Assembly: GCA_013407085.1 (NCBI GenBank)
Contig: JACCGJ010014817.1
Span: 1-64,000 of the forward strand
Length of the DNA: 64,000 nt
Direction of reading: 5' to 3'
Source of the DNA: Atriophallophorus winterbourni
Lineage: Eukaryota; Platyhelminthes; Trematoda; Plagiorchiida; Microphallidae
The notes below the pieces were generated by a model. That model saw nothing but the letters and a program-made list of their open reading frames with translations. It searched no databases and was not told the DNA's origin. A program made the position numbers and the translations under genes. Shown here piece by piece: positions 1 through 64,000 of the stretch; the first letter of the stretch is position 1, and each line of letters opens with the position of its first letter.

Positions 1-245
1 GCAAACCTCAATTATTCCGCTTCGTACTGAATCCAAAAACAAGACTATCCAACAGCAACAATGACCACGAATGGTTGCAACTTCAAATAGCGCGCAAACG
101 GCCATATAAAGATACAGAAATATAAGCTCAAGAACGAATAAATTCAAGTAGTTTGGTAAAACAAAAATGGTAAATATATACAAAAATACCAGTAGATTTA
201 AACAGATAGTTGTCAATCAAATAATTTCAATGTACATCTTACAGT
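1..245. repeat. Diverged direct repeat, copy 1 (partner at 3360-3605)
   Basis: This AT-rich stretch has no coding content. It aligns by eye with 3360-3605 in the same orientation. Both begin with GCAAACC, share short blocks throughout, and end with the same CATCTTACAG. The family is not recognised. It could be an old segmental duplication or two copies of an unclassified dispersed element. Confidence 0.55.
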
Positions 246-249
246 TGCC

Positions 250-2790
250 GTAAAAGTGCTCACGTGCCAGCAACCTGGGTCTACTCTTAAGAAGTTTTAT
301 AGAATTTCCCCTTGTAGCTGCTTTAGGGGCAAGTTTAAGGATTTCCGTAATATTTTTACCCAGAGACCCTTTAGAATCTTGAAGGCTTCTTTCAGGTCAC
401 CTGGCAGCCGCCGTCTCTTTAGTGAGAAAAAACTGACGTCCTCGAGTCTTGCCTCTTTAGTGGACCCTTTCGAAACATGCTATATCTTTTTTTCAAGTAC
501 GGTGCCCAGGATTGAACCCAGTATAAGTGAATGAAGATTGGAGATTTTCGGCAAGATAACGCTGAGCAAAGTCTGAACTATTCTCTGCGAGCCTTGTTTG
601 CAGATTTCTTACATTGAGTTGCCCACTTAGAATCGGCTGTTAAAGTAATACCGTTATCTTTTTGAGCAGCAGCTAATCTGATAGTTTCTTCGCCGACTTC
701 TAGTTGGGTTGTCGCTAAATCACTCGACAGAACACAGCTCTTCTCCAAGTTTAGCGGCAAGTCCCAGGTCTTTGTCCACTCGATTACTTTTCCTAAATCA
801 GAGATAAGCGTATATCTACTGTCGGTTCCTAGGATCCTAACATCATCAGCAAATAGAAAGCAGCGTTAACTCCAGCAGGCTACCAGGTCGTTTACAAAAA
901 TAAGCAAAGCTAGTGGACCAAGCACCGAGCCTTGAGGCACTCCACTGAGGATCAGTGATTCCTGCGAGCACTCCCCTACAATTCTAACATAGTTAGTGCG
1001 ATTAGTTAAGAAGCTGTCTAACCATCGATGTAGGTCACCTGTGACGCCACACATACTTAGTGTGTGCAGAAGGTACCTATGGTTCACCGAGTCAAATGCC
1101 TTTTGAAAATCAAGATAGCAGACTTCAACTACTCTCCCTTCATCGAGGCGTAATGTCACTTCATCAAGAAAGCTTAGAAGATTGGTTAGGCAAGACCTTC
1201 CTTTCCAGAATCCGTGATGGGCATCGGATAGTAGGGAATTGGCTACCAAATGTTTACATACCTGGTGCCGAATGATTTTTTTCAAGCACTCTCAAAGAAT
1301 GCTTGTAAGGCTTACTGGCCTTTAGTTGCATACATCCGGAACGGGACCCTTTTTGTATATGGCTACCACCGCCGCTCGTTTCCAATCATCAGATAGTATA
1401 CCTTGGAGTAAGGTGGCTTCAAAAAGATTTCTGATTTGAAGGTTAACTATATTCGAGCGAGGTTGGAGAATAGCCAGATGTATACCGTCGGAGCCAGCCG
1501 ACTTAGTTTTATCCAGCTGCGACAGAACTGTGGTGACCATTTAATGAATAACCCCCACAGAGCTAAAGAGAGGTGCTCTGCACTCGTGAGTTTCGAAACA
1601 GTTACCTGAATCGCGCCGATAAACACTGCAGAAGAATAATTGCAACGCATCGGCTTTTTCCTGTGCAGTCAAAGCCGTGTAGCTATCATCCAGCACTAAC
1701 GTACCTATTTCTTCTTTCAAAAATCGCTTGGACATAACTCAAAGTAATTCCACGTAATTCGAAGTTTTAATGGTCCAAAAAGTAAATACTTTACAGTTAC
1801 CACAGAAGAAAAATATAGGGAATTCATAAAAACAACACAAATGTTTTATACACATGGAAAGTCAGCACGTGTATTCAGGTGCAAGGTTGGGTTTGGTCAA
1901 CATATACTTGTCAAGTTCAGCCTTGAACATGTTCAGGCTTGTTGCGCAAATGATATGTGGTGGCAGTGAGTTCCATAGAAAACAGACTCTGACAGCAAAG
2001 AAAAACCTTCGACAATTTGATCTGGAGTGTGGAATAATTAACTTGTATCCATGCGATCTGCTACCACGTGCTTCTTGCCGATGAAAAAGGTGTTCAAGTG
2101 GGTGATCCACTGTATGCAGAATGTTGAAAAGCAGGATCAAGTCACCCCTGAGACGACGGTACGAAAAGTCAAAGAGGTTGAGTGTTGCAATCCGCTCCTC
2201 ATATGGTCTGTTGTATAGCCTGATCACCAGTTCTGTAGCGCGGTGGTATACCCGTTGCAGCAAGGTCATGTCCTTTTGTAACCATGGGGACCATGCTTGA
2301 ACAGGATACTCCATTGTTGGTCTGATATAGGTGTTAATTATACGTGGGAGTATCTGCTTTGAGAAACGACCAAATATCCTTCTGAGCAATGCTAAGATTG
2401 CTAAGATTTGGCAGGACTTTTTGTATACAACAGAACAGTGCCGTGAAGACTTCAGGTTACTGCTAATCCACACGTCCAGGTCTTTCTCTTCAGTAACCCA
2501 TGAAAGTTGCTGAGATCCCAGAGAGTATGTGAATTCGAATGATTTACCGACATAGCCATTTAAAGCTTCTAATTTAATCTGTGCTTTTTGGCAAATCTGG
2601 ATTCGAAGTACCTTTTAGCTTTTCTTTGCTGCGCAACAGCTGAATTTTCGGTCTGTATGTACTGCAGTCTGGATCTGTGAGTTCCAGAGAATTTTTAAAT
2701 CCTCCAGCTACGGTGACGACATCTAGTAGCCTTGCGAAATGACGCCACCATGGGGGTTTTCCTCCTTGACGCATTGCTCCCCACTCTTTA
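250..2790 (-). mobile_element. CR1-like non-LTR retrotransposon copy, decayed, interrupted by a nested insertion
   Basis: Read on the minus strand, this is the 3' part of a CR1-like ORF2. The pre-RT linker (KPPWW motif, about 2560-2790) is followed, after the interruption at 1737-2548, by the RT domain. Recognisable blocks are KSAGSDGIH (about 1500), a palm block with YLDFQKAFDSV (about 1090), GVPQGSVLGP (about 930) and a FADDVRIL-type catalytic box at about 833-860. The C-terminal tail (about 256-760) is read in other frames. The copy closely parallels the fuller plus-strand copy at 3.7-7.65 kb. Several frameshifts and stops break it, and the endonuclease domain is missing. It is a dead relic. 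Family knowledge: CR1 ORF2 encodes an APE-type endonuclease plus reverse transcriptase for target-primed integration. Confidence 0.85.
1737..2548 (-). mobile_element. 5'-truncated CR1-like element nested in another CR1
   Basis: An open stretch of 203 codons on the minus strand (1862-2473) encodes the C-terminal tail of a CR1 reverse transcriptase. It contains RRIFGRFS, INTYIRPTMEYPVQAWSP, the LNLFDFSYRRLRGDLI block and a PHSRSNCRR block close to the end. It is followed on the minus strand by about 120 bp of non-coding 3' UTR. The host CR1 is split here: its linker resumes at 2555 and its RT begins at 1736. GACATA occurs on both sides (1731-1736 and 2549-2554) and only once at the matching site of the uninterrupted copy near 5958, so it is read as the target-site duplication. 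The subfamily differs from its host and resembles the element at 48-51 kb. Confidence 0.8.
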
Positions 2791-2971
2791 CAAGAAAGCT
2801 TGTTCCTCTTTTGACAGTTGATACCTAACGAACCGTTCAAATTTATTGAAGGATTTGATGTGCGGGCAATCAATTATCCTAATTATATCAGAGATAGTCT
2901 AGATTACGTGTTACAGATAAATTGGCATGGAGAATATCTAATCCAACGTTAAAGATTTAATTCACGGTATA

Positions 2972-3245
2972 ATATACAAAAACACAAGCCTGATCCAGGC
3001 AAAGTGCCGCGCAGCCAGAGACTGCACGTGGGCTAAGATACTGTCGGGTTGCCCAGACCTAGACAGAGATGAGGAAGAAAAAGGAACAGGAAATGGAACA
3101 GGAAATAGTAGTGAGACTCCAGCTTGTTTCAGCATGCAGCTCACTACCTCTGGCCAATCAATTTAGCACGGTGTTAGCCGTACAGCACAGAAATACTGCA
3201 CGATCGCATATCTGTGCACATTGCATATCCGTGCACACGTTATAA
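2972..3245 (-). repeat. SINE-like repeat family A, near full length
   Basis: Full copies are about 250 bp. The sense strand ends in a (CATA)n tail, after the block reading CTGGATCAGGCTTGTG. Other hallmarks are TCTGTCTAGGCCTGGGCAAC and GCCAATCAATTTAGCAC (written on the complement). This copy shows all of these blocks, with a degenerate tail. There is no protein-coding capacity. No convincing Pol III box B was found, so calling it a SINE is an inference from size, dispersion and tail. Confidence 0.75.
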
Positions 3246-3700
3246 ACACCAATGTGTCCATTAAATGTTTGTATTACGCGTCCATGCTCACCAAAATGAA
3301 TAAATAACAATACGTGAGATGCGTACGGTCCTATCGAAACAAAATTATGCAATAAAATAGCAAACCCTAATTATCTCGCTTTGCGATGAATCACAAAAAA
3401 CATGAATGTTCAATAGTTACAACGACAACGTGGTATCACAAATTCAAAAACGCGGAAAAAGCCAAATGAGGTTAACAAAAATGGGCTCGAAAACTAACAA
3501 ACTGAAAAAGTTTAGTAAACCGGAAATGTCGAAAGTGTACTAAAATATAAGTAGTTTTAAACATTTGAATGTCAGTAAAATCAATTTAATTGTTCATCTT
3601 ACAGCATATTTTTTTCGAAAACTGCCATAACACACCCAATGCGAGTAACATATAAAAATCATGAATAGCATACATATCCAGGTTGTGTGTGCTTATAAAT
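3246..3700. repeat. Direct repeat copy 2 (3360-3605) and flanking non-coding DNA
   Basis: The core 3360-3605 matches the first 245 bases of the window at moderate identity and ends in the same CATCTTACAG. The flanks hold no convincing ORF. The segment separates a family A repeat from the 5' end of the CR1 copy that follows. Confidence 0.5.
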
Positions 3701-3706
3701 GAATAA

Positions 3707-4805
3707 GTGAAATTTATCGGGAATATTAACACGATTATTCTTCAACAACAGAATTATAAATATATAAAGAAGTACGAATGTGGTAGGAAGGTTGTGAAAG
3801 GCATAGCTTGTGATGTGTGCCAGAGATGGGCGCATCCAAAATGCTCTGGCATTCTTGCCAAGCATTATGAAAAAAATAGTTTCATGGAATGGGTATGTTG
3901 GGAGTGTAAGAGAAACGCCAGGGAAGTATTCCTGAGGACCTCTGCTAGTAGTTCAAACAATGTTGTAGCAAATAGTAAGAGTTCTCCGTTGTCCTACGCC
4001 GAGGTCGTAAGAAAAAGAACCACCCCGTCAACAAAACCCGGCCCAGTCCACAGTACCATCGGTAAGAATAAAAAAGCAACACAGGGGGGAAAAGAACCCT
4101 AAAAAGAAAACCGTCGATAACGGTAAATGTCCGGTAATAACACAGCAAGCTAAGTACGTTGCTTTAAAGAGGCAAATAAATGCCTTAGCTGAGCAAGTTA
4201 GTAAGCTTGCTGCACCCCATAAAATGGCAGAAACGAGGCCATGTCGTACTCTCCTGATACTAAATAGGGAAGAGCCGCTGATTCGCGAAAGCAAATCCCG
4301 GCGCCAAATGGACCGTTTCAGGGTTCAAGATATTTTGCGCATGGCAGGGCTAATTAACTGCCAGGTAAAAAGGGTCCATCGTGTAGGCCGGTGGAACCAA
4401 ACTGTAAGTAGCGCTCGTCCGATCTTGGTAGAATTTATGAACCAGCAGGACAGGGATACGCTTCTTTTAAAAAGTGCTTACCTTGAGCGCTACACAAATG
4501 GGCGATTCAAAGTTGTCCAGGATAAGGGGCCTCAACCACATTTTCATGGAAAGCGTTCAAAAACGCCCATGACTGGCTTGAAAACTCCCATAAAAGGGAT
4601 CAACCTTAGCCAGCATAAAATGTTTAAGTCATCTGCGGTAGTTGTCATTGAAGATGTACTCCAAAACGGGCCGCCAGAAGAATACCAGCGCATGAAAAAC
4701 TCGCTTTTCAGTAAGCTTCTGAACGAGGAAAATTTATGTACAACTGCCATTAGGCCGGTGCAAGCTCGTTCGCAAGGGCAGTCTAGCCACTTATCAACTT
4801 TTTAG
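3707..4805 (+). pseudogene. CR1-like ORF1 (PHD-finger-like plus RRM-like), frameshifted
   Basis: ORF1 of the plus-strand CR1 copy is in two frames. The first part (3707-4102) has a partial PHD-type zinc cluster at about 3775-3925: CDVCQRWAHPKC followed by WVCWEC, with the first Cys pair degraded. The second part (open from about 4090, ATG 4224, stop 4803-4805) has a short helical or coiled segment and then a nucleic-acid-binding region (RTLLILN, RVQDILRMAGL, PILVEF) with an RRM-like pattern. The frame change falls at a run of six G near 4085. Family knowledge: CR1 ORF1 proteins bind element RNA, and many carry a PHD-like finger. This copy cannot make an intact protein. Confidence 0.75.
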
Positions 4806-4829
4806 GTTTCAAAAAACGGGGTGCTCCCA

Positions 4830-7635
4830 CCCTGAGTAAAGTTAGTTTAAAATGTGCGCAGAACAGAAACACCCGTGTACTGTACACAAATGCTTGCAGT
4901 ATACGTATTAAATGGGGTGAGCTGCAGCTTGCTGCACTGGGAAACCGGGTCGACATAATTGCCATCTCCGAATCATGGTTGAAACCAGATGATCATGTTC
5001 CGTCATTTGTATCAACTAAGTATGCCATCTATCGTCAGGATAGGGATACTGGTGCTACGGGAGGGGGAGTGGCAATTATGATAAACGAAGATCTCCCCCA
5101 CAGTGAGACATCGATAAAGATCGCTTCTCACTCAATCCAACTAACATCGGTATTTCTTACTGTCGCTAGGAGAAGACTGGCACTTGCATGTGCTTATAGA
5201 AGCCCGACTGCTTCATCATTAGACGACCAATTAATGATGGTCACATTGGAAGTACTAAAAGGGCAATGCAACGCATTACTAATTGTCGGAGACTTCAATC
5301 TCCCAGGCATTGATTGGCGTACTGAAATTTCTTCACCAGGGTCAGTTGAGTCGCAATATCTAGACTGGTTTCATGTCGGGGCCTTTTATCAACATGTCAG
5401 GGAACATACAAGGTTTAGGACAGAACATACTCCGTCAACTTTATATTTGGTTCTATCGTCTCATGAAAGAGATATTTATGGAATCAATTACCTTTCGCCA
5501 CTAGGCAAGAGCGACCACGCTGTAATTCTTCTTGACTGGACTTTAGTGCATCCTAGTTCTCAAGTAAAGATGTCCCGCAACTTTGGTCGAATGGACATCG
5601 TCTAACTACAAACTAAAGCAATGAATCTAAGTTGGGAACCAGACGAATTAGAAACTTGTGTAGAAATCAGGTGGAATATTATTAAAGGGCACCTTTTACA
5701 ACTACAAGATGATTTTGCTCCTCTACAACCAGTGAGAACGAAAGGAAAGCCACCCTGGTGGAGCGCGTCTATTCGCAAGGCTATTAGATGTCGTGACCGT
5801 AGCTGGAGGGCGTACAAATTCTGTGGAACTCACAGATCTAGACTGCAGCACATACAGACCAGAAATTCAGCTGTTGCGCTGCAAAGGAAAGCTAAAACGG
5901 ACTTCGAATCCCGACTTGCCAAAAAAGCAAAGATTAACTTGAAAGCTTTTTAAGGCTATGTCCAGTCCAAGCGATCATTAAAAGAAGAAATAGGTACGTT
6001 AGTGCTGGACGATGGCAATACGGCTTTGACTGCACCGAAAAAAGCCGATGCGTTGCATTTATTCTTCTGCAGTGTTTATCGGCGCGATTCAGGTAACTGT
6101 TTCGAAACTCACGAGTGCAGAGCACCTCCCTTTAGCTCGGTGGAGGTTAATCAGAAAATGGTTACCACAGTTCTGTCACAGCTGGACAAAACTAAGTCAG
6201 CTGGCCCCGACGGTATACACCCGGCTATTCTTCAACCGCTCGAAAATATAGTTAGCCTTGCAATCAGAAATCTTTTTGAAGTTACCTTACTCCAAGGTAT
6301 ACTACCGGATGATTGGAAACGAGCGGCGGTAATAGCCATATACAAAAAGGGTCCCGTTTCGGATGTACGCAACTACAGGCCAATAAGCCTGACAAGCATT
6401 CTTTGCAAGTGCTTGGAAAAAATCATTCGGCACCAGGTATGTAAACATTTGGTAGCCAATTCCCTACTATCCGATGCCCATCACGGATTCTGGAATGGAA
6501 GGTCCTGCCTAACCAATCTTCTGAGCTTTCTGGACGAAGTGACATTACGCCTCGATGAAGGGAGAGTAGTTGAAGTCTGCTATCTTGATTTTCAAAAGGC
6601 ATTTGACTCGGTGAAACATAGGTACCTTCTGCACACACTAAGTATGTGTGGCGTCACAGGTGACCTACATCGATGGTTAGACAGCTTCTTAACTAATCGC
6701 ACTAACTATGTTAGAATTGTAGGGGAGTGCTCGCAGGAATCGCTGATTCTCAGTGGAGTGCCTCAAGGCTTGGTGCTTGGTCCATTACTTTTTATTATTT
6801 TTGTAAACGACCTGGCAGCGTGCTTAAGTTCACGCTGCTTCCTGTTTGCTGATGATGTTAAGATCCTAGGAACCGACAGTAGAGATACGCTTATCTCCGA
6901 TTTAAAAAAAGTAATCGAGTGGACAAAGACCTGGGACTTGCCACTAAACCTGGGGAAGAGCTGTCTTCTGACGACTGATTCAGCGACAACCCAACTAGAA
7001 GTTGGTGAAGGAACTATCAGAATAGCGGCTACTCAGAAAGTGAAGGATCTTGGCATTTCTATAACAGGGCTACTCAATGTGCCGAAGCTGCAAACAAGGC
7101 TCGCAGAGAATTGTTCAGATTTCGCTCAGCGTTATCTTGCCGAAAACCTTCAATCTTCATTCCCTTATACAAAGTAGTCGTGCGGCCTCACTTGGAGTAC
7201 TGCGTTCAATCCTGGACACCGTACTTAAAAAAGGATATAGCATGTCTCGAAAAGGTCCGGCGCCTTGCGACTAGGATGGTTGAGGGTCAGGCAGGTAAAA
7301 CTTATGAAGCTAGACTCAAGGACCTCGGTTTGTTCTCATTAAAGAGACGGTGGCTGCGAGGTGACCTAATAGAAGCCTTCAAGATTCTGAAGGGTCTTAC
7401 AGGTGGTAATATTACTGAAATCCTTAAACTTGCACCTATAGCAGCTACAAGGGGTAATTCCATGAAACTTCTTAAGCGTAGGCCCAGGTTGCTGGCACGT
7501 GAGCACTTTTTCAGCAACCGTGTGGTCAACTTCTGGAACAAGCTCCCAGATTGTATAGTAAGCCTCCCAAATGTGTTGAGCTTTAAAAGGGAATTAGACG
7601 TTAAATGGTATATTATATTTCCGCATATTGTCTAA
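4830..7635 (+). pseudogene. CR1-like ORF2 (endonuclease - reverse transcriptase), two stops and one frameshift
   Basis: The reading frame is shared from about 4840 to 7177. It starts with an APE-type endonuclease (YTNACSI, then IAISESW, GGGVAIMI, VGDFNLPGIDW and GKSDHAVILLDW near the end). A KPPWW linker follows (5740-5760), then the RT with KSAGPDGIHPAIL (6197), YLDFQKAFDSV (6580), GVPQG (6757) and FADDVKIL (6844). In-frame stops at 5603-5605 and 5951-5953 break it. The frame shifts near 7085, after which the C-terminal tail continues (7111-7635). AATAAA at 7634-7639 overlaps the stop codon and may be the element's poly(A) signal. This is the fullest copy of this CR1 subfamily in the window and is the template for reading the copy at 0.25-2.8 kb. 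Confidence 0.88.
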
Positions 7636-7669
7636 TAAAAAAATTTAAAAAAACGTATTTTTACATTTT

Positions 7670-7785
7670 TATCATATCTGTCTAGGCCTGGACAACCTGA
7701 CAGTAAATTAGCCCACATGCAGTCTATGAATGTGTTTCACTTCACCTCAACTAGGCTAGTGATTTCATACACCACACATTGTTCA
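7670..7785 (+). repeat. SINE-like family A fragment
   Basis: 5'-truncated copy that begins at TATCTGTCTAGGCCTGG, directly after the 3' end of the CR1 element. It ends near a degenerate CATACACCACAC tail. Confidence 0.7.
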
Positions 7786-7897
7786 CGCTTATTATTGCAT
7801 TGTTTCCTGAATAGCTGACCTCTCACCGTGCTGGTGAAGAGAAACCCTACCTTACTTTCCAGATATTCGGAAACAAGAACGTGTTGTTGTAATGAAT

Positions 7898-7980
7898 TGT
7901 ATTGTATTGAATTGAATAATCAGCCCAAGAATGTAAGTGAGAACAACCACGCTAACTCGAATCACAGTATGTATTGAATA
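7898..7980 (-). repeat. Fragment of gypsy LTR 3' end, antisense, upstream of YY1
   Basis: The complement of this stretch matches the last part of the LTR at 39793-39886. It shares TATTCAATACATACTG, TTCTCACTTACATTCTTGGG and the TTCAATTCAAT end. It lies 281 bases before the YY1 start codon, in the opposite orientation to the gene. Low-complexity TGAATGAT-rich DNA follows to about 8060. Confidence 0.7.
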
Positions 7981-8260
7981 ACAACCAGAATGAATGAATG
8001 ACAATCAGAACTTGAATAATAGTACTATTGATTATTGTTGAATGAATGGTGATGAATGATTGATTATTATTGATCGTTAATCGAACAATCACCACAACTG
8101 TATACTCGATATCGAAGTGCCGGGTGCTCAACCGCATACCGTCGAAGGAAATCTGGGCGCGTGATTGGCTTTTAGCCACCTTCAGCCCTGTGCAACTTGA
8201 ACTTGAACTTGAAATCTGTTTTAATTTATCAAGGTCACAAGTGCGGCCTTTTGGAAATTG

Positions 8261-8540
8261 ATGATCGGCCAGCTTCATGATTCCTTGCATTATAAAGTCG
8301 ATGCGCAGTTTGATCGAATGACGGACCCAGTGATGGATATAAATTCTGAATTCATGCTAAATGGCAATGAAGTGTATGGTGATGGGTGTAGTAATGAACC
8401 ATTTGGAGCTTTATTTCTCATGGATTCAAACGATATATTGAATATTCAGGAGGAAATTATTGGCGTCGATTCTGAAGCTGCACTTTCTAACTCATTTGAC
8501 AAATCGAAATTTTCGTGTGAAACTTTTTCTGATTTTCCGG
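8261..8540 (+). CDS. YY1: YY1 exon 1 (residues 1-93, acidic N-terminus)
   Basis: The ATG at 8261 is the first in-frame ATG after a stop at 8222-8224. Its context is weak (T at -3). In-frame ATGs at 8318 and 8333 follow, and 8333 has G at -3 and +4, so the true start may be a little downstream. The exon encodes a segment rich in Asp, Glu, Asn and Ser without a known domain. It resembles in character the acidic activation region of YY1 proteins. A short NIQEEIIGVDS stretch is loosely like the EEQIIGENS segment of vertebrate YY1, but this match is too short to rely on. The donor GTAAGT at 8541 is a perfect consensus. One base is left for the codon shared with exon 2. Confidence 0.8.
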
Positions 8541-9514
8541 GTAAGTTTTTCAGATTCTCGGGATTTGCTACGTCTAAATTTGATTTTAATGCGCATAATT
8601 TCGTGATAAACGACTGCGTGTGAAGCTCTCTTGAGCGACATAGTCCCTGAGAACCTAAGGTGAAGAGATCCTATCCACTGTTGTACATGTTTCCCACTGG
8701 TTTCAAGCAATGTCTTGCTCACGAGTGACTTGCACTTGAATTCAGCGTTCCTGCGAAACCTCGTCCGGAAGCGCATTCCACAAGCACTGCGGTTTCGAAG
8801 CTTGTGAGATCGATCACGTGTTCACGAGCCTTTCACATAAGTCAAAACCCTCGCACTCCCTCGCGGTATGCCCATATTAATATCTCTCATGTTAGCAGCA
8901 ACTCTGGCGCACACACCGAACATTAACAGAACTGAGGTTGAGATGTTAAACTCTCCAACGAAAAATGAATTCCATCCTTTTATAATATTAGTCGCTTGCT
9001 GTTTCATCTTTTTCAGTTGGTCGCTTTCTCCTTCATTGTGTCGATATGGTTGCTATCAAACCATATTGGATTTGATTGAGATTCGATGCGCATGAGCGTA
9101 GTTTCGTTGAACTGTGATGAGCAGATGTTAGCCGTCCTTTTGCGGAGAAGATAATCCATGTGAATTTTCATCAGTCGTTTCAAATGTTTATCATCTACGA
9201 AATAAGGGTAACCGGTCAGCAGTAAGCCAGATCACTGGTTTTACTGCCTTCACACTGGTTTTATGATTCCTTACTTCCAATCGTGTTGTTACCCACTAAA
9301 CTTCAACGATAGATATCGTGCTGCAATAATTGTTTCTTGTGATGAATTAAATTTCTGTTGATGCGAAAAATTGAGAAATTATTACCTAGACGTACTTGAA
9401 ATAAAACAATTACCATCATCACCTGCGTGCATTTGCTTATTGTTAAGAGTAGTTCTCTGTATAGGCCGTAATAATTGTACACATCTGTAGTTGTTTATTA
9501 TCTCTGCTTTGTGT

Positions 9515-9688
9515 AGGTAATACGGATATGCAATCCAGCGGTACTTTTGTACTGTATGGCAAAAATCGTGCTAAATTTATTGTCTCACTACCATTTCTAT
9601 TTTCTTTCGCGTATCTGTCTAGGCTTCCGCAACCCGACAGTATCTTTGCATGGATCAGGCTTTTGATTTCATACATACATACATACAG
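9515..9688 (+). repeat. SINE-like family A copy
   Basis: Sense-strand copy with an internal deletion of the middle block. It ends in a clean (CATA)n tail at 9670-9688. It lies in YY1 intron 1. Confidence 0.75.
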
Positions 9689-9767
9689 TTAATACCAACC
9701 GGTTGCTACTATAATATATGCGAGCACATTCTGGAGTCTAATCAGCATCACCATTAGCAAGTACCAA

Positions 9768-9870
9768 ATGTTTATTTTGTTGTGCTGCTGGCACCATGGA
9801 TGTATCAACTGGCCTCATTGATGTCTCGACACGCGCGTCGATCGGAGGCAAGATTATTGCAGATTAATAT
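9768..9870 (+). repeat. Dispersed repeat family C, copy 1
   Basis: Matches 14880-15005 in the same orientation. Shared blocks include TTTATTTT.G, GTGC.GCTGG, ACGCGCGTCGATC / GCGCACGTCGATC and TTGCAGATT. The class is unknown. Confidence 0.5.
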
Positions 9871-10004
9871 TTAACACGTATTTTTGGATCATTAAGTAAT
9901 ATAATGGAACCGAGTTAGTGGAAGACTAAAAATATATAATCAGAAAAACCTGGACTGTTATTTGTTTGACGCCTGGAGTAATATTCTTAATAATATCCAT
10001 CATG

Positions 10005-10233
10005 TGCATGGATATGCAATCGTGCAGTACTTCTGTTCTGTATGGCAAACACCATGCTAAATTGATGGGCCACCGGTAGTGAGCTGCAGGCTGAAATACG
10101 CTGGAGTCTCACTACCATTTCCTGATCTTTTTTCTTCCTCATATCTGTCTAGGCCTGGGAAACCTGACAGTATCTTAGCCCACTTGCAGTCTGACTCCTG
10201 AATCAGGCTTGTGCTTTCATACCATACCATAAT
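10005..10233 (+). repeat. SINE-like family A, near full length
   Basis: Sense copy with all blocks present. It runs from GGATATGCAATCGTGCAG through GTAGTGAGCTGCAGGCTG and TCTGTCTAGGCCTGGG to GAATCAGGCTTGTGCTTTC, and ends in CATACCATACCATA. Confidence 0.8.
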
Positions 10234-10707
10234 GTAACACAGACAAAGTGGCAATCAAAAAGCAGAAAAAGCAGATAAAAACGCGTAAAAAGCGGACATG
10301 CGTAATTTGCAAAACGAGTAAACAGTTCTGAATGTGATTTAGTGCTCTTCTTTTTATTAAATACAATACAATAAGACAGGATTAAACATTGTGACATAAT
10401 AGAAACCCGAGATTTCGATTGCAGTCATATCACGTTAGGTATTCAAGCAAATTTTAGGTGGATCATTAGCAACCCACACACAGGCAAACGAATTTTCTAC
10501 TAAACATTGTGCTACAGTGAATTTATTTGTCTCATTTTGCCAAGTCATTGACTGACCAACCGCTTTTTGCTCTCAACCCGCATCATGTTCTCTGTATAGG
10601 TAAGAGGTGATCAGACATTTTTTAAACGTGACCCAACCATCGTAAACGAGCTGGAGTCCGCATTTCGTTCAACCCATGTGCTCTTGGTTCAACGATAAAA
10701 TTGAAAA

Positions 10708-10714
10708 CACACAT

Positions 10715-10753
<39 letters not shown>

Positions 10754-10783
10754 ATATAATATATATTATATATATATAATAAA
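10708..10783. repeat. (AC)n then (AT)n microsatellite
   Basis: About 22 bp of AC repeats is followed by about 50 bp of AT repeats with an imperfect palindromic end. It lies in YY1 intron 1. Confidence 0.95.
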
Positions 10784-11173
10784 TGAGACAAATAAATTCA
10801 CCACAGCACTGGGTTTAGTAGAACATTCGTTTGTCTGGGTTGGGTCCCTAATGATCCACCCAAAAGTTGTATGGATACCTAATTTGATATGGCTGCAATT
10901 GGAAATTACTGTCGCCGATGTTTTTTAAAGTTTTTATCCGCTATGACGTATCATATTTTATATAAAATCACAAACCACACAAGGAAACGCGCTTGCCTAT
11001 CCCATATACCTAGTTCGTGCTGCTATGTCAATCCACCTCCTGTTTATTTGACTGCGTCACCGCGCTTAACTCCAACCTTATGTTTTCATATCCTTATGCA
11101 ATACCTACGATAACATCACTAAATTTCACGACTAAGCCTTGGTGCTTGCATATAGTTGTTTTTTGTTTTTTAG

Positions 11174-11854
11174 AAGAAAATAGCGTTTTTGTTGCTCGTC
11201 GTTCCCCGGAACATAAAAATAATACCTATTCACCATACGCTGAAGCGTTCGATCAAAATCAAGATGAGTCGTCAAAGAAATACTCAAGTGGACTGATTTG
11301 TCAAACAGCCGTGGTGCAATCTAGTGAACATCCTGTTTCAACTCAAAGACATTCGCTTCAGTCAGCTCGACCTTTAAATTTTATATCTCATAATGGCACC
11401 TGCTCGGTTCAAAGCCGAATGTCTACCATGCGACGACGTCCTCGGAGATCCAATCTCCGTAATATAATCAGCACTTCTGGTTATCAATTTGTCAACAGTA
11501 CGCCAACCCGAGCCTTTCAATTGGTCACCAATCAACTTACCGGCAAACCAACGTTAATCCCCATAATCAAATCTACATCGAAGCAAAAACTTTATCAAGC
11601 CTTTTCCACTCCCACGGATCGTCCCGCTAGGATCCAGTATTTGATTCCTACCCGTTGCATCGTGCAAGGTACCCTAAAATCCGAATCTTCTGCGCTCCGC
11701 CCCAAACATGTTGAGATGGGTGGCTTGAAATTTCCTTCGTCTCCGGCAAACAACGTTGCCATTACTAACCGATTAATTCTGCATCCTAAGCTGCCTACAT
11801 TGAAGTGTTCCTCTGCAGCTTCTGGTGGTATTCCTGTCTGCAATGCTACATCTG
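11174..11854 (+). CDS. YY1: YY1 exon 2 (residues 94-320)
   Basis: This is a 681-base exon bounded by a strong acceptor and a GTAAGC donor (11855). It encodes a Ser/Thr/Pro- and Arg-rich region with a basic cluster (MRRRPRRSNLR, about residues 177-187) that could act as a nuclear localisation signal. No folded domain is recognised. Single bases left at each end complete Glu94 and Val321. The open frame extends upstream and downstream of the splice sites, but only the bounded part keeps phase with the neighbouring exons. Support comes from splice signals and phase rather than sequence conservation. Confidence 0.82.
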
Positions 11855-11952
11855 GTAAGCACAACGGTTTGTTTTACATAGACTGGTTTGCTTACTTAAC
11901 CATCCACTAGCTCCATTGTTTATTTCATTCGTTATCATATGCAACCTAAGAG

Positions 11953-12047
11953 TTCTGTCTAGGCCTGGGCAACCTGACAGTATCTTAGCCCACGTGCGGT
12001 CTTTGACTGTACGGCACTTTGCCTGGATCAGGCTTGTGCGTTCCTTC
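11953..12047 (+). repeat. SINE-like family A, 5'-truncated
   Basis: It starts at TCTGTCTAGGCCTGGGCAAC and ends after GGATCAGGCTTGTGCGTTCC. The CATA tail is replaced by TTCC repeats. Confidence 0.75.
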
Positions 12048-12427
12048 CTTCTTCACCTAAGAGTATTCCCTGCTTGACTCCCGGTATCTTTCCTGCATCT
12101 GTATACAACTTGAGTCTATCTATCCAAGAGTGAAATGATTGAAAACAAACTCCCAGCGCATGGCGTAAATGAAACGTAATAAGCTAACAAGACTGCCACT
12201 TGGTTTCTTTGACTGAACATTTACGTGCTGTGATTGGTCATATAACACCACTTAATGAAGTATGCTATGCGATAGCCCTCGGACACCAGCACAGTCACTT
12301 TTACTTTAAAGTCCAGTGGGTACGAGCCAGAGGAACTCAGTGTTTACCCGCTACCCGGTGAGTCAGGCTTTTTATCCAAGGGTTCCGGTTCCCATAAGCT
12401 AAGCTACTACTTTGGTCTGGGAAATAT

Positions 12428-12690
12428 GGTATGTATGTATGTATGAAAGCACAAGCCTGATCCAGGCGAAGTGCCGCACAGTCAGAGACTGCACGTGGGC
12501 TAAGATACTGTCAGGTTGCCCAGGCCTAGACCGATATGAGGGGGGAAATAGAAATGGTAGTGAGACTCCAGCGTGTACTCGCATGTAGCTCACTACCGTT
12601 GGCCAATCAATTTAGTACGATGTTAGCCGCACAGCACAGAAATGCTGCACGATTTCATATCCGCGCAAATATGGGGTGTATCACGTCCAT
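12428..12690 (-). repeat. SINE-like family A, near full length
   Basis: Antisense copy with a (TATG)n tail at its left end and all internal blocks. The open frame that covers it (12536-13030 on the plus strand) is repeat-derived and is not a gene. Confidence 0.8.
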
Positions 12691-14428
12691 GAACAATTAT
12701 GAAAATACAGGTATATGGCCGGTTTCTGGCACCTATGCGTTCTGCTCACCCTACATCGCTGCTGTCCTACATTGGTTTATAATGGTTGTTTTCAGTTTGG
12801 CATTCCACTACTCGGTAAGATTACCTATGGTGCAGCTTCTTCATCGCGGTCTCCAAGTAGAGATTAGCAACCTGCACCATCTGCTCTCATCGCTACCAGT
12901 ATTGTCCCATCTGTGTATACCATTCAAGATAGCGGCGTTGATTACTCGGATTCAGCGCGCAGTCTTATCGCACACACTTGGCTGTTTGTCTTATTCTATT
13001 CTATTCTTATCCCCTCTAAATTACAGATAATTTATCATCTAGGGCTACCCAGTCATAACGATACCAAGGTATCGGGTAGCTGATTGTAGTTCAGCCAAAG
13101 ATAAGTTGTACGTAAAATTACCGGTACTTATTGGATGTGCTCCGAATGAATAGGTAGGATCGTGAATTACGCTGGTATACCAGTAACGTATAAAAGAGGC
13201 AGAACGCGCCACTCCCTAATAATACCTCGAGTATAAGAACCTCATGCTATGCGACGAACTTTGTCTATAAAAATCAACCGCAAATGTTGCTCATTGGTTA
13301 GTATCGAGCAAACAATTAGCGAACTCGGTAGCATGATAAACGAACATGAAGCTAATCGGAAAGCAACCCACCAGTTCCAGTGAATATCAATTACTAATCC
13401 TGAATCCAGCTTAAGGACACAGGCCATCACATTGATTCAGATAACTCGAAGGTAATAATGCGAGGAGAGGTGAAACCGTATTTTGAATGGGTTCACGCTG
13501 TTATAATTGAAATAAAACAGCTGGTAAGACTGGTAAACAAGGTTAATCAGGCGGAGATCTCCACAATCGGTCATCGGGTTCTTCTGATAAACAAGTGCAT
13601 AACCACTATTTTGCAAACGCTTTAAGCAAGAAAGCTCTTCGGTTAACGAACGTTAATCGCATCTGTGCGCTATCAAAACGATTAAGAGATTACGCGGCAT
13701 CCAGTATGGTGCTTTAATTGATCTGCATTTCGTTTTTCTATCCTAACCAGCTCAGCGCCTACCATATCTTGTGCACTTCTTAGGCAACGTAGGATTGATC
13801 AGGTAAATGTGATTTAAATCTGAACCTGCTCGTATTGGCACACTTGTTCTGATAAAGCCTCTGTATCAGATGCGAAACATGACCAAAATGCTCTAACCGA
13901 TTTATTACAAACTTCCCTGATGATAATTTTGGTCTCATTGTAATTGGATTGATCCATAGTCAGCTCAGAGAACACCGTGCTAATTTCATTTTTTAGTTCC
14001 TGTTACCCTACTGTGCTCTATCACAATTAGTAATCAATGCTTACCAATGCAATCGTACATTTGCAGCAACAAGGATAATTTTTGGTGCAGGAATTAAACA
14101 TGCTCGTTATAATTTTAATTGTTGTGATCCCGTCACCTTTCCATACTCGAAATCTTTCATCGATTCCCGAACTTACGAATATTATTTGTTACCCGTGGCG
14201 TTTCCAATGGAGTGACGAAGAAAGCATATTTCAGACTGTGACTTTAAAAGAAACTCAGCCGCGATGAGCTGAAATCTAGAATTTGCTGCAGTTTCACCAC
14301 TGTAATCTCTTTTTTGATATTGTATCCGCCAGCACCTCAGTCCACACATTCTATTAGATTATTGATGGTAAGCGTAAGCTAATCGAGTTATGAATACATC
14401 AGCTTCGTTTGTATATGCTTTCTTATAA

Positions 14429-15040
<612 letters not shown>

Positions 15041-15409
15041 TAGTTCCAGGGTATTTACATACTCTTTCACAGTTGACAGCCTCTTCACTTGACCGCTTTG
15101 TTGATAACGCTTGACTATTTGTTAGCAAATTGAACCGAGGTATTTGAATATTGGGGCATATTCAATCGGTCAGCACTGGACGCTTTATTGCTGGGCACAT
15201 GGCGTAGCAATAGAAAATGCCTTTGTTTTTCCTGCGTTTCTCTCTGGACCGACCTTTGCTACAAAGATACTAATGCGGTCTAAAAGTGTTTACAGCATTT
15301 TCAGCAAGAACAAATACATCATCCGCGTAGTGGAGATAAAAGATCTGTTGAAACTTGAACCTCTTGGTAGTCAATGTAGCCACCAAGTGTTTCCTAGAGT
15401 ATATATGTA

Positions 15410-15506
15410 TGGCGTATGGTATGATATGAAAGCACAAGCCTGATCCAGGCAAAGAGCCGCACAGTCAGAGACTGCACGTAGGTTGAGATACTGTCAGGTT
15501 GCGTAT
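15410..15506 (-). repeat. SINE-like family A fragment, first of an abutting pair
   Basis: Antisense 3' part of family A, cut off at GATACTGTCAGGTTGC where the next copy begins. Confidence 0.75.
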
Positions 15507-15640
15507 GGCGTATGAAAGCACAAGTCTAATCCAGGTAAAGTACTGCACAGTCATATACTGCACGTGGGCTAAGATACAGCCAGGGTGTTCAGACCTAGAC
15601 AAAAAGGATAAAGAAAATAGAAATGAAGTGCTGTAATTTT
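15507..15640 (-). repeat. SINE-like family A fragment, second of an abutting pair
   Basis: It begins with GTATGGCGTATGAAAGCACAAG directly after the previous copy and is more diverged. Both lie in the same orientation, which suggests insertion of one copy into the other's middle. Confidence 0.7.
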
Positions 15641-15659
15641 TGTTGCTAACACAAGTGAT

Positions 15660-18079
15660 TTTAGGTTGTGAACTCGAATAGGCGCTCACCGATCTCAGAG
15701 TGCTGCCCTAAGCCAAATGCACCCACAATTCGGTTTGCCGTTCATACTAGACCACCAGTGTGGACTCGGATCACGCGCTAGTCTGTGCGACAGTCAACTT
15801 CCAATTTGAGGGTAAGGCACGCGCACGACGAACTCATGTGGACACCGCCTCTTTGATGCTCCCCTCTGTCAGAACCAAGTTCCATCACGCATTGACCATG
15901 GAGCTCGCAGAAGCACCCCCGTTTGATGTGGAGCAGCACTGGAACTTCGTTCGGACAGCGCTGTCCTGCACTACTTCTGAAAGCTGTCAACCCACACACG
16001 CTTCGCCACGCTCTTGGATCTCGGCCCAGTCACTTGCTTTAATCGATCACCATCGAACTTTACCCACCGGCACTGGACACAACCGTGCCCGGAGAGAATT
16101 CAATACCCGCTTAAAGGCCAGCTTAAGGAATGACCGCGAGTTCTGGTGGACGCAACGTGCTTGTGAGATGGAGGTTGCAGCCGCATCGGGCAATACTCGC
16201 AAACTGTTTCAGTTAATTAGAGCTACTGTTTCGAAACTGAATACAGTGAGCGAGACTATTTGCGAAACCGACGGCTCGCCAATCACCAATCTTAGTAGAC
16301 GCTTGGAACGATGGGCTGAACACTTTGGTGCTCAGTTCAGCCAGCCACCTCCTCCGACCTCGCCGCCTGAGACACCGATTTGCACGCCTTGACCCGTTTC
16401 ATTAGCCGCTCCTGATCTCCAGGAGGTGAGAGAGGTAATTCGAGCACTGAAGCGCCACAAGTCACCTGGTCCTGACGACCTCCACCGATTTTGCTTAAGG
16501 AGGGAGGTGATCTTGTGGCAGCGGAGTTACGTGATTTGTTTACCAAAGTATAGGCTGAGGAGCGAGTCCCGGCGTCATGGGGTGAATCGACGGTTATCCC
16601 AATCTTTAAGAAGGGCGCACGAATCTGTGTTCCAATCATCGTGGGATATCCCTGACTCCTGTCGCGTCTAAACTCCTGGTTTCCATCCTCCGTCGGCTAT
16701 CGCCCATTCGGGAGTTACGTTGCCGTGAGGAACAGGCTGGATTCCGCCCGGGGCGAGGATGCGTGGATCAGGTTTTTGTCCTGCGACAGTTATTAGAGCA
16801 CAGACACCTGTACCGGCGACCAACCATCGTAGCTTTTCTGGACATCCGGGCCGCGTTCGACTCGGTGGACAGAACTACTCTTTGGAACTGCTTGCTTAGG
16901 AGTGGGATCCCTCCTAAGTATGTCGCCATCTTGAAGGAGCTCTATTCTCATTCTTCAGGGAGGGTCAGGGTCTACGGCAGCCTATCGCCGGCGTTCCCCA
17001 CAACCAGTGGCGTGCGCCAGGGCTGTCCGCTGTCCCCATTCTTGTTCAACTTTGCGATCGAGGATGTCCTCCAGAATGCTCTCCGTAGCTTCACTGAGGG
17101 TGGGATCGAGCTACTTCCAGGTAACCGTGTCACTGACCTTGATTATGCCGATGACATTGCTTTGCTTGGTGATGATCCGGTGTTCCTACAGAATGCCCTG
17201 AACCAGCTAGCATTGGAGGCGTCTAGGTACGGTTTGCACTTAGCTCCAACTAAGTGTAAGGTTCTTCTTCAAGATTGGGGGGGGGTTGCAGCCCACTCTG
17301 ACGGTCGATGACCTCAGTATGGACTGTGTTGAACAGTTCACCCATCTTGGTAGCTGCATCACGGCGGGAGGAGGGCTGGAAAGTGAGATCGGCTCTCGCA
17401 TTGCGAGAGCTCGCTTCGCGTTCACCAGTCTAGGTCATCTCTGGAAGCGGTCTGACGTGAGTTTGAGACTCAAAGGGAGAGTTTACCTGGCCTCGGTCAG
17501 GTCGGTCTTGCTTTACGGGTGCGAGAGCTGGGCAGTGCGCGCAGAGGAGCTCCGGCGCTTGGAGGTGTTTGAACATCGATGTTTACAGAGGCTTGCAACA
17601 CCGCACTAGCAACGTTGAAGTGAGGCACCGTGTTCTCGGTGTGGACAGCCTGATGCTACGAGACGTAATCGACCGTTCCCGTCTCCGCTGGCTAGGGCAT
17701 GTCTTGAGAATGAAGCCTGAGCGCCTACCCTTCCGCGCGCTGCGTGTGTCGGTTGGCCCAGGCTGGCGGCGGTGTTCAGGTGGACAACCGCTGACTGGAA
17801 GAAGGCCTTAAAACGCTTGACGTCGGGTTTAGCTCGGGTCGGACGAACGCGGCTTCCTGGGTGGGGTCCAAGGAATAGTGAGTGTCTGTGGCTTGACACG
17901 CTGTCGACGATGGCTGAGAACCGGCAACAGTGGAGAGAGTGCATTCTATTTTGTGTTCTCCCCTCAAATTTGTGAAAAATGTCAAAAAAATCGACATGTG
18001 GAACAATGGACAAAAAATTCCCCCCATATTGTACCTTTTTTTCTCGTGCATTGCCGGGTGGCACTTTTTCATGTTTAAA

Positions 18080-18085
<6 letters not shown>
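15660..18085 (+). mobile_element. RTE-like non-LTR retrotransposon, 5'-truncated, several frameshifts
   Basis: The copy starts within the end of the endonuclease domain (SDHALV at about 15763) and continues through the RT. RT motifs are KRHKSPGPDDLHR (16450), an AFLDIRAAFDSVDR block (16830), SGVRQGCPLSPFLFNF (17005) and DYADDIALLG (17141), followed by the thumb and C-terminal tail (LGSCITAGGG, VLLYGCESW, RLRWLGHVLRM, AENRQQWRECI) to about 17975. Frames change near 16500-16760, at a run of nine G at 17277-17285, near 17600 and again near 17780, so no intact protein remains. It is more GC-rich than its surroundings, which suggests fairly recent arrival in YY1 intron 3, in gene orientation. The YADD box and conserved C-terminal region favour an RTE-type clade over CR1. 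Confidence 0.85.
17877..17952. repeat. Left arm of inverted RTE-end repeat
   Basis: The last coding bases of the RTE element (GATGGCTGAGAACCGGCAAC and GTGGAGAGAGTGCAT) recur in reverse complement at about 18165-18232. About 210 bp, including a TA tract, lies between them. Confidence 0.8.

Positions 18086-18157
<72 letters not shown>
18086..18157. repeat. (TA)n tract
   Basis: Over 60 bp of nearly pure TA with one short break, directly after the RTE 3' UTR. It probably grew from the element's terminal microsatellite. Confidence 0.95.
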
Positions 18158-18160
<3 letters not shown>

Positions 18161-18235
18161 TTCTATGCACTCTCTCCACTGTTGCCGGTTCTCAGCCATC
18201 GTTAGCAGCGCAAGCACAGACATTCACTATTGCTG
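18158..18235 (-). mobile_element. Short inverted RTE 3'-end fragment
   Basis: The reverse complement matches 17877-17952 over most of its length (GCACTCTCTCCACTGTTGCC, GGTTCTCAGCCATCG). It is a second RTE end facing the first. Confidence 0.75.
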
Positions 18236-19677
18236 CAGCATCTACTAATACAGTAAGTGCATTCTAATTGTCGGTCATAAACAAAATGCCATTCCCAATA
18301 GCTCTATCAACAACGGATTGAAGCTGTTTTGTCTTTTGCATTTTGGTTGGCAGCTGACATTGGGACATACACCGAAACAATAGTAATACTGAAATGATGC
18401 ATCCTCAGACGGACTAATGGAATTCTTGGCGACCCCCTGCATTCATGATATAAGTGCTTGCTGTACGTGATTACTATGAGCTATCGCTATTCGTTGCTGA
18501 CCAGATCCACATTTGTGCCCACCATAAAAGAACCATTCGTAGAATCGGCTTCGGGGGTGTTACTTAGTGTAATGCGGTCCCTGATTGTGATGATGATGAC
18601 TCTGTTTGGCTCCATGCCAATGTAGGCATACTTCAGAAAGACAAGCAACGCCTACCCGATAGTCCAGTAAATTGCGCATCGTAATGGCTTGACTACCCGC
18701 ATCCAGCACTATCCTTGCATTTCAACTTCCTATATAAAAATCGGTATGGCCCCAACTTGTTTACTTTTTATCCTAGCCACTGTAAGTGCTATGCTTCCGT
18801 CGCTTCGCGGGAACGCCGTATTAGGGTGCTGAGATTTGGTTTGGAGTTCCTGGGGACTGTTTTTGATTGCTTATTGCTAATAAAAAATAATCATCTTCCT
18901 AACTAGGTTTTGATGGCCATCAGTAACTAGGATTGACGTTCATGAGAATGTGTTACCAGGCATCCAGAAATTGCTGTCGTTTTTTCAACTGCTTTCCTTG
19001 GTTCGGATGCTAGCGTTCAGAATTCTCGATGGCTTTATAAACTCACAGATATGACTCGATTGTTTTGCATGGCAGTCTTGTAAGGATCTGCTTGACGTGT
19101 TTGACCAGTCTTGTTTGTTGTCAAGTAGACTAGCAGGAAAAGCTTGTTAAGATAGATGAAGCTGAAAGCTGCAAGAAAGCTGCCGTACTGATGTCGCTTT
19201 GCTCCTTCACAAGACTAGGTTGATTACATCAACATATAGTTTTGCTCACCTTCCCGTCACTCACATCCGGCAATCATTTTCTGGTTGTTTGCGTCAATGT
19301 GTCGAGACAGCAAGGTTAGTCTGAATGAATCTTGAAGCAGTGGACAAGTAGTAAACAAAGTTAAACTTTGAGACCACTGTTAACTCGGTACCTTACAATA
19401 AACAAAGGTGTTTATATTCAGAATCTCAAAGCGATTCTGAGTCAAACGCTCAAAACGCTTACAATTAGGCAATGTAATGTTGTTCGCACATCCTCCAGAT
19501 TTACAAACCACAACCGGTTTTTGATTGATTGTCTTCATCCGAGGGAGTCCGTAATATAAAGCTCAGTAAGTCTAGATACACGAATGCATGCCGTATGCAT
19601 TTAATGCGTCTCGTCTCAGGTATAGGCATTTCATCCCAGTTGTGCTTCATCATTGACAGCAATATACCGATAGGAAT

Positions 19678-19895
19678 TATGTATGTATGTACGTATGAAA
19701 GCACAAGCCTGGCCCAGGCAAAGTTCCACACAGTCAGACTGCACGTGGGCTAAGATACTGTCAGGTTGCCCAGGCCTAGACAGATATGGGGGTAAATAGA
19801 AATGGTAGTGAGACACCAGCGTGTTTCAGCACGATGTTAATCGAACAGCACAGAAATGCTGCACGATTGCACACCCGTGCACCGATAGAAAGTAC
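19678..19895 (-). repeat. SINE-like family A copy
   Basis: Antisense copy beginning with a TATG-repeat tail. Part of the middle block (the GCAGCTCACTACC region) is missing. Confidence 0.78.
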
Positions 19896-20231
19896 GGAGT
19901 GCTTAACTGCCATTCAGCCATGAAAAATAACCGAAGTGCAGCGCAAATGGCAGAAGATTATACACACACTGGGATGACCTGTGTACACCTCGAATCAAAC
20001 ATGTAGTCAGCACGACACCCTCCTTGCTGCTTTCACTGCCATGCATCATAAGCAGGTTTTCTTTGTCACTCTACTTGACAACATACAAGATCTATCAAAC
20101 ACTCTAATATGATCCCTACAAAATGACCGCCATCAAACACGATTCGGAGTCATATATCTGAGAGTTAATAGCCCCTGCGAGGCATAGTCTCTGAGGTCCC
20201 AGTCATTAGACCATTCAAACACAGTGGATGA

Positions 20232-20621
<390 letters not shown>

Positions 20622-20879
20622 TAAGCATGATTTCAATCGTTTTCCACTTTGACGTGACCTTACTATAATCAGTGCTGTTCCTTACCAGACTGTTATGACC
20701 CATAGTGCCTGGTTCTTAACCCTAGTTTCATTAACACAGATACCGATAAACCACTAGACAACGCGCTTAGCTGTCGCATTTATTGTTCCGACCATTGTCG
20801 GTACTCGTGTAACACGAGTGTGGACGATTATTAGGGTTAAACACAGTTTGAGCTTGTAAGCTACCGTTATATAAGTTTG

Positions 20880-21020
20880 GCACAACCGACCTGTTCAATC
20901 ACATGTGCACCAGGTCTTGAACCAAAATCCGCATTTACATGCATTTCCATCACTAGCCCAACCACCGGTTTCGTTATGTTTGCACTCATCAGGCAGGGAC
21001 AATACGATCAGGATCATCAT
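20880..21020 (-). repeat. Hammerhead repeat, subfamily 1, decayed copy
   Basis: On the minus strand CTGATGA (20986-20992), GTGC, AAACA and GAAAC-CGGT (ACCGGTTTC at 20964-20972 on the plus strand) are in hammerhead order. Helix II is damaged (GTGC against TAAC), and the base before the cleavage point is G instead of C, so self-cleavage is not expected. The flank after the core (GATGGAAATGCATGTAAAT, then GTGATTGAACAGGT) matches the copy at 51.8-52.1 kb. Confidence 0.75.
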
Positions 21021-21429
21021 CATCGAGGACAGTATTGCACCGAAAATTTATTTATTATGGCGTCTTCAATATAGTTTTAATTCACAATTCGATTTTCAAA
21101 CTATGCGCTCGATGTAGGTGGTGCTGAATACATCAAACTTTCCTCGCATGTGCGTAAATATCAAGCATATATAATAATTTTGAAGTCAGAACCCTCTCGC
21201 TTGTTGACATGCTTTTTGCTGGTTCGAAAATTGGCTATGCTTCTGCGCTGATTATATTTACCGGCTTTGGGTGTCGTTTGTGTTCGATAGTTTCATCATT
21301 ATCCTCAAAGATTGCTTTACGTATCTAGCATGTGTATTTCATCAACTGCCATTCGTCTGTGATAAAATTAAAATTTCAGTTGGCTAGATCGAGTATTTTG
21401 GAATAATGATGCTGCGAAATCTCAATGTA

Positions 21430-21600
21430 TTATTTATGAAAACACGAGTCTGGATCCAGGCAAAGTGCCGCATAGTCAGAGACTGCGCGTGGGCTGAGAT
21501 TCTGTCAGGTTGCCCAAGCCTAGGTAGATATGACAGATAAAATAGACAACTCCAGCTCACTGCCGATGGCTAATCAATTTAGCACGGTGTTACATGCAGA
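21430..21600 (-). repeat. SINE-like family A copy with internal deletion
   Basis: Antisense, with diverged start and intact GGCCTGGGCAACCTGACAG-type block. The part between the TCTGTC block and GCTCACTACC is shortened. Confidence 0.72.
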
Positions 21601-21744
21601 CAATAACGAATGCCACTTTTTTGGAGCGAAGCGAAGTGCGAAGCGAATTTTCGAAGTGCCCTAACTGCCCTTCGCAATGGCGAAGCGAAGCGAATATTCG
21701 CTATAATGGATGCATGTAATACTGGCATACTGACACCGGATATT

Positions 21745-22530
21745 CAGAGAATTTTTTGATTAAGATTATGCCGATGATGTAGTTCTACTCCTCGATTCAT
21801 ATACGGTGCTCAGTCTACTTTATACCATCCTTCGGTATGCGCTTTGCACCTTCCAAGTGCAAAGTTTTGTTACAGAATATTCATCCGATCGAAACCGCGC
21901 TAAGTCTCAATAGTGATGAACTTGCGACTGTATGCTGTTTTACCTATTTGGGTAGTGGCATTATTAGCAACGTTTGTTTAAAAAGGAGATCTCAGCTCGC
22001 ATTTCAAGGGCTACGGTAGCTTTACGTAACTTGGGTCATTTGTGGCGTCAAACCGGTTTGTCTCTAAAGCTCAATGATAGAGTATATAAGGCTACAGTAC
22101 GCGTGGTTTTACTGGCCGGATGTGAAACGTGGACTCTGTGAAAGGAATAAATAATATGTCTGCAGTTCTTCGACAATCGCTATCTCCGCACCATCACTGG
22201 AATTACTTGGCACTATCTGGTGCGTAACGCAACTATCCATAATAGTATCTTTGGTTGCGACGTAGATATCGAAAACAAGTTAACGTGCATAGACCTCGCT
22301 GATTAGGCCACGTATTGCGAATGGGAAATGATCGTTTTCCTAAAGCGGTTTTGTTTGCTACTCCTGACGCAGAATGGCGTCGTAACGGTGGTTAGTCTGT
22401 GACTTGGCTCAAGCAGATGAAGGCTTTGAGTTTTAAACTAGCTGCGGTTGGTACGATCCGTCTCCCAGGTTCGGGGCCAAAAGATGAGAATTCTCAGTGG
22501 TTTCTCACCCTTAGTGTTATGGCTCAAAAT
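21745..22530 (+). mobile_element. RTE-like RT C-terminal fragment, decayed
   Basis: Translated pieces in changing frames follow RTE order. A YADDV box comes first (about 21768), then APSKCKVLLQN (21845), a TYLGSGI block (21945), LGHLWRQTGLSLKL (22035), VVLLAGCETWTL (22105) and LGHVLRMGNDRFPKAVLF (22310). Stops and shifts break every frame. It is homologous to the end of the element at 15.7-18.1 kb. Confidence 0.8.
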
Positions 22531-22765
22531 CGTGTTTAAGCGCGGTCTTGTTCTGGACATCTTCTTGGAGTGTTTGGTTAATCTTGTCTGTTGTCAAATG
22601 AAGTGGCGAGGAAAGCGTGTTATCATGCGTGACAGTGAAAGCTGCAAAGAAGCTGTCATGCTGATGTCTCTCTACTCGTTCACAACACTTGCTTGAATAC
22701 ATCTTTGATTCGAGATGTAGGCACCTCATCCCAGTATATCTGTGCCTAAGCTTTTTTGGGCTCAA

Positions 22766-22870
22766 TGTATGTATGTATGTATGAAAGCACAAGCCTGATC
22801 CAGGCAAAGTGCCGCACAGTCAGAGACTGTACGTGGGCTAAGATACTGTCAGGTTGCCCATGCCCAGGGC
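22766..22870 (-). repeat. SINE-like family A, 3' part only
   Basis: It begins with (TATG)n and ends at GGTTGCCCATGCCC. It sits directly after the RTE fragment. Confidence 0.78.
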
Positions 22871-22933
22871 TCAATAACTTTTTACGTCCCACCTTTCCCT
22901 ATATGTTTTAAAATATTTTACTGTAATGGTTGT

Positions 22934-23308
22934 ATGGCAGTTAAGCACTTGGTACTAGTTACCGGTGTAATACTGTCAATGATTATGACGTTTGACATAT
23001 GGGGGTACATGTTAACCGCAATCGTGCTACGTCGACAGCAGTCATCAAATCAAACGCACATCAGTTCTTCGCGGATCCAAATTATTACATCGTCATCACG
23101 GGCGACGTCACATAGACAGCAACTGTCTGTCATACATCCACAACAGGATGTTATCCTAAATAGATGTAGAAATGTAAAACCTAAAAGGCTACGGAGCTTG
23201 TGGAAGCTTCAAAATAGACGCAACTTTCTTGAATGCATAATGGAATATGTCTGCAACAAGACCGCTACGATTTTTAGCCTTATCTCTGAGGGTGAGTTGC
23301 GACTGTGA
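22934..23308 (+). other. Unassigned 124-codon ORF in YY1 intron 4
   Basis: The frame opens at GTG 22934 and has one hydrophobic stretch near its start (residues about 6-30), followed by a Gln/Ser/Arg-rich part. No family was recognised and no flanking splice context was convincing. It may be repeat-derived or a chance ORF. Confidence 0.15.
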
Positions 23309-23769
23309 TCGCGTTCACCCCAAACAGGGTGGCGTTTCGCCCTGAATATAGCCTGTTTAGCTGTCAAAATATTAGCGCATTAGCCAAGTTAAACTATGGT
23401 CACTTGCGACGAGGCTGTTGATAGCTAAGATTGAAAAAATCGATATCAAATCGATAATCCTTCAATCAGAATACATGACAACCAGCGTTATCTACGTCGT
23501 TACCAAACGTTCTATTACGGATAGTTACGTTATCAATTTGATGCCGTTTGGAAAGTCCAGTGATGGTGCAGCGACCTGCTTATGTTTTCGTTCTTCATGC
23601 TTTACAGCCGAAATTTAAAATCCGTCCAACAAAACATCACGATTGGTTGCCTTGTGGATTATATCCTTATTATCAGAAACAAACCTCTCTGTTATAAAAC
23701 GCTACTGTTTTTTAGTAAGGCACTCATTATTTAACCGCGCGTTACTATTATTAAAATGAGCCAGATAGG

Positions 23770-23890
23770 TAAAGTGGTCTACGGCTTCATGTTCCGCATT
23801 GTTATGATTTTTTCAGCTTCTACCGAGTCTATATTTTGTAACAGAACTTTACACTTGGGAAATGTAAATCGCATTCCAAAAGGTGGATGC
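23770..23890 (-). mobile_element. Tiny RTE-like fragment
   Basis: The minus-strand frame contains FGMRFTFPKCKVLLQNIDSV. This is the same RT block found at 21835-21890 (RFAPSKCKVLLQN). Confidence 0.65.
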
Positions 23891-24549
23891 ATATCCGTTG
23901 GCATATGCTTAGGACGAATAGTGTAGTTATAATAGAAAGAAATTTGTGTGCACTCAAAATATTCATTTGCATGCTTTTCCGTCACACAGTTCGGGCACCT
24001 TTGGGTAGGTTATACCTTAATTGCGTTTATTATTCTCTTCTACACATGTAACCCAGTGTCAAGCAACCGTGATCGTGTTCACTTGTATCAGATTAATATT
24101 GATACCCCGGGTTGGGCAAATCTTCCACGTGCCTAAACTTACGACAAGCTGCTTAGCGGTTAGGTCAAGCAAACGTGCCCTTTTATGGCACTTGAGCCGA
24201 CGAATCTTCTGTTTCATAAGCAAAACGTTACCCAAAATTTGCTCTAACCGATTGCATGCAAATTTCTTTTCTTTTCTTTTGCTAGCCTTGTAAGGTTCGT
24301 GACATTACAAAGCAACCACGGTATTGCCTGATCTGTTAGGGCAAAAAAACGTTGATCATTTTCTCTAACATCAGTTGTCTGAATGTGTCTCTTTAGCATT
24401 TACGAATCGAACAGCCGTCAGTTACATCGAGTCGGAGTAATTGGCACCTAAACGCATATTCTGTTGGTTCTAGTCACACCAAGGGCAAATATATTTTCTG
24501 GTCTGCGTCTCTCCACTCATTATCCTTTTTTGAAAATATTCATCTCCAG

Positions 24550-24979
24550 TCCACTTGAAAGCTATCCACCGTCAGATGATATGGTGTCCTCCCTTAACGA
24601 CAATAATTGTTGGCCTCCGTCGAACGAATTGGACTTACCGGACGTGCTCAATTCGTCACCCGACTCTGATCTCTCTTTTGCATCTACGTCGCCTACCCTT
24701 TCGAGTCTCTATCCACCGTTAAAATCTACTTTGTCCTCGCCTTCCACCGAACCAGGAGCTGTTTGGACCTACTCTAACGACTTAGGTACCGAAAGATCTC
24801 GTTCGACGAATCCTTATGTAACCGCATCGATCTTAAAACCAGAGCAGCATGAGCATCAATCTGGTACGCCATTCCGTTCACGCTCTCGTAAACAACCCAC
24901 TGTCATGACCAGCTCAATCTACACTGGCACTCGTACAAAGCTTCGACAGCCACCTCGTCGAACGTCAAGGAGGAAGTAG
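24550..24979 (+). CDS. YY1: YY1 exon 5 (residues 542-684, C-terminal extension)
   Basis: The acceptor CATCTCCAG ends at 24549, and the first base T completes Asp542. The exon encodes a Ser/Pro/Asp-rich stretch (PPSDD, LNSSPDSDLS, STSPTLSS), then a Thr/Ser- and Arg/Lys-rich end (FRSRSRKQ, RQPPRRTSRRK), with stop TAG at 24977-24979. No domain is recognised. The basic end could serve nuclear localisation. Vertebrate YY1 ends shortly after finger 4, so this tail is an expansion. It is supported by phase match, splice signals and a poly(A) signal about 100 bp downstream. Confidence 0.88.
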
Positions 24980-25082
24980 CGACCTACGTAACAGACTGTT
25001 TCCAGTTTGTCTGTGATCTACTCTCAATTTTATCATCCATTGTTTGGTCTGGTTTTACAATGCTCTAGTCATTATTATGTGC

Positions 25083-25088
25083 AATAAA
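25083..25088 (+). promoter_or_regulatory. YY1: Poly(A) signal of YY1
   Basis: AATAAA lies 104 bases after the stop codon. It is the first such hexamer downstream of exon 5, so the 3' UTR is probably about 130 bp. Confidence 0.8.
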
Positions 25089-25105
25089 ACACAGTAGACA
25101 ATTTC

Positions 25106-25626
25106 AAACCAAGTGTGCTGTCACCGCTAACTTTGCATTGTTCACTGTTGTTGTCTTATCGAACGTTCCTCTCTCTATTGCATGCACGTTTTTTATCTGT
25201 TGTGTATTTGTACAGTTATTGCTTGTGAATAGCACTTTTCCCGTACTTTTTGTTCATCAACGAGGATCTTACATTCTGGACTTTTTTGCGCACCTGTTTT
25301 TGGATGTAAATACTACTAATGCTACTACTATTACTTTTGGTTGTTTTCTTTTGTATGAGTCAATCGGTTATGCTGACGGACTTTGGCTTTGCTTTCAAGC
25401 AGCCGTTATCGGAGTAGGTATTGTTTCTTGGCGAGGTCTGCGTTTGTGAAGAAATTGTCTACCCTACAGGGCTCTTTTTATGTCTGTGATTTGTTTATCA
25501 GTTTTGCATCCAATTGTACGTTGGTAGTGGAAGTAATCGACTCATTCTCTGTTTATGTAGAATGGTCCACTCGTTTTGAACCACCATGATTTGTGCTTTC
25601 GAAACTAGGACCTATGTAACCTATCC
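25106..25626. other. Intergenic, nothing recognised
   Basis: A hydrophobic ORF (25138-25449, non-ATG start) lies here, with T-rich composition. It follows the YY1 poly(A) signal and has no recognisable family. It is considered spurious. Confidence 0.5.
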
Positions 25627-25885
25627 GTATGTATGTATATGTATGTATGAAAGCACAAGCCTGATCCAGGCAAAGTGCCGCACAGTCACAGACTGCACGT
25701 GGGCTAAGATACTGTCCGGTTGCCCAGGCCTAGACAGATATGAGGAAGAAAGAAGATGGAAATTGTAGTGAGACTCCAGCCTGTTTCAGCATGCAGCTCA
25801 CTACCTCTGGCCAATCAATTTAGCACGGTATTAGCCGCACAGCACAGAGTACTGTACGATTGCACATCTATGCCTAACCTATCCG
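25627..25885 (-). repeat. SINE-like family A, near full length
   Basis: Antisense copy with a (TATG)n tail and every block present. It is the best copy for defining the family and the last one in the window. Confidence 0.82.
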
Positions 25886-26980
25886 TACCTCAGCCCATAT
25901 ACAATCTGTGATTGTGCGGCGTTTCGCCTGACTTCAGACTAGTGATTTCATGTATACTAAAACCTGTAGCTTTAGATATTGGGCTATAACCTTCCGTCCT
26001 ATTGTATTTCACTATCTTAAAACTAGGAATTCCAGACACAGACGATGGACATTGTGCCCGGTCGTGTCCGCAATTCCACGGTGCTAATTTACTCGAAAAT
26101 TCTTTTGAGAAAATCTGTAGCATCTGCCGGAATAATCCGTACCATGCCACAGATCAGATGAGCTACACGAACGCATCAAAATAATAAGGTGTTACAAAGG
26201 ACAATATTGGCGAGTTTGACTATCTCTTTCAAAAAGTTCTAGGCAGTGTTTTGTTAACTCAGTATTTTCGTAGATCCAAGGTTTCGCATATGAACAGAAA
26301 GCCAGATTATGTTACATTATTTCGGGATTAGAAGTGTTAGTAATGCTAAAAGTTTGCAAACATGACGCGAAGTGATAACGTCAGGGTCGAACCTACAAGT
26401 TTCAAACCGATTATCCTCATTAACAGGGTCAGTGAACCTTGAATGCGGTAAATAGGGTTTGACTTTGAAAGGTTGTCACAGCCGGGACTGGTAAAAGAAA
26501 TGAGCCCTACTATCCATAGTATGCTCCCATAAGCCGTGTGTCTCAAACAACCTTTGACAACCAAGTCCAGTTCCTGGCTTCCGCAAGCCCGGTGGAACTG
26601 CGTTTACCGACAAAAAGTATCTTTAATAGGCTAAAATGAAAACTCTAGCGGACACATGAAACTTTTCGAGACTGTTTCGTACCACATTTGGAACACGAAC
26701 TTCAGAGCTTCGTCAGGGTAGCTGATCTTTGACCTTAATTACAAGATTGCTAGGCGGGTTGAGCATTTCAGTGAGATACTGAACTGCTCATCAGCTATCA
26801 GTAAAGTCATCAGTGCAGAGCTTCGACTACCCAGTGTACAGCATTCGAGATTTAAAGTTTTTGGCGATAAATGAATAACGGCAGACCACCCGGAAAAGAT
26901 GGGTCATCCGTTAAATTTATTAAAACCTGTGCGGACACATCAATATCTTCATTGCACAAAATGTTTTGTTCTATCTGGGA
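25886..26980. other. Intergenic, nothing recognised
   Basis: Only short ORFs with stops are present. No repeat motif or conserved protein block was seen before the RT remnant that starts near 27.0 kb. Confidence 0.4.
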
Positions 26981-26989
26981 GACGATTTT

Positions 26990-28215
26990 TTCCGGTCAGA
27001 CTGGAGGTAAATCTGTGTGCTCCAACCACCGCGGAATACTAAACGAATAAAGCCATTTTCTTCTACTCATCGATACCACAGCTTAACTGTTTGCGACTTT
27101 ACTGGTGAATCAGTTCTCCGCTGAACAAATCTGCGCACAATGAGTGAACAAACGGTGCTTCACCCTGGATGGAATACGCACGATTCTGAGGCACCGTGCA
27201 AGGCATAAAAACAAATGATAGCATTTTTATCGGTTTCCTTTGACACTTCAGTCTGTTTGGTTGTGGGATATCGTGGTATCGGATTGGGTCCCATTGAATC
27301 TGGTGAGCCTAATTGGAGCCGATTACATCTCTACTAGGGCTCCGGTTCATGTCTACAGTTAAGAATCTTGCGCATAGAGGTAAGGCAGTCCGTTACGAGC
27401 GGTTCTGTTCAACCATTTCATTGACTGGATTATGAACTGAGCATTAACGAACTATTAAGGGGCTCAAGTTTCAACTGTTCTGTGATCGAGACTACGCTGA
27501 TGATGTAGTTGTTTTACACAACAATGCCAAAATGCTGCAAACGCTTTCAGACCGCATTAGTAGCTTCAGTACAACTGTCTGCTCCGCGATAAACTCTCTA
27601 AAAATCGAGGAATTTTGTCTATTGTTACACCAGGCGTCCAGCAATGAAACGTCCATTGCTGTCCGATTGAATATATACCAGCCTTCAAATACCTCGCTTC
27701 CAGTATGTTACCCATTGGTTAGGCGAAAGATAGAATTTAAGTTAATGGTTGTTCGTGCGCATAAAGCGTTTTTACGGTTAAAAGGCACTTTTGGCGCAGG
27801 TCTGTGATCAGTATCGAAATTGAATCCTTGTTTACTAGGCAGCAATCCATCTTGTACTACTTTATGGATATGAGATATAGCCGCTATGATCATCAGATTT
27901 GCAACCTGTAAGTGTTTGACCATTGGTGCCTTGGGATATTTTTGAGCGTCAGATATACTGACTAGGTATTTAACGCTACCGTTGAAACATAATGCAAGGG
28001 AATAATTCCGTTCTCCAACATGCAAAACGACGAAGACTACAATGGTTTGGTCACGTCCCCTGGAAGAGAGACAGCGCTCACAAAACTGGTCATCAACCTT
28101 AAACCTGCTCGTACTTGGCGTCGGCGACAAGTGAAGAACTGGCTGTTAACTGTGATGGCGGATTTAGATGACGTTGGACTGCGTACCTTCTATGGCTTTT
28201 GTGAGTGGGAACGGA
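26990..28215 (+). mobile_element. RTE-like RT remnant, heavily decayed
   Basis: Recognisable pieces occur in order across frames. They are a block like LWDIVVSDWVPLNLVSLI (27265-27320), VLFNHFIDWIMN (27400-27440), DYADDVVVLHNNAKMLQTLSDRI (27493-27560) and a RRLQWFGHV-type block (28030-28050). Many stops and shifts are present. The YADD box groups it with the RTE-type copies in the YY1 introns. Confidence 0.75.
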
Positions 28216-28800
28216 CCGGATAGCGATCCTCAATGATTTCACCTCTGTCCGATGCACGTGGGCTGTCGTGATTCGAGACCAATGAAGTCGACTAATCCAT
28301 CTGTGCAGCCAACTGCATAATAAGATTGACTTTGATATCGCTGTTTTGGTTCTCTTTTGCACAGACATTATTTTTGTGAATATTTCTAACAATATGTTAC
28401 TCGTAAGTAATCATCAAACCCCATGCTCTTGTGTATGCTCCCGAGGTTCATCAACCCACTTTTCTTGATAGTGTTCTCACTAGATGTCAAGCGCATAAAC
28501 ATTTCTCCTGTATAATACCGAGCTCCATTTAATAGATATGATTAATTCATTTAACTCAACGCGTTAACCCCACCATTCATCGTGGCCTTTAGTTTTTGCA
28601 TCAACGATTTACATTCAAGATTTCACCATACGCTTAAAGAGTTTGATAATATCTTCACATTGTGGTTTATACTCATAATGCGTGGCATTAATGAATGAAT
28701 ATTGAGCTAATCATTGCTACTTACTTTCGTTTTGAGAGTGTTTCGAAAACTGTTTTACCTAATTTATTCCAGTGATGATTTTTCTGACTGTCCGATATAA
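28216..28800. other. Intergenic, nothing recognised
   Basis: AT-rich, with short ORFs only. Confidence 0.4.
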
Positions 28801-28935
28801 GTGCCTGAATGCGCATGCGGATCCTGATCCTACTGTCTCTACCTGATGAGTGCAAACAGCATGAAAACTGTCGTGGTTTCTGTCTAATGGAAATGCATGC
28901 AAATGTGCATTTTAGTATTTGTATTTAGTTCTAAA
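28800..28935 (+). repeat. Hammerhead repeat, subfamily 1, partly decayed
   Basis: CTGATGA at 28843-28849, GTGC, AAACA and GCAT (a four-pair helix II with one G-U), GAAA at 28863-28866 and GTC-GTGG follow in hammerhead order. Helix I can form (CTAC with GTGG). Helix III is altered (ACTGT where ACCGGT is expected). The flank GATCCTGATC before and ATGGAAATGCATGCAAAT after match the other subfamily 1 copies. Confidence 0.75.
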
Positions 28936-29440
28936 AAATAAATAGTGGCATATATAGGTTGATTTTTCAATACAAGCCAAACTATACAACTAGTTTAATT
29001 CACTTGAAAACATTTTTGATAAGTTTACTTATAGCTTTGAATGTTTATTTTACCTAAGGTAAGTTCAGCGACTAACCAATTATTGTCTCATTTTCTTTGT
29101 GGTAGTCACATATCGATCCTGCGCACCCTTAGGAAAATGTGCTTAACCCTATTAGCCTATGATACACAGGTTTAAAATTGGCAACGTCCATGTACGGGAA
29201 AATAACTGACAATTTAGCACTATGTCGAATGCGTGAAATCATTGATTCTTGTTAATTAACCGGAGATTATTACCAATGCTCGAGGCCCTTGACATTTGTA
29301 CAGAAAAATATAACCGAAGAATTTCAACTGATATAGAAACTGTTCAATCTACGTGAAAAGTCATGTAGTTTAAGGCGTCGGCTTTTAGATGGGCAACTAT
29401 GGGTAGTGATGCACACCACTGAAGTGAGACGCACAGAAAA
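28936..29440. other. Intergenic, nothing recognised
   Basis: AT-rich, no conserved ORF or repeat seen. Confidence 0.4.
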
Positions 29441-29580
29441 CAGAAAGATTATTCCATTCAACTGGGTACAGCCTAACAGCTTGATTGCTGTGTGTATGAT
29501 CGTTAGGTATATCTAAGTAACGGGCATGTACGCAACTCCCGTCGTCTAATGATGGCGTCCAAATTTTTAAAGTCATGAGC
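29440..29580 (-). mobile_element. Small CR1-like RT fragment
   Basis: The minus-strand frame has PSLDDGSCVHARYLDI. This is the CR1 RT block seen as DEGSCVHACYLDISKAF in the next fragment and CIHACYLDISKAFDRV in the element at 48-51 kb. Confidence 0.55.
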
Positions 29581-30189
29581 GACTTAATTAAGTCTGAGTA
29601 TGTTTTTATTAATCCATATTTTGATTTACAAAGAATTTCTCGGCTTTCGGATTGCCTGAGAACACTCGCACACCAAGCGTTCAATACTTTAGAAACCACA
29701 AAAATGTATCACAGGGCGGTAATGTTACAGATCCGAACGACTACCACGTTTATAGATTGATGTAATAAGTTCGGTTTTCCTTTCAATTGGTACGATTCTC
29801 GTATTTAGCGAGTGTTTACAATAATCACATAGTCTGCCGGCACATGACTTGAGAACAGCCACAGTTTTGTAATGGGGCAGTGATCACTGGTCTGGTAGCT
29901 GACGGGCGATTCAGTACCTGACTGAAATGCTAAACCCATCTAGATATCTTAGCATTAAAATCAAAGATCAGTTTTCCAGACGAAACTTAAGGTTCATGCT
30001 GAAACTACAGCTTCCGGAGGCAATACGAATCAAACGGAACAGTTTATCAGTCTCCAATTTTCGCTGTAGCTTCCATTTCCGATGCGGTTTCCGCCCAGTC
30101 ACGAACTTCTTCATTACATGAAAATTCAAGATCCAAACATTGAACCAGAGGATACTTCTTGATGTAGCCTTGACCCGTATTCAAAAGAC

Positions 30190-30705
30190 GGCTGCGATGC
30201 TCCTGATTACTGAACATTGTGGACTACAAACTTTCCTGGATTGGACACAAGCATTAGACGAAGGGAGTTGCGTACATGCCTGTTACTTAGATATATCTAA
30301 AGCTTTCAATTGAGTTGGTTATTCCTTAATACTTCAGAACCTGCAGGATGTTGGCCTCACTAGAAATCAACTTACTTGGTTCATAAGTTAATTGTCGGAA
30401 CGCAAAGCAAACGTCAGTATAGATGTTGAAATTCCCCGAACTATTGAAGCGGTATCTCACTAGGTTCAGTACTCGGTCCACTACTCTTCTTACCGAAATT
30501 GGTACAATGTAAACTCGTTGTTGGCCCTTCAAATACCACATTCCCGATTAAACTGTCGCCGGTACTGTTATGCAGACCGCGTACGCTTTCTGTGGAACAG
30601 TTTACCTCCAGAAATTATGATTTCACCGAATGAAATGATATTCAAAGAAACGTTACTATCTTTTATGTTGAATGATACTGTGTTGCCCAAAGGTTACTGA
30701 AAAAC
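30190..30705 (+). mobile_element. CR1-like RT fragments
   Basis: LDWTQALDEGSCVHACYL and DISKAFN (30230-30310), then NQLTWF, and after a large internal deletion the C-terminal tail PHSRLNCRRYCYADRVRFLW (30540-30595) up to the stop at 30698-30700. Frames change and stops intervene. Confidence 0.75.
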
Positions 30706-31299
30706 CGTAGTGCTTCCGTTTTACACACGTACTTGGCAAAGCAAATCTACCCATACATACAATTCCGGTTGACACTTTCCATTCCATGTCATACTTGGCA
30801 TTTCTTTTACTCCTTCTATGAACCACATGGATGCAAACATAAAAGTACAATTTGCTTAAATTTTATAACTATATCCTATGAAAAACAAAATGGGCGAAGT
30901 TGCCGTGCATTTCAGATTTAGTCTTTGCTTTTGAGGTAACGGTAGTTGATAGTACGTACTAAATTGCTCCACTCGGTCTAAATGATATTCCCGTGTTAGG
31001 TTTAGAGTACGTATGCAGCGGAAGACGGTTTGGTGAGTTCGGAATCACATCCGTAACATTTGACGTCCCGTGAAACGCGACATTGACTATTACAGCTCAG
31101 AGACTCGTTGCACCACACTCACAACAAGCCTTCTAGCAAACATATATCGAAATTCACTTTTACTTGTGGGACGAATGACTAGCGTCTTCCGTTTTACATT
31201 TCTTAAAAGCTCAAGAAAATTGATCGTGCGGCGAATCTGTGCTTCGGTTCAACACAGAAATAACTGAACTGATGCATCCTGGTTAAAATTTTGATGACA

Positions 31300-33120
31300 T
31301 TGATAAAAAGCAAACATTTTAGTCAAAGGAGACAAGCAAAGTTTCAAGCACTATCTGAAGTTGGAAATGAAAAAAAACATTTTACTATAGCGAGTTGTTA
31401 TTCCTCGATCAAACGTTAAACCTACCGTGAACGAAGTAACTGCCTCGACTCAAAATTCAGCTGTGCTTCCGTCCACTTTCATGAAAAACTATTCAGCCCG
31501 CTAACAATAACATCGATAGAAGACTTACTGACATCAGTCGTGACGCAACAGATGACTGATGTCGATATCGATTCAGGGGTTTGTACCGAATAAACCAATA
31601 AATATCCCTGGGTTGGACGGAATCACACTTGTTACTAAAAACCCGCGCCAGCAGGTGTGCGTGCGACTGGGTGAACCACTTGCACATACTCTAATTAAAG
31701 GAGTGGTGTTAGCATAGTAGAAGTCTTTGGATATTTCACCAATCTTCAAGAGTAGTAGTTAATTAGATTCTGCAACCTACCGTTCAGTCGCTTACTTCCT
31801 GTGAGATTCATAGTTTTAGGGTGCAGAGTGATGGAAAACATTGCTCAACATCTCAAAATATGCTATCTCCAGCACCGTATGGTTTCCGTAAATCTCTCTC
31901 CTGTTTGGCAAACTTACTGATTGTTTTAAATGACTAAACCCAAGCGTTTGACGAAGAAGCTAGCTTCCACGCTTACTATTTTGATATGTCTGAAGTTTTT
32001 GATCAAGTTGATCACTATTGACTACTAAAAATACTGCGGCAGATGAGCATCAGCCAGCAACTCTGCGTGGCTGTGAATTTACTTCTCTAGCGTAGATAAT
32101 TGTGTGGTTGAACGGAGTACATTCAATAGCCATTAATATGGCTAGTCGTGTACTGAAGGATATGTGCTCAGGCAAGGACTTTTCATCGCTTACAAAGACC
32201 TACCACCGATGCAGGCATGCATGGTGATTCCCATTTGCAGACAATACTAAAATTTGAACAAGGATAGAATCCATTGCGTATCGTTTGCAGCTGTGCTTTT
32301 TCCAATTAGGTTCAGTGAGGAATTGGCTGCCCTACCAATGTCGAAAATAAAAAGTTTCGAAATTTGGCAAGCCATTCCAATACACATAACATTTGCGGCA
32401 GACAATTTTGTGTTGGACCAAGTCGGAACGTGATTTTGGAGTCTGGATACGCGGCGGCCCAAAGTATATGCATTGTGAGCTCATTTACAAGCGTTCTATG
32501 TATTTTAAGATGCTTATCGCCGGAACTTTGCCCATAATTATAAAAGCCCATTAAGTTCAACCATGGTACGCACATCACAAGCTTGGAATACATGGATAAA
32601 AAGATTTTCCGAAGATCGAATGAAGCGGCTGAGCGCCAGCCCGCTTAATAAGCATTCAGAGTGCTGTGATAATTACATACTCAATATTGCATATTCCAAA
32701 TCATCAATTAAAACATTTATTCAAATACCTTGAATCGCGAAATACACACAGTCGCTCACCGACATTACATTCCCATTATGACTATCGCCGTTATTTTTAT
32801 TCTATATGGGTATAATTTTGAGCTCCTTGGAACCCATTTTTACCGCTCCCAGCGTCGAGAGATTCATTCGTAATTTATACACATTTTTTGCCAAGCGAAT
32901 AATTAATATACAAAGCAATACAAGTATAACCTTGTTTACCTTTAATCCACTGTTTCAAGGCTCACTGAACCTTATCTTACTGTCTCTACCTGACAACGGC
33001 AAACAGCCAGAAACCGGTAGTGGTGTGTAAGGGATGGGGATGTGGGCAACACATTACTTTAATATACAATGCTATTTGTGAAGCCAAGTTATTTTGTCAA
33101 CATAAATTCATGAATCGTGT
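31300..33120 (+). mobile_element. CR1-like element, strongly decayed (paralogue of 45.2-46.96 kb)
   Basis: Short RT blocks remain: INIPGLDGITLVTK (31600), GFRKSLSCLANLLIVLND (31890) and a YFDMSEVFDQVDHY block (31975). The 3' part (about 32640-32900, with ATAAGCATTCAGAGTG, TTTTGAGCTCCTTGGAAC and GCGTCGAGAG) matches 46510-46730. A hammerhead repeat sits near its end. Both paralogues are old and non-functional. Confidence 0.72.
32920..33060 (+). repeat. Hammerhead repeat, subfamily 2, mutated core
   Basis: The copy begins inside the unit's end (CAAGTATAACCTTGTTTACC) and runs through TTTCAAGGCTCACTGAACC, the core (32986-33024) and GTGTGTAAGGGATGGGGATG. The catalytic box reads CTGACAA, so the invariant G is lost. 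Helix I (CTAC/GTGG), GGC/GCC and GAAACCGGT remain. Because it spans the unit junction, it derives from a multimer or circle. Confidence 0.78.
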
Positions 33121-33124
33121 GTCT

Positions 33125-35520
33125 TGATTGACCTAACGTCGACCTTCTAAATTTTTCGCCCCGAAACTCATCCTCAATCCTTAATTAAAGCCTGAGGTTC
33201 TTATTCTATCACGCATAATTTCAAAGGCTTTAGCCATCCCACATTCGCAGTTGGATAGCTGCCGTATTTTATAATCTATTACATTCCCTTTAACCTGTAA
33301 CGCGTTACCGTTAGAAATCATACTGTCGGAATCGGTTGCGGTTATCACTTCGAAGCTCGATGATTATATGACTGTCCTAATTAACTCTCGGTTGTGTCCA
33401 AGCCATATACATCGTCATTCTGTTGGATTCTGTTTAGCTGATTGCGTTTTCTATCGTAAATATGTCTGATTTTTGAATGATACTAGATGTAATGTGTAAG
33501 TCTTCCAGTAATGACAATTTGATTGGGCACCTCTCCGGCTAAATTCATAATCATAATAAAAGAAGTCAACAAAGTATCAATGAGTCTGTCCAACAGCAAT
33601 ACTTTTGTCTATGAACCGTAAAATTGGAACCACATTCAACTTAATTACAATTAACAGCAATTTTGTGATTTTGCACACCGACCGTACGATAATAGTTGTG
33701 AATTCGGTGTTGTTGAATATTTTTGAGTAAATCGATTATATACTAATCCAGACAACGCAAAATTTGCTCAAAAGTAATGCACGCATTTCGTCCGAGGTCG
33801 ATCATGTGCACCATATTTTGGCTCAGAGTCATATATCACATTCATTTTTCGAGGGATTGATTTGTCGCAACTCAAGTTGGTGCTAAGAAATGTTCAATAT
33901 GGGTCTCAATCTATAATTAATATACGTAGCCCACCTCATCATCATCATTGGCGAACTGGATGGTTGCATCGTACTAAACGGTTGCAGAGTAATCGAAGGC
34001 TTACTTGTCATCAAAAATATCAATTGCATACATGAAGACGCATTTTCGCGTCCGACTGAATATTCAGTACACACAATATTACCGGTTTGTTTAAATTTAC
34101 GATCAGAAGATATTATTCAGTAGATACCGATTATTTAATATCAATTTGAGCTGTTTGTGAGAATATTGAATTGAAATCAAAGCTAGTAAATATCCCGCGA
34201 AAATTTGTTTCACAATCTGTTACATTCTACTCTTTGTGTGAAACTAACGCACACATTTGCATAAATCACGATTCGTTACCAAACTGGTTCATTCAGTTCC
34301 ATCGGATTTGAGAAAAGTTCCCTTCACCGTCGATCAATAATCATTGTTCAAACAAACCGCCAATCGTGAACTTGAAGTGTCGCAACGCTCAAACCGACCG
34401 GGTTATTCCGCATTGTCCCCCGTCGAGTGCTGTCACAACTGACTGAACATAACTCACAACGAAGAACATCAAAGCATGATGTCACCACCACACTTGCAAG
34501 CTCGACCGGAGGGTGGTAGTCGTGGTGTTGATCTCCCCTGTGGTGGGAGGGTTGCATTCACCACCTGTGTTGGATTAGCGCTGGTAACGCACAGAGAGCC
34601 CATTTATATTGCATAATCATTTAACAATGAGGACCAAATTTAACAGATGGCACCGAGATAGAGGACCATGTGAGCTTGTTTGATCGAAGGAGGTGGTGTG
34701 GATTTACGTCGCGTGATTTGAACACCGCACAGAAAAGGATTAATTTTCATGTGCCCTCTAGTGTTGGTGTGTGTGTGATTTGGCTCAAACGACATGAACA
34801 AACATCGAATGATTGATTGTCCAACCAGGTGAAAATCATGGTAACAGGTTGCGTGGTTTATCCAGGTGTGTGTGAATCTGAACCAAAGTTTCGTTTAAAT
34901 TTTGTGTTGCACCGTGTCGGGTGAATAATATTCTTGAGATCGTTTATGTTTACCATGAATCTCATTAACACTATCGGACGCCACTTATTTCAACGCTAAT
35001 ATCTTATAATGGCAAACCTTTCTACATGAGTATGCTTAAAAATTCACAACAACAGTGAAGCTTATACAGTACAACCAAGCACACAAGATGATTTTATATG
35101 ACCAATGAGTTTATGGCCCGCATCCCTGTCACTTACAATCCACAAAAGAATTTGGTATTTTGTTGTACGAACAGCGTCTTCATTGTCTAACACTACAACC
35201 AATTTCTTAGTGCTTCGAGGCTCACTAAACTCAATCTTACCGTCTCCGCCTAATGACGGCTTACAATCAAAGAACGGTTGTTGAGCGATTCACCTATACA
35301 CTAACACGTCTTCGTTTTTTTTTTAAAAAATGTTCCTCTTGTGGCGAAATCAATCGCATGAAACACCTTTAAATGTAGCTCAAATTGTGAAATCCAGAGG
35401 AATTACTCTTCGAAACGATAGAGCGACGGGAAGGTTGATTTGAATGACTAAACTCAAGAGCTGGGCGTTTAGATATTTTAACAGCATCTACTGAGGATAA
35501 CGTATAAAAGTCAGGAAGAT
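33125..35520. other. Intergenic, almost nothing recognised
   Basis: No conserved protein block was found. A degenerate subfamily 2 hammerhead repeat is visible at about 35205-35285 on the plus strand (GAGGCTCACTAAAC, then CTAATGACGGC). Confidence 0.4.
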
Positions 35521-35521
35521 A

Positions 35522-36180
35522 TTCAATTCAATTCAATTCAATTTGGTGGTTTAAAAAGTATATAACTTTACAAAAACCACATAATATTATGGGAATTACG
35601 AATTACATACGTAGTAAAAACGGGATTTGTTTGCTTACTGAGCAGTTCAGGGATCAAGTAAAAATTCATATGGCAGAAACTGTTTTCAATCAGTTGGATG
35701 GCACATGTAAATCCATGGGGTCAAGATGTATAGTTTACTTTGATGCATTGGTTCAAAGTTCAAAGCTGTAATGGTGTAGAATATATAGGTTCAATGACAT
35801 GAATTTGTCCAAGTTCGATTTGAATATATTCAAGTTGGGTGAATGTGCAACATTAAAGTGTAGGGACTTCCAGGTAAAACATACACGTATAGAATAAAAA
35901 TACCTTCGACAATTCAGTCTCTAGTCGGGATTAAGTACTGTGTAGTCATGAATCCGGCTTGTTTGGAGTGGTAGTCGTGTGAATAGTTTATTCAGGGGAT
36001 GGTTGGGGTTTGCCATATATTGAACATAACCTTCTAAGACGGCGGTAGCGAGAGTCGAAGAGATTGAGAATTGTAATACGATCTTCGCATTGTTTGTGCT
36101 TTAAACCACGTACGAGCTTTGAAAAGGCTGGAAAAGTTTGTTCTAAACTCTTGTTTGCTGCGTACATGTTCACAGACTAA
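35522..36180 (-). mobile_element. CR1-like 3' end fragment
   Basis: The minus strand encodes a CR1 tail (SKLVRGLKHKQCEDRITILN and SRYRRLR at about 36050-36150), then CR1-like tail blocks to about 35790 and a UTR. It ends in a tandem TTGAA repeat at 35522-35545, typical of CR1 3' termini. Confidence 0.7.
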
Positions 36181-36600
36181 ATGACGCATCCATACGGATA
36201 TTTAGCAATCAGGATAGATTTGTCCAAAGTAGTGTGGTTCACCTCGATGTTCCCGAACACAGTAGCACTGTTTCGGGGAGTAAAATAAAGCCGATATGCC
36301 TCGGCATGGTAAACAATCTAGCTGAAATGAGAGTTCCCTATAAGCAGCATTCACTTCACGTCGTAACAATATCTGAGACGTGGTTTAAGCTTTATATGAG
36401 AAATCACTAGCTCTCTATTCCCGACATGACCCAGTTTCGGAGAAATCGCTTAAGAACAGGTGGGGTAATAGCTGTTTACCACCACGAACATTTCTTTTCC
36501 TGCGAGACCTATTTCATTTACTCTCAAGCCATCACACTCGCACTTATATGCTGACCTTGGATACATTAGATTCTCATCGAACTGCAGTCGCTTCTTCTTT
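36165..36600 (+). mobile_element. CR1-like 5' fragment (ORF1 start and endonuclease)
   Basis: The plus strand shows a GTTCCCGAACACAGTAGCAC block (as in ORF1 at 41543) and endonuclease pieces VTISETWFK (36370) and LSIPDMTQFRRNRLRTGG (36412-36465). The whole arrangement, including the GTTCACAGACTAAATG entry at 36166, recurs at 41.39-42.14 kb. Confidence 0.65.
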
Positions 36601-36779
36601 CAGGTGCGCGTCTGTTAATTTACCGTCAAACGTTTTACAATCATCTATTGAATCGATTTTTAGAAAGGAACTGGTTATAAGATTTAACAATTTTTGACAC
36701 GAAAAGCAAATATTTGTACAAAACCATTGGATATTCGTATAAGGACAAAAATATATATTATTGAGGCATTAGGATGATC

Positions 36780-38096
36780 TACAGGTTATGTAGTTAGGAA
36801 AAATTTCATGTATTGTCACGGTATGATGAAAAAATATTCTTTAGGATAAATATCGTGTGGTGAGACAATAAGATCCTTCAGAGACTGAATCATTGAGTTC
36901 AGTATTTTATACGTGAGTATTAAATCCAAGCGAAATCGTCTTCGAGCCATTATATCCAAATTAAAATACACTAGTCGATCGTCACAAGGGAGGTCGCAAT
37001 AAATCATTTAGAGCAGCTTGGTGCCCAAGCTTGCACTGGGTAATCAAAAAAAGTATTTAGAAGTAGAGGGAAGGTTTCAAAGGAGAAACGTCTCAATATA
37101 TGCCGAACCATACCTAGCATGTGGCTAGCTCGGTTGTATACAGATTCGCATTATATGTTGTTCTTCAGACTTCCATTAATCCAAACGCCAAAATCCTTTT
37201 CTTCTGTTGTCCAATCCAGTTGTTGGGATCCAAGTTTGTTAGAGAAAAGGAATTTTTACATTTAGCACTTTCTAATGTAGATGGAAGCTTGTTTCACCCC
37301 AACCAGCTTTTCGGTATATCCAAATCGCTTTGTAAGCGCAAACAGTTCCCGTCTGACTCGATTCGCATCAAACGTTTGGCATCATTAGCAAAATGAACCA
37401 CCTCGGCTGTGACGAGTTTCGGAAGGTCATTGATGTACATCAAAAAGAACCTAACTAAGTACCAATACATGTGTGTCACCGCTAGTAGCTGTGATGTCTC
37501 TAGAGATCACTGTTCCCTTACGATCAAGAAGATAGCTTCTCAGTCAGATAAGATGGACCCATTAAAACCAGGCTCACGCTGCTTGATCAGGATTATAGAA
37601 TGTTCCGCGTGATCAAACGCCTTTAATCTATCCAAGTAGCACGCATGCACGCAAGCAGTCTCATCCATTGCCTGCGTCCAGTCGTTTATAGTCTACGATA
37701 GGTTAGTTAAGCAAGAAGTATACTTCCGAAATCCGTGTTGCTCTAGCGCCAACAATTTTGTGGTTTTCAAATGACTCACGATCCTTTCGCACAAAATTTT
37801 ATCAAGAACATTTGATTTCATAGAAAGGATGTATCAAGGTGGTAATTTGCTGGGTCAGAACGAGTGACACCTTTACAGATGGGTGTTAAGATTCTTCTTT
37901 TACAGTCAGCCGGTACAATACATACCCTCAATGAGTGATTAAATAAATGACAAATTGGTTCACACAATTGACTGTCACATACATTTAGAATTGCAGGTGT
38001 GATCCCGTTGGCTCCATAGGAATTTTTGACATTCAACCAGCTCTTATGTTTCGGGAAATGGGTAAAATGATCCGGTACTAAGTCGCTATGAAACTT
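36780..38096 (-). mobile_element. CR1-like RT relic, cut by the gypsy element
   Basis: The minus strand has RT blocks in order from its right end: NSYGANGITPAILN (38000), CTQAMDET-VHACYLDRLKAF (37620-37680), a YINDLPKLVTAEVVHFAND block (37385-37440; the catalytic FADD is now FAND) and a C-terminal tail (36816-37007). It stops at about 38096, where the gypsy integrase frame begins. Confidence 0.75.
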
Positions 38097-38101
38097 CAGA
38101 G

Positions 38102-39355
38102 ATGGGAAAAATCCGCCGAGTCCCGATACCCGATTCTCCACATTACCTGGTTTGTGACATGGCAACAGGAAAACCGCGTCCGATCGTCCCATCAGACATG
38201 AGACGTAGAGTTTTTGACCACTTGCATGGTTTTTCACATCCGGGAGTAAGCGCGACACGAAAATTAATAAGTTCTTGCTACCTCTGGTCTGACATGCATA
38301 AAGACATACAACTTTGGACAAAAAGTTGCTTGCGATGTCAACAGAGCAAGGTTCAACGACACACTATCAGCTACCCTGGTACGTTCCCACCAGTTACTGA
38401 ACGTTTCCAACACGTGCATTTGGATCTCGTGGGCCCACTAGCAGTCTCTAACGGATGTTGCTACATACTTACCTGCATTGATCGTTTTACGCGTTGGCCA
38501 ATGGCAGTAGCAATCCCTGATATCAGTGCAGAAACTGTTGCTAAAGCTTTTGTTCAGCACTGGATCAGTAATTTTGGCGTACCAAACACCATCACTACTG
38601 ACCGAGGTTCCCAATTCCAATCAACGCTTTTCAAGGAACTGAACAACATGCTCGGTACGAAACACATTCAGACTACAGCCTACCACCCTTCTCCGAACTG
38701 CTTAGTCAAAAGATTTCACCGCCAACCGAAAGCCTCACTCATGTGTCATGGGAATACTGAACGTTGGTCCGAGACACTACCCCTAGTACTTCTTGGTATA
38801 CGTACCGCAGTGAAAGAAGACCTAGGGTGTTCAGCTGCTGAAATGGTGTACGGTAGTACACTAACCCTTCCAGGCGAATTCCTGACATCTTCCGACTTAT
38901 CATTGGACCTTACCGTGCCACAATATGTCAGCCGCCTTCGCAGCTTCATGAAAAACTTACGAGCTACCCCAACTCGACAGCATGTTCAACCCTGCTACAT
39001 TCCACCTGACTTGAACATTTGCGACTTTGTGTTTGTGCGGGTAGATCATGTAAGCCGACCGCTACAGCCGCCATACACTGGCCCGTACAAGGTAATCAAC
39101 AGGTATCCAAAATACTTCGTTATTGACCGCAACGGAACACACGAGTCCGTCAGCGTCGATCGTTTGAAAGTAGCCTACGTCGAACCGGCACCAGAGGCGA
39201 AAGAAGATACTCCGAACGTTGCTCCTCAAGATTTTGTCCCTCCACCCCCCAAACAGAAGGTCACCGGTACTCCCGATCCCCCAACGAAACCCTCTTTACC
39301 CCGATCTGGTCGTAGAGTCCATTTTCCATCAAAGTTTGATGACTTCACAGCCTAA
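38102..39355 (+). pseudogene. Ty3/gypsy-type integrase, catalytic Glu replaced
   Basis: A 417-codon open frame with an HHCC zinc-binding domain (His42, His46, Cys76, Cys79) and an RNase H-fold core. Asp108 (HLDLVGPL) and Asp167 ([10 protein letters not shown]) are present at normal spacing. The third catalytic residue, 36 positions after Asp167, is Lys203 (CLVKRF) instead of Glu. The C-terminal domain continues with GPYKVI and [12 protein letters not shown] and ends in a Pro-rich tail. Protease, RT and RNase H that should precede it are absent. Integrase inserts LTR-element cDNA into host DNA. This one should be inactive. Loss of upstream pol and the broken triad mark a dead copy with a still-open frame. 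Confidence 0.88.
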
Positions 39356-39392
39356 CGATTTCTTCGAGCGTCTTCTTTAGGCCCGACGCTCT

Positions 39393-39401
39393 AGGGGGGG
39401 A
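39393..39401 (+). other. Polypurine tract
   Basis: AGGGGGGGA lies 38 bases after the integrase stop and directly before the LTR. This is the usual plus-strand primer of LTR elements. Confidence 0.75.
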
Positions 39402-39402
39402 G

Positions 39403-39886
39403 TACGATGGCATTTTTCTGTAAACATTTTTGTTTGTATCAATCAATGTACACTTTTTGAATTGTACCCGGATTTTACGAATATAAATTTTCGTCTGCTT
39501 GGAGTTGCTCTTCTCATCGCCTTTGATACCCGTACTGCGTGCTTGGAATTCTGACTGTGGATTGTGGAAAGATTGCCTGCTTGCTATAAAAAGACCGCTC
39601 CGTATTTCAGCCGCACCTAATTCTTGGATTTACCGTGGTTGCTTCTGTGATAATACTTTGACGTGTGGACCGGAGTAATCAATTGCCAGGCTGGGGAGAA
39701 TCGCTTTCAACTCAATCGAAGAATTATTGTGAGTGGTTACCTTTTTACTTTTTACACACATACTGTAATTTCACGTAGCCTGAACCACCACACTACATTA
39801 TTCAATACATACTGTAATTCGAGTGAGCGTCGTTTGTTCTCACTTACATTCTTGGGTTGGTTATTCAATTCAATTCAATTATCACA
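39403..39886 (+). repeat. Gypsy LTR, about 484 bp
   Basis: The right edge ATCACA at 39881-39886 is followed at once by a primer-binding-type sequence. The left edge just after the polypurine tract is approximate. The last 94 bp recur at 41166-41259. It contains a TATA-like box. Confidence 0.75.
39585..39590 (+). promoter_or_regulatory. TATA-like box in LTR
   Basis: TATAAA within TGCTATAAAAAGACC, mid-LTR, at the place expected for the U3 promoter. Confidence 0.5.
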
Positions 39887-39902
39887 TTTGGCGTCGCGAA
39901 CA
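39887..39902 (+). other. Putative primer binding site
   Basis: TTTGGCGTCGCGAACA begins at the LTR end. TGGCG-type starts are common in gypsy primer sites. The tRNA was not identified. Confidence 0.55.
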
Positions 39903-39912
39903 GCAATTCTTC

Positions 39913-41080
39913 ATGGCAAATTCAAGTCTGGAACCTCTTGATATAAATTCAAATGCTCGAGAAATTGAAGACTATTGTGAAAGATTCGAAATTCGGTGTA
40001 TGACACGACCGAAAGCTGAGAATGTTAAAAAAATCGGTTCATTTTCTAAACGCAGTCGGAAAATCTGCATATACGGTAATCAAGAATTTAGCCTATCCTG
40101 ATTCTCATATTTCTCTTCCATACGAAACGCTGAAGACGCTTTTATTGCAACATGTAAAACCTGTACATTTCGAACCAACCGAATGTGCAAAATTTCATTC
40201 CATGGTGCGTCAGTCCAATCAAGGAATTCGGGATTTTATCCTACAATTGTTAATTCAAGCAGCGAAATGCAACTTCGGTGACTTGTTAGAAATGCAATTG
40301 AAAGATCGTCTAATCGCTGCTATAAATGACAGTGTTTTGCAGAATGAGCTCTTGAAACTGCCAAAGCCCTCTTTTAAAGATGTTCGAGCTCATTGTGAAC
40401 AGTATGAAGATGCGCGTGTGGCAACGACAGATTTGTCGCCAACAGAAAGTTCTGTCATGTATAATACACATAATCGTGAAATAGCGAAGAATGCTATAGC
40501 AGGTCAACAGATAAAGTATCAACCGAATGATGATATTACCTTAACTATGCCGCTTGGAGAAAAACGAAACGTTGACTTTCATACATCCTATCATAGTATG
40601 GAGAACGCTCCCGTTAATCTGGATATTCAAACTACATCTGGAAAGACAGTTCGACCGATTTCTAATAGTGCCATTGCTTGTGCTGAAGCTCTTTTGTTTG
40701 ATGAAAATTTGACTTCCTTATCAACCGACTCTAGTTTTCATTACCAAGAAAGTGGCTTTAAAGTTAGCAAACTTCATAGTTCATCTGATACCATTTCAAA
40801 TAAATCACCGAACTCATCTTATCAAGCGAATTCAGCACTGCCGTCTAGCTCATCTAAACGATTGTCAGATAATGTACTTTTCAAAACCGCTAGAGGAAAA
40901 GCCTTACTGGCACCTTCTACTACTGCCATTGAAAAAGCGAGACAATTGTTGGCAACTGTGGATGACGTTTCGGGTTTGCTGGAACCTCCGTGTGTTCAAT
41001 CAATTCAACCTGCAGACACTGGACAAGCTTCTGATGAACATGCAACAAACCTATTCAAGATTGAACAAATCCGAGGATGA
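39913..41080 (+). pseudogene. Gypsy gag (capsid region), one frameshift, pol deleted
   Basis: ATG at 39913 opens a frame (EIEDYCERFEIRC) that shifts at a run of seven A (about 40026-40032) into the frame open to 41080. The capsid-like part has VGKSAYTVIKNLAYPDS, then FHSMVRQSNQGIRDFILQL and LKDRLIAAINDSVLQNELL, as in Ty3/gypsy Gag, followed by a Ser/Thr-rich tail. No CCHC knuckle was found. Protease and pol are missing: about 85 bp after the frame ends, only an LTR end follows. Confidence 0.75.
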
Positions 41081-41165
41081 TTGGAACTGCGGTGGTTGTG
41101 ATGAATGTTCGAATAGTAATCAATACTGATCAATAATTCCGTAATTCAAATTCTTGTTGTTAAAG

Positions 41166-41259
41166 CTACATTATTCAATACATACTGTAATTCGAGTGAG
41201 CGACGTTTGTTCTCACTTACATTCTTGGGTTGGTTATTCAATTCAATTCAATTATCACA
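41166..41259 (+). repeat. LTR 3'-end fragment
   Basis: It matches 39793-39886 over 94 bp with very few differences (for example GTGAGCGACG against GTGAGCGTCG). The rest of the LTR is missing upstream. Confidence 0.85.
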
Positions 41260-41380
41260 TGGTACCAGCTGTGTTCAATCATGGATGTGAGCTCCATACT
41301 GCCTGATTCCATAACCCGCCCAAGTCAGCACCCCAATTCTCCTCATCGTGACGAAACGCGTTAACTGAGAATAAATCTTA
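41260..41380 (+). repeat. 121-bp inverted repeat, left arm
   Basis: It begins TGGTACCA directly at the LTR fragment end and reads ATACTGCCTGATTC and ATAACCCGCC. Its reverse complement, about 80% similar by eye, is 43819-43939. Confidence 0.8.
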
Positions 41381-41389
41381 AAAGCCGAA

Positions 41390-42142
41390 ATGAGATTGAA
41401 CCTGTTCTTCTAAACTTTTACTTGCTTCGTAACTGTTCACAGACTAAATGTCACATACATGCTGATATTCCGTAGTGGAAAAAAAACGTAATTTAAACAA
41501 TAGAGAAAAAATCTGACTAAAGCACTGTGGTTCTTCTTGGTGTTCCCGAGCACACTATCACTGCTTCGGGATGTAAAATACAGCACCACGATTACAAACA
41601 GTGGCTTTATGTTGCCAACAGCATCGCAGCTCACGAGTTAGTCGTGTTGGACACGTTTAGAATACCTCGGTCACCAAACTATAAAGGTGACGGGCCAAAA
41701 CCTCTGAAAATAGCATTTTTAACGAAAGGGCCAACTGGAAAGCTAATCATAGGAATTTACCGAAGGATGTCAGAAAGAGTTACCACAAACTTTCTACGCC
41801 GAAATCGCCTAATGAACCACGGCTTCTACAATCAGATGAGACTCCGATTAGAAAGAACGTGGAAATCCCCAAAAACGACCGATGCCTGACTCTCGAAGGG
41901 TCGGACAAATAGGCGATATTTCAGCTCCATCACTATATACGAAAACCACAATCAATTGCCTATATACCAACACACAATGTCTGGTGAACAAACTAGCTGA
42001 ACTGAAGGATCTCTGTAATCAGCAATCACTCGACTTCATAGCAATAACTGATCCATGGTTCCAACATTACGTGAGCCATCGTAACCTCTCTATTCCAAAC
42101 ATGACCCTGTTTCGGAGTGACCGCTTAAGAACAGGTGGTGGA
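41390..42142 (+). mobile_element. CR1-like 5' part (ORF1 end and endonuclease start)
   Basis: ORF1 piece (41527-41889): VVLLGVPEH, the YKQWLYVANSI block and IPRSPNYKGDGPKPLKIAFL. This matches ORF1 of the 48-51 kb element (SIVLLGVPDYAADD, HKQWKYLAEKIG, MSTNYKGK). The endonuclease follows in an overlapping frame from 41882: INCLYTNTQCLVNKLAELK, DFIAITDPW and LSIPNMTLFRSDRLRTGGGV. The frame is cut exactly where the tandem hammerhead array begins (42143). Confidence 0.8.
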
Positions 42143-42301
42143 GTAAACAAGATTATACTTGTATGCCAACTGTTATATAGGGTTCGTACAACGAACCACG
42201 ATGTTCAGACACAGAATCACAAAGTGATTCTTGGTCAAAGCACTCAAGGCGCTTGTGGATGACCAAAGTAATGTGTTGCTCACATCCCCATCCCTTACAC
42301 A

Positions 42302-42339
42302 CCACTACCGGTTTCTGGCTGTTTGCCGTCGTCAGGTGG
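42302..42339 (-). ncRNA. Type I hammerhead ribozyme core, array unit 1 (subfamily 2)
   Basis: On the minus strand, helix I strand CCAC precedes CTGACGA. Then come C-GGC, loop AAACA, GCC-A, GAAA, ACCGGT, cleavage base A and the helix I partner GTGG. CTGANGA and GAAA are the invariant cores. Weak points are a C/A mismatch at the first helix II pair, and helix III (ACCGGT) that is a loopless palindrome and would have to pair between two copies. Confidence 0.7.
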
Positions 42340-42545
42340 AGACAGTAAGATCAGGTTCAGTGAGCCTTGAAACAGTGGATTAAAGGTAAACAAGATTATA
42401 CTTGTATGCCAACTGTTATATAGGGTTCGTACAACGAACCACGATGTTCAGACACAGAATCACAAAGTGATTCTTGGTCAAAGCACTCAAGGCGCTTGTG
42501 GATGACCAAAGTAATGTGTTGCTCACATCCCCATCCCTTACACCA

Positions 42546-42583
42546 CCACTACCGGTTTCTGGCTGTTTGCCGTCGTCAGGTGG
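42546..42583 (-). ncRNA. Hammerhead ribozyme core, array unit 2
   Basis: The core is identical to that in unit 1, 244 bp further on. One extra base lies next to it (CACCACCACT), which accounts for the longer unit. Confidence 0.7.
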
Positions 42584-42788
42584 AGACAGTAAGATCAGGT
42601 TCAGTGAGCCTTGAAACAGTGGATTAAAGGTAAACAAGGTTATACTTGTATGCCAACTGTTATATAGGGTTCGTACAACGAACCACGATGTTCAGACACA
42701 GAATCACAAAGTGATTCTTGGTCAAAGCACTCAAGGCGCTTGTGGATGACCAAAGTAATGTGTTGCTCACATCCCCATCCCTTACACA

Positions 42789-42826
42789 CCACTACCGGTT
42801 TCTGGCTGTTTGCCGTCGTCAGGTGG
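42789..42826 (-). ncRNA. Hammerhead ribozyme core, array unit 3
   Basis: The core is identical to that in unit 1, 243 bp after unit 2. Confidence 0.7.
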
Positions 42827-42983
42827 AGACAGTAAGATCAGGTTCAGTGAGCCTTGAAGCAGTGGATTAAAGGTAAACAAGATTATACTTGTATGCCAAC
42901 TGTTATCCACAAGCGCCATGAGTGCTTTGACCAAGAATCACTTTGTGATTCTGTGTCTGAACATCGTGGTTCGTTGTACGAAC

Positions 42984-43540
42984 AAGAGGACCACGGCGTA
43001 TGAATTAGTGGAAGTCTTAGGTATATTATGCAATGCGAAGCAGTGTACAACTGAGCCAGCCGCATGCTAGTTATGGTTCGCCATATTTTCGGACATTTTT
43101 CCGTGAAAAATTTCCCTTGGCTCATAAATACGTATATTAACCCTGTGATTGATAACTCAGTGCAAGCGTGGGCACAATGGCTACAAAAATGTCATCAAGC
43201 TGCTCGAGAAGATTAATCACAGAGCGACTAAAATGGTTGGATACACTGCCTCGCAGACGGGCTCGATTTGATCTAATATTAACTTAGAAAATAATGAACT
43301 CAAAGCTGAACCCCCAAGCCATACCACCACTGGCATTTGATATGCCACATTCTCGCCGGAACTTACGTCGGTTGTTTTATTCCGCGCGTGGTGTTTCTAA
43401 TGGAACTCCCTACCGTCAAATGTTATTCAATCATCTAGTGAAAAGATTTTCAGGAACAAATTGGATATATTTATGCTTAGTAATTCCACCAAACATCCCA
43501 TTTATATAACACGATATTTATCCTAATTAATATTTTCTCT
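42984..43540 (+). mobile_element. CR1-like 3' part, continuing after the array
   Basis: RT tail blocks on the plus strand: MVRHIFGHFS, FPWLINTYINPVIDNSVQAW and WLQK (43070-43190), then MPHSRRNLRRLFYSARG (43340-43395). The central part of the element, from mid-endonuclease to late RT, is absent and replaced by the array. Confidence 0.75.
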
Positions 43541-43818
43541 CATACCGAGACAATACATGACATTCTTTCTAAATACAGGAAGTATCGAACTTCCCAACGC
43601 CTTAAAATGTTATATACTTTTTCTTATACAAATATCCTACGGAGTTGTGCATCTACAAACCTTTTTAAATCATAAATTCTTGAATCTTGAATTTAATTTT
43701 TTTAATTTACCTTTTCTTTCCCATCACGGAATACCAGCATATATGCGACAATTTTGTCTGTGGACATTCACGGAGCTAATAAGAGTTTAGAAAACTTATT
43801 TTATCTTTTTCTGGCTGT
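43540..43818. other. Non-coding stretch inside the inverted repeat
   Basis: AT-rich and possibly CR1 3' UTR. An ORF at 43557-43790 has no recognisable family. Confidence 0.4.
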
Positions 43819-43939
43819 TAAGAGTTATCCTCACTAAACGCGGTTCGCCATGATGAGGAAAATTGGGATTGCGTATTAGGCGGGTTATTGAATCAGGCAG
43901 TATCGAGCTCATACCCATCATTGAGCACAATTGGTACCA
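43819..43939 (-). repeat. 121-bp inverted repeat, right arm
   Basis: Reverse complement of 41260-41380 with the same length and outer end TGGTACCA (43932-43939). The pair encloses about 2.4 kb. Confidence 0.8.
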
Positions 43940-43944
43940 TTGCT

Positions 43945-44660
43945 CAATCTCGTAAATTCGTCTGCTTCAGAATTGTCCCTGATGACTGCATCACATTAAT
44001 GCAGATCAAAATCATGTTCTTCAAATTTGTATGTACCACAAAATTATTTTGTGGGTAGCAGAATTCAGCCAGTATTCGCCCATTCGACTTTAATTAATCT
44101 GCTTAACGTCTGCGTCGCAGCTATCGTTTGAACTACCTGGCTGAACAGCGAATTAAGCCTTCCGCAAATTCTGTTTATTTAGCGGAGCCTCTTGTGGCGT
44201 TACGTGATATAGCGTTTGATTTAGGTTGGTTTTACTATTTAGTGAATTATTATTGGCATTTACTATTTACTTCAATGTTTCAATTTTCGATAACAGTTCT
44301 CAAAATATTTGATCCGATCTTCTATGTTCCCAGACTGTGATACATTGGTCTCGGTTACGTTTGACGACTTTTTCGACAGACACTGCACATATAACCAACA
44401 TCAGGAAGCTCCGCATCATTCATAAACAAAACTGCCTCTCGTATCAAAACTTTATCGTAATTAGTGGATATTTTAATATAGTACATATAACACATGACTA
44501 CTTTTCCCACTTTTCTCACTTACAACATTTTCTCAAATTTTTCACAAGTCACGCGTAGTTTTTTTGGGTCCTGACATCCGACGGTATTTGAAATCGAGGT
44601 TGTCTGATCTTCGAATGTGAGCATCGTATTTCCTTATAAGAACACTATTCAACAGTGGCA
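43945..44660. other. Intergenic, nothing recognised
   Basis: AT-rich, with two short ORFs and no conserved block. Confidence 0.4.
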
Positions 44661-44810
44661 TACAAGTATAACGTTGTTTACCACTTTACCATTGTTTCAA
44701 GGCTCACTGAACATGATCTTACTGTCTCCACTTGATGACGGCAAACAGCCAGAAATCGGTTGTGGTGTGTAAGGGGTGCGAAAGTGAGCAGTACAATATA
44801 ATGTGAGTTT
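44660..44810 (+). repeat. Hammerhead repeat, subfamily 2, single copy
   Basis: It starts in the unit's end (GTGGCATACAAGTATAACG), then TTTCAAGGCTCACTGAAC and the core at 44727-44768. The box reads TTGATGA (first C lost), helix III reads ATCGGT and the cleavage base is T. It is probably inactive. Confidence 0.75.
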
Positions 44811-45179
44811 AGATAGCTTCCACAGAAAATGGTAACTTCAAAAATATTGATCAACGTCCACGATTAGACATCTAATAGATCTAGCCGAGAGGAATCGAAT
44901 GGTGTAATAATGATCCAGATAGAATCAACGTGTGACGAACAATGTCCAAAAGTATAAAAGCACAAAATTATGAGTTTACGCGGTAGAAAGTTCCTCCCAT
45001 GCTTATATTTCTGCACAATTCCATCCTACAAACCGTTTAAATAACTTTATTAATGCGAATTCACACGATATTTTTACGAAAGAATTTGGTTTCATCATAT
45101 CGAAACTATACATAACACTTATACCTACAGAAACGTGGAACTTCTTGTCAATAAAAAACATGCTTCTGTGTCAAATTGT

Positions 45180-46960
45180 AATGCCTGTTCCAGCGTTAAT
45201 CCAGGGTCGTTCTGAGTGCCTACCGGGGACGAATTAACCGCCAGGACACCAATAACAGCTGGTGTTCTCGTTCACTTTTATGCCGAATTTTTCAGCCCGT
45301 GACTAATCACCTCAGCAGAACATTCACTGACATCAGCCGTGACCCAACAACTGATTGACAACGAGATCGATTAAGCTATTGTGCCGAAAGAACCATAAAC
45401 ATTCCTCGTGGGCGGACGGGATCACACTTATCTTACTAAAAACTTACGACCAGTAGCTGTGCGCACGACCAAGTGAATTGATCGAAAGTGTGTCAGCTGG
45501 GTGAAATTCTTTGGCGATTTCACCAACCTACATTAGTGGTAGTCGTTCATATTCTGTTAACTAGTGTCATGTTGGGGTACTTCCTGTGATATTCAAAGTT
45601 CTAGAGCGTAAAGTGAATAAAACATTTTTCCTCACATGAACTCGCAAAATATAGAATTTGCAGCGCAGCATAATGTCTGTAAATCTCGTTCATGTTTGAC
45701 AAACTTGCTCTATATATTAAAGGATTGTACCCGAACGGTTGATGTAGGAGCTAGCTTCCACGTTGGATATCTGGTCTGTTCAAAGATTTCGCCCGAGTTG
45801 ATCACAATTGATTAATGCAAAAATTGTAGCAAATGTAACTAAGTAGACAGCGCGTCGTATGGTTTGAAGGTTGCCTCTATCAGCGAATGAAAATTTTGCG
45901 AATAAATTGAGTACATTCTGGAGTCTTCGATATCACGATTCATGTATAGCAAGGCACCGTGCACGCGTAAGTACTTGTCAACTTTGACATCAACGAACTA
46001 CCTCAGATGCTGGCATGCAATTAGGTTCTCTTTGCAGAAGATATTACACTTTGTAGGTGAATAGATTTTAATGCGAATGGTTTGCAGCTGCTGTTCTTCA
46101 TCAATGTTCGGTGTAGAATAATCTAGCTCACAGACGTGAAAATTTCATGTTGTCGAAAGTTGGCAAACCACTCAAATACACATATCAATTCCGGGCAGAC
46201 AATTTTGATATTGACCATGTCGGAATAGGATACTGGAGTCTGGGTACGTTCCAGTGCAAAGTTTTTTATGCATCGTTAGGTCGCTTACAAGCGTGATTTC
46301 GCGTTTGCTGGGGCTGATTTGCAGACCCTTTACAAATGGAACTTCGCCCTTATAATGAAAACCTACATAAGTTCAAACGTGTATCACGCTACGGAAGTTT
46401 GGATAAACTGACTCAAAAGAATATTCCACTGCTTAATAGATTCTGCCATCATGCTTACAGAAACTAACGTAGGAGGAAAGAATTCAATAGCTGAGCTCCC
46501 ACCACACGTCATTAAGCATTCAGAGTGATGTGAAACTGACATACAAAATATTACATACACTAAAACATTTAGTCAAATAGTGTAAAATTGCGACAGGAAG
46601 GCAGCCACACAGCAAAAATAAAAAAACCCATTTTCGTATTTAATGTCACCGATATTTTTATCCTGTACATATCTCTTTCTGAGCTCCTTGAAACTATTTT
46701 TACCACTTCAAGCGTCGAGAGGTTAGTTTAAAATTTAGACTAATTCGTTGCCAATCATTTTAGCTGTACCATTATATTAACTCAAAATAAGTATTCAACT
46801 CGACTATACGTGACATTGCACGATTAAAAATAATTACTTTTCATGAATTACTATTTCTATGCTGTGATAATTGTGTAGCCTACTGCATTTTGTCAACACA
46901 AATAAATGAATCTTGTAGATTCTTGTTTTCTAAACATTGTTCAAATAATAAAACATGATG
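45180..46960 (+). mobile_element. CR1-like element, strongly decayed (paralogue of 31.3-33.1 kb)
   Basis: It shares ordered blocks with 31.3-33.1 kb: ACTGACATCAGCCGTGAC, GACGGGATCACACTT (45415), CTTCCTGTGATATTCA, GAGCTCCTTG and GCGTCGAGAGG. No frame stays open over more than short stretches. Confidence 0.68.
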
Positions 46961-46964
46961 ACAT

Positions 46965-47884
46965 TCAAAGAAAGATTTTTCCATCGTTTTCTTCTCTCCG
47001 AAATGTTTGGTTAATTGAATTGTATTTTTTTGGAATTAAACAAAACTGTGACCTAACTGAAACGGATGTTTAAGCAAAGATAGAAAGTTTTGTCGAGCAC
47101 TTGTTAGCTGTGTATCGTCAGATTGATTATGATTGGCACAATTTTAGTGTTACCGTTCCTGAACTTAAGCTTCCCAAAAACATTTTCCAACCATATATAA
47201 TTCGCGTAAACCCGGACCTACTTGATCGACATTTGAAAGTTCTAATCGTTAGAATTTCCGACGTAAATAATACAGTCATTTACAGTCATTTACATTATAG
47301 TCATATGGCGTTAGTATTGATCCGGCAACATATTAGATATCATCTTCTGTGAAACTCTTTTCTAGGCCACAACGAAGTCTGAACAGAGGGCGGGAGTTTA
47401 TTCACTCATAATTTCCATCACTTGTAATCCCTTATTCGACTTGATTCAAATTGCCCTTTGTACAAGATCTGCATAACAGGTCACACAAAAATAACCCACA
47501 ACTTGTTTGCTTTAAACTATCAACGAAGTTGCCTATCACTGGCTACACAAACATCACACAGCAGGCGTGCAGCAAACTTTGTAACCAACTTCAAATTGAC
47601 CATGGTTAAGGCAACAAATATAGATATTTGAAAAGATAGAAATTTTAACAAACATGAATCGCGAAATTTTGAGCGAACACATCAAAAACTTATAGGGTTA
47701 AGGAAAATTGAACAATACTTTTTCTCTGTATTAAACCACAATCAATATATGATAATTGTTGTTTCAAACCTTCTATACGTGGTCTTTGTGAGCAAATTGC
47801 TTATGTTTATCTTCATCTGGCCGGGATGACATTGCGTTTGGGACGTCCGCACATCAAATCTAAATATTCCGATTAGAAGCCTAG
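46965..47884. other. Intergenic, nothing recognised
   Basis: AT-rich. One 83-codon ORF (47101-47352) has no recognised family. Confidence 0.4.
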
Positions 47885-48419
47885 TATAGATTCAAGATTC
47901 AAGATTTATGTTTGAAAAAGATATTACCTTTACAATAACCACAGGGTGGAAATATAGGTACAAATGTATAAATAAAATCAAAATCAATGGGACAATGATA
48001 GCTTATTAATAGTTTGGGGCAAAATTCGGATTAGCTCTCATATAATCGTCAAGTTTTGATTTGAATATAGATAAGCTGTTTGAGCTTACCAAATCGGAAG
48101 GTAGAGAATGCCAAGCAAAGCACACACGTACGGAATAAAAATACCTGCGGCAGTTTCGTTTGGAATGTGGTATTTCCAACTTGCAACCATGGCCACGGCT
48201 GTTGCTGGAAGTTCGAAGGTGGAATAATATATCCAGGGGGTGGGAAACAGTAGTTAGTATTTTGTATGCGGTGATGAGATCACCTCGCATTCTCCTTTGT
48301 GCAAGTGTACTCATTTCCAGTTGTCTGAGTCGCCTGGCGAATGACATATTTTCGAGACCAATGACAAGCTCAGAAGCCATATGCGATCCAGGAGTAAGAT
48401 GTCCAGGCTTGTGCGGCAT
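47885..48419 (-). pseudogene. CR1-like ORF2 C-terminal end and 3' UTR
   Basis: This continues the element's ORF2 in another frame. The tail has LVIGLENMSFARRLRQLEM, RRMRGDLITAYKIL and PHSKRNCRRYFYSVRVCF, with stop near 48006. Compared with the nested copy at 1.86-2.47 kb, about ten residues after QAWT are deleted, and this deletion causes the frame change near 48390. The 3' end shows a duplicated TTGAATC at about 47891-47905 (minus sense), a CR1-type terminus. Confidence 0.82.
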
Positions 48420-50877
48420 AATCTAGAACCGGGTGTATATATGTATTCATCATGAGAGGAAAACACCCCGGGGAAAAACGTCCAAATATCCGCCGTAGCA
48501 TGCCGAGCAGCCGAGACGCGCTTTTGTAAACGGTTTCGCATTGTAGACCATTTTTCAAACTGCCGCAAATCCAGACACCTAGGTCCTTTTCTTTTTCAGT
48601 GTACTCCAGGTTAATGTCGCCGAGCTTGTATGGATAGGAAAAGCCAAGGTCACGACCAATCTGAATCATCTTCGACTTTTGCATATTCAATGACAGTTTA
48701 TTTTCAGATGACCAGTTGAACAAAGCACTCAAATCGTTTTGCAGCAAGATACAATCGTCAGCATTTCTGATTTGCCTCCATACTTTTATATCGTCAGCAA
48801 ACAAAACCATCTTACTATCATTTGGTAGTGGTATATCGTTCATATAGACTAGAAACAGTATTGGTCCAAGCACTGAGCTTTGTGGAACTCCGCTAGTGAC
48901 ATCGATGTTCTTCGATAATAGGCCGTCCAGACGAACTCGGATGTGTCTGTTGCTGGGGTAATCTCTTAGCAATTCGTATAGTCTTCCAATAACACCGTGT
49001 TTCTTTAGCTTGTTCAAGAGTAAATTGTGATCAACTCTGTCGAACGCTTTAGAAATATCCAGGTAGCACGCATGAATACAGCCCCCCGCATCTACAATCT
49101 TCGTCCAATCGTCTAAGCTTGTCAGCAAATTTGTTAGACAAGAGCGATTTCTGCGAAATCCATGTTGGGCAACTGCCAAAAGTTGATTCGTTTCCAGATG
49201 TCGCACGATTTCTGCGGTTATTATTCGCTCAAAAACTTTTGATACCGAAGACAGCAAGGTCACCGGCCTGTAATTTTTAACATCAGAACGGCAACCACCT
49301 TTGTAAATGGGTATTATTTGTCCCAGTTTCCAGTCTTGTGGCACTACGCCAGCTTGGAGCAAATTATTAAACATGCAAGATAGAGGTTCAGATAGCTGCG
49401 CATGGCAGGTTTTGAGCAGCTTTGGAGTTATCTCGTCTGGTCCTGGAGATTTCTTTACGTTTAATTTTCGTAAGTACTGCGCTACCACCATCGGAGTAAT
49501 CAATACTTCACTCAAGGTCGGTCGGTCAAGTCGAACGATTGGTTCCTGATCAGGCTCCATGGATTTCGGCGCAAAAACTCCGGCATAAAAGTCTGCTAAC
49601 AGGTCAGCGGTCTGATTTATGGATTCTGTGAAGCCGGACGAAGTTTTCAGGGCAAAGACTCCTGGTTTAATATTTGTTCTATCGTTTACCAGTCTATACA
49701 AGAGCTTCGGATTCTGGTGCATCTGAGTAATCAATTGCGATTGGAACGCTTGTTTATCATCTCGAATTAAGCTGATAACTTTGTTTCTCAGTCGTGTAAA
49801 TTGTGCCCAAGAATCAGCTGTGTTGGTAGCCTTGTGAAACTCCCACGCTACTGCCCTTTGTTTCATCCACTTTTTAGTCCTGCTTCGTAGTAAAAATTTA
49901 TTTCGTTGAGACGTTTTCTTCAAAGCAAACATTGAATGTTCCTCCAATATAGATTTGAGGTGCTGTAAGAGAGATCGCCAATGACTATCCGGATCGGAGT
50001 AATCCAGTTGTGCGAAACTAGTGCTTTGTAACTCGGCACACAGAGCACGGTAGTTCACCATTCTGACGCATTTTGTCCCGTCACTATTGCGTCTAGCGCT
50101 ACAAACGTACTCGAATTCTAGGACAACGTGATCGCTTCGTCCGATCGGCGGTTTATAGATGATAGTTCCTACAGCGGTATGTTTAGATGTAAGTATCAAG
50201 TCCAAGGTAGACGGCCTGTCAGCTCCCATCATACGAGTAAATCCTTTAACGTGGTTATAGAGGGGTGTGTAATCCAAGACTGCTCGAAGTTCGTGTTCAA
50301 ATGTCTCTGGTGGATGATCATCACGGTTATATAGCTGGGGAAGGTTGAAGTCTCCCATTATCAAAATTTGAGTGTTATATCGCGTTGTTACATATTGCAA
50401 AGCAGTAATCAGTTTATTGTTCAGGTCGAGGTTCGCGGTTGGAGAACGGTAAATCACTCCAATAACGCACTGGTCACCAGAAGTAAGAGTTATAGAACAC
50501 CAAAGCGTGTCGGGTATATCCAGATTTTGGTCATTCATAACTCTGCAAATAAATGATTGATTGCAGTAGAGTGCTGCTCCTCCACCATCACTCAAACGAT
50601 CACGTCGAAATAAAGACATGCTTGGTAAAGAGAGTTCTAGATCAGAAAACGAGGTAGTGAACCACGTTTCTGTTATGGCAACTATGTCTGGGTTCGTTTC
50701 ATCACAAATCTCGGAGAGTTCGTGCAGCTTATTGATCAGGCTGTTTGCGTTCGTATAGATGCACTTAATTGTGTTTTTTATGAGTAATGACGGGGTGTAA
50801 GCTGTTTGGTTCAGCAATTTGCTAGAGAGACTTTGTGTGTTTGTATATAAACAATCAATAAAGTTTGTAGTGTTCAT
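48370..50877 (-). CDS. CR1-like ORF2, near intact (endonuclease - reverse transcriptase)
   Basis: This 835-codon frame starts at ATG 50877. The APE-type endonuclease spans about residues 33-250: IKCIYTNANSL, VAITETWF, GVIYRSPTA, MGDFNLPQL and GRSDHVVLEF. RT follows with VKKSPGPDEITPKLLKTC (about residue 470), HGFRRNRSCLTNLL, CYLDISKAFDRVDHN, SGVPQSSVLGPILF and the catalytic FADD at residues 693-696. The frame ends early through a small deletion that moves the last 130 codons into another frame. The N-terminus carries an apparent duplication of the first endonuclease strand. It is the best-preserved autonomous-type element here and a possible reverse transcriptase source for non-autonomous repeats, but it is not proven active. 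Confidence 0.9.
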   Translation of the reverse strand: MNTTNFIDCLYTNTQSLSSKLLNQTAYTPSLLIKNTIKCIYTNANSLINKLHELSEICDETNPDIVAITETWFTTSFSDLELSLPSMSLFRRDRLSDGGGAALYCNQSFICRVMNDQNLDIPDTLWCSITLTSGDQCVIGVIYRSPTANLDLNNKLITALQYVTTRYNTQILIMGDFNLPQLYNRDDHPPETFEHELRAVLDYTPLYNHVKGFTRMMGADRPSTLDLILTSKHTAVGTIIYKPPIGRSDHVVLEFEYVCSARRNSDGTKCVRMVNYRALCAELQSTSFAQLDYSDPDSHWRSLLQHLKSILEEHSMFALKKTSQRNKFLLRSRTKKWMKQRAVAWEFHKATNTADSWAQFTRLRNKVISLIRDDKQAFQSQLITQMHQNPKLLYRLVNDRTNIKPGVFALKTSSGFTESINQTADLLADFYAGVFAPKSMEPDQEPIVRLDRPTLSEVLITPMVVAQYLRKLNVKKSPGPDEITPKLLKTCHAQLSEPLSCMFNNLLQAGVVPQDWKLGQIIPIYKGGCRSDVKNYRPVTLLSSVSKVFERIITAEIVRHLETNQLLAVAQHGFRRNRSCLTNLLTSLDDWTKIVDAGGCIHACYLDISKAFDRVDHNLLLNKLKKHGVIGRLYELLRDYPSNRHIRVRLDGLLSKNIDVTSGVPQSSVLGPILFLVYMNDIPLPNDSKMVLFADDIKVWRQIRNADDCILLQNDLSALFNWSSENKLSLNMQKSKMIQIGRDLGFSYPYKLGDINLEYTEKEKDLGVWICGSLKNGLQCETVYKSASRLLGMLRRIFGRFSPGCFPLMMNTYIHPVLDYAAQAWTSYSWIAYGF

Positions 50878-51424
50878 ATCATGAGAGGTTATTGGGGGTC
50901 CGACTCTGTCAGAGCCGGAATGCTCACGTTTTTTTGAAGTGGCGCATGAGGTTCCAATTGAACTGTGACACTTGGCGTAGGTTGATCAGTACTATCCGTT
51001 TGCTGAATTTCGGTTTCGATCCTGGGCAAGCTTAACTTTACGTTTTAGGGTAGATATCTTCTGTTTGACTTCCATTCGCGTTTGACATTATCGGTCATTT
51101 CGGTTGTCAAAAAGGTTATCTTCAGAGGGCTAGGACCTTGCCTTTATAGTTTGTAGACATCGGCATCCTGAAAGTGCTTACAAGTATGGATGTTTTAACG
51201 CCGATCTTTTCAGCTAAGTATTTCCACTGTTTGTGATCGTGCTCAAACTTTTGAGAAGGATCGTCTGCAGCGTAATCTGGAACACCCAGAAGTACGATAC
51301 TTCTTGGATTATTTTCCTCTCGACATTTCTTTGTCGTCCTTCGCTCCCACCATGGTAGATCCGGAAGGATACGACTTTTAGAATTGGAAACATCTCTAAG
51401 CTTGATAATTTTGAAAATAAACAT
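50878..51424 (-). pseudogene. CR1-like ORF1 remnant
   Basis: The minus-strand frame (ATG 51424) encodes RSIVLLGVPDYAADDPSQ, HKQWKYLAEKIG and FRMPMSTNYKGK, matching ORF1 at 41.5 kb. It stops after the NYKGK block. The rest of ORF1 (PLKIAFL onwards) is deleted before the ORF2 start, leaving about 240 bp of frame-broken sequence. Confidence 0.72.
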
Positions 51425-51435
51425 TTTAATCTCAT

Positions 51436-51815
51436 TTTTTCACCATGCCCACGATAAAGTTATCGACAATCGTTGAAAAATAACTGTGACAGACAAGCAC
51501 AATCTCCAATGTAGAAGTTCGTGTTAGCAGAGAAGGCATTTGGTTCTGCCATATGAACTTCAATGGCCTAGTAAAGACGTAAACCGTTGCATTAAACGGA
51601 TGAAATGAACGCAATTCTAAAATAACTTAAAATAATCGAATGTGCCAATTGATCATCAAAATTAATAAGCTTGCGAATAAAACTGAAAAAATATAGGCTC
51701 TGTAATAAGGCATTCTGGAGTAAAAAAGCGAATGAGAGTTATATTCCAAAAAAGCAACAATAAATCACTTACAAATAATAGGTTGGTTCAGGCAGTTCAC
51801 GATTAATACGTAAAA
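51436..51815. other. Non-coding, possibly CR1 5' region
   Basis: AT-rich, with no conserved ORF, between the CR1 ORF1 remnant and the hammerhead repeat. Confidence 0.35.
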
Positions 51816-51820
51816 CAATG

Positions 51821-52100
51821 CATGTAAATAAATATGTTGGTTCACGGTTATGGGTATAACCCCATTAAACATGTGTTTGGACACATGTGATTGAACAGGT
51901 TGGTCGTATCGGCCACAGTGGCACCCAAGCGCTCTTTGTTTACCATCCCTCCATTGTTTCAAGCGCATACGGATCCCGATCTTACTGTCCGTACCTGATG
52001 AGTGCAAACAGCACGAAACCGGTCGTGGGGTGTGTGATGGAAATCCATGCAAATAAATATTTTGGTTCAAATTGTATTTTGTTTGCGTCTCATGGGTACA
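51821..52100 (+). repeat. Hammerhead repeat, subfamily 1, slightly more than one unit
   Basis: CATGTAAATAAATATGTTGG (51821) and CATGCAAATAAATATTTTGG (52046) are 225 bp apart. This gives the subfamily 1 unit length and shows that the copy extends past one unit. GTTTCAAGCG precedes the core, as TTTCAAGGC does in subfamily 2. Confidence 0.75.
51989..52030 (+). ncRNA. Type I hammerhead ribozyme, consensus-perfect core
   Basis: CTGATGA (51995-52001) is followed by a perfect helix II (GTGC 52002-52005, loop AAACA, GCAC 52011-52014) and GAAA (52015-52018). Helix III bases ACCGGT (52018-52023) come next, with cleavage base C52024 (GTC triplet). Helix I pairs CCGTAC (51989-51994) with GTGGGG (52025-52030), with one mismatch and one wobble. 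All invariant core bases are present. Helix III has no loop, so activity would be expected from paired copies (dimeric hammerheads), as described for short-helix-III hammerheads. Confidence 0.82.
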
Positions 52101-52850
52101 ATTTGTCTAGGCCATTTACGTGAGCGTGTTTGTCTCAGTATGTGGAATGATTGGTTGCTTTATCAGCATTAACGTTAATCGAAGATGATGTCCTCTGAAA
52201 TAAACAGCAACACTACAGTTTAGAAATAGTTAGATAGAGTTAAAGTCTATGAAGACAGCTTAACCGAAGAACCATCTTAAAACGTTTCGAAGATTTATCT
52301 GACAATAACTTTTTTAAAGAAAACTGTAAATATTGTGCAAAAGCGGCATGGTTCGTATATTCAATGTGTATGGTGTGCATTGTGATGGAATTTTCGGCGG
52401 GAATATTATTCGTAAACCGATGAAAAAACGAAAAGTGTTGTTTCCTTATAATTTCCAAGATGCGTTCTTAGGAGATTGAACTCGCGTGAGAAGTAATTTT
52501 GATGCACCGTCTCATTAACATAGTCTTTCATGTGGAATGGGATAAAATGCAGAAAAGCAGTTTAAAAAATCAGCCGAGATAGAGGAGATGGTGAAGTGAG
52601 AGATAAGTTTATGGCTAACGCTCAAAGCGTGAAACGAGAAACTGTGTACTTTAAAAGTATAGAATTGCGATGATGATTAAGCTAAATTTCTAGGTAATAC
52701 ATTGGCAATAAGCTGGCGCTCTGAAAAGTGGAGGTGGATATCAGCTGCTAAAACGCGGAAAGGTTTTAAAAGGAAGGGAGATCGAATTTCTCAATATAGA
52801 AATTCTTTCAATCTAGGATTAACCAGTATATTTTGATGTTTTAGGATATT
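52101..52850. other. Intergenic, nothing recognised
   Basis: AT-rich. No conserved ORF was seen. Confidence 0.4.
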
Positions 52851-52854
52851 TAAA

Positions 52855-53145
52855 TAACCATCCCTGGCATGCGGTTCCTGATCATACTATTGTTACCTGA
52901 TGGGTGTAAACATCACAAAACTGGTTGTGTGCCGTGTGTGCCGTACAAATACGGATTTTTCTTTAATCCATATATCCAGTTAAATATTTATTTATAAATA
53001 GCTGGTGAGTTCAGTAGATTAACTATTTGTGAACTTTCGGCAAAGACCAACACATCATCGAAAATGAGATCAACAAAAATACCCAGTTGCATGCATTTTC
53101 ATCTCGTGTTGTTTGCACTCATCAGACACGGACAGTACACTGAAG
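52855..53145. repeat. Two decayed hammerhead repeats in opposite orientation
   Basis: Plus strand 52870-52935: GTTCCTGATCATACT, then CTGATGG, GTGT, AAACA, TCAC and ACTGGTTGTG. Minus strand about 53095-53145: CTGATGA, GTGC, AAACA, ACAC and a degraded GAAA (GAGA). Both lie in subfamily 1 flanks. Neither has an intact core. Confidence 0.65.
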
Positions 53146-55300
53146 CAGTTCAACAGTTACTGAGCTAATGTGAAGCTGTTTCAAATCTCCATCAATTAGG
53201 CCTAGTGCACTATCTAGCGCACAAACAGAATTTCGGTGATTGTTATGCTTGTAAAAAGACTGCAAACAAGTAATAACTTTGTTTTCCATGATTTTCATAT
53301 GCCATAAAATCTTCTTGTGGGCAGAAATTTAAAGTATTCCCAGCATTTGGCAATGCTGTCAAATATGGAAGAGCGTTTGGTTATTTGAATATTTATTTTT
53401 TGCGTACATGATCTCAATAACGCGGGGGTGCACCTTTCCGAGCAGGATATTGGTCTACTGTAAATTCTATTAACCATCATTAGAAACACCTTACCAGATA
53501 CCAAGGACCCATCAGCTGATAGTTCATGTGTATTTTACTGATGTACATCTCCGTTTTACCATCGAAGTTATAGTCGAATTGATCTGGCAGCTAATATTTC
53601 GCAAAAAGTATTCTGTCCACAAATATACATTGAGGCCAGTCTTATATGCTGTGTCTTAATAAATAGCAAGGAAAGTACATATGATAAATTAACCCTCACA
53701 GTTCTATAATGTAGTGAACGATACTTAGATGGATAATGCTGTCAAGTTTGTCTCGACCACAATAAATTACTCGCATTATATCCAAGCTGCCATTTATAAT
53801 ACATAAACTTTCAGTTTAAACCTCATTTTCCTCGTATTTAGAACTCAAACGACTCGTCAATTTGTCTTCACTACAACGATTTATTTCCTTATCCTGTTCA
53901 TTGGAAGTTTTTCGCTGTAGGGATTCCAATTTGGTGTGCTTTTGACTAGAATATAAATTTATCTCCCATCATAAACGAAATGTTTAGAATAAGTCTAATT
54001 TCTATGCAAAATCGATTAAAGTATCAATTTTTATTACATTTCCTTCAAAACGTTTTTTACAACAAAGTAGCTTGCCTCCATGAGCATTCTTGATTATTTG
54101 AGGAATCAATATGTTGTGGACAAAAAGGGTGAAATATCTTAATTTTTATTCGAAAATATTCGAAATTTCAGTTTACGTTAATGGTTAATAAAAAGAAAAT
54201 ACTAAACACGCTACTGTATCACATTTATATCAACGAGATAAATGAGTTCCAAATTGTTCTATGTCAACATCCCTTCAACAGTGAATTCTTGAGGAGGAAA
54301 GAATTAATGATCACTCATATAGTGATGTTCCAGATGAAAATGTGATATGTTTTGATTGAGTAGTAAGAGAAAGATTTAGATTGGGCTATTTCGTTGTGGA
54401 AAAATTGGGAATTATCAGCGAGATTATTAATAATGAGCCAATCACAGTATGTATTCGAAATCATATAAACAGGCACATCGCATATTACTCAAAAATAGAC
54501 AGTTCCATATATTTTAAAAATATATTTCCGTGTTGACCCAATGATTTCCAAGTGGCCAAAGCTTACCTGCAGCTTAATTGGTACCAACCGGCAGTTTGTC
54601 AATTGGGCGAACCTGTTGTATTAATCGTCACAAAAAATACCAGTACTAAATTTAGAGCTGGACATTGGGAGTAATTACGATTAAGCACCTTTTCTCAAGA
54701 GTGAAGACAGGCTGGGATTTGAACCACGATTCATTCGTGCCTACGTGCTGTAACTATGAAATAATCCGTAAAACTAAATTCTATATTTCTCAACATTGGA
54801 ACTGTGTGCAATGACAATTTTTCCACGCCCTGCATTGCCTAGTTTTGAGACACTGGATAATTTACATTACAGATACAAAAAAGGCTTTCCACAAAATCTA
54901 AGAATGTGCATATCCTTGAAAGGATGAGAAATTTTGGAATTGAAAATTTCTGCTTGCATTACATCAAATATATGTTAGTGATTTGTGTCCGTGTGAGCGT
55001 ACTCACGTCGAGTACAATTAGGTAGTTCTTTTGATTCTGTGAGAATTCCAGTTCCCGTCAGACATATTTGTCATTTTGAATATAATGACGGAGATAAATC
55101 GAAAGAAATTGATTGACGAGACATTCCAAACATTGTGAAGAATAACTGACTGGAATAATCAGTTGTGGTATTTTAAGCATGCGGAGATGAGCAAGTGAGT
55201 GATATACACGATTTCTTTCAAGTCTACGAATGGAGGCTTTTTAAGAGTCAGTGTCAGTTCGTCGCAGAATGCGTCTATCACCTAATAATCAACCAGACGG
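53146..55300. other. Intergenic, nothing recognised
   Basis: AT-rich, with stop-dense frames and no repeat match seen. Confidence 0.4.
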
Positions 55301-55324
55301 ATAACATGGTTAAAATAAAAGTAA

Positions 55325-55620
55325 GTTCGTCGCAAAACTGAACCTAATCTTACTGTCTCCATCTGATTACGGCAAACGGCTAGAAACCGGTTGTAAGTGT
55401 CCTGGAGGTGAGCAACACCATACATTGTTCGATTCGATGCGAATTGATCGCTTGAACAAGGTTGACGTTTTGATTGTGTATTTGAAAACCGGGGTTCATT
55501 GTATGAACCATACAAACAGTGGCATTGAAGTGAACCTTTATTTATCACTTTTGCACTGTTTATAGTCTCACTGTACCTAATCGTATTGTTTCCACCTGAT
55601 GTCGATTTGACCAACATGCT
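55325..55620 (+). repeat. Decayed tandem dimer of the hammerhead repeat (subfamily 2)
   Basis: The core box CTGAT occurs at 55363 (then TACGGCAAACGG and GAAACCGGTTGT) and again at 55596, 233 bp apart. The bases between follow the array unit in order (GAGCAACAC, GTTCATTGTATGAACC, AGTGGCATTGAAGTGAACC, CTGTTTATAGTCTCACTG). Both cores are mutated. Confidence 0.72.
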
Positions 55621-55639
55621 TTAAAATAAATTATTATAA

Positions 55640-55780
55640 ACATAGGCCGATGGTCAAAGTGATGTGTTGCTCACATCCCCCGAAATTAAACTCCACTACC
55701 GATTTCTGGCTGTTTGCCGTCATCGTGGTTCTTTGTACGAACCCTATGCAACAATGGCATTCAAGTATAACCTTGTAGGC
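55640..55780. repeat. Hammerhead repeat fragments joined head to head
   Basis: 55645-55724 is antisense unit DNA with the core (CTACCGATTTCTGGC, TTTGCCGTCATC). From CATC at 55721-55724 it switches to the sense strand of another part of the unit (GTGGTTCTTTGTACGAACC, GGCATTCAAGTATAACC). Confidence 0.7.
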
Positions 55781-55833
55781 CAATGGTAGTCTGTAGTTAG
55801 CATATCTTTTCAATTCCTCAAAAAGGTAACGAA

Positions 55834-56049
55834 ATGATAATTTTTATCTTGAGCGGGCAGCCATTTCGAGCTGAGCATCAAAATATTCCTCGTGTTTTAT
55901 TAAATGGATCAGTGTTTGAAAGATGCATTATCTTCAAATATCTTGGCGTTATGACAGTCTTAACTGGAAATCATGTGACCGCTCAGTTCGAGAAAGTTCG
56001 GCGGCTCTCATTCAATGCACTTCACCTCTGTAATTTCGATTCCACCTAA
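55834..56049 (+). mobile_element. Possible RT C-terminal fragment
   Basis: The 71-codon ORF has IFKYLGVMTVLTGNH after NGSVFERC, a pattern like the post-catalytic KYLG block of non-LTR RTs. It is too short to place. Confidence 0.35.
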
Positions 56050-56249
56050 AATCGTAAAATATTTCCGTTTTTCTTGCACTGGGCCGTTCCTCCTCTACGC
56101 ATTCACTATAATATTTCTCGGTCTCTTGATTCAGCTCATAAAAGGGATTAATGTTATCACAAGTTGGAGCAGTGTATCCGTTGATTTAAATCGACACAAG
56201 ATCGTTGATCGTCATTTTTGTGAATGAAACGGAAATATCATAAACATTT

Positions 56250-59200
56250 TTTCGGCTGTGCACATTAATTTCACTAGAGTCGTATTGCTTGTTGTTTATT
56301 CTCCTTTTACAAATACATTATATAAAGTTATTTAGAATTTAGAAATTTTTATTGATCCTAACCTGGCTGAACCGACCCAAAAATACTTAATCACAGACTA
56401 ATAGTTTGCACCATAAAACAATAGCAAATATTTAGCTGTAATGATTATTATTACGTGATTATTTGTGCTACTGAACGCTTAAAATTTTAATCAACGTACT
56501 CGTAAACACAAGTGCCAAACAATATAGTGGCATACGATACGTGGAAATCTTTCGTTGAGCATTTCGATATTTCTTTACCAATCACCGCAGAATTTCATTG
56601 TAATTGCAAACACGCAAACTCTCAAATGGGATTTGCAAAACTGACGGGCACACGCAAATAATCGCGTTCTCCGTTCTTAATAGCCAGTCTGGTCGCCATG
56701 ACAACTCAGTCACACAAACAAGGGGCCGGATGTGCCCGCGGGCATGTATCGCACTCGCCCGTGTGCGCTACACCCAATTGCGTAAACACATGGGGGTACC
56801 TACCAATCTTCAATTTTGTCAACTTATGTGGGGGGCGGGACATTCAAAGAACCCAAAAGGGTGGTTCAAATGGAACAACATGACACATATATTTGCATTT
56901 AATATGAAAACCAGTCCTTGTTTCTCCACCAAATATTTGATAGCGGTTAGCTGTTATCGCGGTGATCAGTTGCTAGTTTGCCAACTTCCAATGACCTATC
57001 ATTCATGGGAGTTGCGTTCAGTTGAACTTTTGCTAAACCAAACCTGCGCTCCAGACAATTGTCTCAAGGATTTGGACACAGAGACCAAGATGTGTTAGGC
57101 ACTTGACTTGTATGTCGATCCCCACGTTAGATAGTATGTCCTCTAGATCAATCCAGTTAGCTTAATTACACACATCAATTTGACATACAAATGCATAAAT
57201 TGTATTGAATTCTCACGAACTGTACAATATCGACTCATTTCGATATTGATTTTGGTGCATAGAGGATGAATCCATATAGCCAAGGTGACAAGCTCTTCCT
57301 GAACCCTTCATTATTAGTTTCCACATATTCTCACACGATGTGGGCCAATACAAATGTTTTTCCCAGCTTGTAACACTCAAGCAAGATTTGGAAGTATCTA
57401 AGAATCGAAAACCCGGCAGAATGTATGATAACGGTTGCGGATCGGATCTACAGTTAGTTATGTTCTGCTCACTCATCCCGTTTTAAAACTGCGATTGAAA
57501 ACCATTCGCATCTATGCAAGAAATCACATAGCATGTAAAGAATAGACAAAGTTATACGCCTGTCAATAACAAATTCTGGACCCAGTTCTTTATGATTTAT
57601 TTTCATCATGTCAAACCACTACTCCCAGAATGCGTTCGCGCAGAAAAATGAAAGAAATATATAAAAAAAAATTGAAAATTGAAAAACTATTATACAAACC
57701 CGTGGTGATCCAATGGCTAAGAAGATTCAGGGAAGACCGGTGCACAATTTAGTGGGTGAATTTTCACTTTCACCGCTTTATGCTTTCGAAACGGAGATGA
57801 CCCCTCTAATGCATGGGCTACAACGGATAGATGCGCAATAAAAAGGAGTATACACTTTGATTGGTTAATATGTGAAAACACAAATGACATGTTTACGTTA
57901 CTAGAGTTGTACTGAAATATGAAAATTTATTTATAATTTATTAATAATGAAAGTGCGCCACGAATTTTCAGTACTTGGATTTGTTTTTCGCTTCTCCTTC
58001 TTCCATATTTAAGTCATATGGTAGCCCAGTTTATGCCGATTGGTTTGTGTGAACTAAACCAGCCATTGACATGATAGCCATTCCGATTGACGGCTTAAAT
58101 TTAATGATGGATCACGCCTACAAAACACCTAACAAGCATTTGCCAAATGCGCATTGAACTGCACTTCCGTTCTAGAAGCGAAGTTTTTCCAGGAAGAGCA
58201 TTCCAGATGTTTACCAGCCTTGTGCATTAAGTGCATTTTGCTGCGCATCAATGGGCTACTCATAGGATAACCTCAGTTTCTGTCATTCGTTTTGAGCGTG
58301 AAATACTTCGACAGCTAATTACTTTGAGGTCCCAGAAAGATTAAAATTGTCACCCGCTAATCATAGTTAATTTTAAGATACGCGAGCGGGAAAATGTCGA
58401 GTTTTGTTCGACACTCTTCATAGTTAAATGTTTTGATTCAAAAATTCATCTTTGTAGCACGGGGATGCACTTGTTCCAGTGCATTGCACTCGACCGTAGT
58501 TAGCACCCTGAATAGATCAGCTGTCAAAACATATAACAATCTACGAATTGCCCACTGAAATAGTTTCAGTTCCTATCTTTTTCGCACAGAAATATTTGGC
58601 ATTTAATGAACCGGGCACTAGAAAAAACAAGATCAATCTCATTATCGGATGATTATTGATGTAATATCATCGAGACAGTTGACTAGATCTCATCTAAACA
58701 AAAGCAGGATTTTATTCATTTATCAGAGCAACCACTAATCGGACCAAGATACAATTTCATTAATATTTTTGTGCATGTTCTGATATTGCTCAAACCCAAT
58801 GCCGGAGCACGTAATTTTAGATGGTCTGCGAACATTAAATCTCGATGTGTAAATTAAAGAACATCTGGAACAGAAAGGGAACGAATAACAAGCCATTTAT
58901 GACACCGGAACTTGCAACTCTTAACTCATAGAAGACTTCGTAACAAACTTGATTCGTCCATTCAAAAAGAAAATGTGTTTTTCATTCGAGCCGAGCGTAG
59001 TTTATTCATTCATATTCGCGAATGGATCAGCATGGGTTACACGGTTGAAAGCATTTCAGAATTGACGTTGGGAAATCAATCCTAAATTTGATTGCTTAAC
59101 TCCGCTAATAATGAATAAAATTTGCATTTGAAACATTTTATGAAGCAAGGTAAATATAAATGCCTTGTGATTTCATTCGGAAAGTTCATCATAAAATAAC

Positions 59201-62200
59201 TCATCCTAGCTGAAATTTGTTACATCTCTCTCATTATACACAACTGCGCGGTCCCCCGTCAAAACACTATCAACATTACACATGTGCAACTATGTAGCAG
59301 TTTCCTTACTCACACGGTATGTCTGATACCTTTTTGAAATGTCAATGGATACCAAAAATGGACAAGTATGCATTCGCTTTCAAAAACGTTTTATGATATT
59401 TTTACCATCCAACCGGATAAACGTTTCGTGGGTCTTTCAAAGCATAGCTTTTTGACCACATAATTTATGAATATATATATGAATAGACATTAAACCTGGC
59501 ATTACTGTAAGAGAAGAGACAAATCTGTTTCATGAAGTAAGATTGAGTCTATCACTTAAAGTTTTGTGTAACCGTGTCACACAAGCCTCGTTCTTCTCAC
59601 CCAAAGTATAATTTATAATTTAATAAAACAAATGCTTTTTTGTAAAACGTTTCAATTCGAACTTCAATTTTTCATATAATACTTCCTTAACACGCAAATG
59701 TATGACGATTGATATCAATCAATGAATTAATTAATCAAGGATTCAACAAAACAATCATGCAATGAATGCAATCGAACTTATATGAAAAGATTTACTAGTG
59801 GAGGTGTGATCATGAAATCTATAGTCGATATTAATAACCTTGTTTATATAATATTAATAATAATTATTGTTATAACTTGCACGGGTACTTCCCATTCACT
59901 GCACCTTTCTGTAGTCAATCTACTCAATCGTACTCTGGGTATCGATCGAAATATTGCATGGTACTTTCAATAACTTCACTGTTGTTGTTGAATTCCTTCG
60001 GTCGCTGTCGACCATGGATCAACATCGCAAGCGCACGTGTCTCTAAAACGCAGTGTTTCGTTGCTTATATCAACAAAACTTGCAATCCACCACAAGTTTC
60101 TAGATCTTTTCCGTTGTAAATAGGAGACATGATTATTCGTATCTGTCATCATATATCAACTGCTATATCAAAGATCATTCATGCTATATGTAACATGATG
60201 TCTTAGCTAAAACGAACAATCAGTAAATAATTGCAGTTAAATTCATCTCGTACGTAGAAATTGTAGGTATAATGTATGTATGGACACTGGATTTAGAGTT
60301 TGTTTTAAACCATTGAACCGAAGCTGAAATTTCGATTAAAAGTATCTATATTTTCGCTTTATGTCTTATAAAGATTATCTCACGATATCGAAACTCATGT
60401 GACTAAACCTATTTTATATGAAAACAGTGGAAAATGTCAACTTTAGGCATTACAGCTAGAAAGATACAGAACAAGGCTAGCAAATTTTTTATGTATCAGG
60501 TACAATCGAAGAATAAGAAAATAACTTCATTTATGTTGACGAATTTTTAGCAAATAAAATGATTTTACCAGAAATTTGAGAAAGAATGACAAGACCACTC
60601 TACATTAGATTTCAAATTTCCAGTCCCGCCTTTAACTCTCCAACAACCATTACCCAGGTATCAAGCAAGGTAAAAAACTAAAATTATGTGAAATGTTCAG
60701 TTCTTCAATAAGGAAAAACTGTCTTCGCTTGGAAAAAATGGTCTACTGACAGTAAGTCTCCAGTGATTTAAATGTGCACCATCGGTAGTCTGTTGCGTTC
60801 ACAGTGGTGACGATCGACAGTCGTGTACCAAATTAATATCCAGGATACGCAACTCAAACTTGCCGACAGTAATACCACATTTTAATTGTAAATAATCCTT
60901 ATCCAGGAGACCGGGAAAAATTATAGCGATGTTTAGAGGAGGAGCGGAACATCTTAAGAAACAACTAAAGGTTTAAGGCCATTAGGTGGGATGGAGGAAA
61001 CGGAAACTACGGGCGTAGATTAACAGCCGTCGATGTTTCAAGAACTGAACGGTCAGCTGATTGGTCTATTTTAGAATCTCGGACACTCTAACACCTATAT
61101 ATTTAAAGCTACATAATCTCAGGGAAAAGTAGGCAATCAGAAACTGTTGGCTAAATGTACAGAATTGTATGAAGTATATAGAACTGATTTAGAAACATTC
61201 CCAAGAATAACGTAAGATAAAAACGAATGAAGAAAATTTTTAAATGGCTCATGTAACACGGTGCAAAACTATTTAGGTAATTACTTTTCGCCCTGAAACC
61301 TTCAATGTATATATTTATGTGAACCACAATGTGTTGTGCCGAATAAATGCAGCATTCATTTCAAACTGTTACTTAATTCTATTGCAATAGAAATTTTGTA
61401 CAGGCGCGAATTCTACCACATTAATTTTCCACTATATCAACGCGTAGCGGTAATAAGAGGCATATGCGCAAGTAGAGTGAATTATATGTTTTTGATAATA
61501 CATATCAAGCTCTACAACGCAGACGTAAGAAACGATGTTATCTGATTACCTCGTCAAGCAACTGAATAGGCGTTTACCAGTTCACCGGATCTTTTGTTTG
61601 TAGATACATCGGCAGTACAACACGGAAACTAGAAAATCAAATATCTCTAAACCACATAAGTTAGCTGTGTTCTCTCTGGTTTGCATGGTACCCACACAAC
61701 TTGTTACTAAGACTTAGCTGAAAATTTTTGTTCGTGATCACTTGTTTATTTGCCCCTCATTGGCACCAACCTAACCAGTTTAATCAATATCACTTGACAT
61801 CGATTTCCGTTTCATGTTTCATATCATATTCATAGTTCAGTTTTATTATTCGTGTATTGCAAAACTAGTTGTGAACTACCGAAAATGATGTCCTTCGATC
61901 TAACAAGGTTTTTAATTTACAAAACGAGAATTTTAGTCAGCTATGCACAGAAATATGGAAATGAATGTGAAACGGACACTAGAATATGGTCGCCAGCCTC
62001 AAATCGTATCTAGAAATATTGGAAACTCCAAACTTAGTGAACAATAAGTTGAAAATCAAAGAGAGGTTTTACCAGCAGTAACATTTTAACCAACATTTAG
62101 CTGGACCTCATACCACTTAAATCTGTTGACGCTTTGAGACTGATGATACATATTATTCTATCATCGTAAAACTGTTTGAATTGTTAAGTGGAAATTGAAC

Positions 62201-64000
62201 TAATCAAAAACTTCGTCGGTATGATCGAGACTAAAATGGACAAGTTTGTCTCGTTTGTCGATCCCAAGAGCCAACTGTTATTTAGAAATTTAAACGAATA
62301 AGTACAAATTTAGATCGATCAATCACCTATAAATGGAAAAATCACGAATTAAGCTGTTGAGAATAGTGTCGTATTCTCGTAATGAGGAATACAAAATTTA
62401 GCATCTAAGGTTGATGGCGAAACTCTTTTTTGAGGAACGTAAAGTATGAAGACTCTCGTTTGGAAAAAAATGACATCTTGTGTTACATTATTCATGTTGT
62501 GGCAACCCCCATTCTGTTAGCGATGTCAAATATTTTATACCTTTATCCACAAAAAAGAAAAACGAGAAAAGTAGCAAAATATATGCTTCATACAGCCAAT
62601 GATGACAAATTGGCACAATTCTAGTAATCAGATATTAAGTTATAGGGTCTTGAGGTGATTCTTCCAAAAACTATAGGGAAATTTATCAGACTGTACGAAA
62701 CAGTCAAATTATGCATTTGTCTCTAATCCAGCGAGTTTTCACATGTGTGGCATATCGATTTATCGCAATGTTGACTGTGTTGTACGTAATTACTAGAAGT
62801 TTATATATCTATGCAACGGAAGCTTACCGTTTAAAAAAGCAGGAGCTTATTTCATATGGATCATTAGATACTGAAGAAAAACGTCATAAAGTTGACAAAT
62901 ATAGTGTAATAGTCAAATACAACTTCACTAGAATAACAGAGAGCAATCACACATGTAGGAAAATACCACAAATAGTTTTCTTGCTTCTTACTGACCTTTT
63001 TAATGTATGGTGATTCATCGACTGAAAGCTTCTATTGAACGAAAAAACATTTCTACAGTTGAAATTCTACGTCACTGCTTCGAACGATGCAGAACACTTA
63101 ACTAAAATCTGCTGACTATAATAAGTGATCCTAACGAACAAAATATATTAGGATTACATGGCCTTATCGTACACTCTCCAAATCGTGAGTGTACAATATG
63201 AATTTAGAAAATTATGTTAGTTCGTTCAAATCCGCATACGAAATTATTAACAAATATAGACATTATGCTGATACTATCAGCCTTGGGTTATTGGCTGAAT
63301 ATCGTTACGAATATAATAATCCATGTTTACGTTTTCACAGTGAATTGGACGTCAGACAATTTCTCCTAAACATTGCAATGTATAGGCGACTTTAGATGGA
63401 CCGTTCGAACAGATCCTCTCATCGATCAAACGCAGAACAATGACAGCCCCAGTCGTGTGCGCTATGCCTAAAATGTAACGACTGCGGTAGCAAACAGATC
63501 AGCAACCCCCTGGATGTTTGAGACACGTGTCGTGTTAAACACTTTGCTTTGTGTTTGCTAGGGGCTCGAGATCACATCGATGTGCGAAATCTCTTCAAGG
63601 TCACAACAATCGTCTCGCCAATCAGAAACGAATGAGATCATGTCCTCTACACCAGTGTTGGTGTGTTTGTCTGCGATTTATTGTACTTGGAAGGACTTGC
63701 TGGACATGGAAAGATGGTCATGTAGAAGCAGTTGCATAACATGAAAGCTGTTTCGTCGGAAGTAAATGACTCGATCACAAAGGTCAGTTTGACAGATTGC
63801 GTGCATTCTTATCAATTCATATTGAAAGCTTTATGTAAATACAATTTTCCAAAAATTGTAAATAAAATTTGCAAGCCGTAATTCAGCTTTTAATGTGATG
63901 ATAAGTTTTGAGTGTAGGCTCATAGGTTATTCGTCTGTAATATTCAAATAAAAATCAAGTCATTTTTTATTGAGCTTTAAACTCCTAAAATTCGGAACGC
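56250..64000. other. AT-rich region without supported genes
   Basis: No retroelement block, ribozyme core or RNA gene was found. Two moderately complex ORFs stand out by composition: 56604-57098 on the plus strand (164 codons, Cys-rich) and 57213-57476 on the minus strand (87 codons from ATG). Neither matches a family I recognise and no splice context was convincing. ORFs at 62430-63395 and 63551-63739 are short and unassigned. Confidence 0.4.

Follow-up and report, generated by a model that had tools for sequence, protein, structure and literature searches.

The window, by which we mean the whole stretch of 64,000 nucleotides that was analysed, contains a tandem array of short units that lies between two pieces of a CR1 element and has the minus strand as its sense strand. 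The array and its surroundings are made up of the following features, with unit positions numbered in the sense direction from the first sense base of unit 1 at window position 42385.

41927..42142, plus strand: left CR1 flank, matching residues 65-136 of the other CR1 protein in the window
42143..42385, minus strand: unit 1, 243 bp
42181..42197, minus strand: hairpin of unit 1 with the 7-bp stem GGTTCGT/ACA/ACGAACC, recurring in units 2 and 3
42213..42231, minus strand: hairpin of unit 1 with the 8-bp stem AGAATCAC/AAA/GTGATTCT, recurring in units 2 and 3
42386..42629, minus strand: unit 2, 244 bp, with one additional base
42630..42872, minus strand: unit 3, 243 bp
42873..42906, minus strand: partial fourth unit, 34 bp, 100% identical to unit 1 positions 1-34
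42902..42983, plus strand: inverted unit fragment, 82 nt, unit positions 123-204 in opposite orientation
42980..43180, plus strand: right CR1 flank, matching residues 798-864 of the other CR1 protein in the window

Analysis with Tandem Repeats Finder describes 42143-42906 as a repeat of period 243 with 3.1 copies and 99% matches, which bears out the three head-to-tail units of 243 or 244 bp recognized in a first-pass annotation of this DNA, and the two hairpins that it placed at 42213-42231 and 42181-42197 are present there. The annotation also took the array to extend as far as 42983. Tandem units do continue to 42906, but the interval 42902-42983 is an inverted copy that is 98% complementary to the unit sequence and not a forward unit. 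Read in the sense direction, the order at the locus is the inverted fragment (42983-42902), the partial unit, unit 3, unit 2 and finally unit 1. The GC contents of the three units are 44.9, 45.1 and 45.7%, that is below 50%, and the units are non-coding, with no open reading frame (ORF) of at least 95 amino acids lying within the array and two ORFs overlapping its edges. The 7-bp hairpin stem has undergone a two-sided change in a copy at 55 kb that keeps its pairing (GGTTCGT/ACGAACC to GGTTCAT/ATGAACC), and it is partly lost in other copies.

CR1 similarity ends at 42142 on the left of the array and restarts at 42980-42986 on the right, and approximately 660 CR1 residues (~2 kb) are absent between the two flanks where the array sits. 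Among 120 listed CR1 relatives 60 were tried and 15 match both flanks; for 13 of these 15 there are 655-677 residues missing, and for the other two (P0028 and P0039) the right match lies farther downstream, with 829 and 828 residues missing, respectively. The earlier description of an insertion inside a CR1 copy is correct as to CR1 flanks on both sides, but the element has not just been interrupted as some 660 codons are gone. This scar could have arisen either from one insertion that deleted CR1 sequence and had its 5' end inverted by a process such as twin priming, or from two insertions in opposite orientation that were joined by a deletion. The best CR1 relatives that carry a species name are from Paragonimus westermani (49% identity) and Dicrocoelium dendriticum (39%), which fits the trematode source that had been suggested; nine better matches precede these two, and the stork Mycteria americana appears among the relatives only from rank 19. 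Elsewhere in the window, an 871-amino acid CR1-type ORF with endonuclease and reverse transcriptase domains (48370-50985, minus strand) is a possible source of LINE machinery.

Putative hammerhead cores of the array units

On its minus strand, each unit of the array carries one putative type I hammerhead core, with helix I formed by CCAC/GTGG, at the following positions.

42302..42339, minus strand: hammerhead of unit 1, predicted cut 42306/42305
42546..42583, minus strand: hammerhead of unit 2, predicted cut 42550/42549
42789..42826, minus strand: hammerhead of unit 3, predicted cut 42793/42792

In the sense direction each unit reads CCAC-CTGACGA-CGGC-AAACA-GCCA-GAAA-CCGGT-A, with GTGG located beyond the predicted cut, which falls at unit 80/81, and the predicted products between the array cut sites are 244 and 243 nt. 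An internal loop interrupts helix I, which also has the outer stem CTTA/TAAG, and helix II ends in the loop AAACA. The first pair of helix II, numbered 10.1/11.1 in hammerhead nomenclature, is a C.A mismatch in all three array units, and in an alignment of copies it is non-standard in 8 of the 12 rows that have letters at this pair. The helix III sequence ACCGGT allows either one A-U pair under the palindrome CCGG, or two pairs that close a loop of 2 nt, and is predicted to form no stable intramolecular stem. Of the core elements listed in the first-pass annotation, CTGANGA, GAAA and helix I are found in every unit, but ACCGGT makes an unstable stem and the base of helix II is a C.A mismatch.

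Searches with Rfam did not identify a hammerhead in the array, either at the gathering score over the whole window or at E <= 10 with array pieces of 1101 bp and 71 bp; the 71-bp piece returned only a microRNA row at chance level. Failure of the Rfam hammerhead models to match the unit had been named beforehand as an outcome that would count against the annotation, and for the array this is the outcome that was obtained. Our own hammerhead descriptor, which was composed after the array had been seen, matches nothing in the window except the three array cores. By itself this result is modest evidence, because 200 first-order Markov surrogates give 0.03 descriptor matches per window and 6 of the 200 contain any match.

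Dispersed copies, templates and insertion marks

A covariance model (R1), built from 14 rows of window copies and with E-values that are rough, was used to search the window. This search returned 18 rows at E <= 1, three of which are the array; 14 others have E < 0.01, and one row with an E-value of 0.59 was left out of the count. The 14 rows fall at 11 further places, located at 19 (two rows), 21, 28, 33, 35, 44, 52.0, 52.9, 53.1, 55 (three rows) and 60 kb; 11 of the 14 are training rows that match by construction, and the rows that start at 19243, 60062 and 53072 are outside the training set. The sequence is therefore not restricted to the array locus, a restriction that the first-pass annotation had regarded as adverse to its proposal. 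Two related families are present in the window, family A with a unit of 243 bp and family B with a period of ~225 bp, as derived from a 28-nt match that is 89% identical at 51817 and 52042. The two families are 68% identical over 342 columns when both are aligned as doubled units, and the family B unit has a GC content of 47%. The copies outside of the array are as follows.

19239..19580, minus strand: older family A copy, 1.4 units, with two degenerate hammerheads
20936..21019, minus strand: family B hammerhead copy
28816..28901, plus strand: family B hammerhead copy
32918..33060, plus strand: family A copy, unit 222 to 121, with the 11-bp target duplication TTAATATACAA (32903 and 33059)
35223..35306, plus strand: degenerate hammerhead copy
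44618..44798, plus strand: family A copy, unit 179 to 117, with the 8-bp target duplication AATGTGAG (44614 and 44800)
51817..52069, plus strand: family B copy, period ~225 bp, hammerhead at 51989-52030 with G-C at 10.1/11.1
52870..52955, plus strand: degenerate hammerhead copy
53072..53150, minus strand: degenerate hammerhead copy, outside the model's training rows
55337..55776, no single strand: family A copy with forward pieces 55337-55604 and 55721-55776 and an inverted piece 55649-55724
60062..60147, minus strand: degenerate hammerhead copy, outside the model's training rows

The copy at 55337-55776 is a second family locus with an inverted piece between forward ones, and inversion may be a recurring event in insertions.

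Pairing within the hammerhead was assessed with an alignment of 14 rows, 13 of them distinct, in which 14 pairs were scored. Over these pairs 80.9% of the cells are paired as compared with 27.7-48.3% when partners are slid, and none of 500 shuffles equals this value. One helix II pair is G-C in seven rows and U-A in four, and the adjacent pair has one A-U row. The covariation score of 0.183 compares with a shuffle mean of 0.138 and is reached by 2 of 500 shuffles, which ignore the relatedness of the rows. The number of pairs changed on both sides (three) and the number of further pair types (11) are not above shuffles, 207 and 289 of 500 of which reach these values, respectively. In the family B copy at 52 kb, helix II is GTGC/GCAC with G-C at 10.1/11.1, and Rfam Hammerhead_1 matches with 24.5 bits (E 5.4e-4), which is under the gathering score of 34. 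Considered together, the dispersed family, the helix II pairing kept across families A and B and the Rfam match of a relative argue more strongly for a hammerhead than the descriptor does. Patterns for the A- and B-type hammerheads found no match in virus and prokaryote contig collections, a result of little weight as near records are possibly absent from these collections.

Copy structure bears on the template for insertion. The 33- and 44-kb copies cross the join between units, and the 19- and 55-kb copies are longer than one unit; thus, their templates were multimeric or circular. A single diagnostic site within the array bears on the choice between these forms of RNA. At unit site 234, units 1 and 2 and the partial unit have T and unit 3 has C, and this is the only site at which unit 1 departs from at least three agreeing relatives (C in four of four). 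Repeated copying of one circle should give the same base in all units, so an exact reversal would be needed to obtain the observed pattern. This one site is therefore more easily explained by a multimeric RNA with unlike units, or by later conversion between units, than by a single circle. Predicted circular folds of the hammerhead strand have 58-63% of bases paired for the array units, with z values of -1.3 to -1.6 relative to shuffles, and 52% paired with z +1.0 for the family B unit; unit 2 as a linear molecule has z -2.1. By these predictions the published trait of being "highly self-paired" is not clearly present. The plus strand of 42143-42872, which lacks the hammerhead, has a more stable circular fold (z -2.6 to -3.2).

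Target duplications were sought at nine places, with the 52.9-, 53- and 60-kb copies set aside. The duplications of the 33- and 44-kb copies were first spotted by eye and tested afterwards: the 11-bp duplication at 33 kb is equalled by 0 of 4000 control pairs, and the 8-bp duplication at 44 kb by 70 of 4000, which is marginal for nine places tested. At the other seven places, including the array, there is no target duplication above chance, and two boundaries tried for each of the 19- and 28-kb copies likewise gave none. The 3' ends of the 33- and 44-kb copies lie at unit 121 and 117, within the AC-rich stretch AGCAACACATTACTTT, and their 5' ends differ (unit 222 and 179). With a looser alignment the 44-kb copy extends back to unit 147 and the 33-kb copy runs past its own duplication.

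The retrozyme reading and its alternatives

As described in PMC7229834, animal non-LTR retrozymes consist of tandem units of ~170-400 nt with low GC and one type I hammerhead per unit, and have dispersed copies, some with target duplications of more than 4 bp; the repeats of this window are like them in these respects, with a hammerhead that is putative. Judged by unit size, GC content, tandem arrangement, long target duplications and the putative type I hammerhead, the array and the dispersed family appear to be best read as such elements. Specifically, we propose with a probability of roughly 0.7 that a non-autonomous non-LTR retrozyme family recently inserted at this locus as a multimer, the genome being probably that of a trematode. 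The retrozyme interpretation of the first-pass annotation is in this way retained on the strength of the dispersed family and the two target duplications, but it must accommodate an array that has no Rfam match, no target duplication and an inverted end. The novelty first ascribed to the array is lowered by prior work, as two papers report retrozyme-like repeats from platyhelminths generally (PMC7229834) and show Schistosoma mansoni repeats as putative retrozyme RNA (PMC4918200). A published description of families A and B was not found in a search whose scope lay outside supplements and most subscription papers. By analogy, these families would constitute additional animal non-LTR retrozymes with a ribozyme design that is close to that of amphibian repeats.

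The likeness to amphibian repeats concerns the weak parts of the ribozyme. According to PMC7229834, most invertebrate retrozymes possess a helix III that is stable and undergo cleavage as monomers, whereas helix III is here of the amphibian kind. For example, axolotl Amex1 is like family A in having a one-pair helix III under a palindromic tetraloop, and axolotl Amex2 in having a mismatch at the base of helix II, which is U.U there and C.A here; their units are 330 and 350 bp as compared with 243 and ~225 bp in the window (PMC7229834). Unlike either axolotl repeat, family A combines both weaknesses. The same paper gives 6% and 22% cleavage in an hour for Amex1 and Amex2 monomers, with dimers far better. 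The predicted energy of the dimeric topology is -23.7 kcal/mol versus -5.8 for one cis monomer in family A and -15.5 versus -3.1 kcal/mol in family B, and more stable alternative homodimer folds are predicted for both (-31.7 kcal/mol for A and -35.7 for B). Given the weakness of helix III and of the base of helix II, cleavage as a dimer is more plausible than the simple cleavage of a multimer to unit length that had been assumed in the first-pass annotation, which needs revising; cleavage in family A probably needs a dimer.

The steps that we infer, namely transcription, cleavage, circle formation and use of a helper, would proceed as follows. Minus-strand transcripts of tandem copies would carry one hammerhead per unit, and two hammerheads would pair through the palindrome ACCGGU for efficient cleavage, in the manner of newt and axolotl repeats. 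A tRNA ligase may close the cleaved units to circles, or the RNA may remain multimeric, and the reverse transcriptase of an autonomous element, either Penelope-like or LINE, would then copy this RNA at nicked target DNA.

An alternative is that the units represent parts of the pseudo-LTRs of a Penelope-like element (PLE), so that the array would be a coding-less PLE derivative and not a separate retrozyme family. The minimal helix III and the tandem arrangement of the array are in keeping with this, as PLEs with minimal hammerheads are described in reviews as having tandem copies and little or no helix III. The two readable 3' ends are also suggestive. According to PMC11167929, PLE insertions end in an AC-rich stretch downstream of the hammerhead, like the two copies with 3' ends at unit 121 and 117. 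Reverse transcription by a purified PLE begins within an AC-rich stem-loop, and mutation of the hammerhead does not prevent insertion (PMC11167929). The shared 3' end region of these two copies may by analogy be a lead to a start by a PLE reverse transcriptase, and PLEs are named as strong candidates for mobilising retrozymes in PMC7229834. However, a PLE should have a reverse transcriptase/GIY-YIG coding region between tandem pseudo-LTRs, and no ORF of at least 95 amino acids lies within the array, the units directly adjoin with no coding region between them, no reverse transcriptase or GIY-YIG coding region was found with the units, and Pfam detected no GIY-YIG domain in the 19 ORFs that were scanned out of 58 window ORFs of at least 95 amino acids. 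Additionally, helix I with its internal loop and outer stem CTTA/TAAG is unlike the minimal type that reviews describe. A PLE derivative is therefore unlikely.

It is quite unlikely that the array is an ordinary satellite in which one hammerhead unit was amplified locally by unequal crossing-over, without a multimeric RNA template. Units that are 99% identical and number only three and a bit would suit such an origin, and the base of unit 3 at site 234 could come from conversion between units, but the copies at 19 and 55 kb are likewise longer than a unit, the 52-kb copy has its 28-nt self-match one period apart, and dispersed copies with target duplications are of the RNA type of insertion. 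Another candidate is a SINE-like element resembling schistosome SMalpha, in which a promoter of tRNA origin would drive transcription by RNA polymerase III. It has a trematode precedent in that PMC8490949 reports a hammerhead in SINE-like repeats; SMalpha / W36.2 are, by their description, trematode repeats with a type I hammerhead, as is putatively the case here (PMC8490949), and a schistosome repeat contains a tRNA according to PMC4918200. In contrast, no tRNA was found in this window, and the best box B of family A scores 8/11, which 154 of 200 shuffles reach; box A has a raw score of 10/11 on the other strand. With no tRNA in the window and a box B no better than shuffles, a polymerase III promoter is unsupported, and a SINE of this type is very improbable.

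Within the retrozyme reading, a more specific account can be put forward for family A, which we consider possible though on the unlikely side. Penelope-type machinery would copy multimeric and mostly uncleaved RNA from an AC-rich start just downstream of the ribozyme, the weak and dimer-dependent ribozyme would be dispensable for each move, and insertion could delete kilobases and invert the 5' end. Copying of this kind would explain why the C.A mismatch is shared, why the 3' ends lie at unit 117-121 and why site 234 has its pattern.

The route by which animal retrozymes re-enter the genome is unsettled as to which reverse transcriptase is used, whether the template is circular or multimeric, and whether cleavage is needed or not. 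The window has two related families side by side, B with a sound helix II and A with a broken base pair, and together with readable copy ends, target duplications and a young array with a diagnostic site this makes it a useful test case for their spread.

The window has several additional features. A protein search with 11014-11910 found no relative. A 429-amino acid ORF at 38066-39355 (plus strand) with integrase zinc-binding and core domains is a piece of an LTR-type retroelement, and a separate tandem repeat of period 86 with 1.9 copies is located at 15425-15584. Finally, the ORFs at 14429-15043 and 20232-20624 (both plus strand) contain C2H2 zinc fingers by Pfam and presumably resemble exons of the transcription factor YY1.
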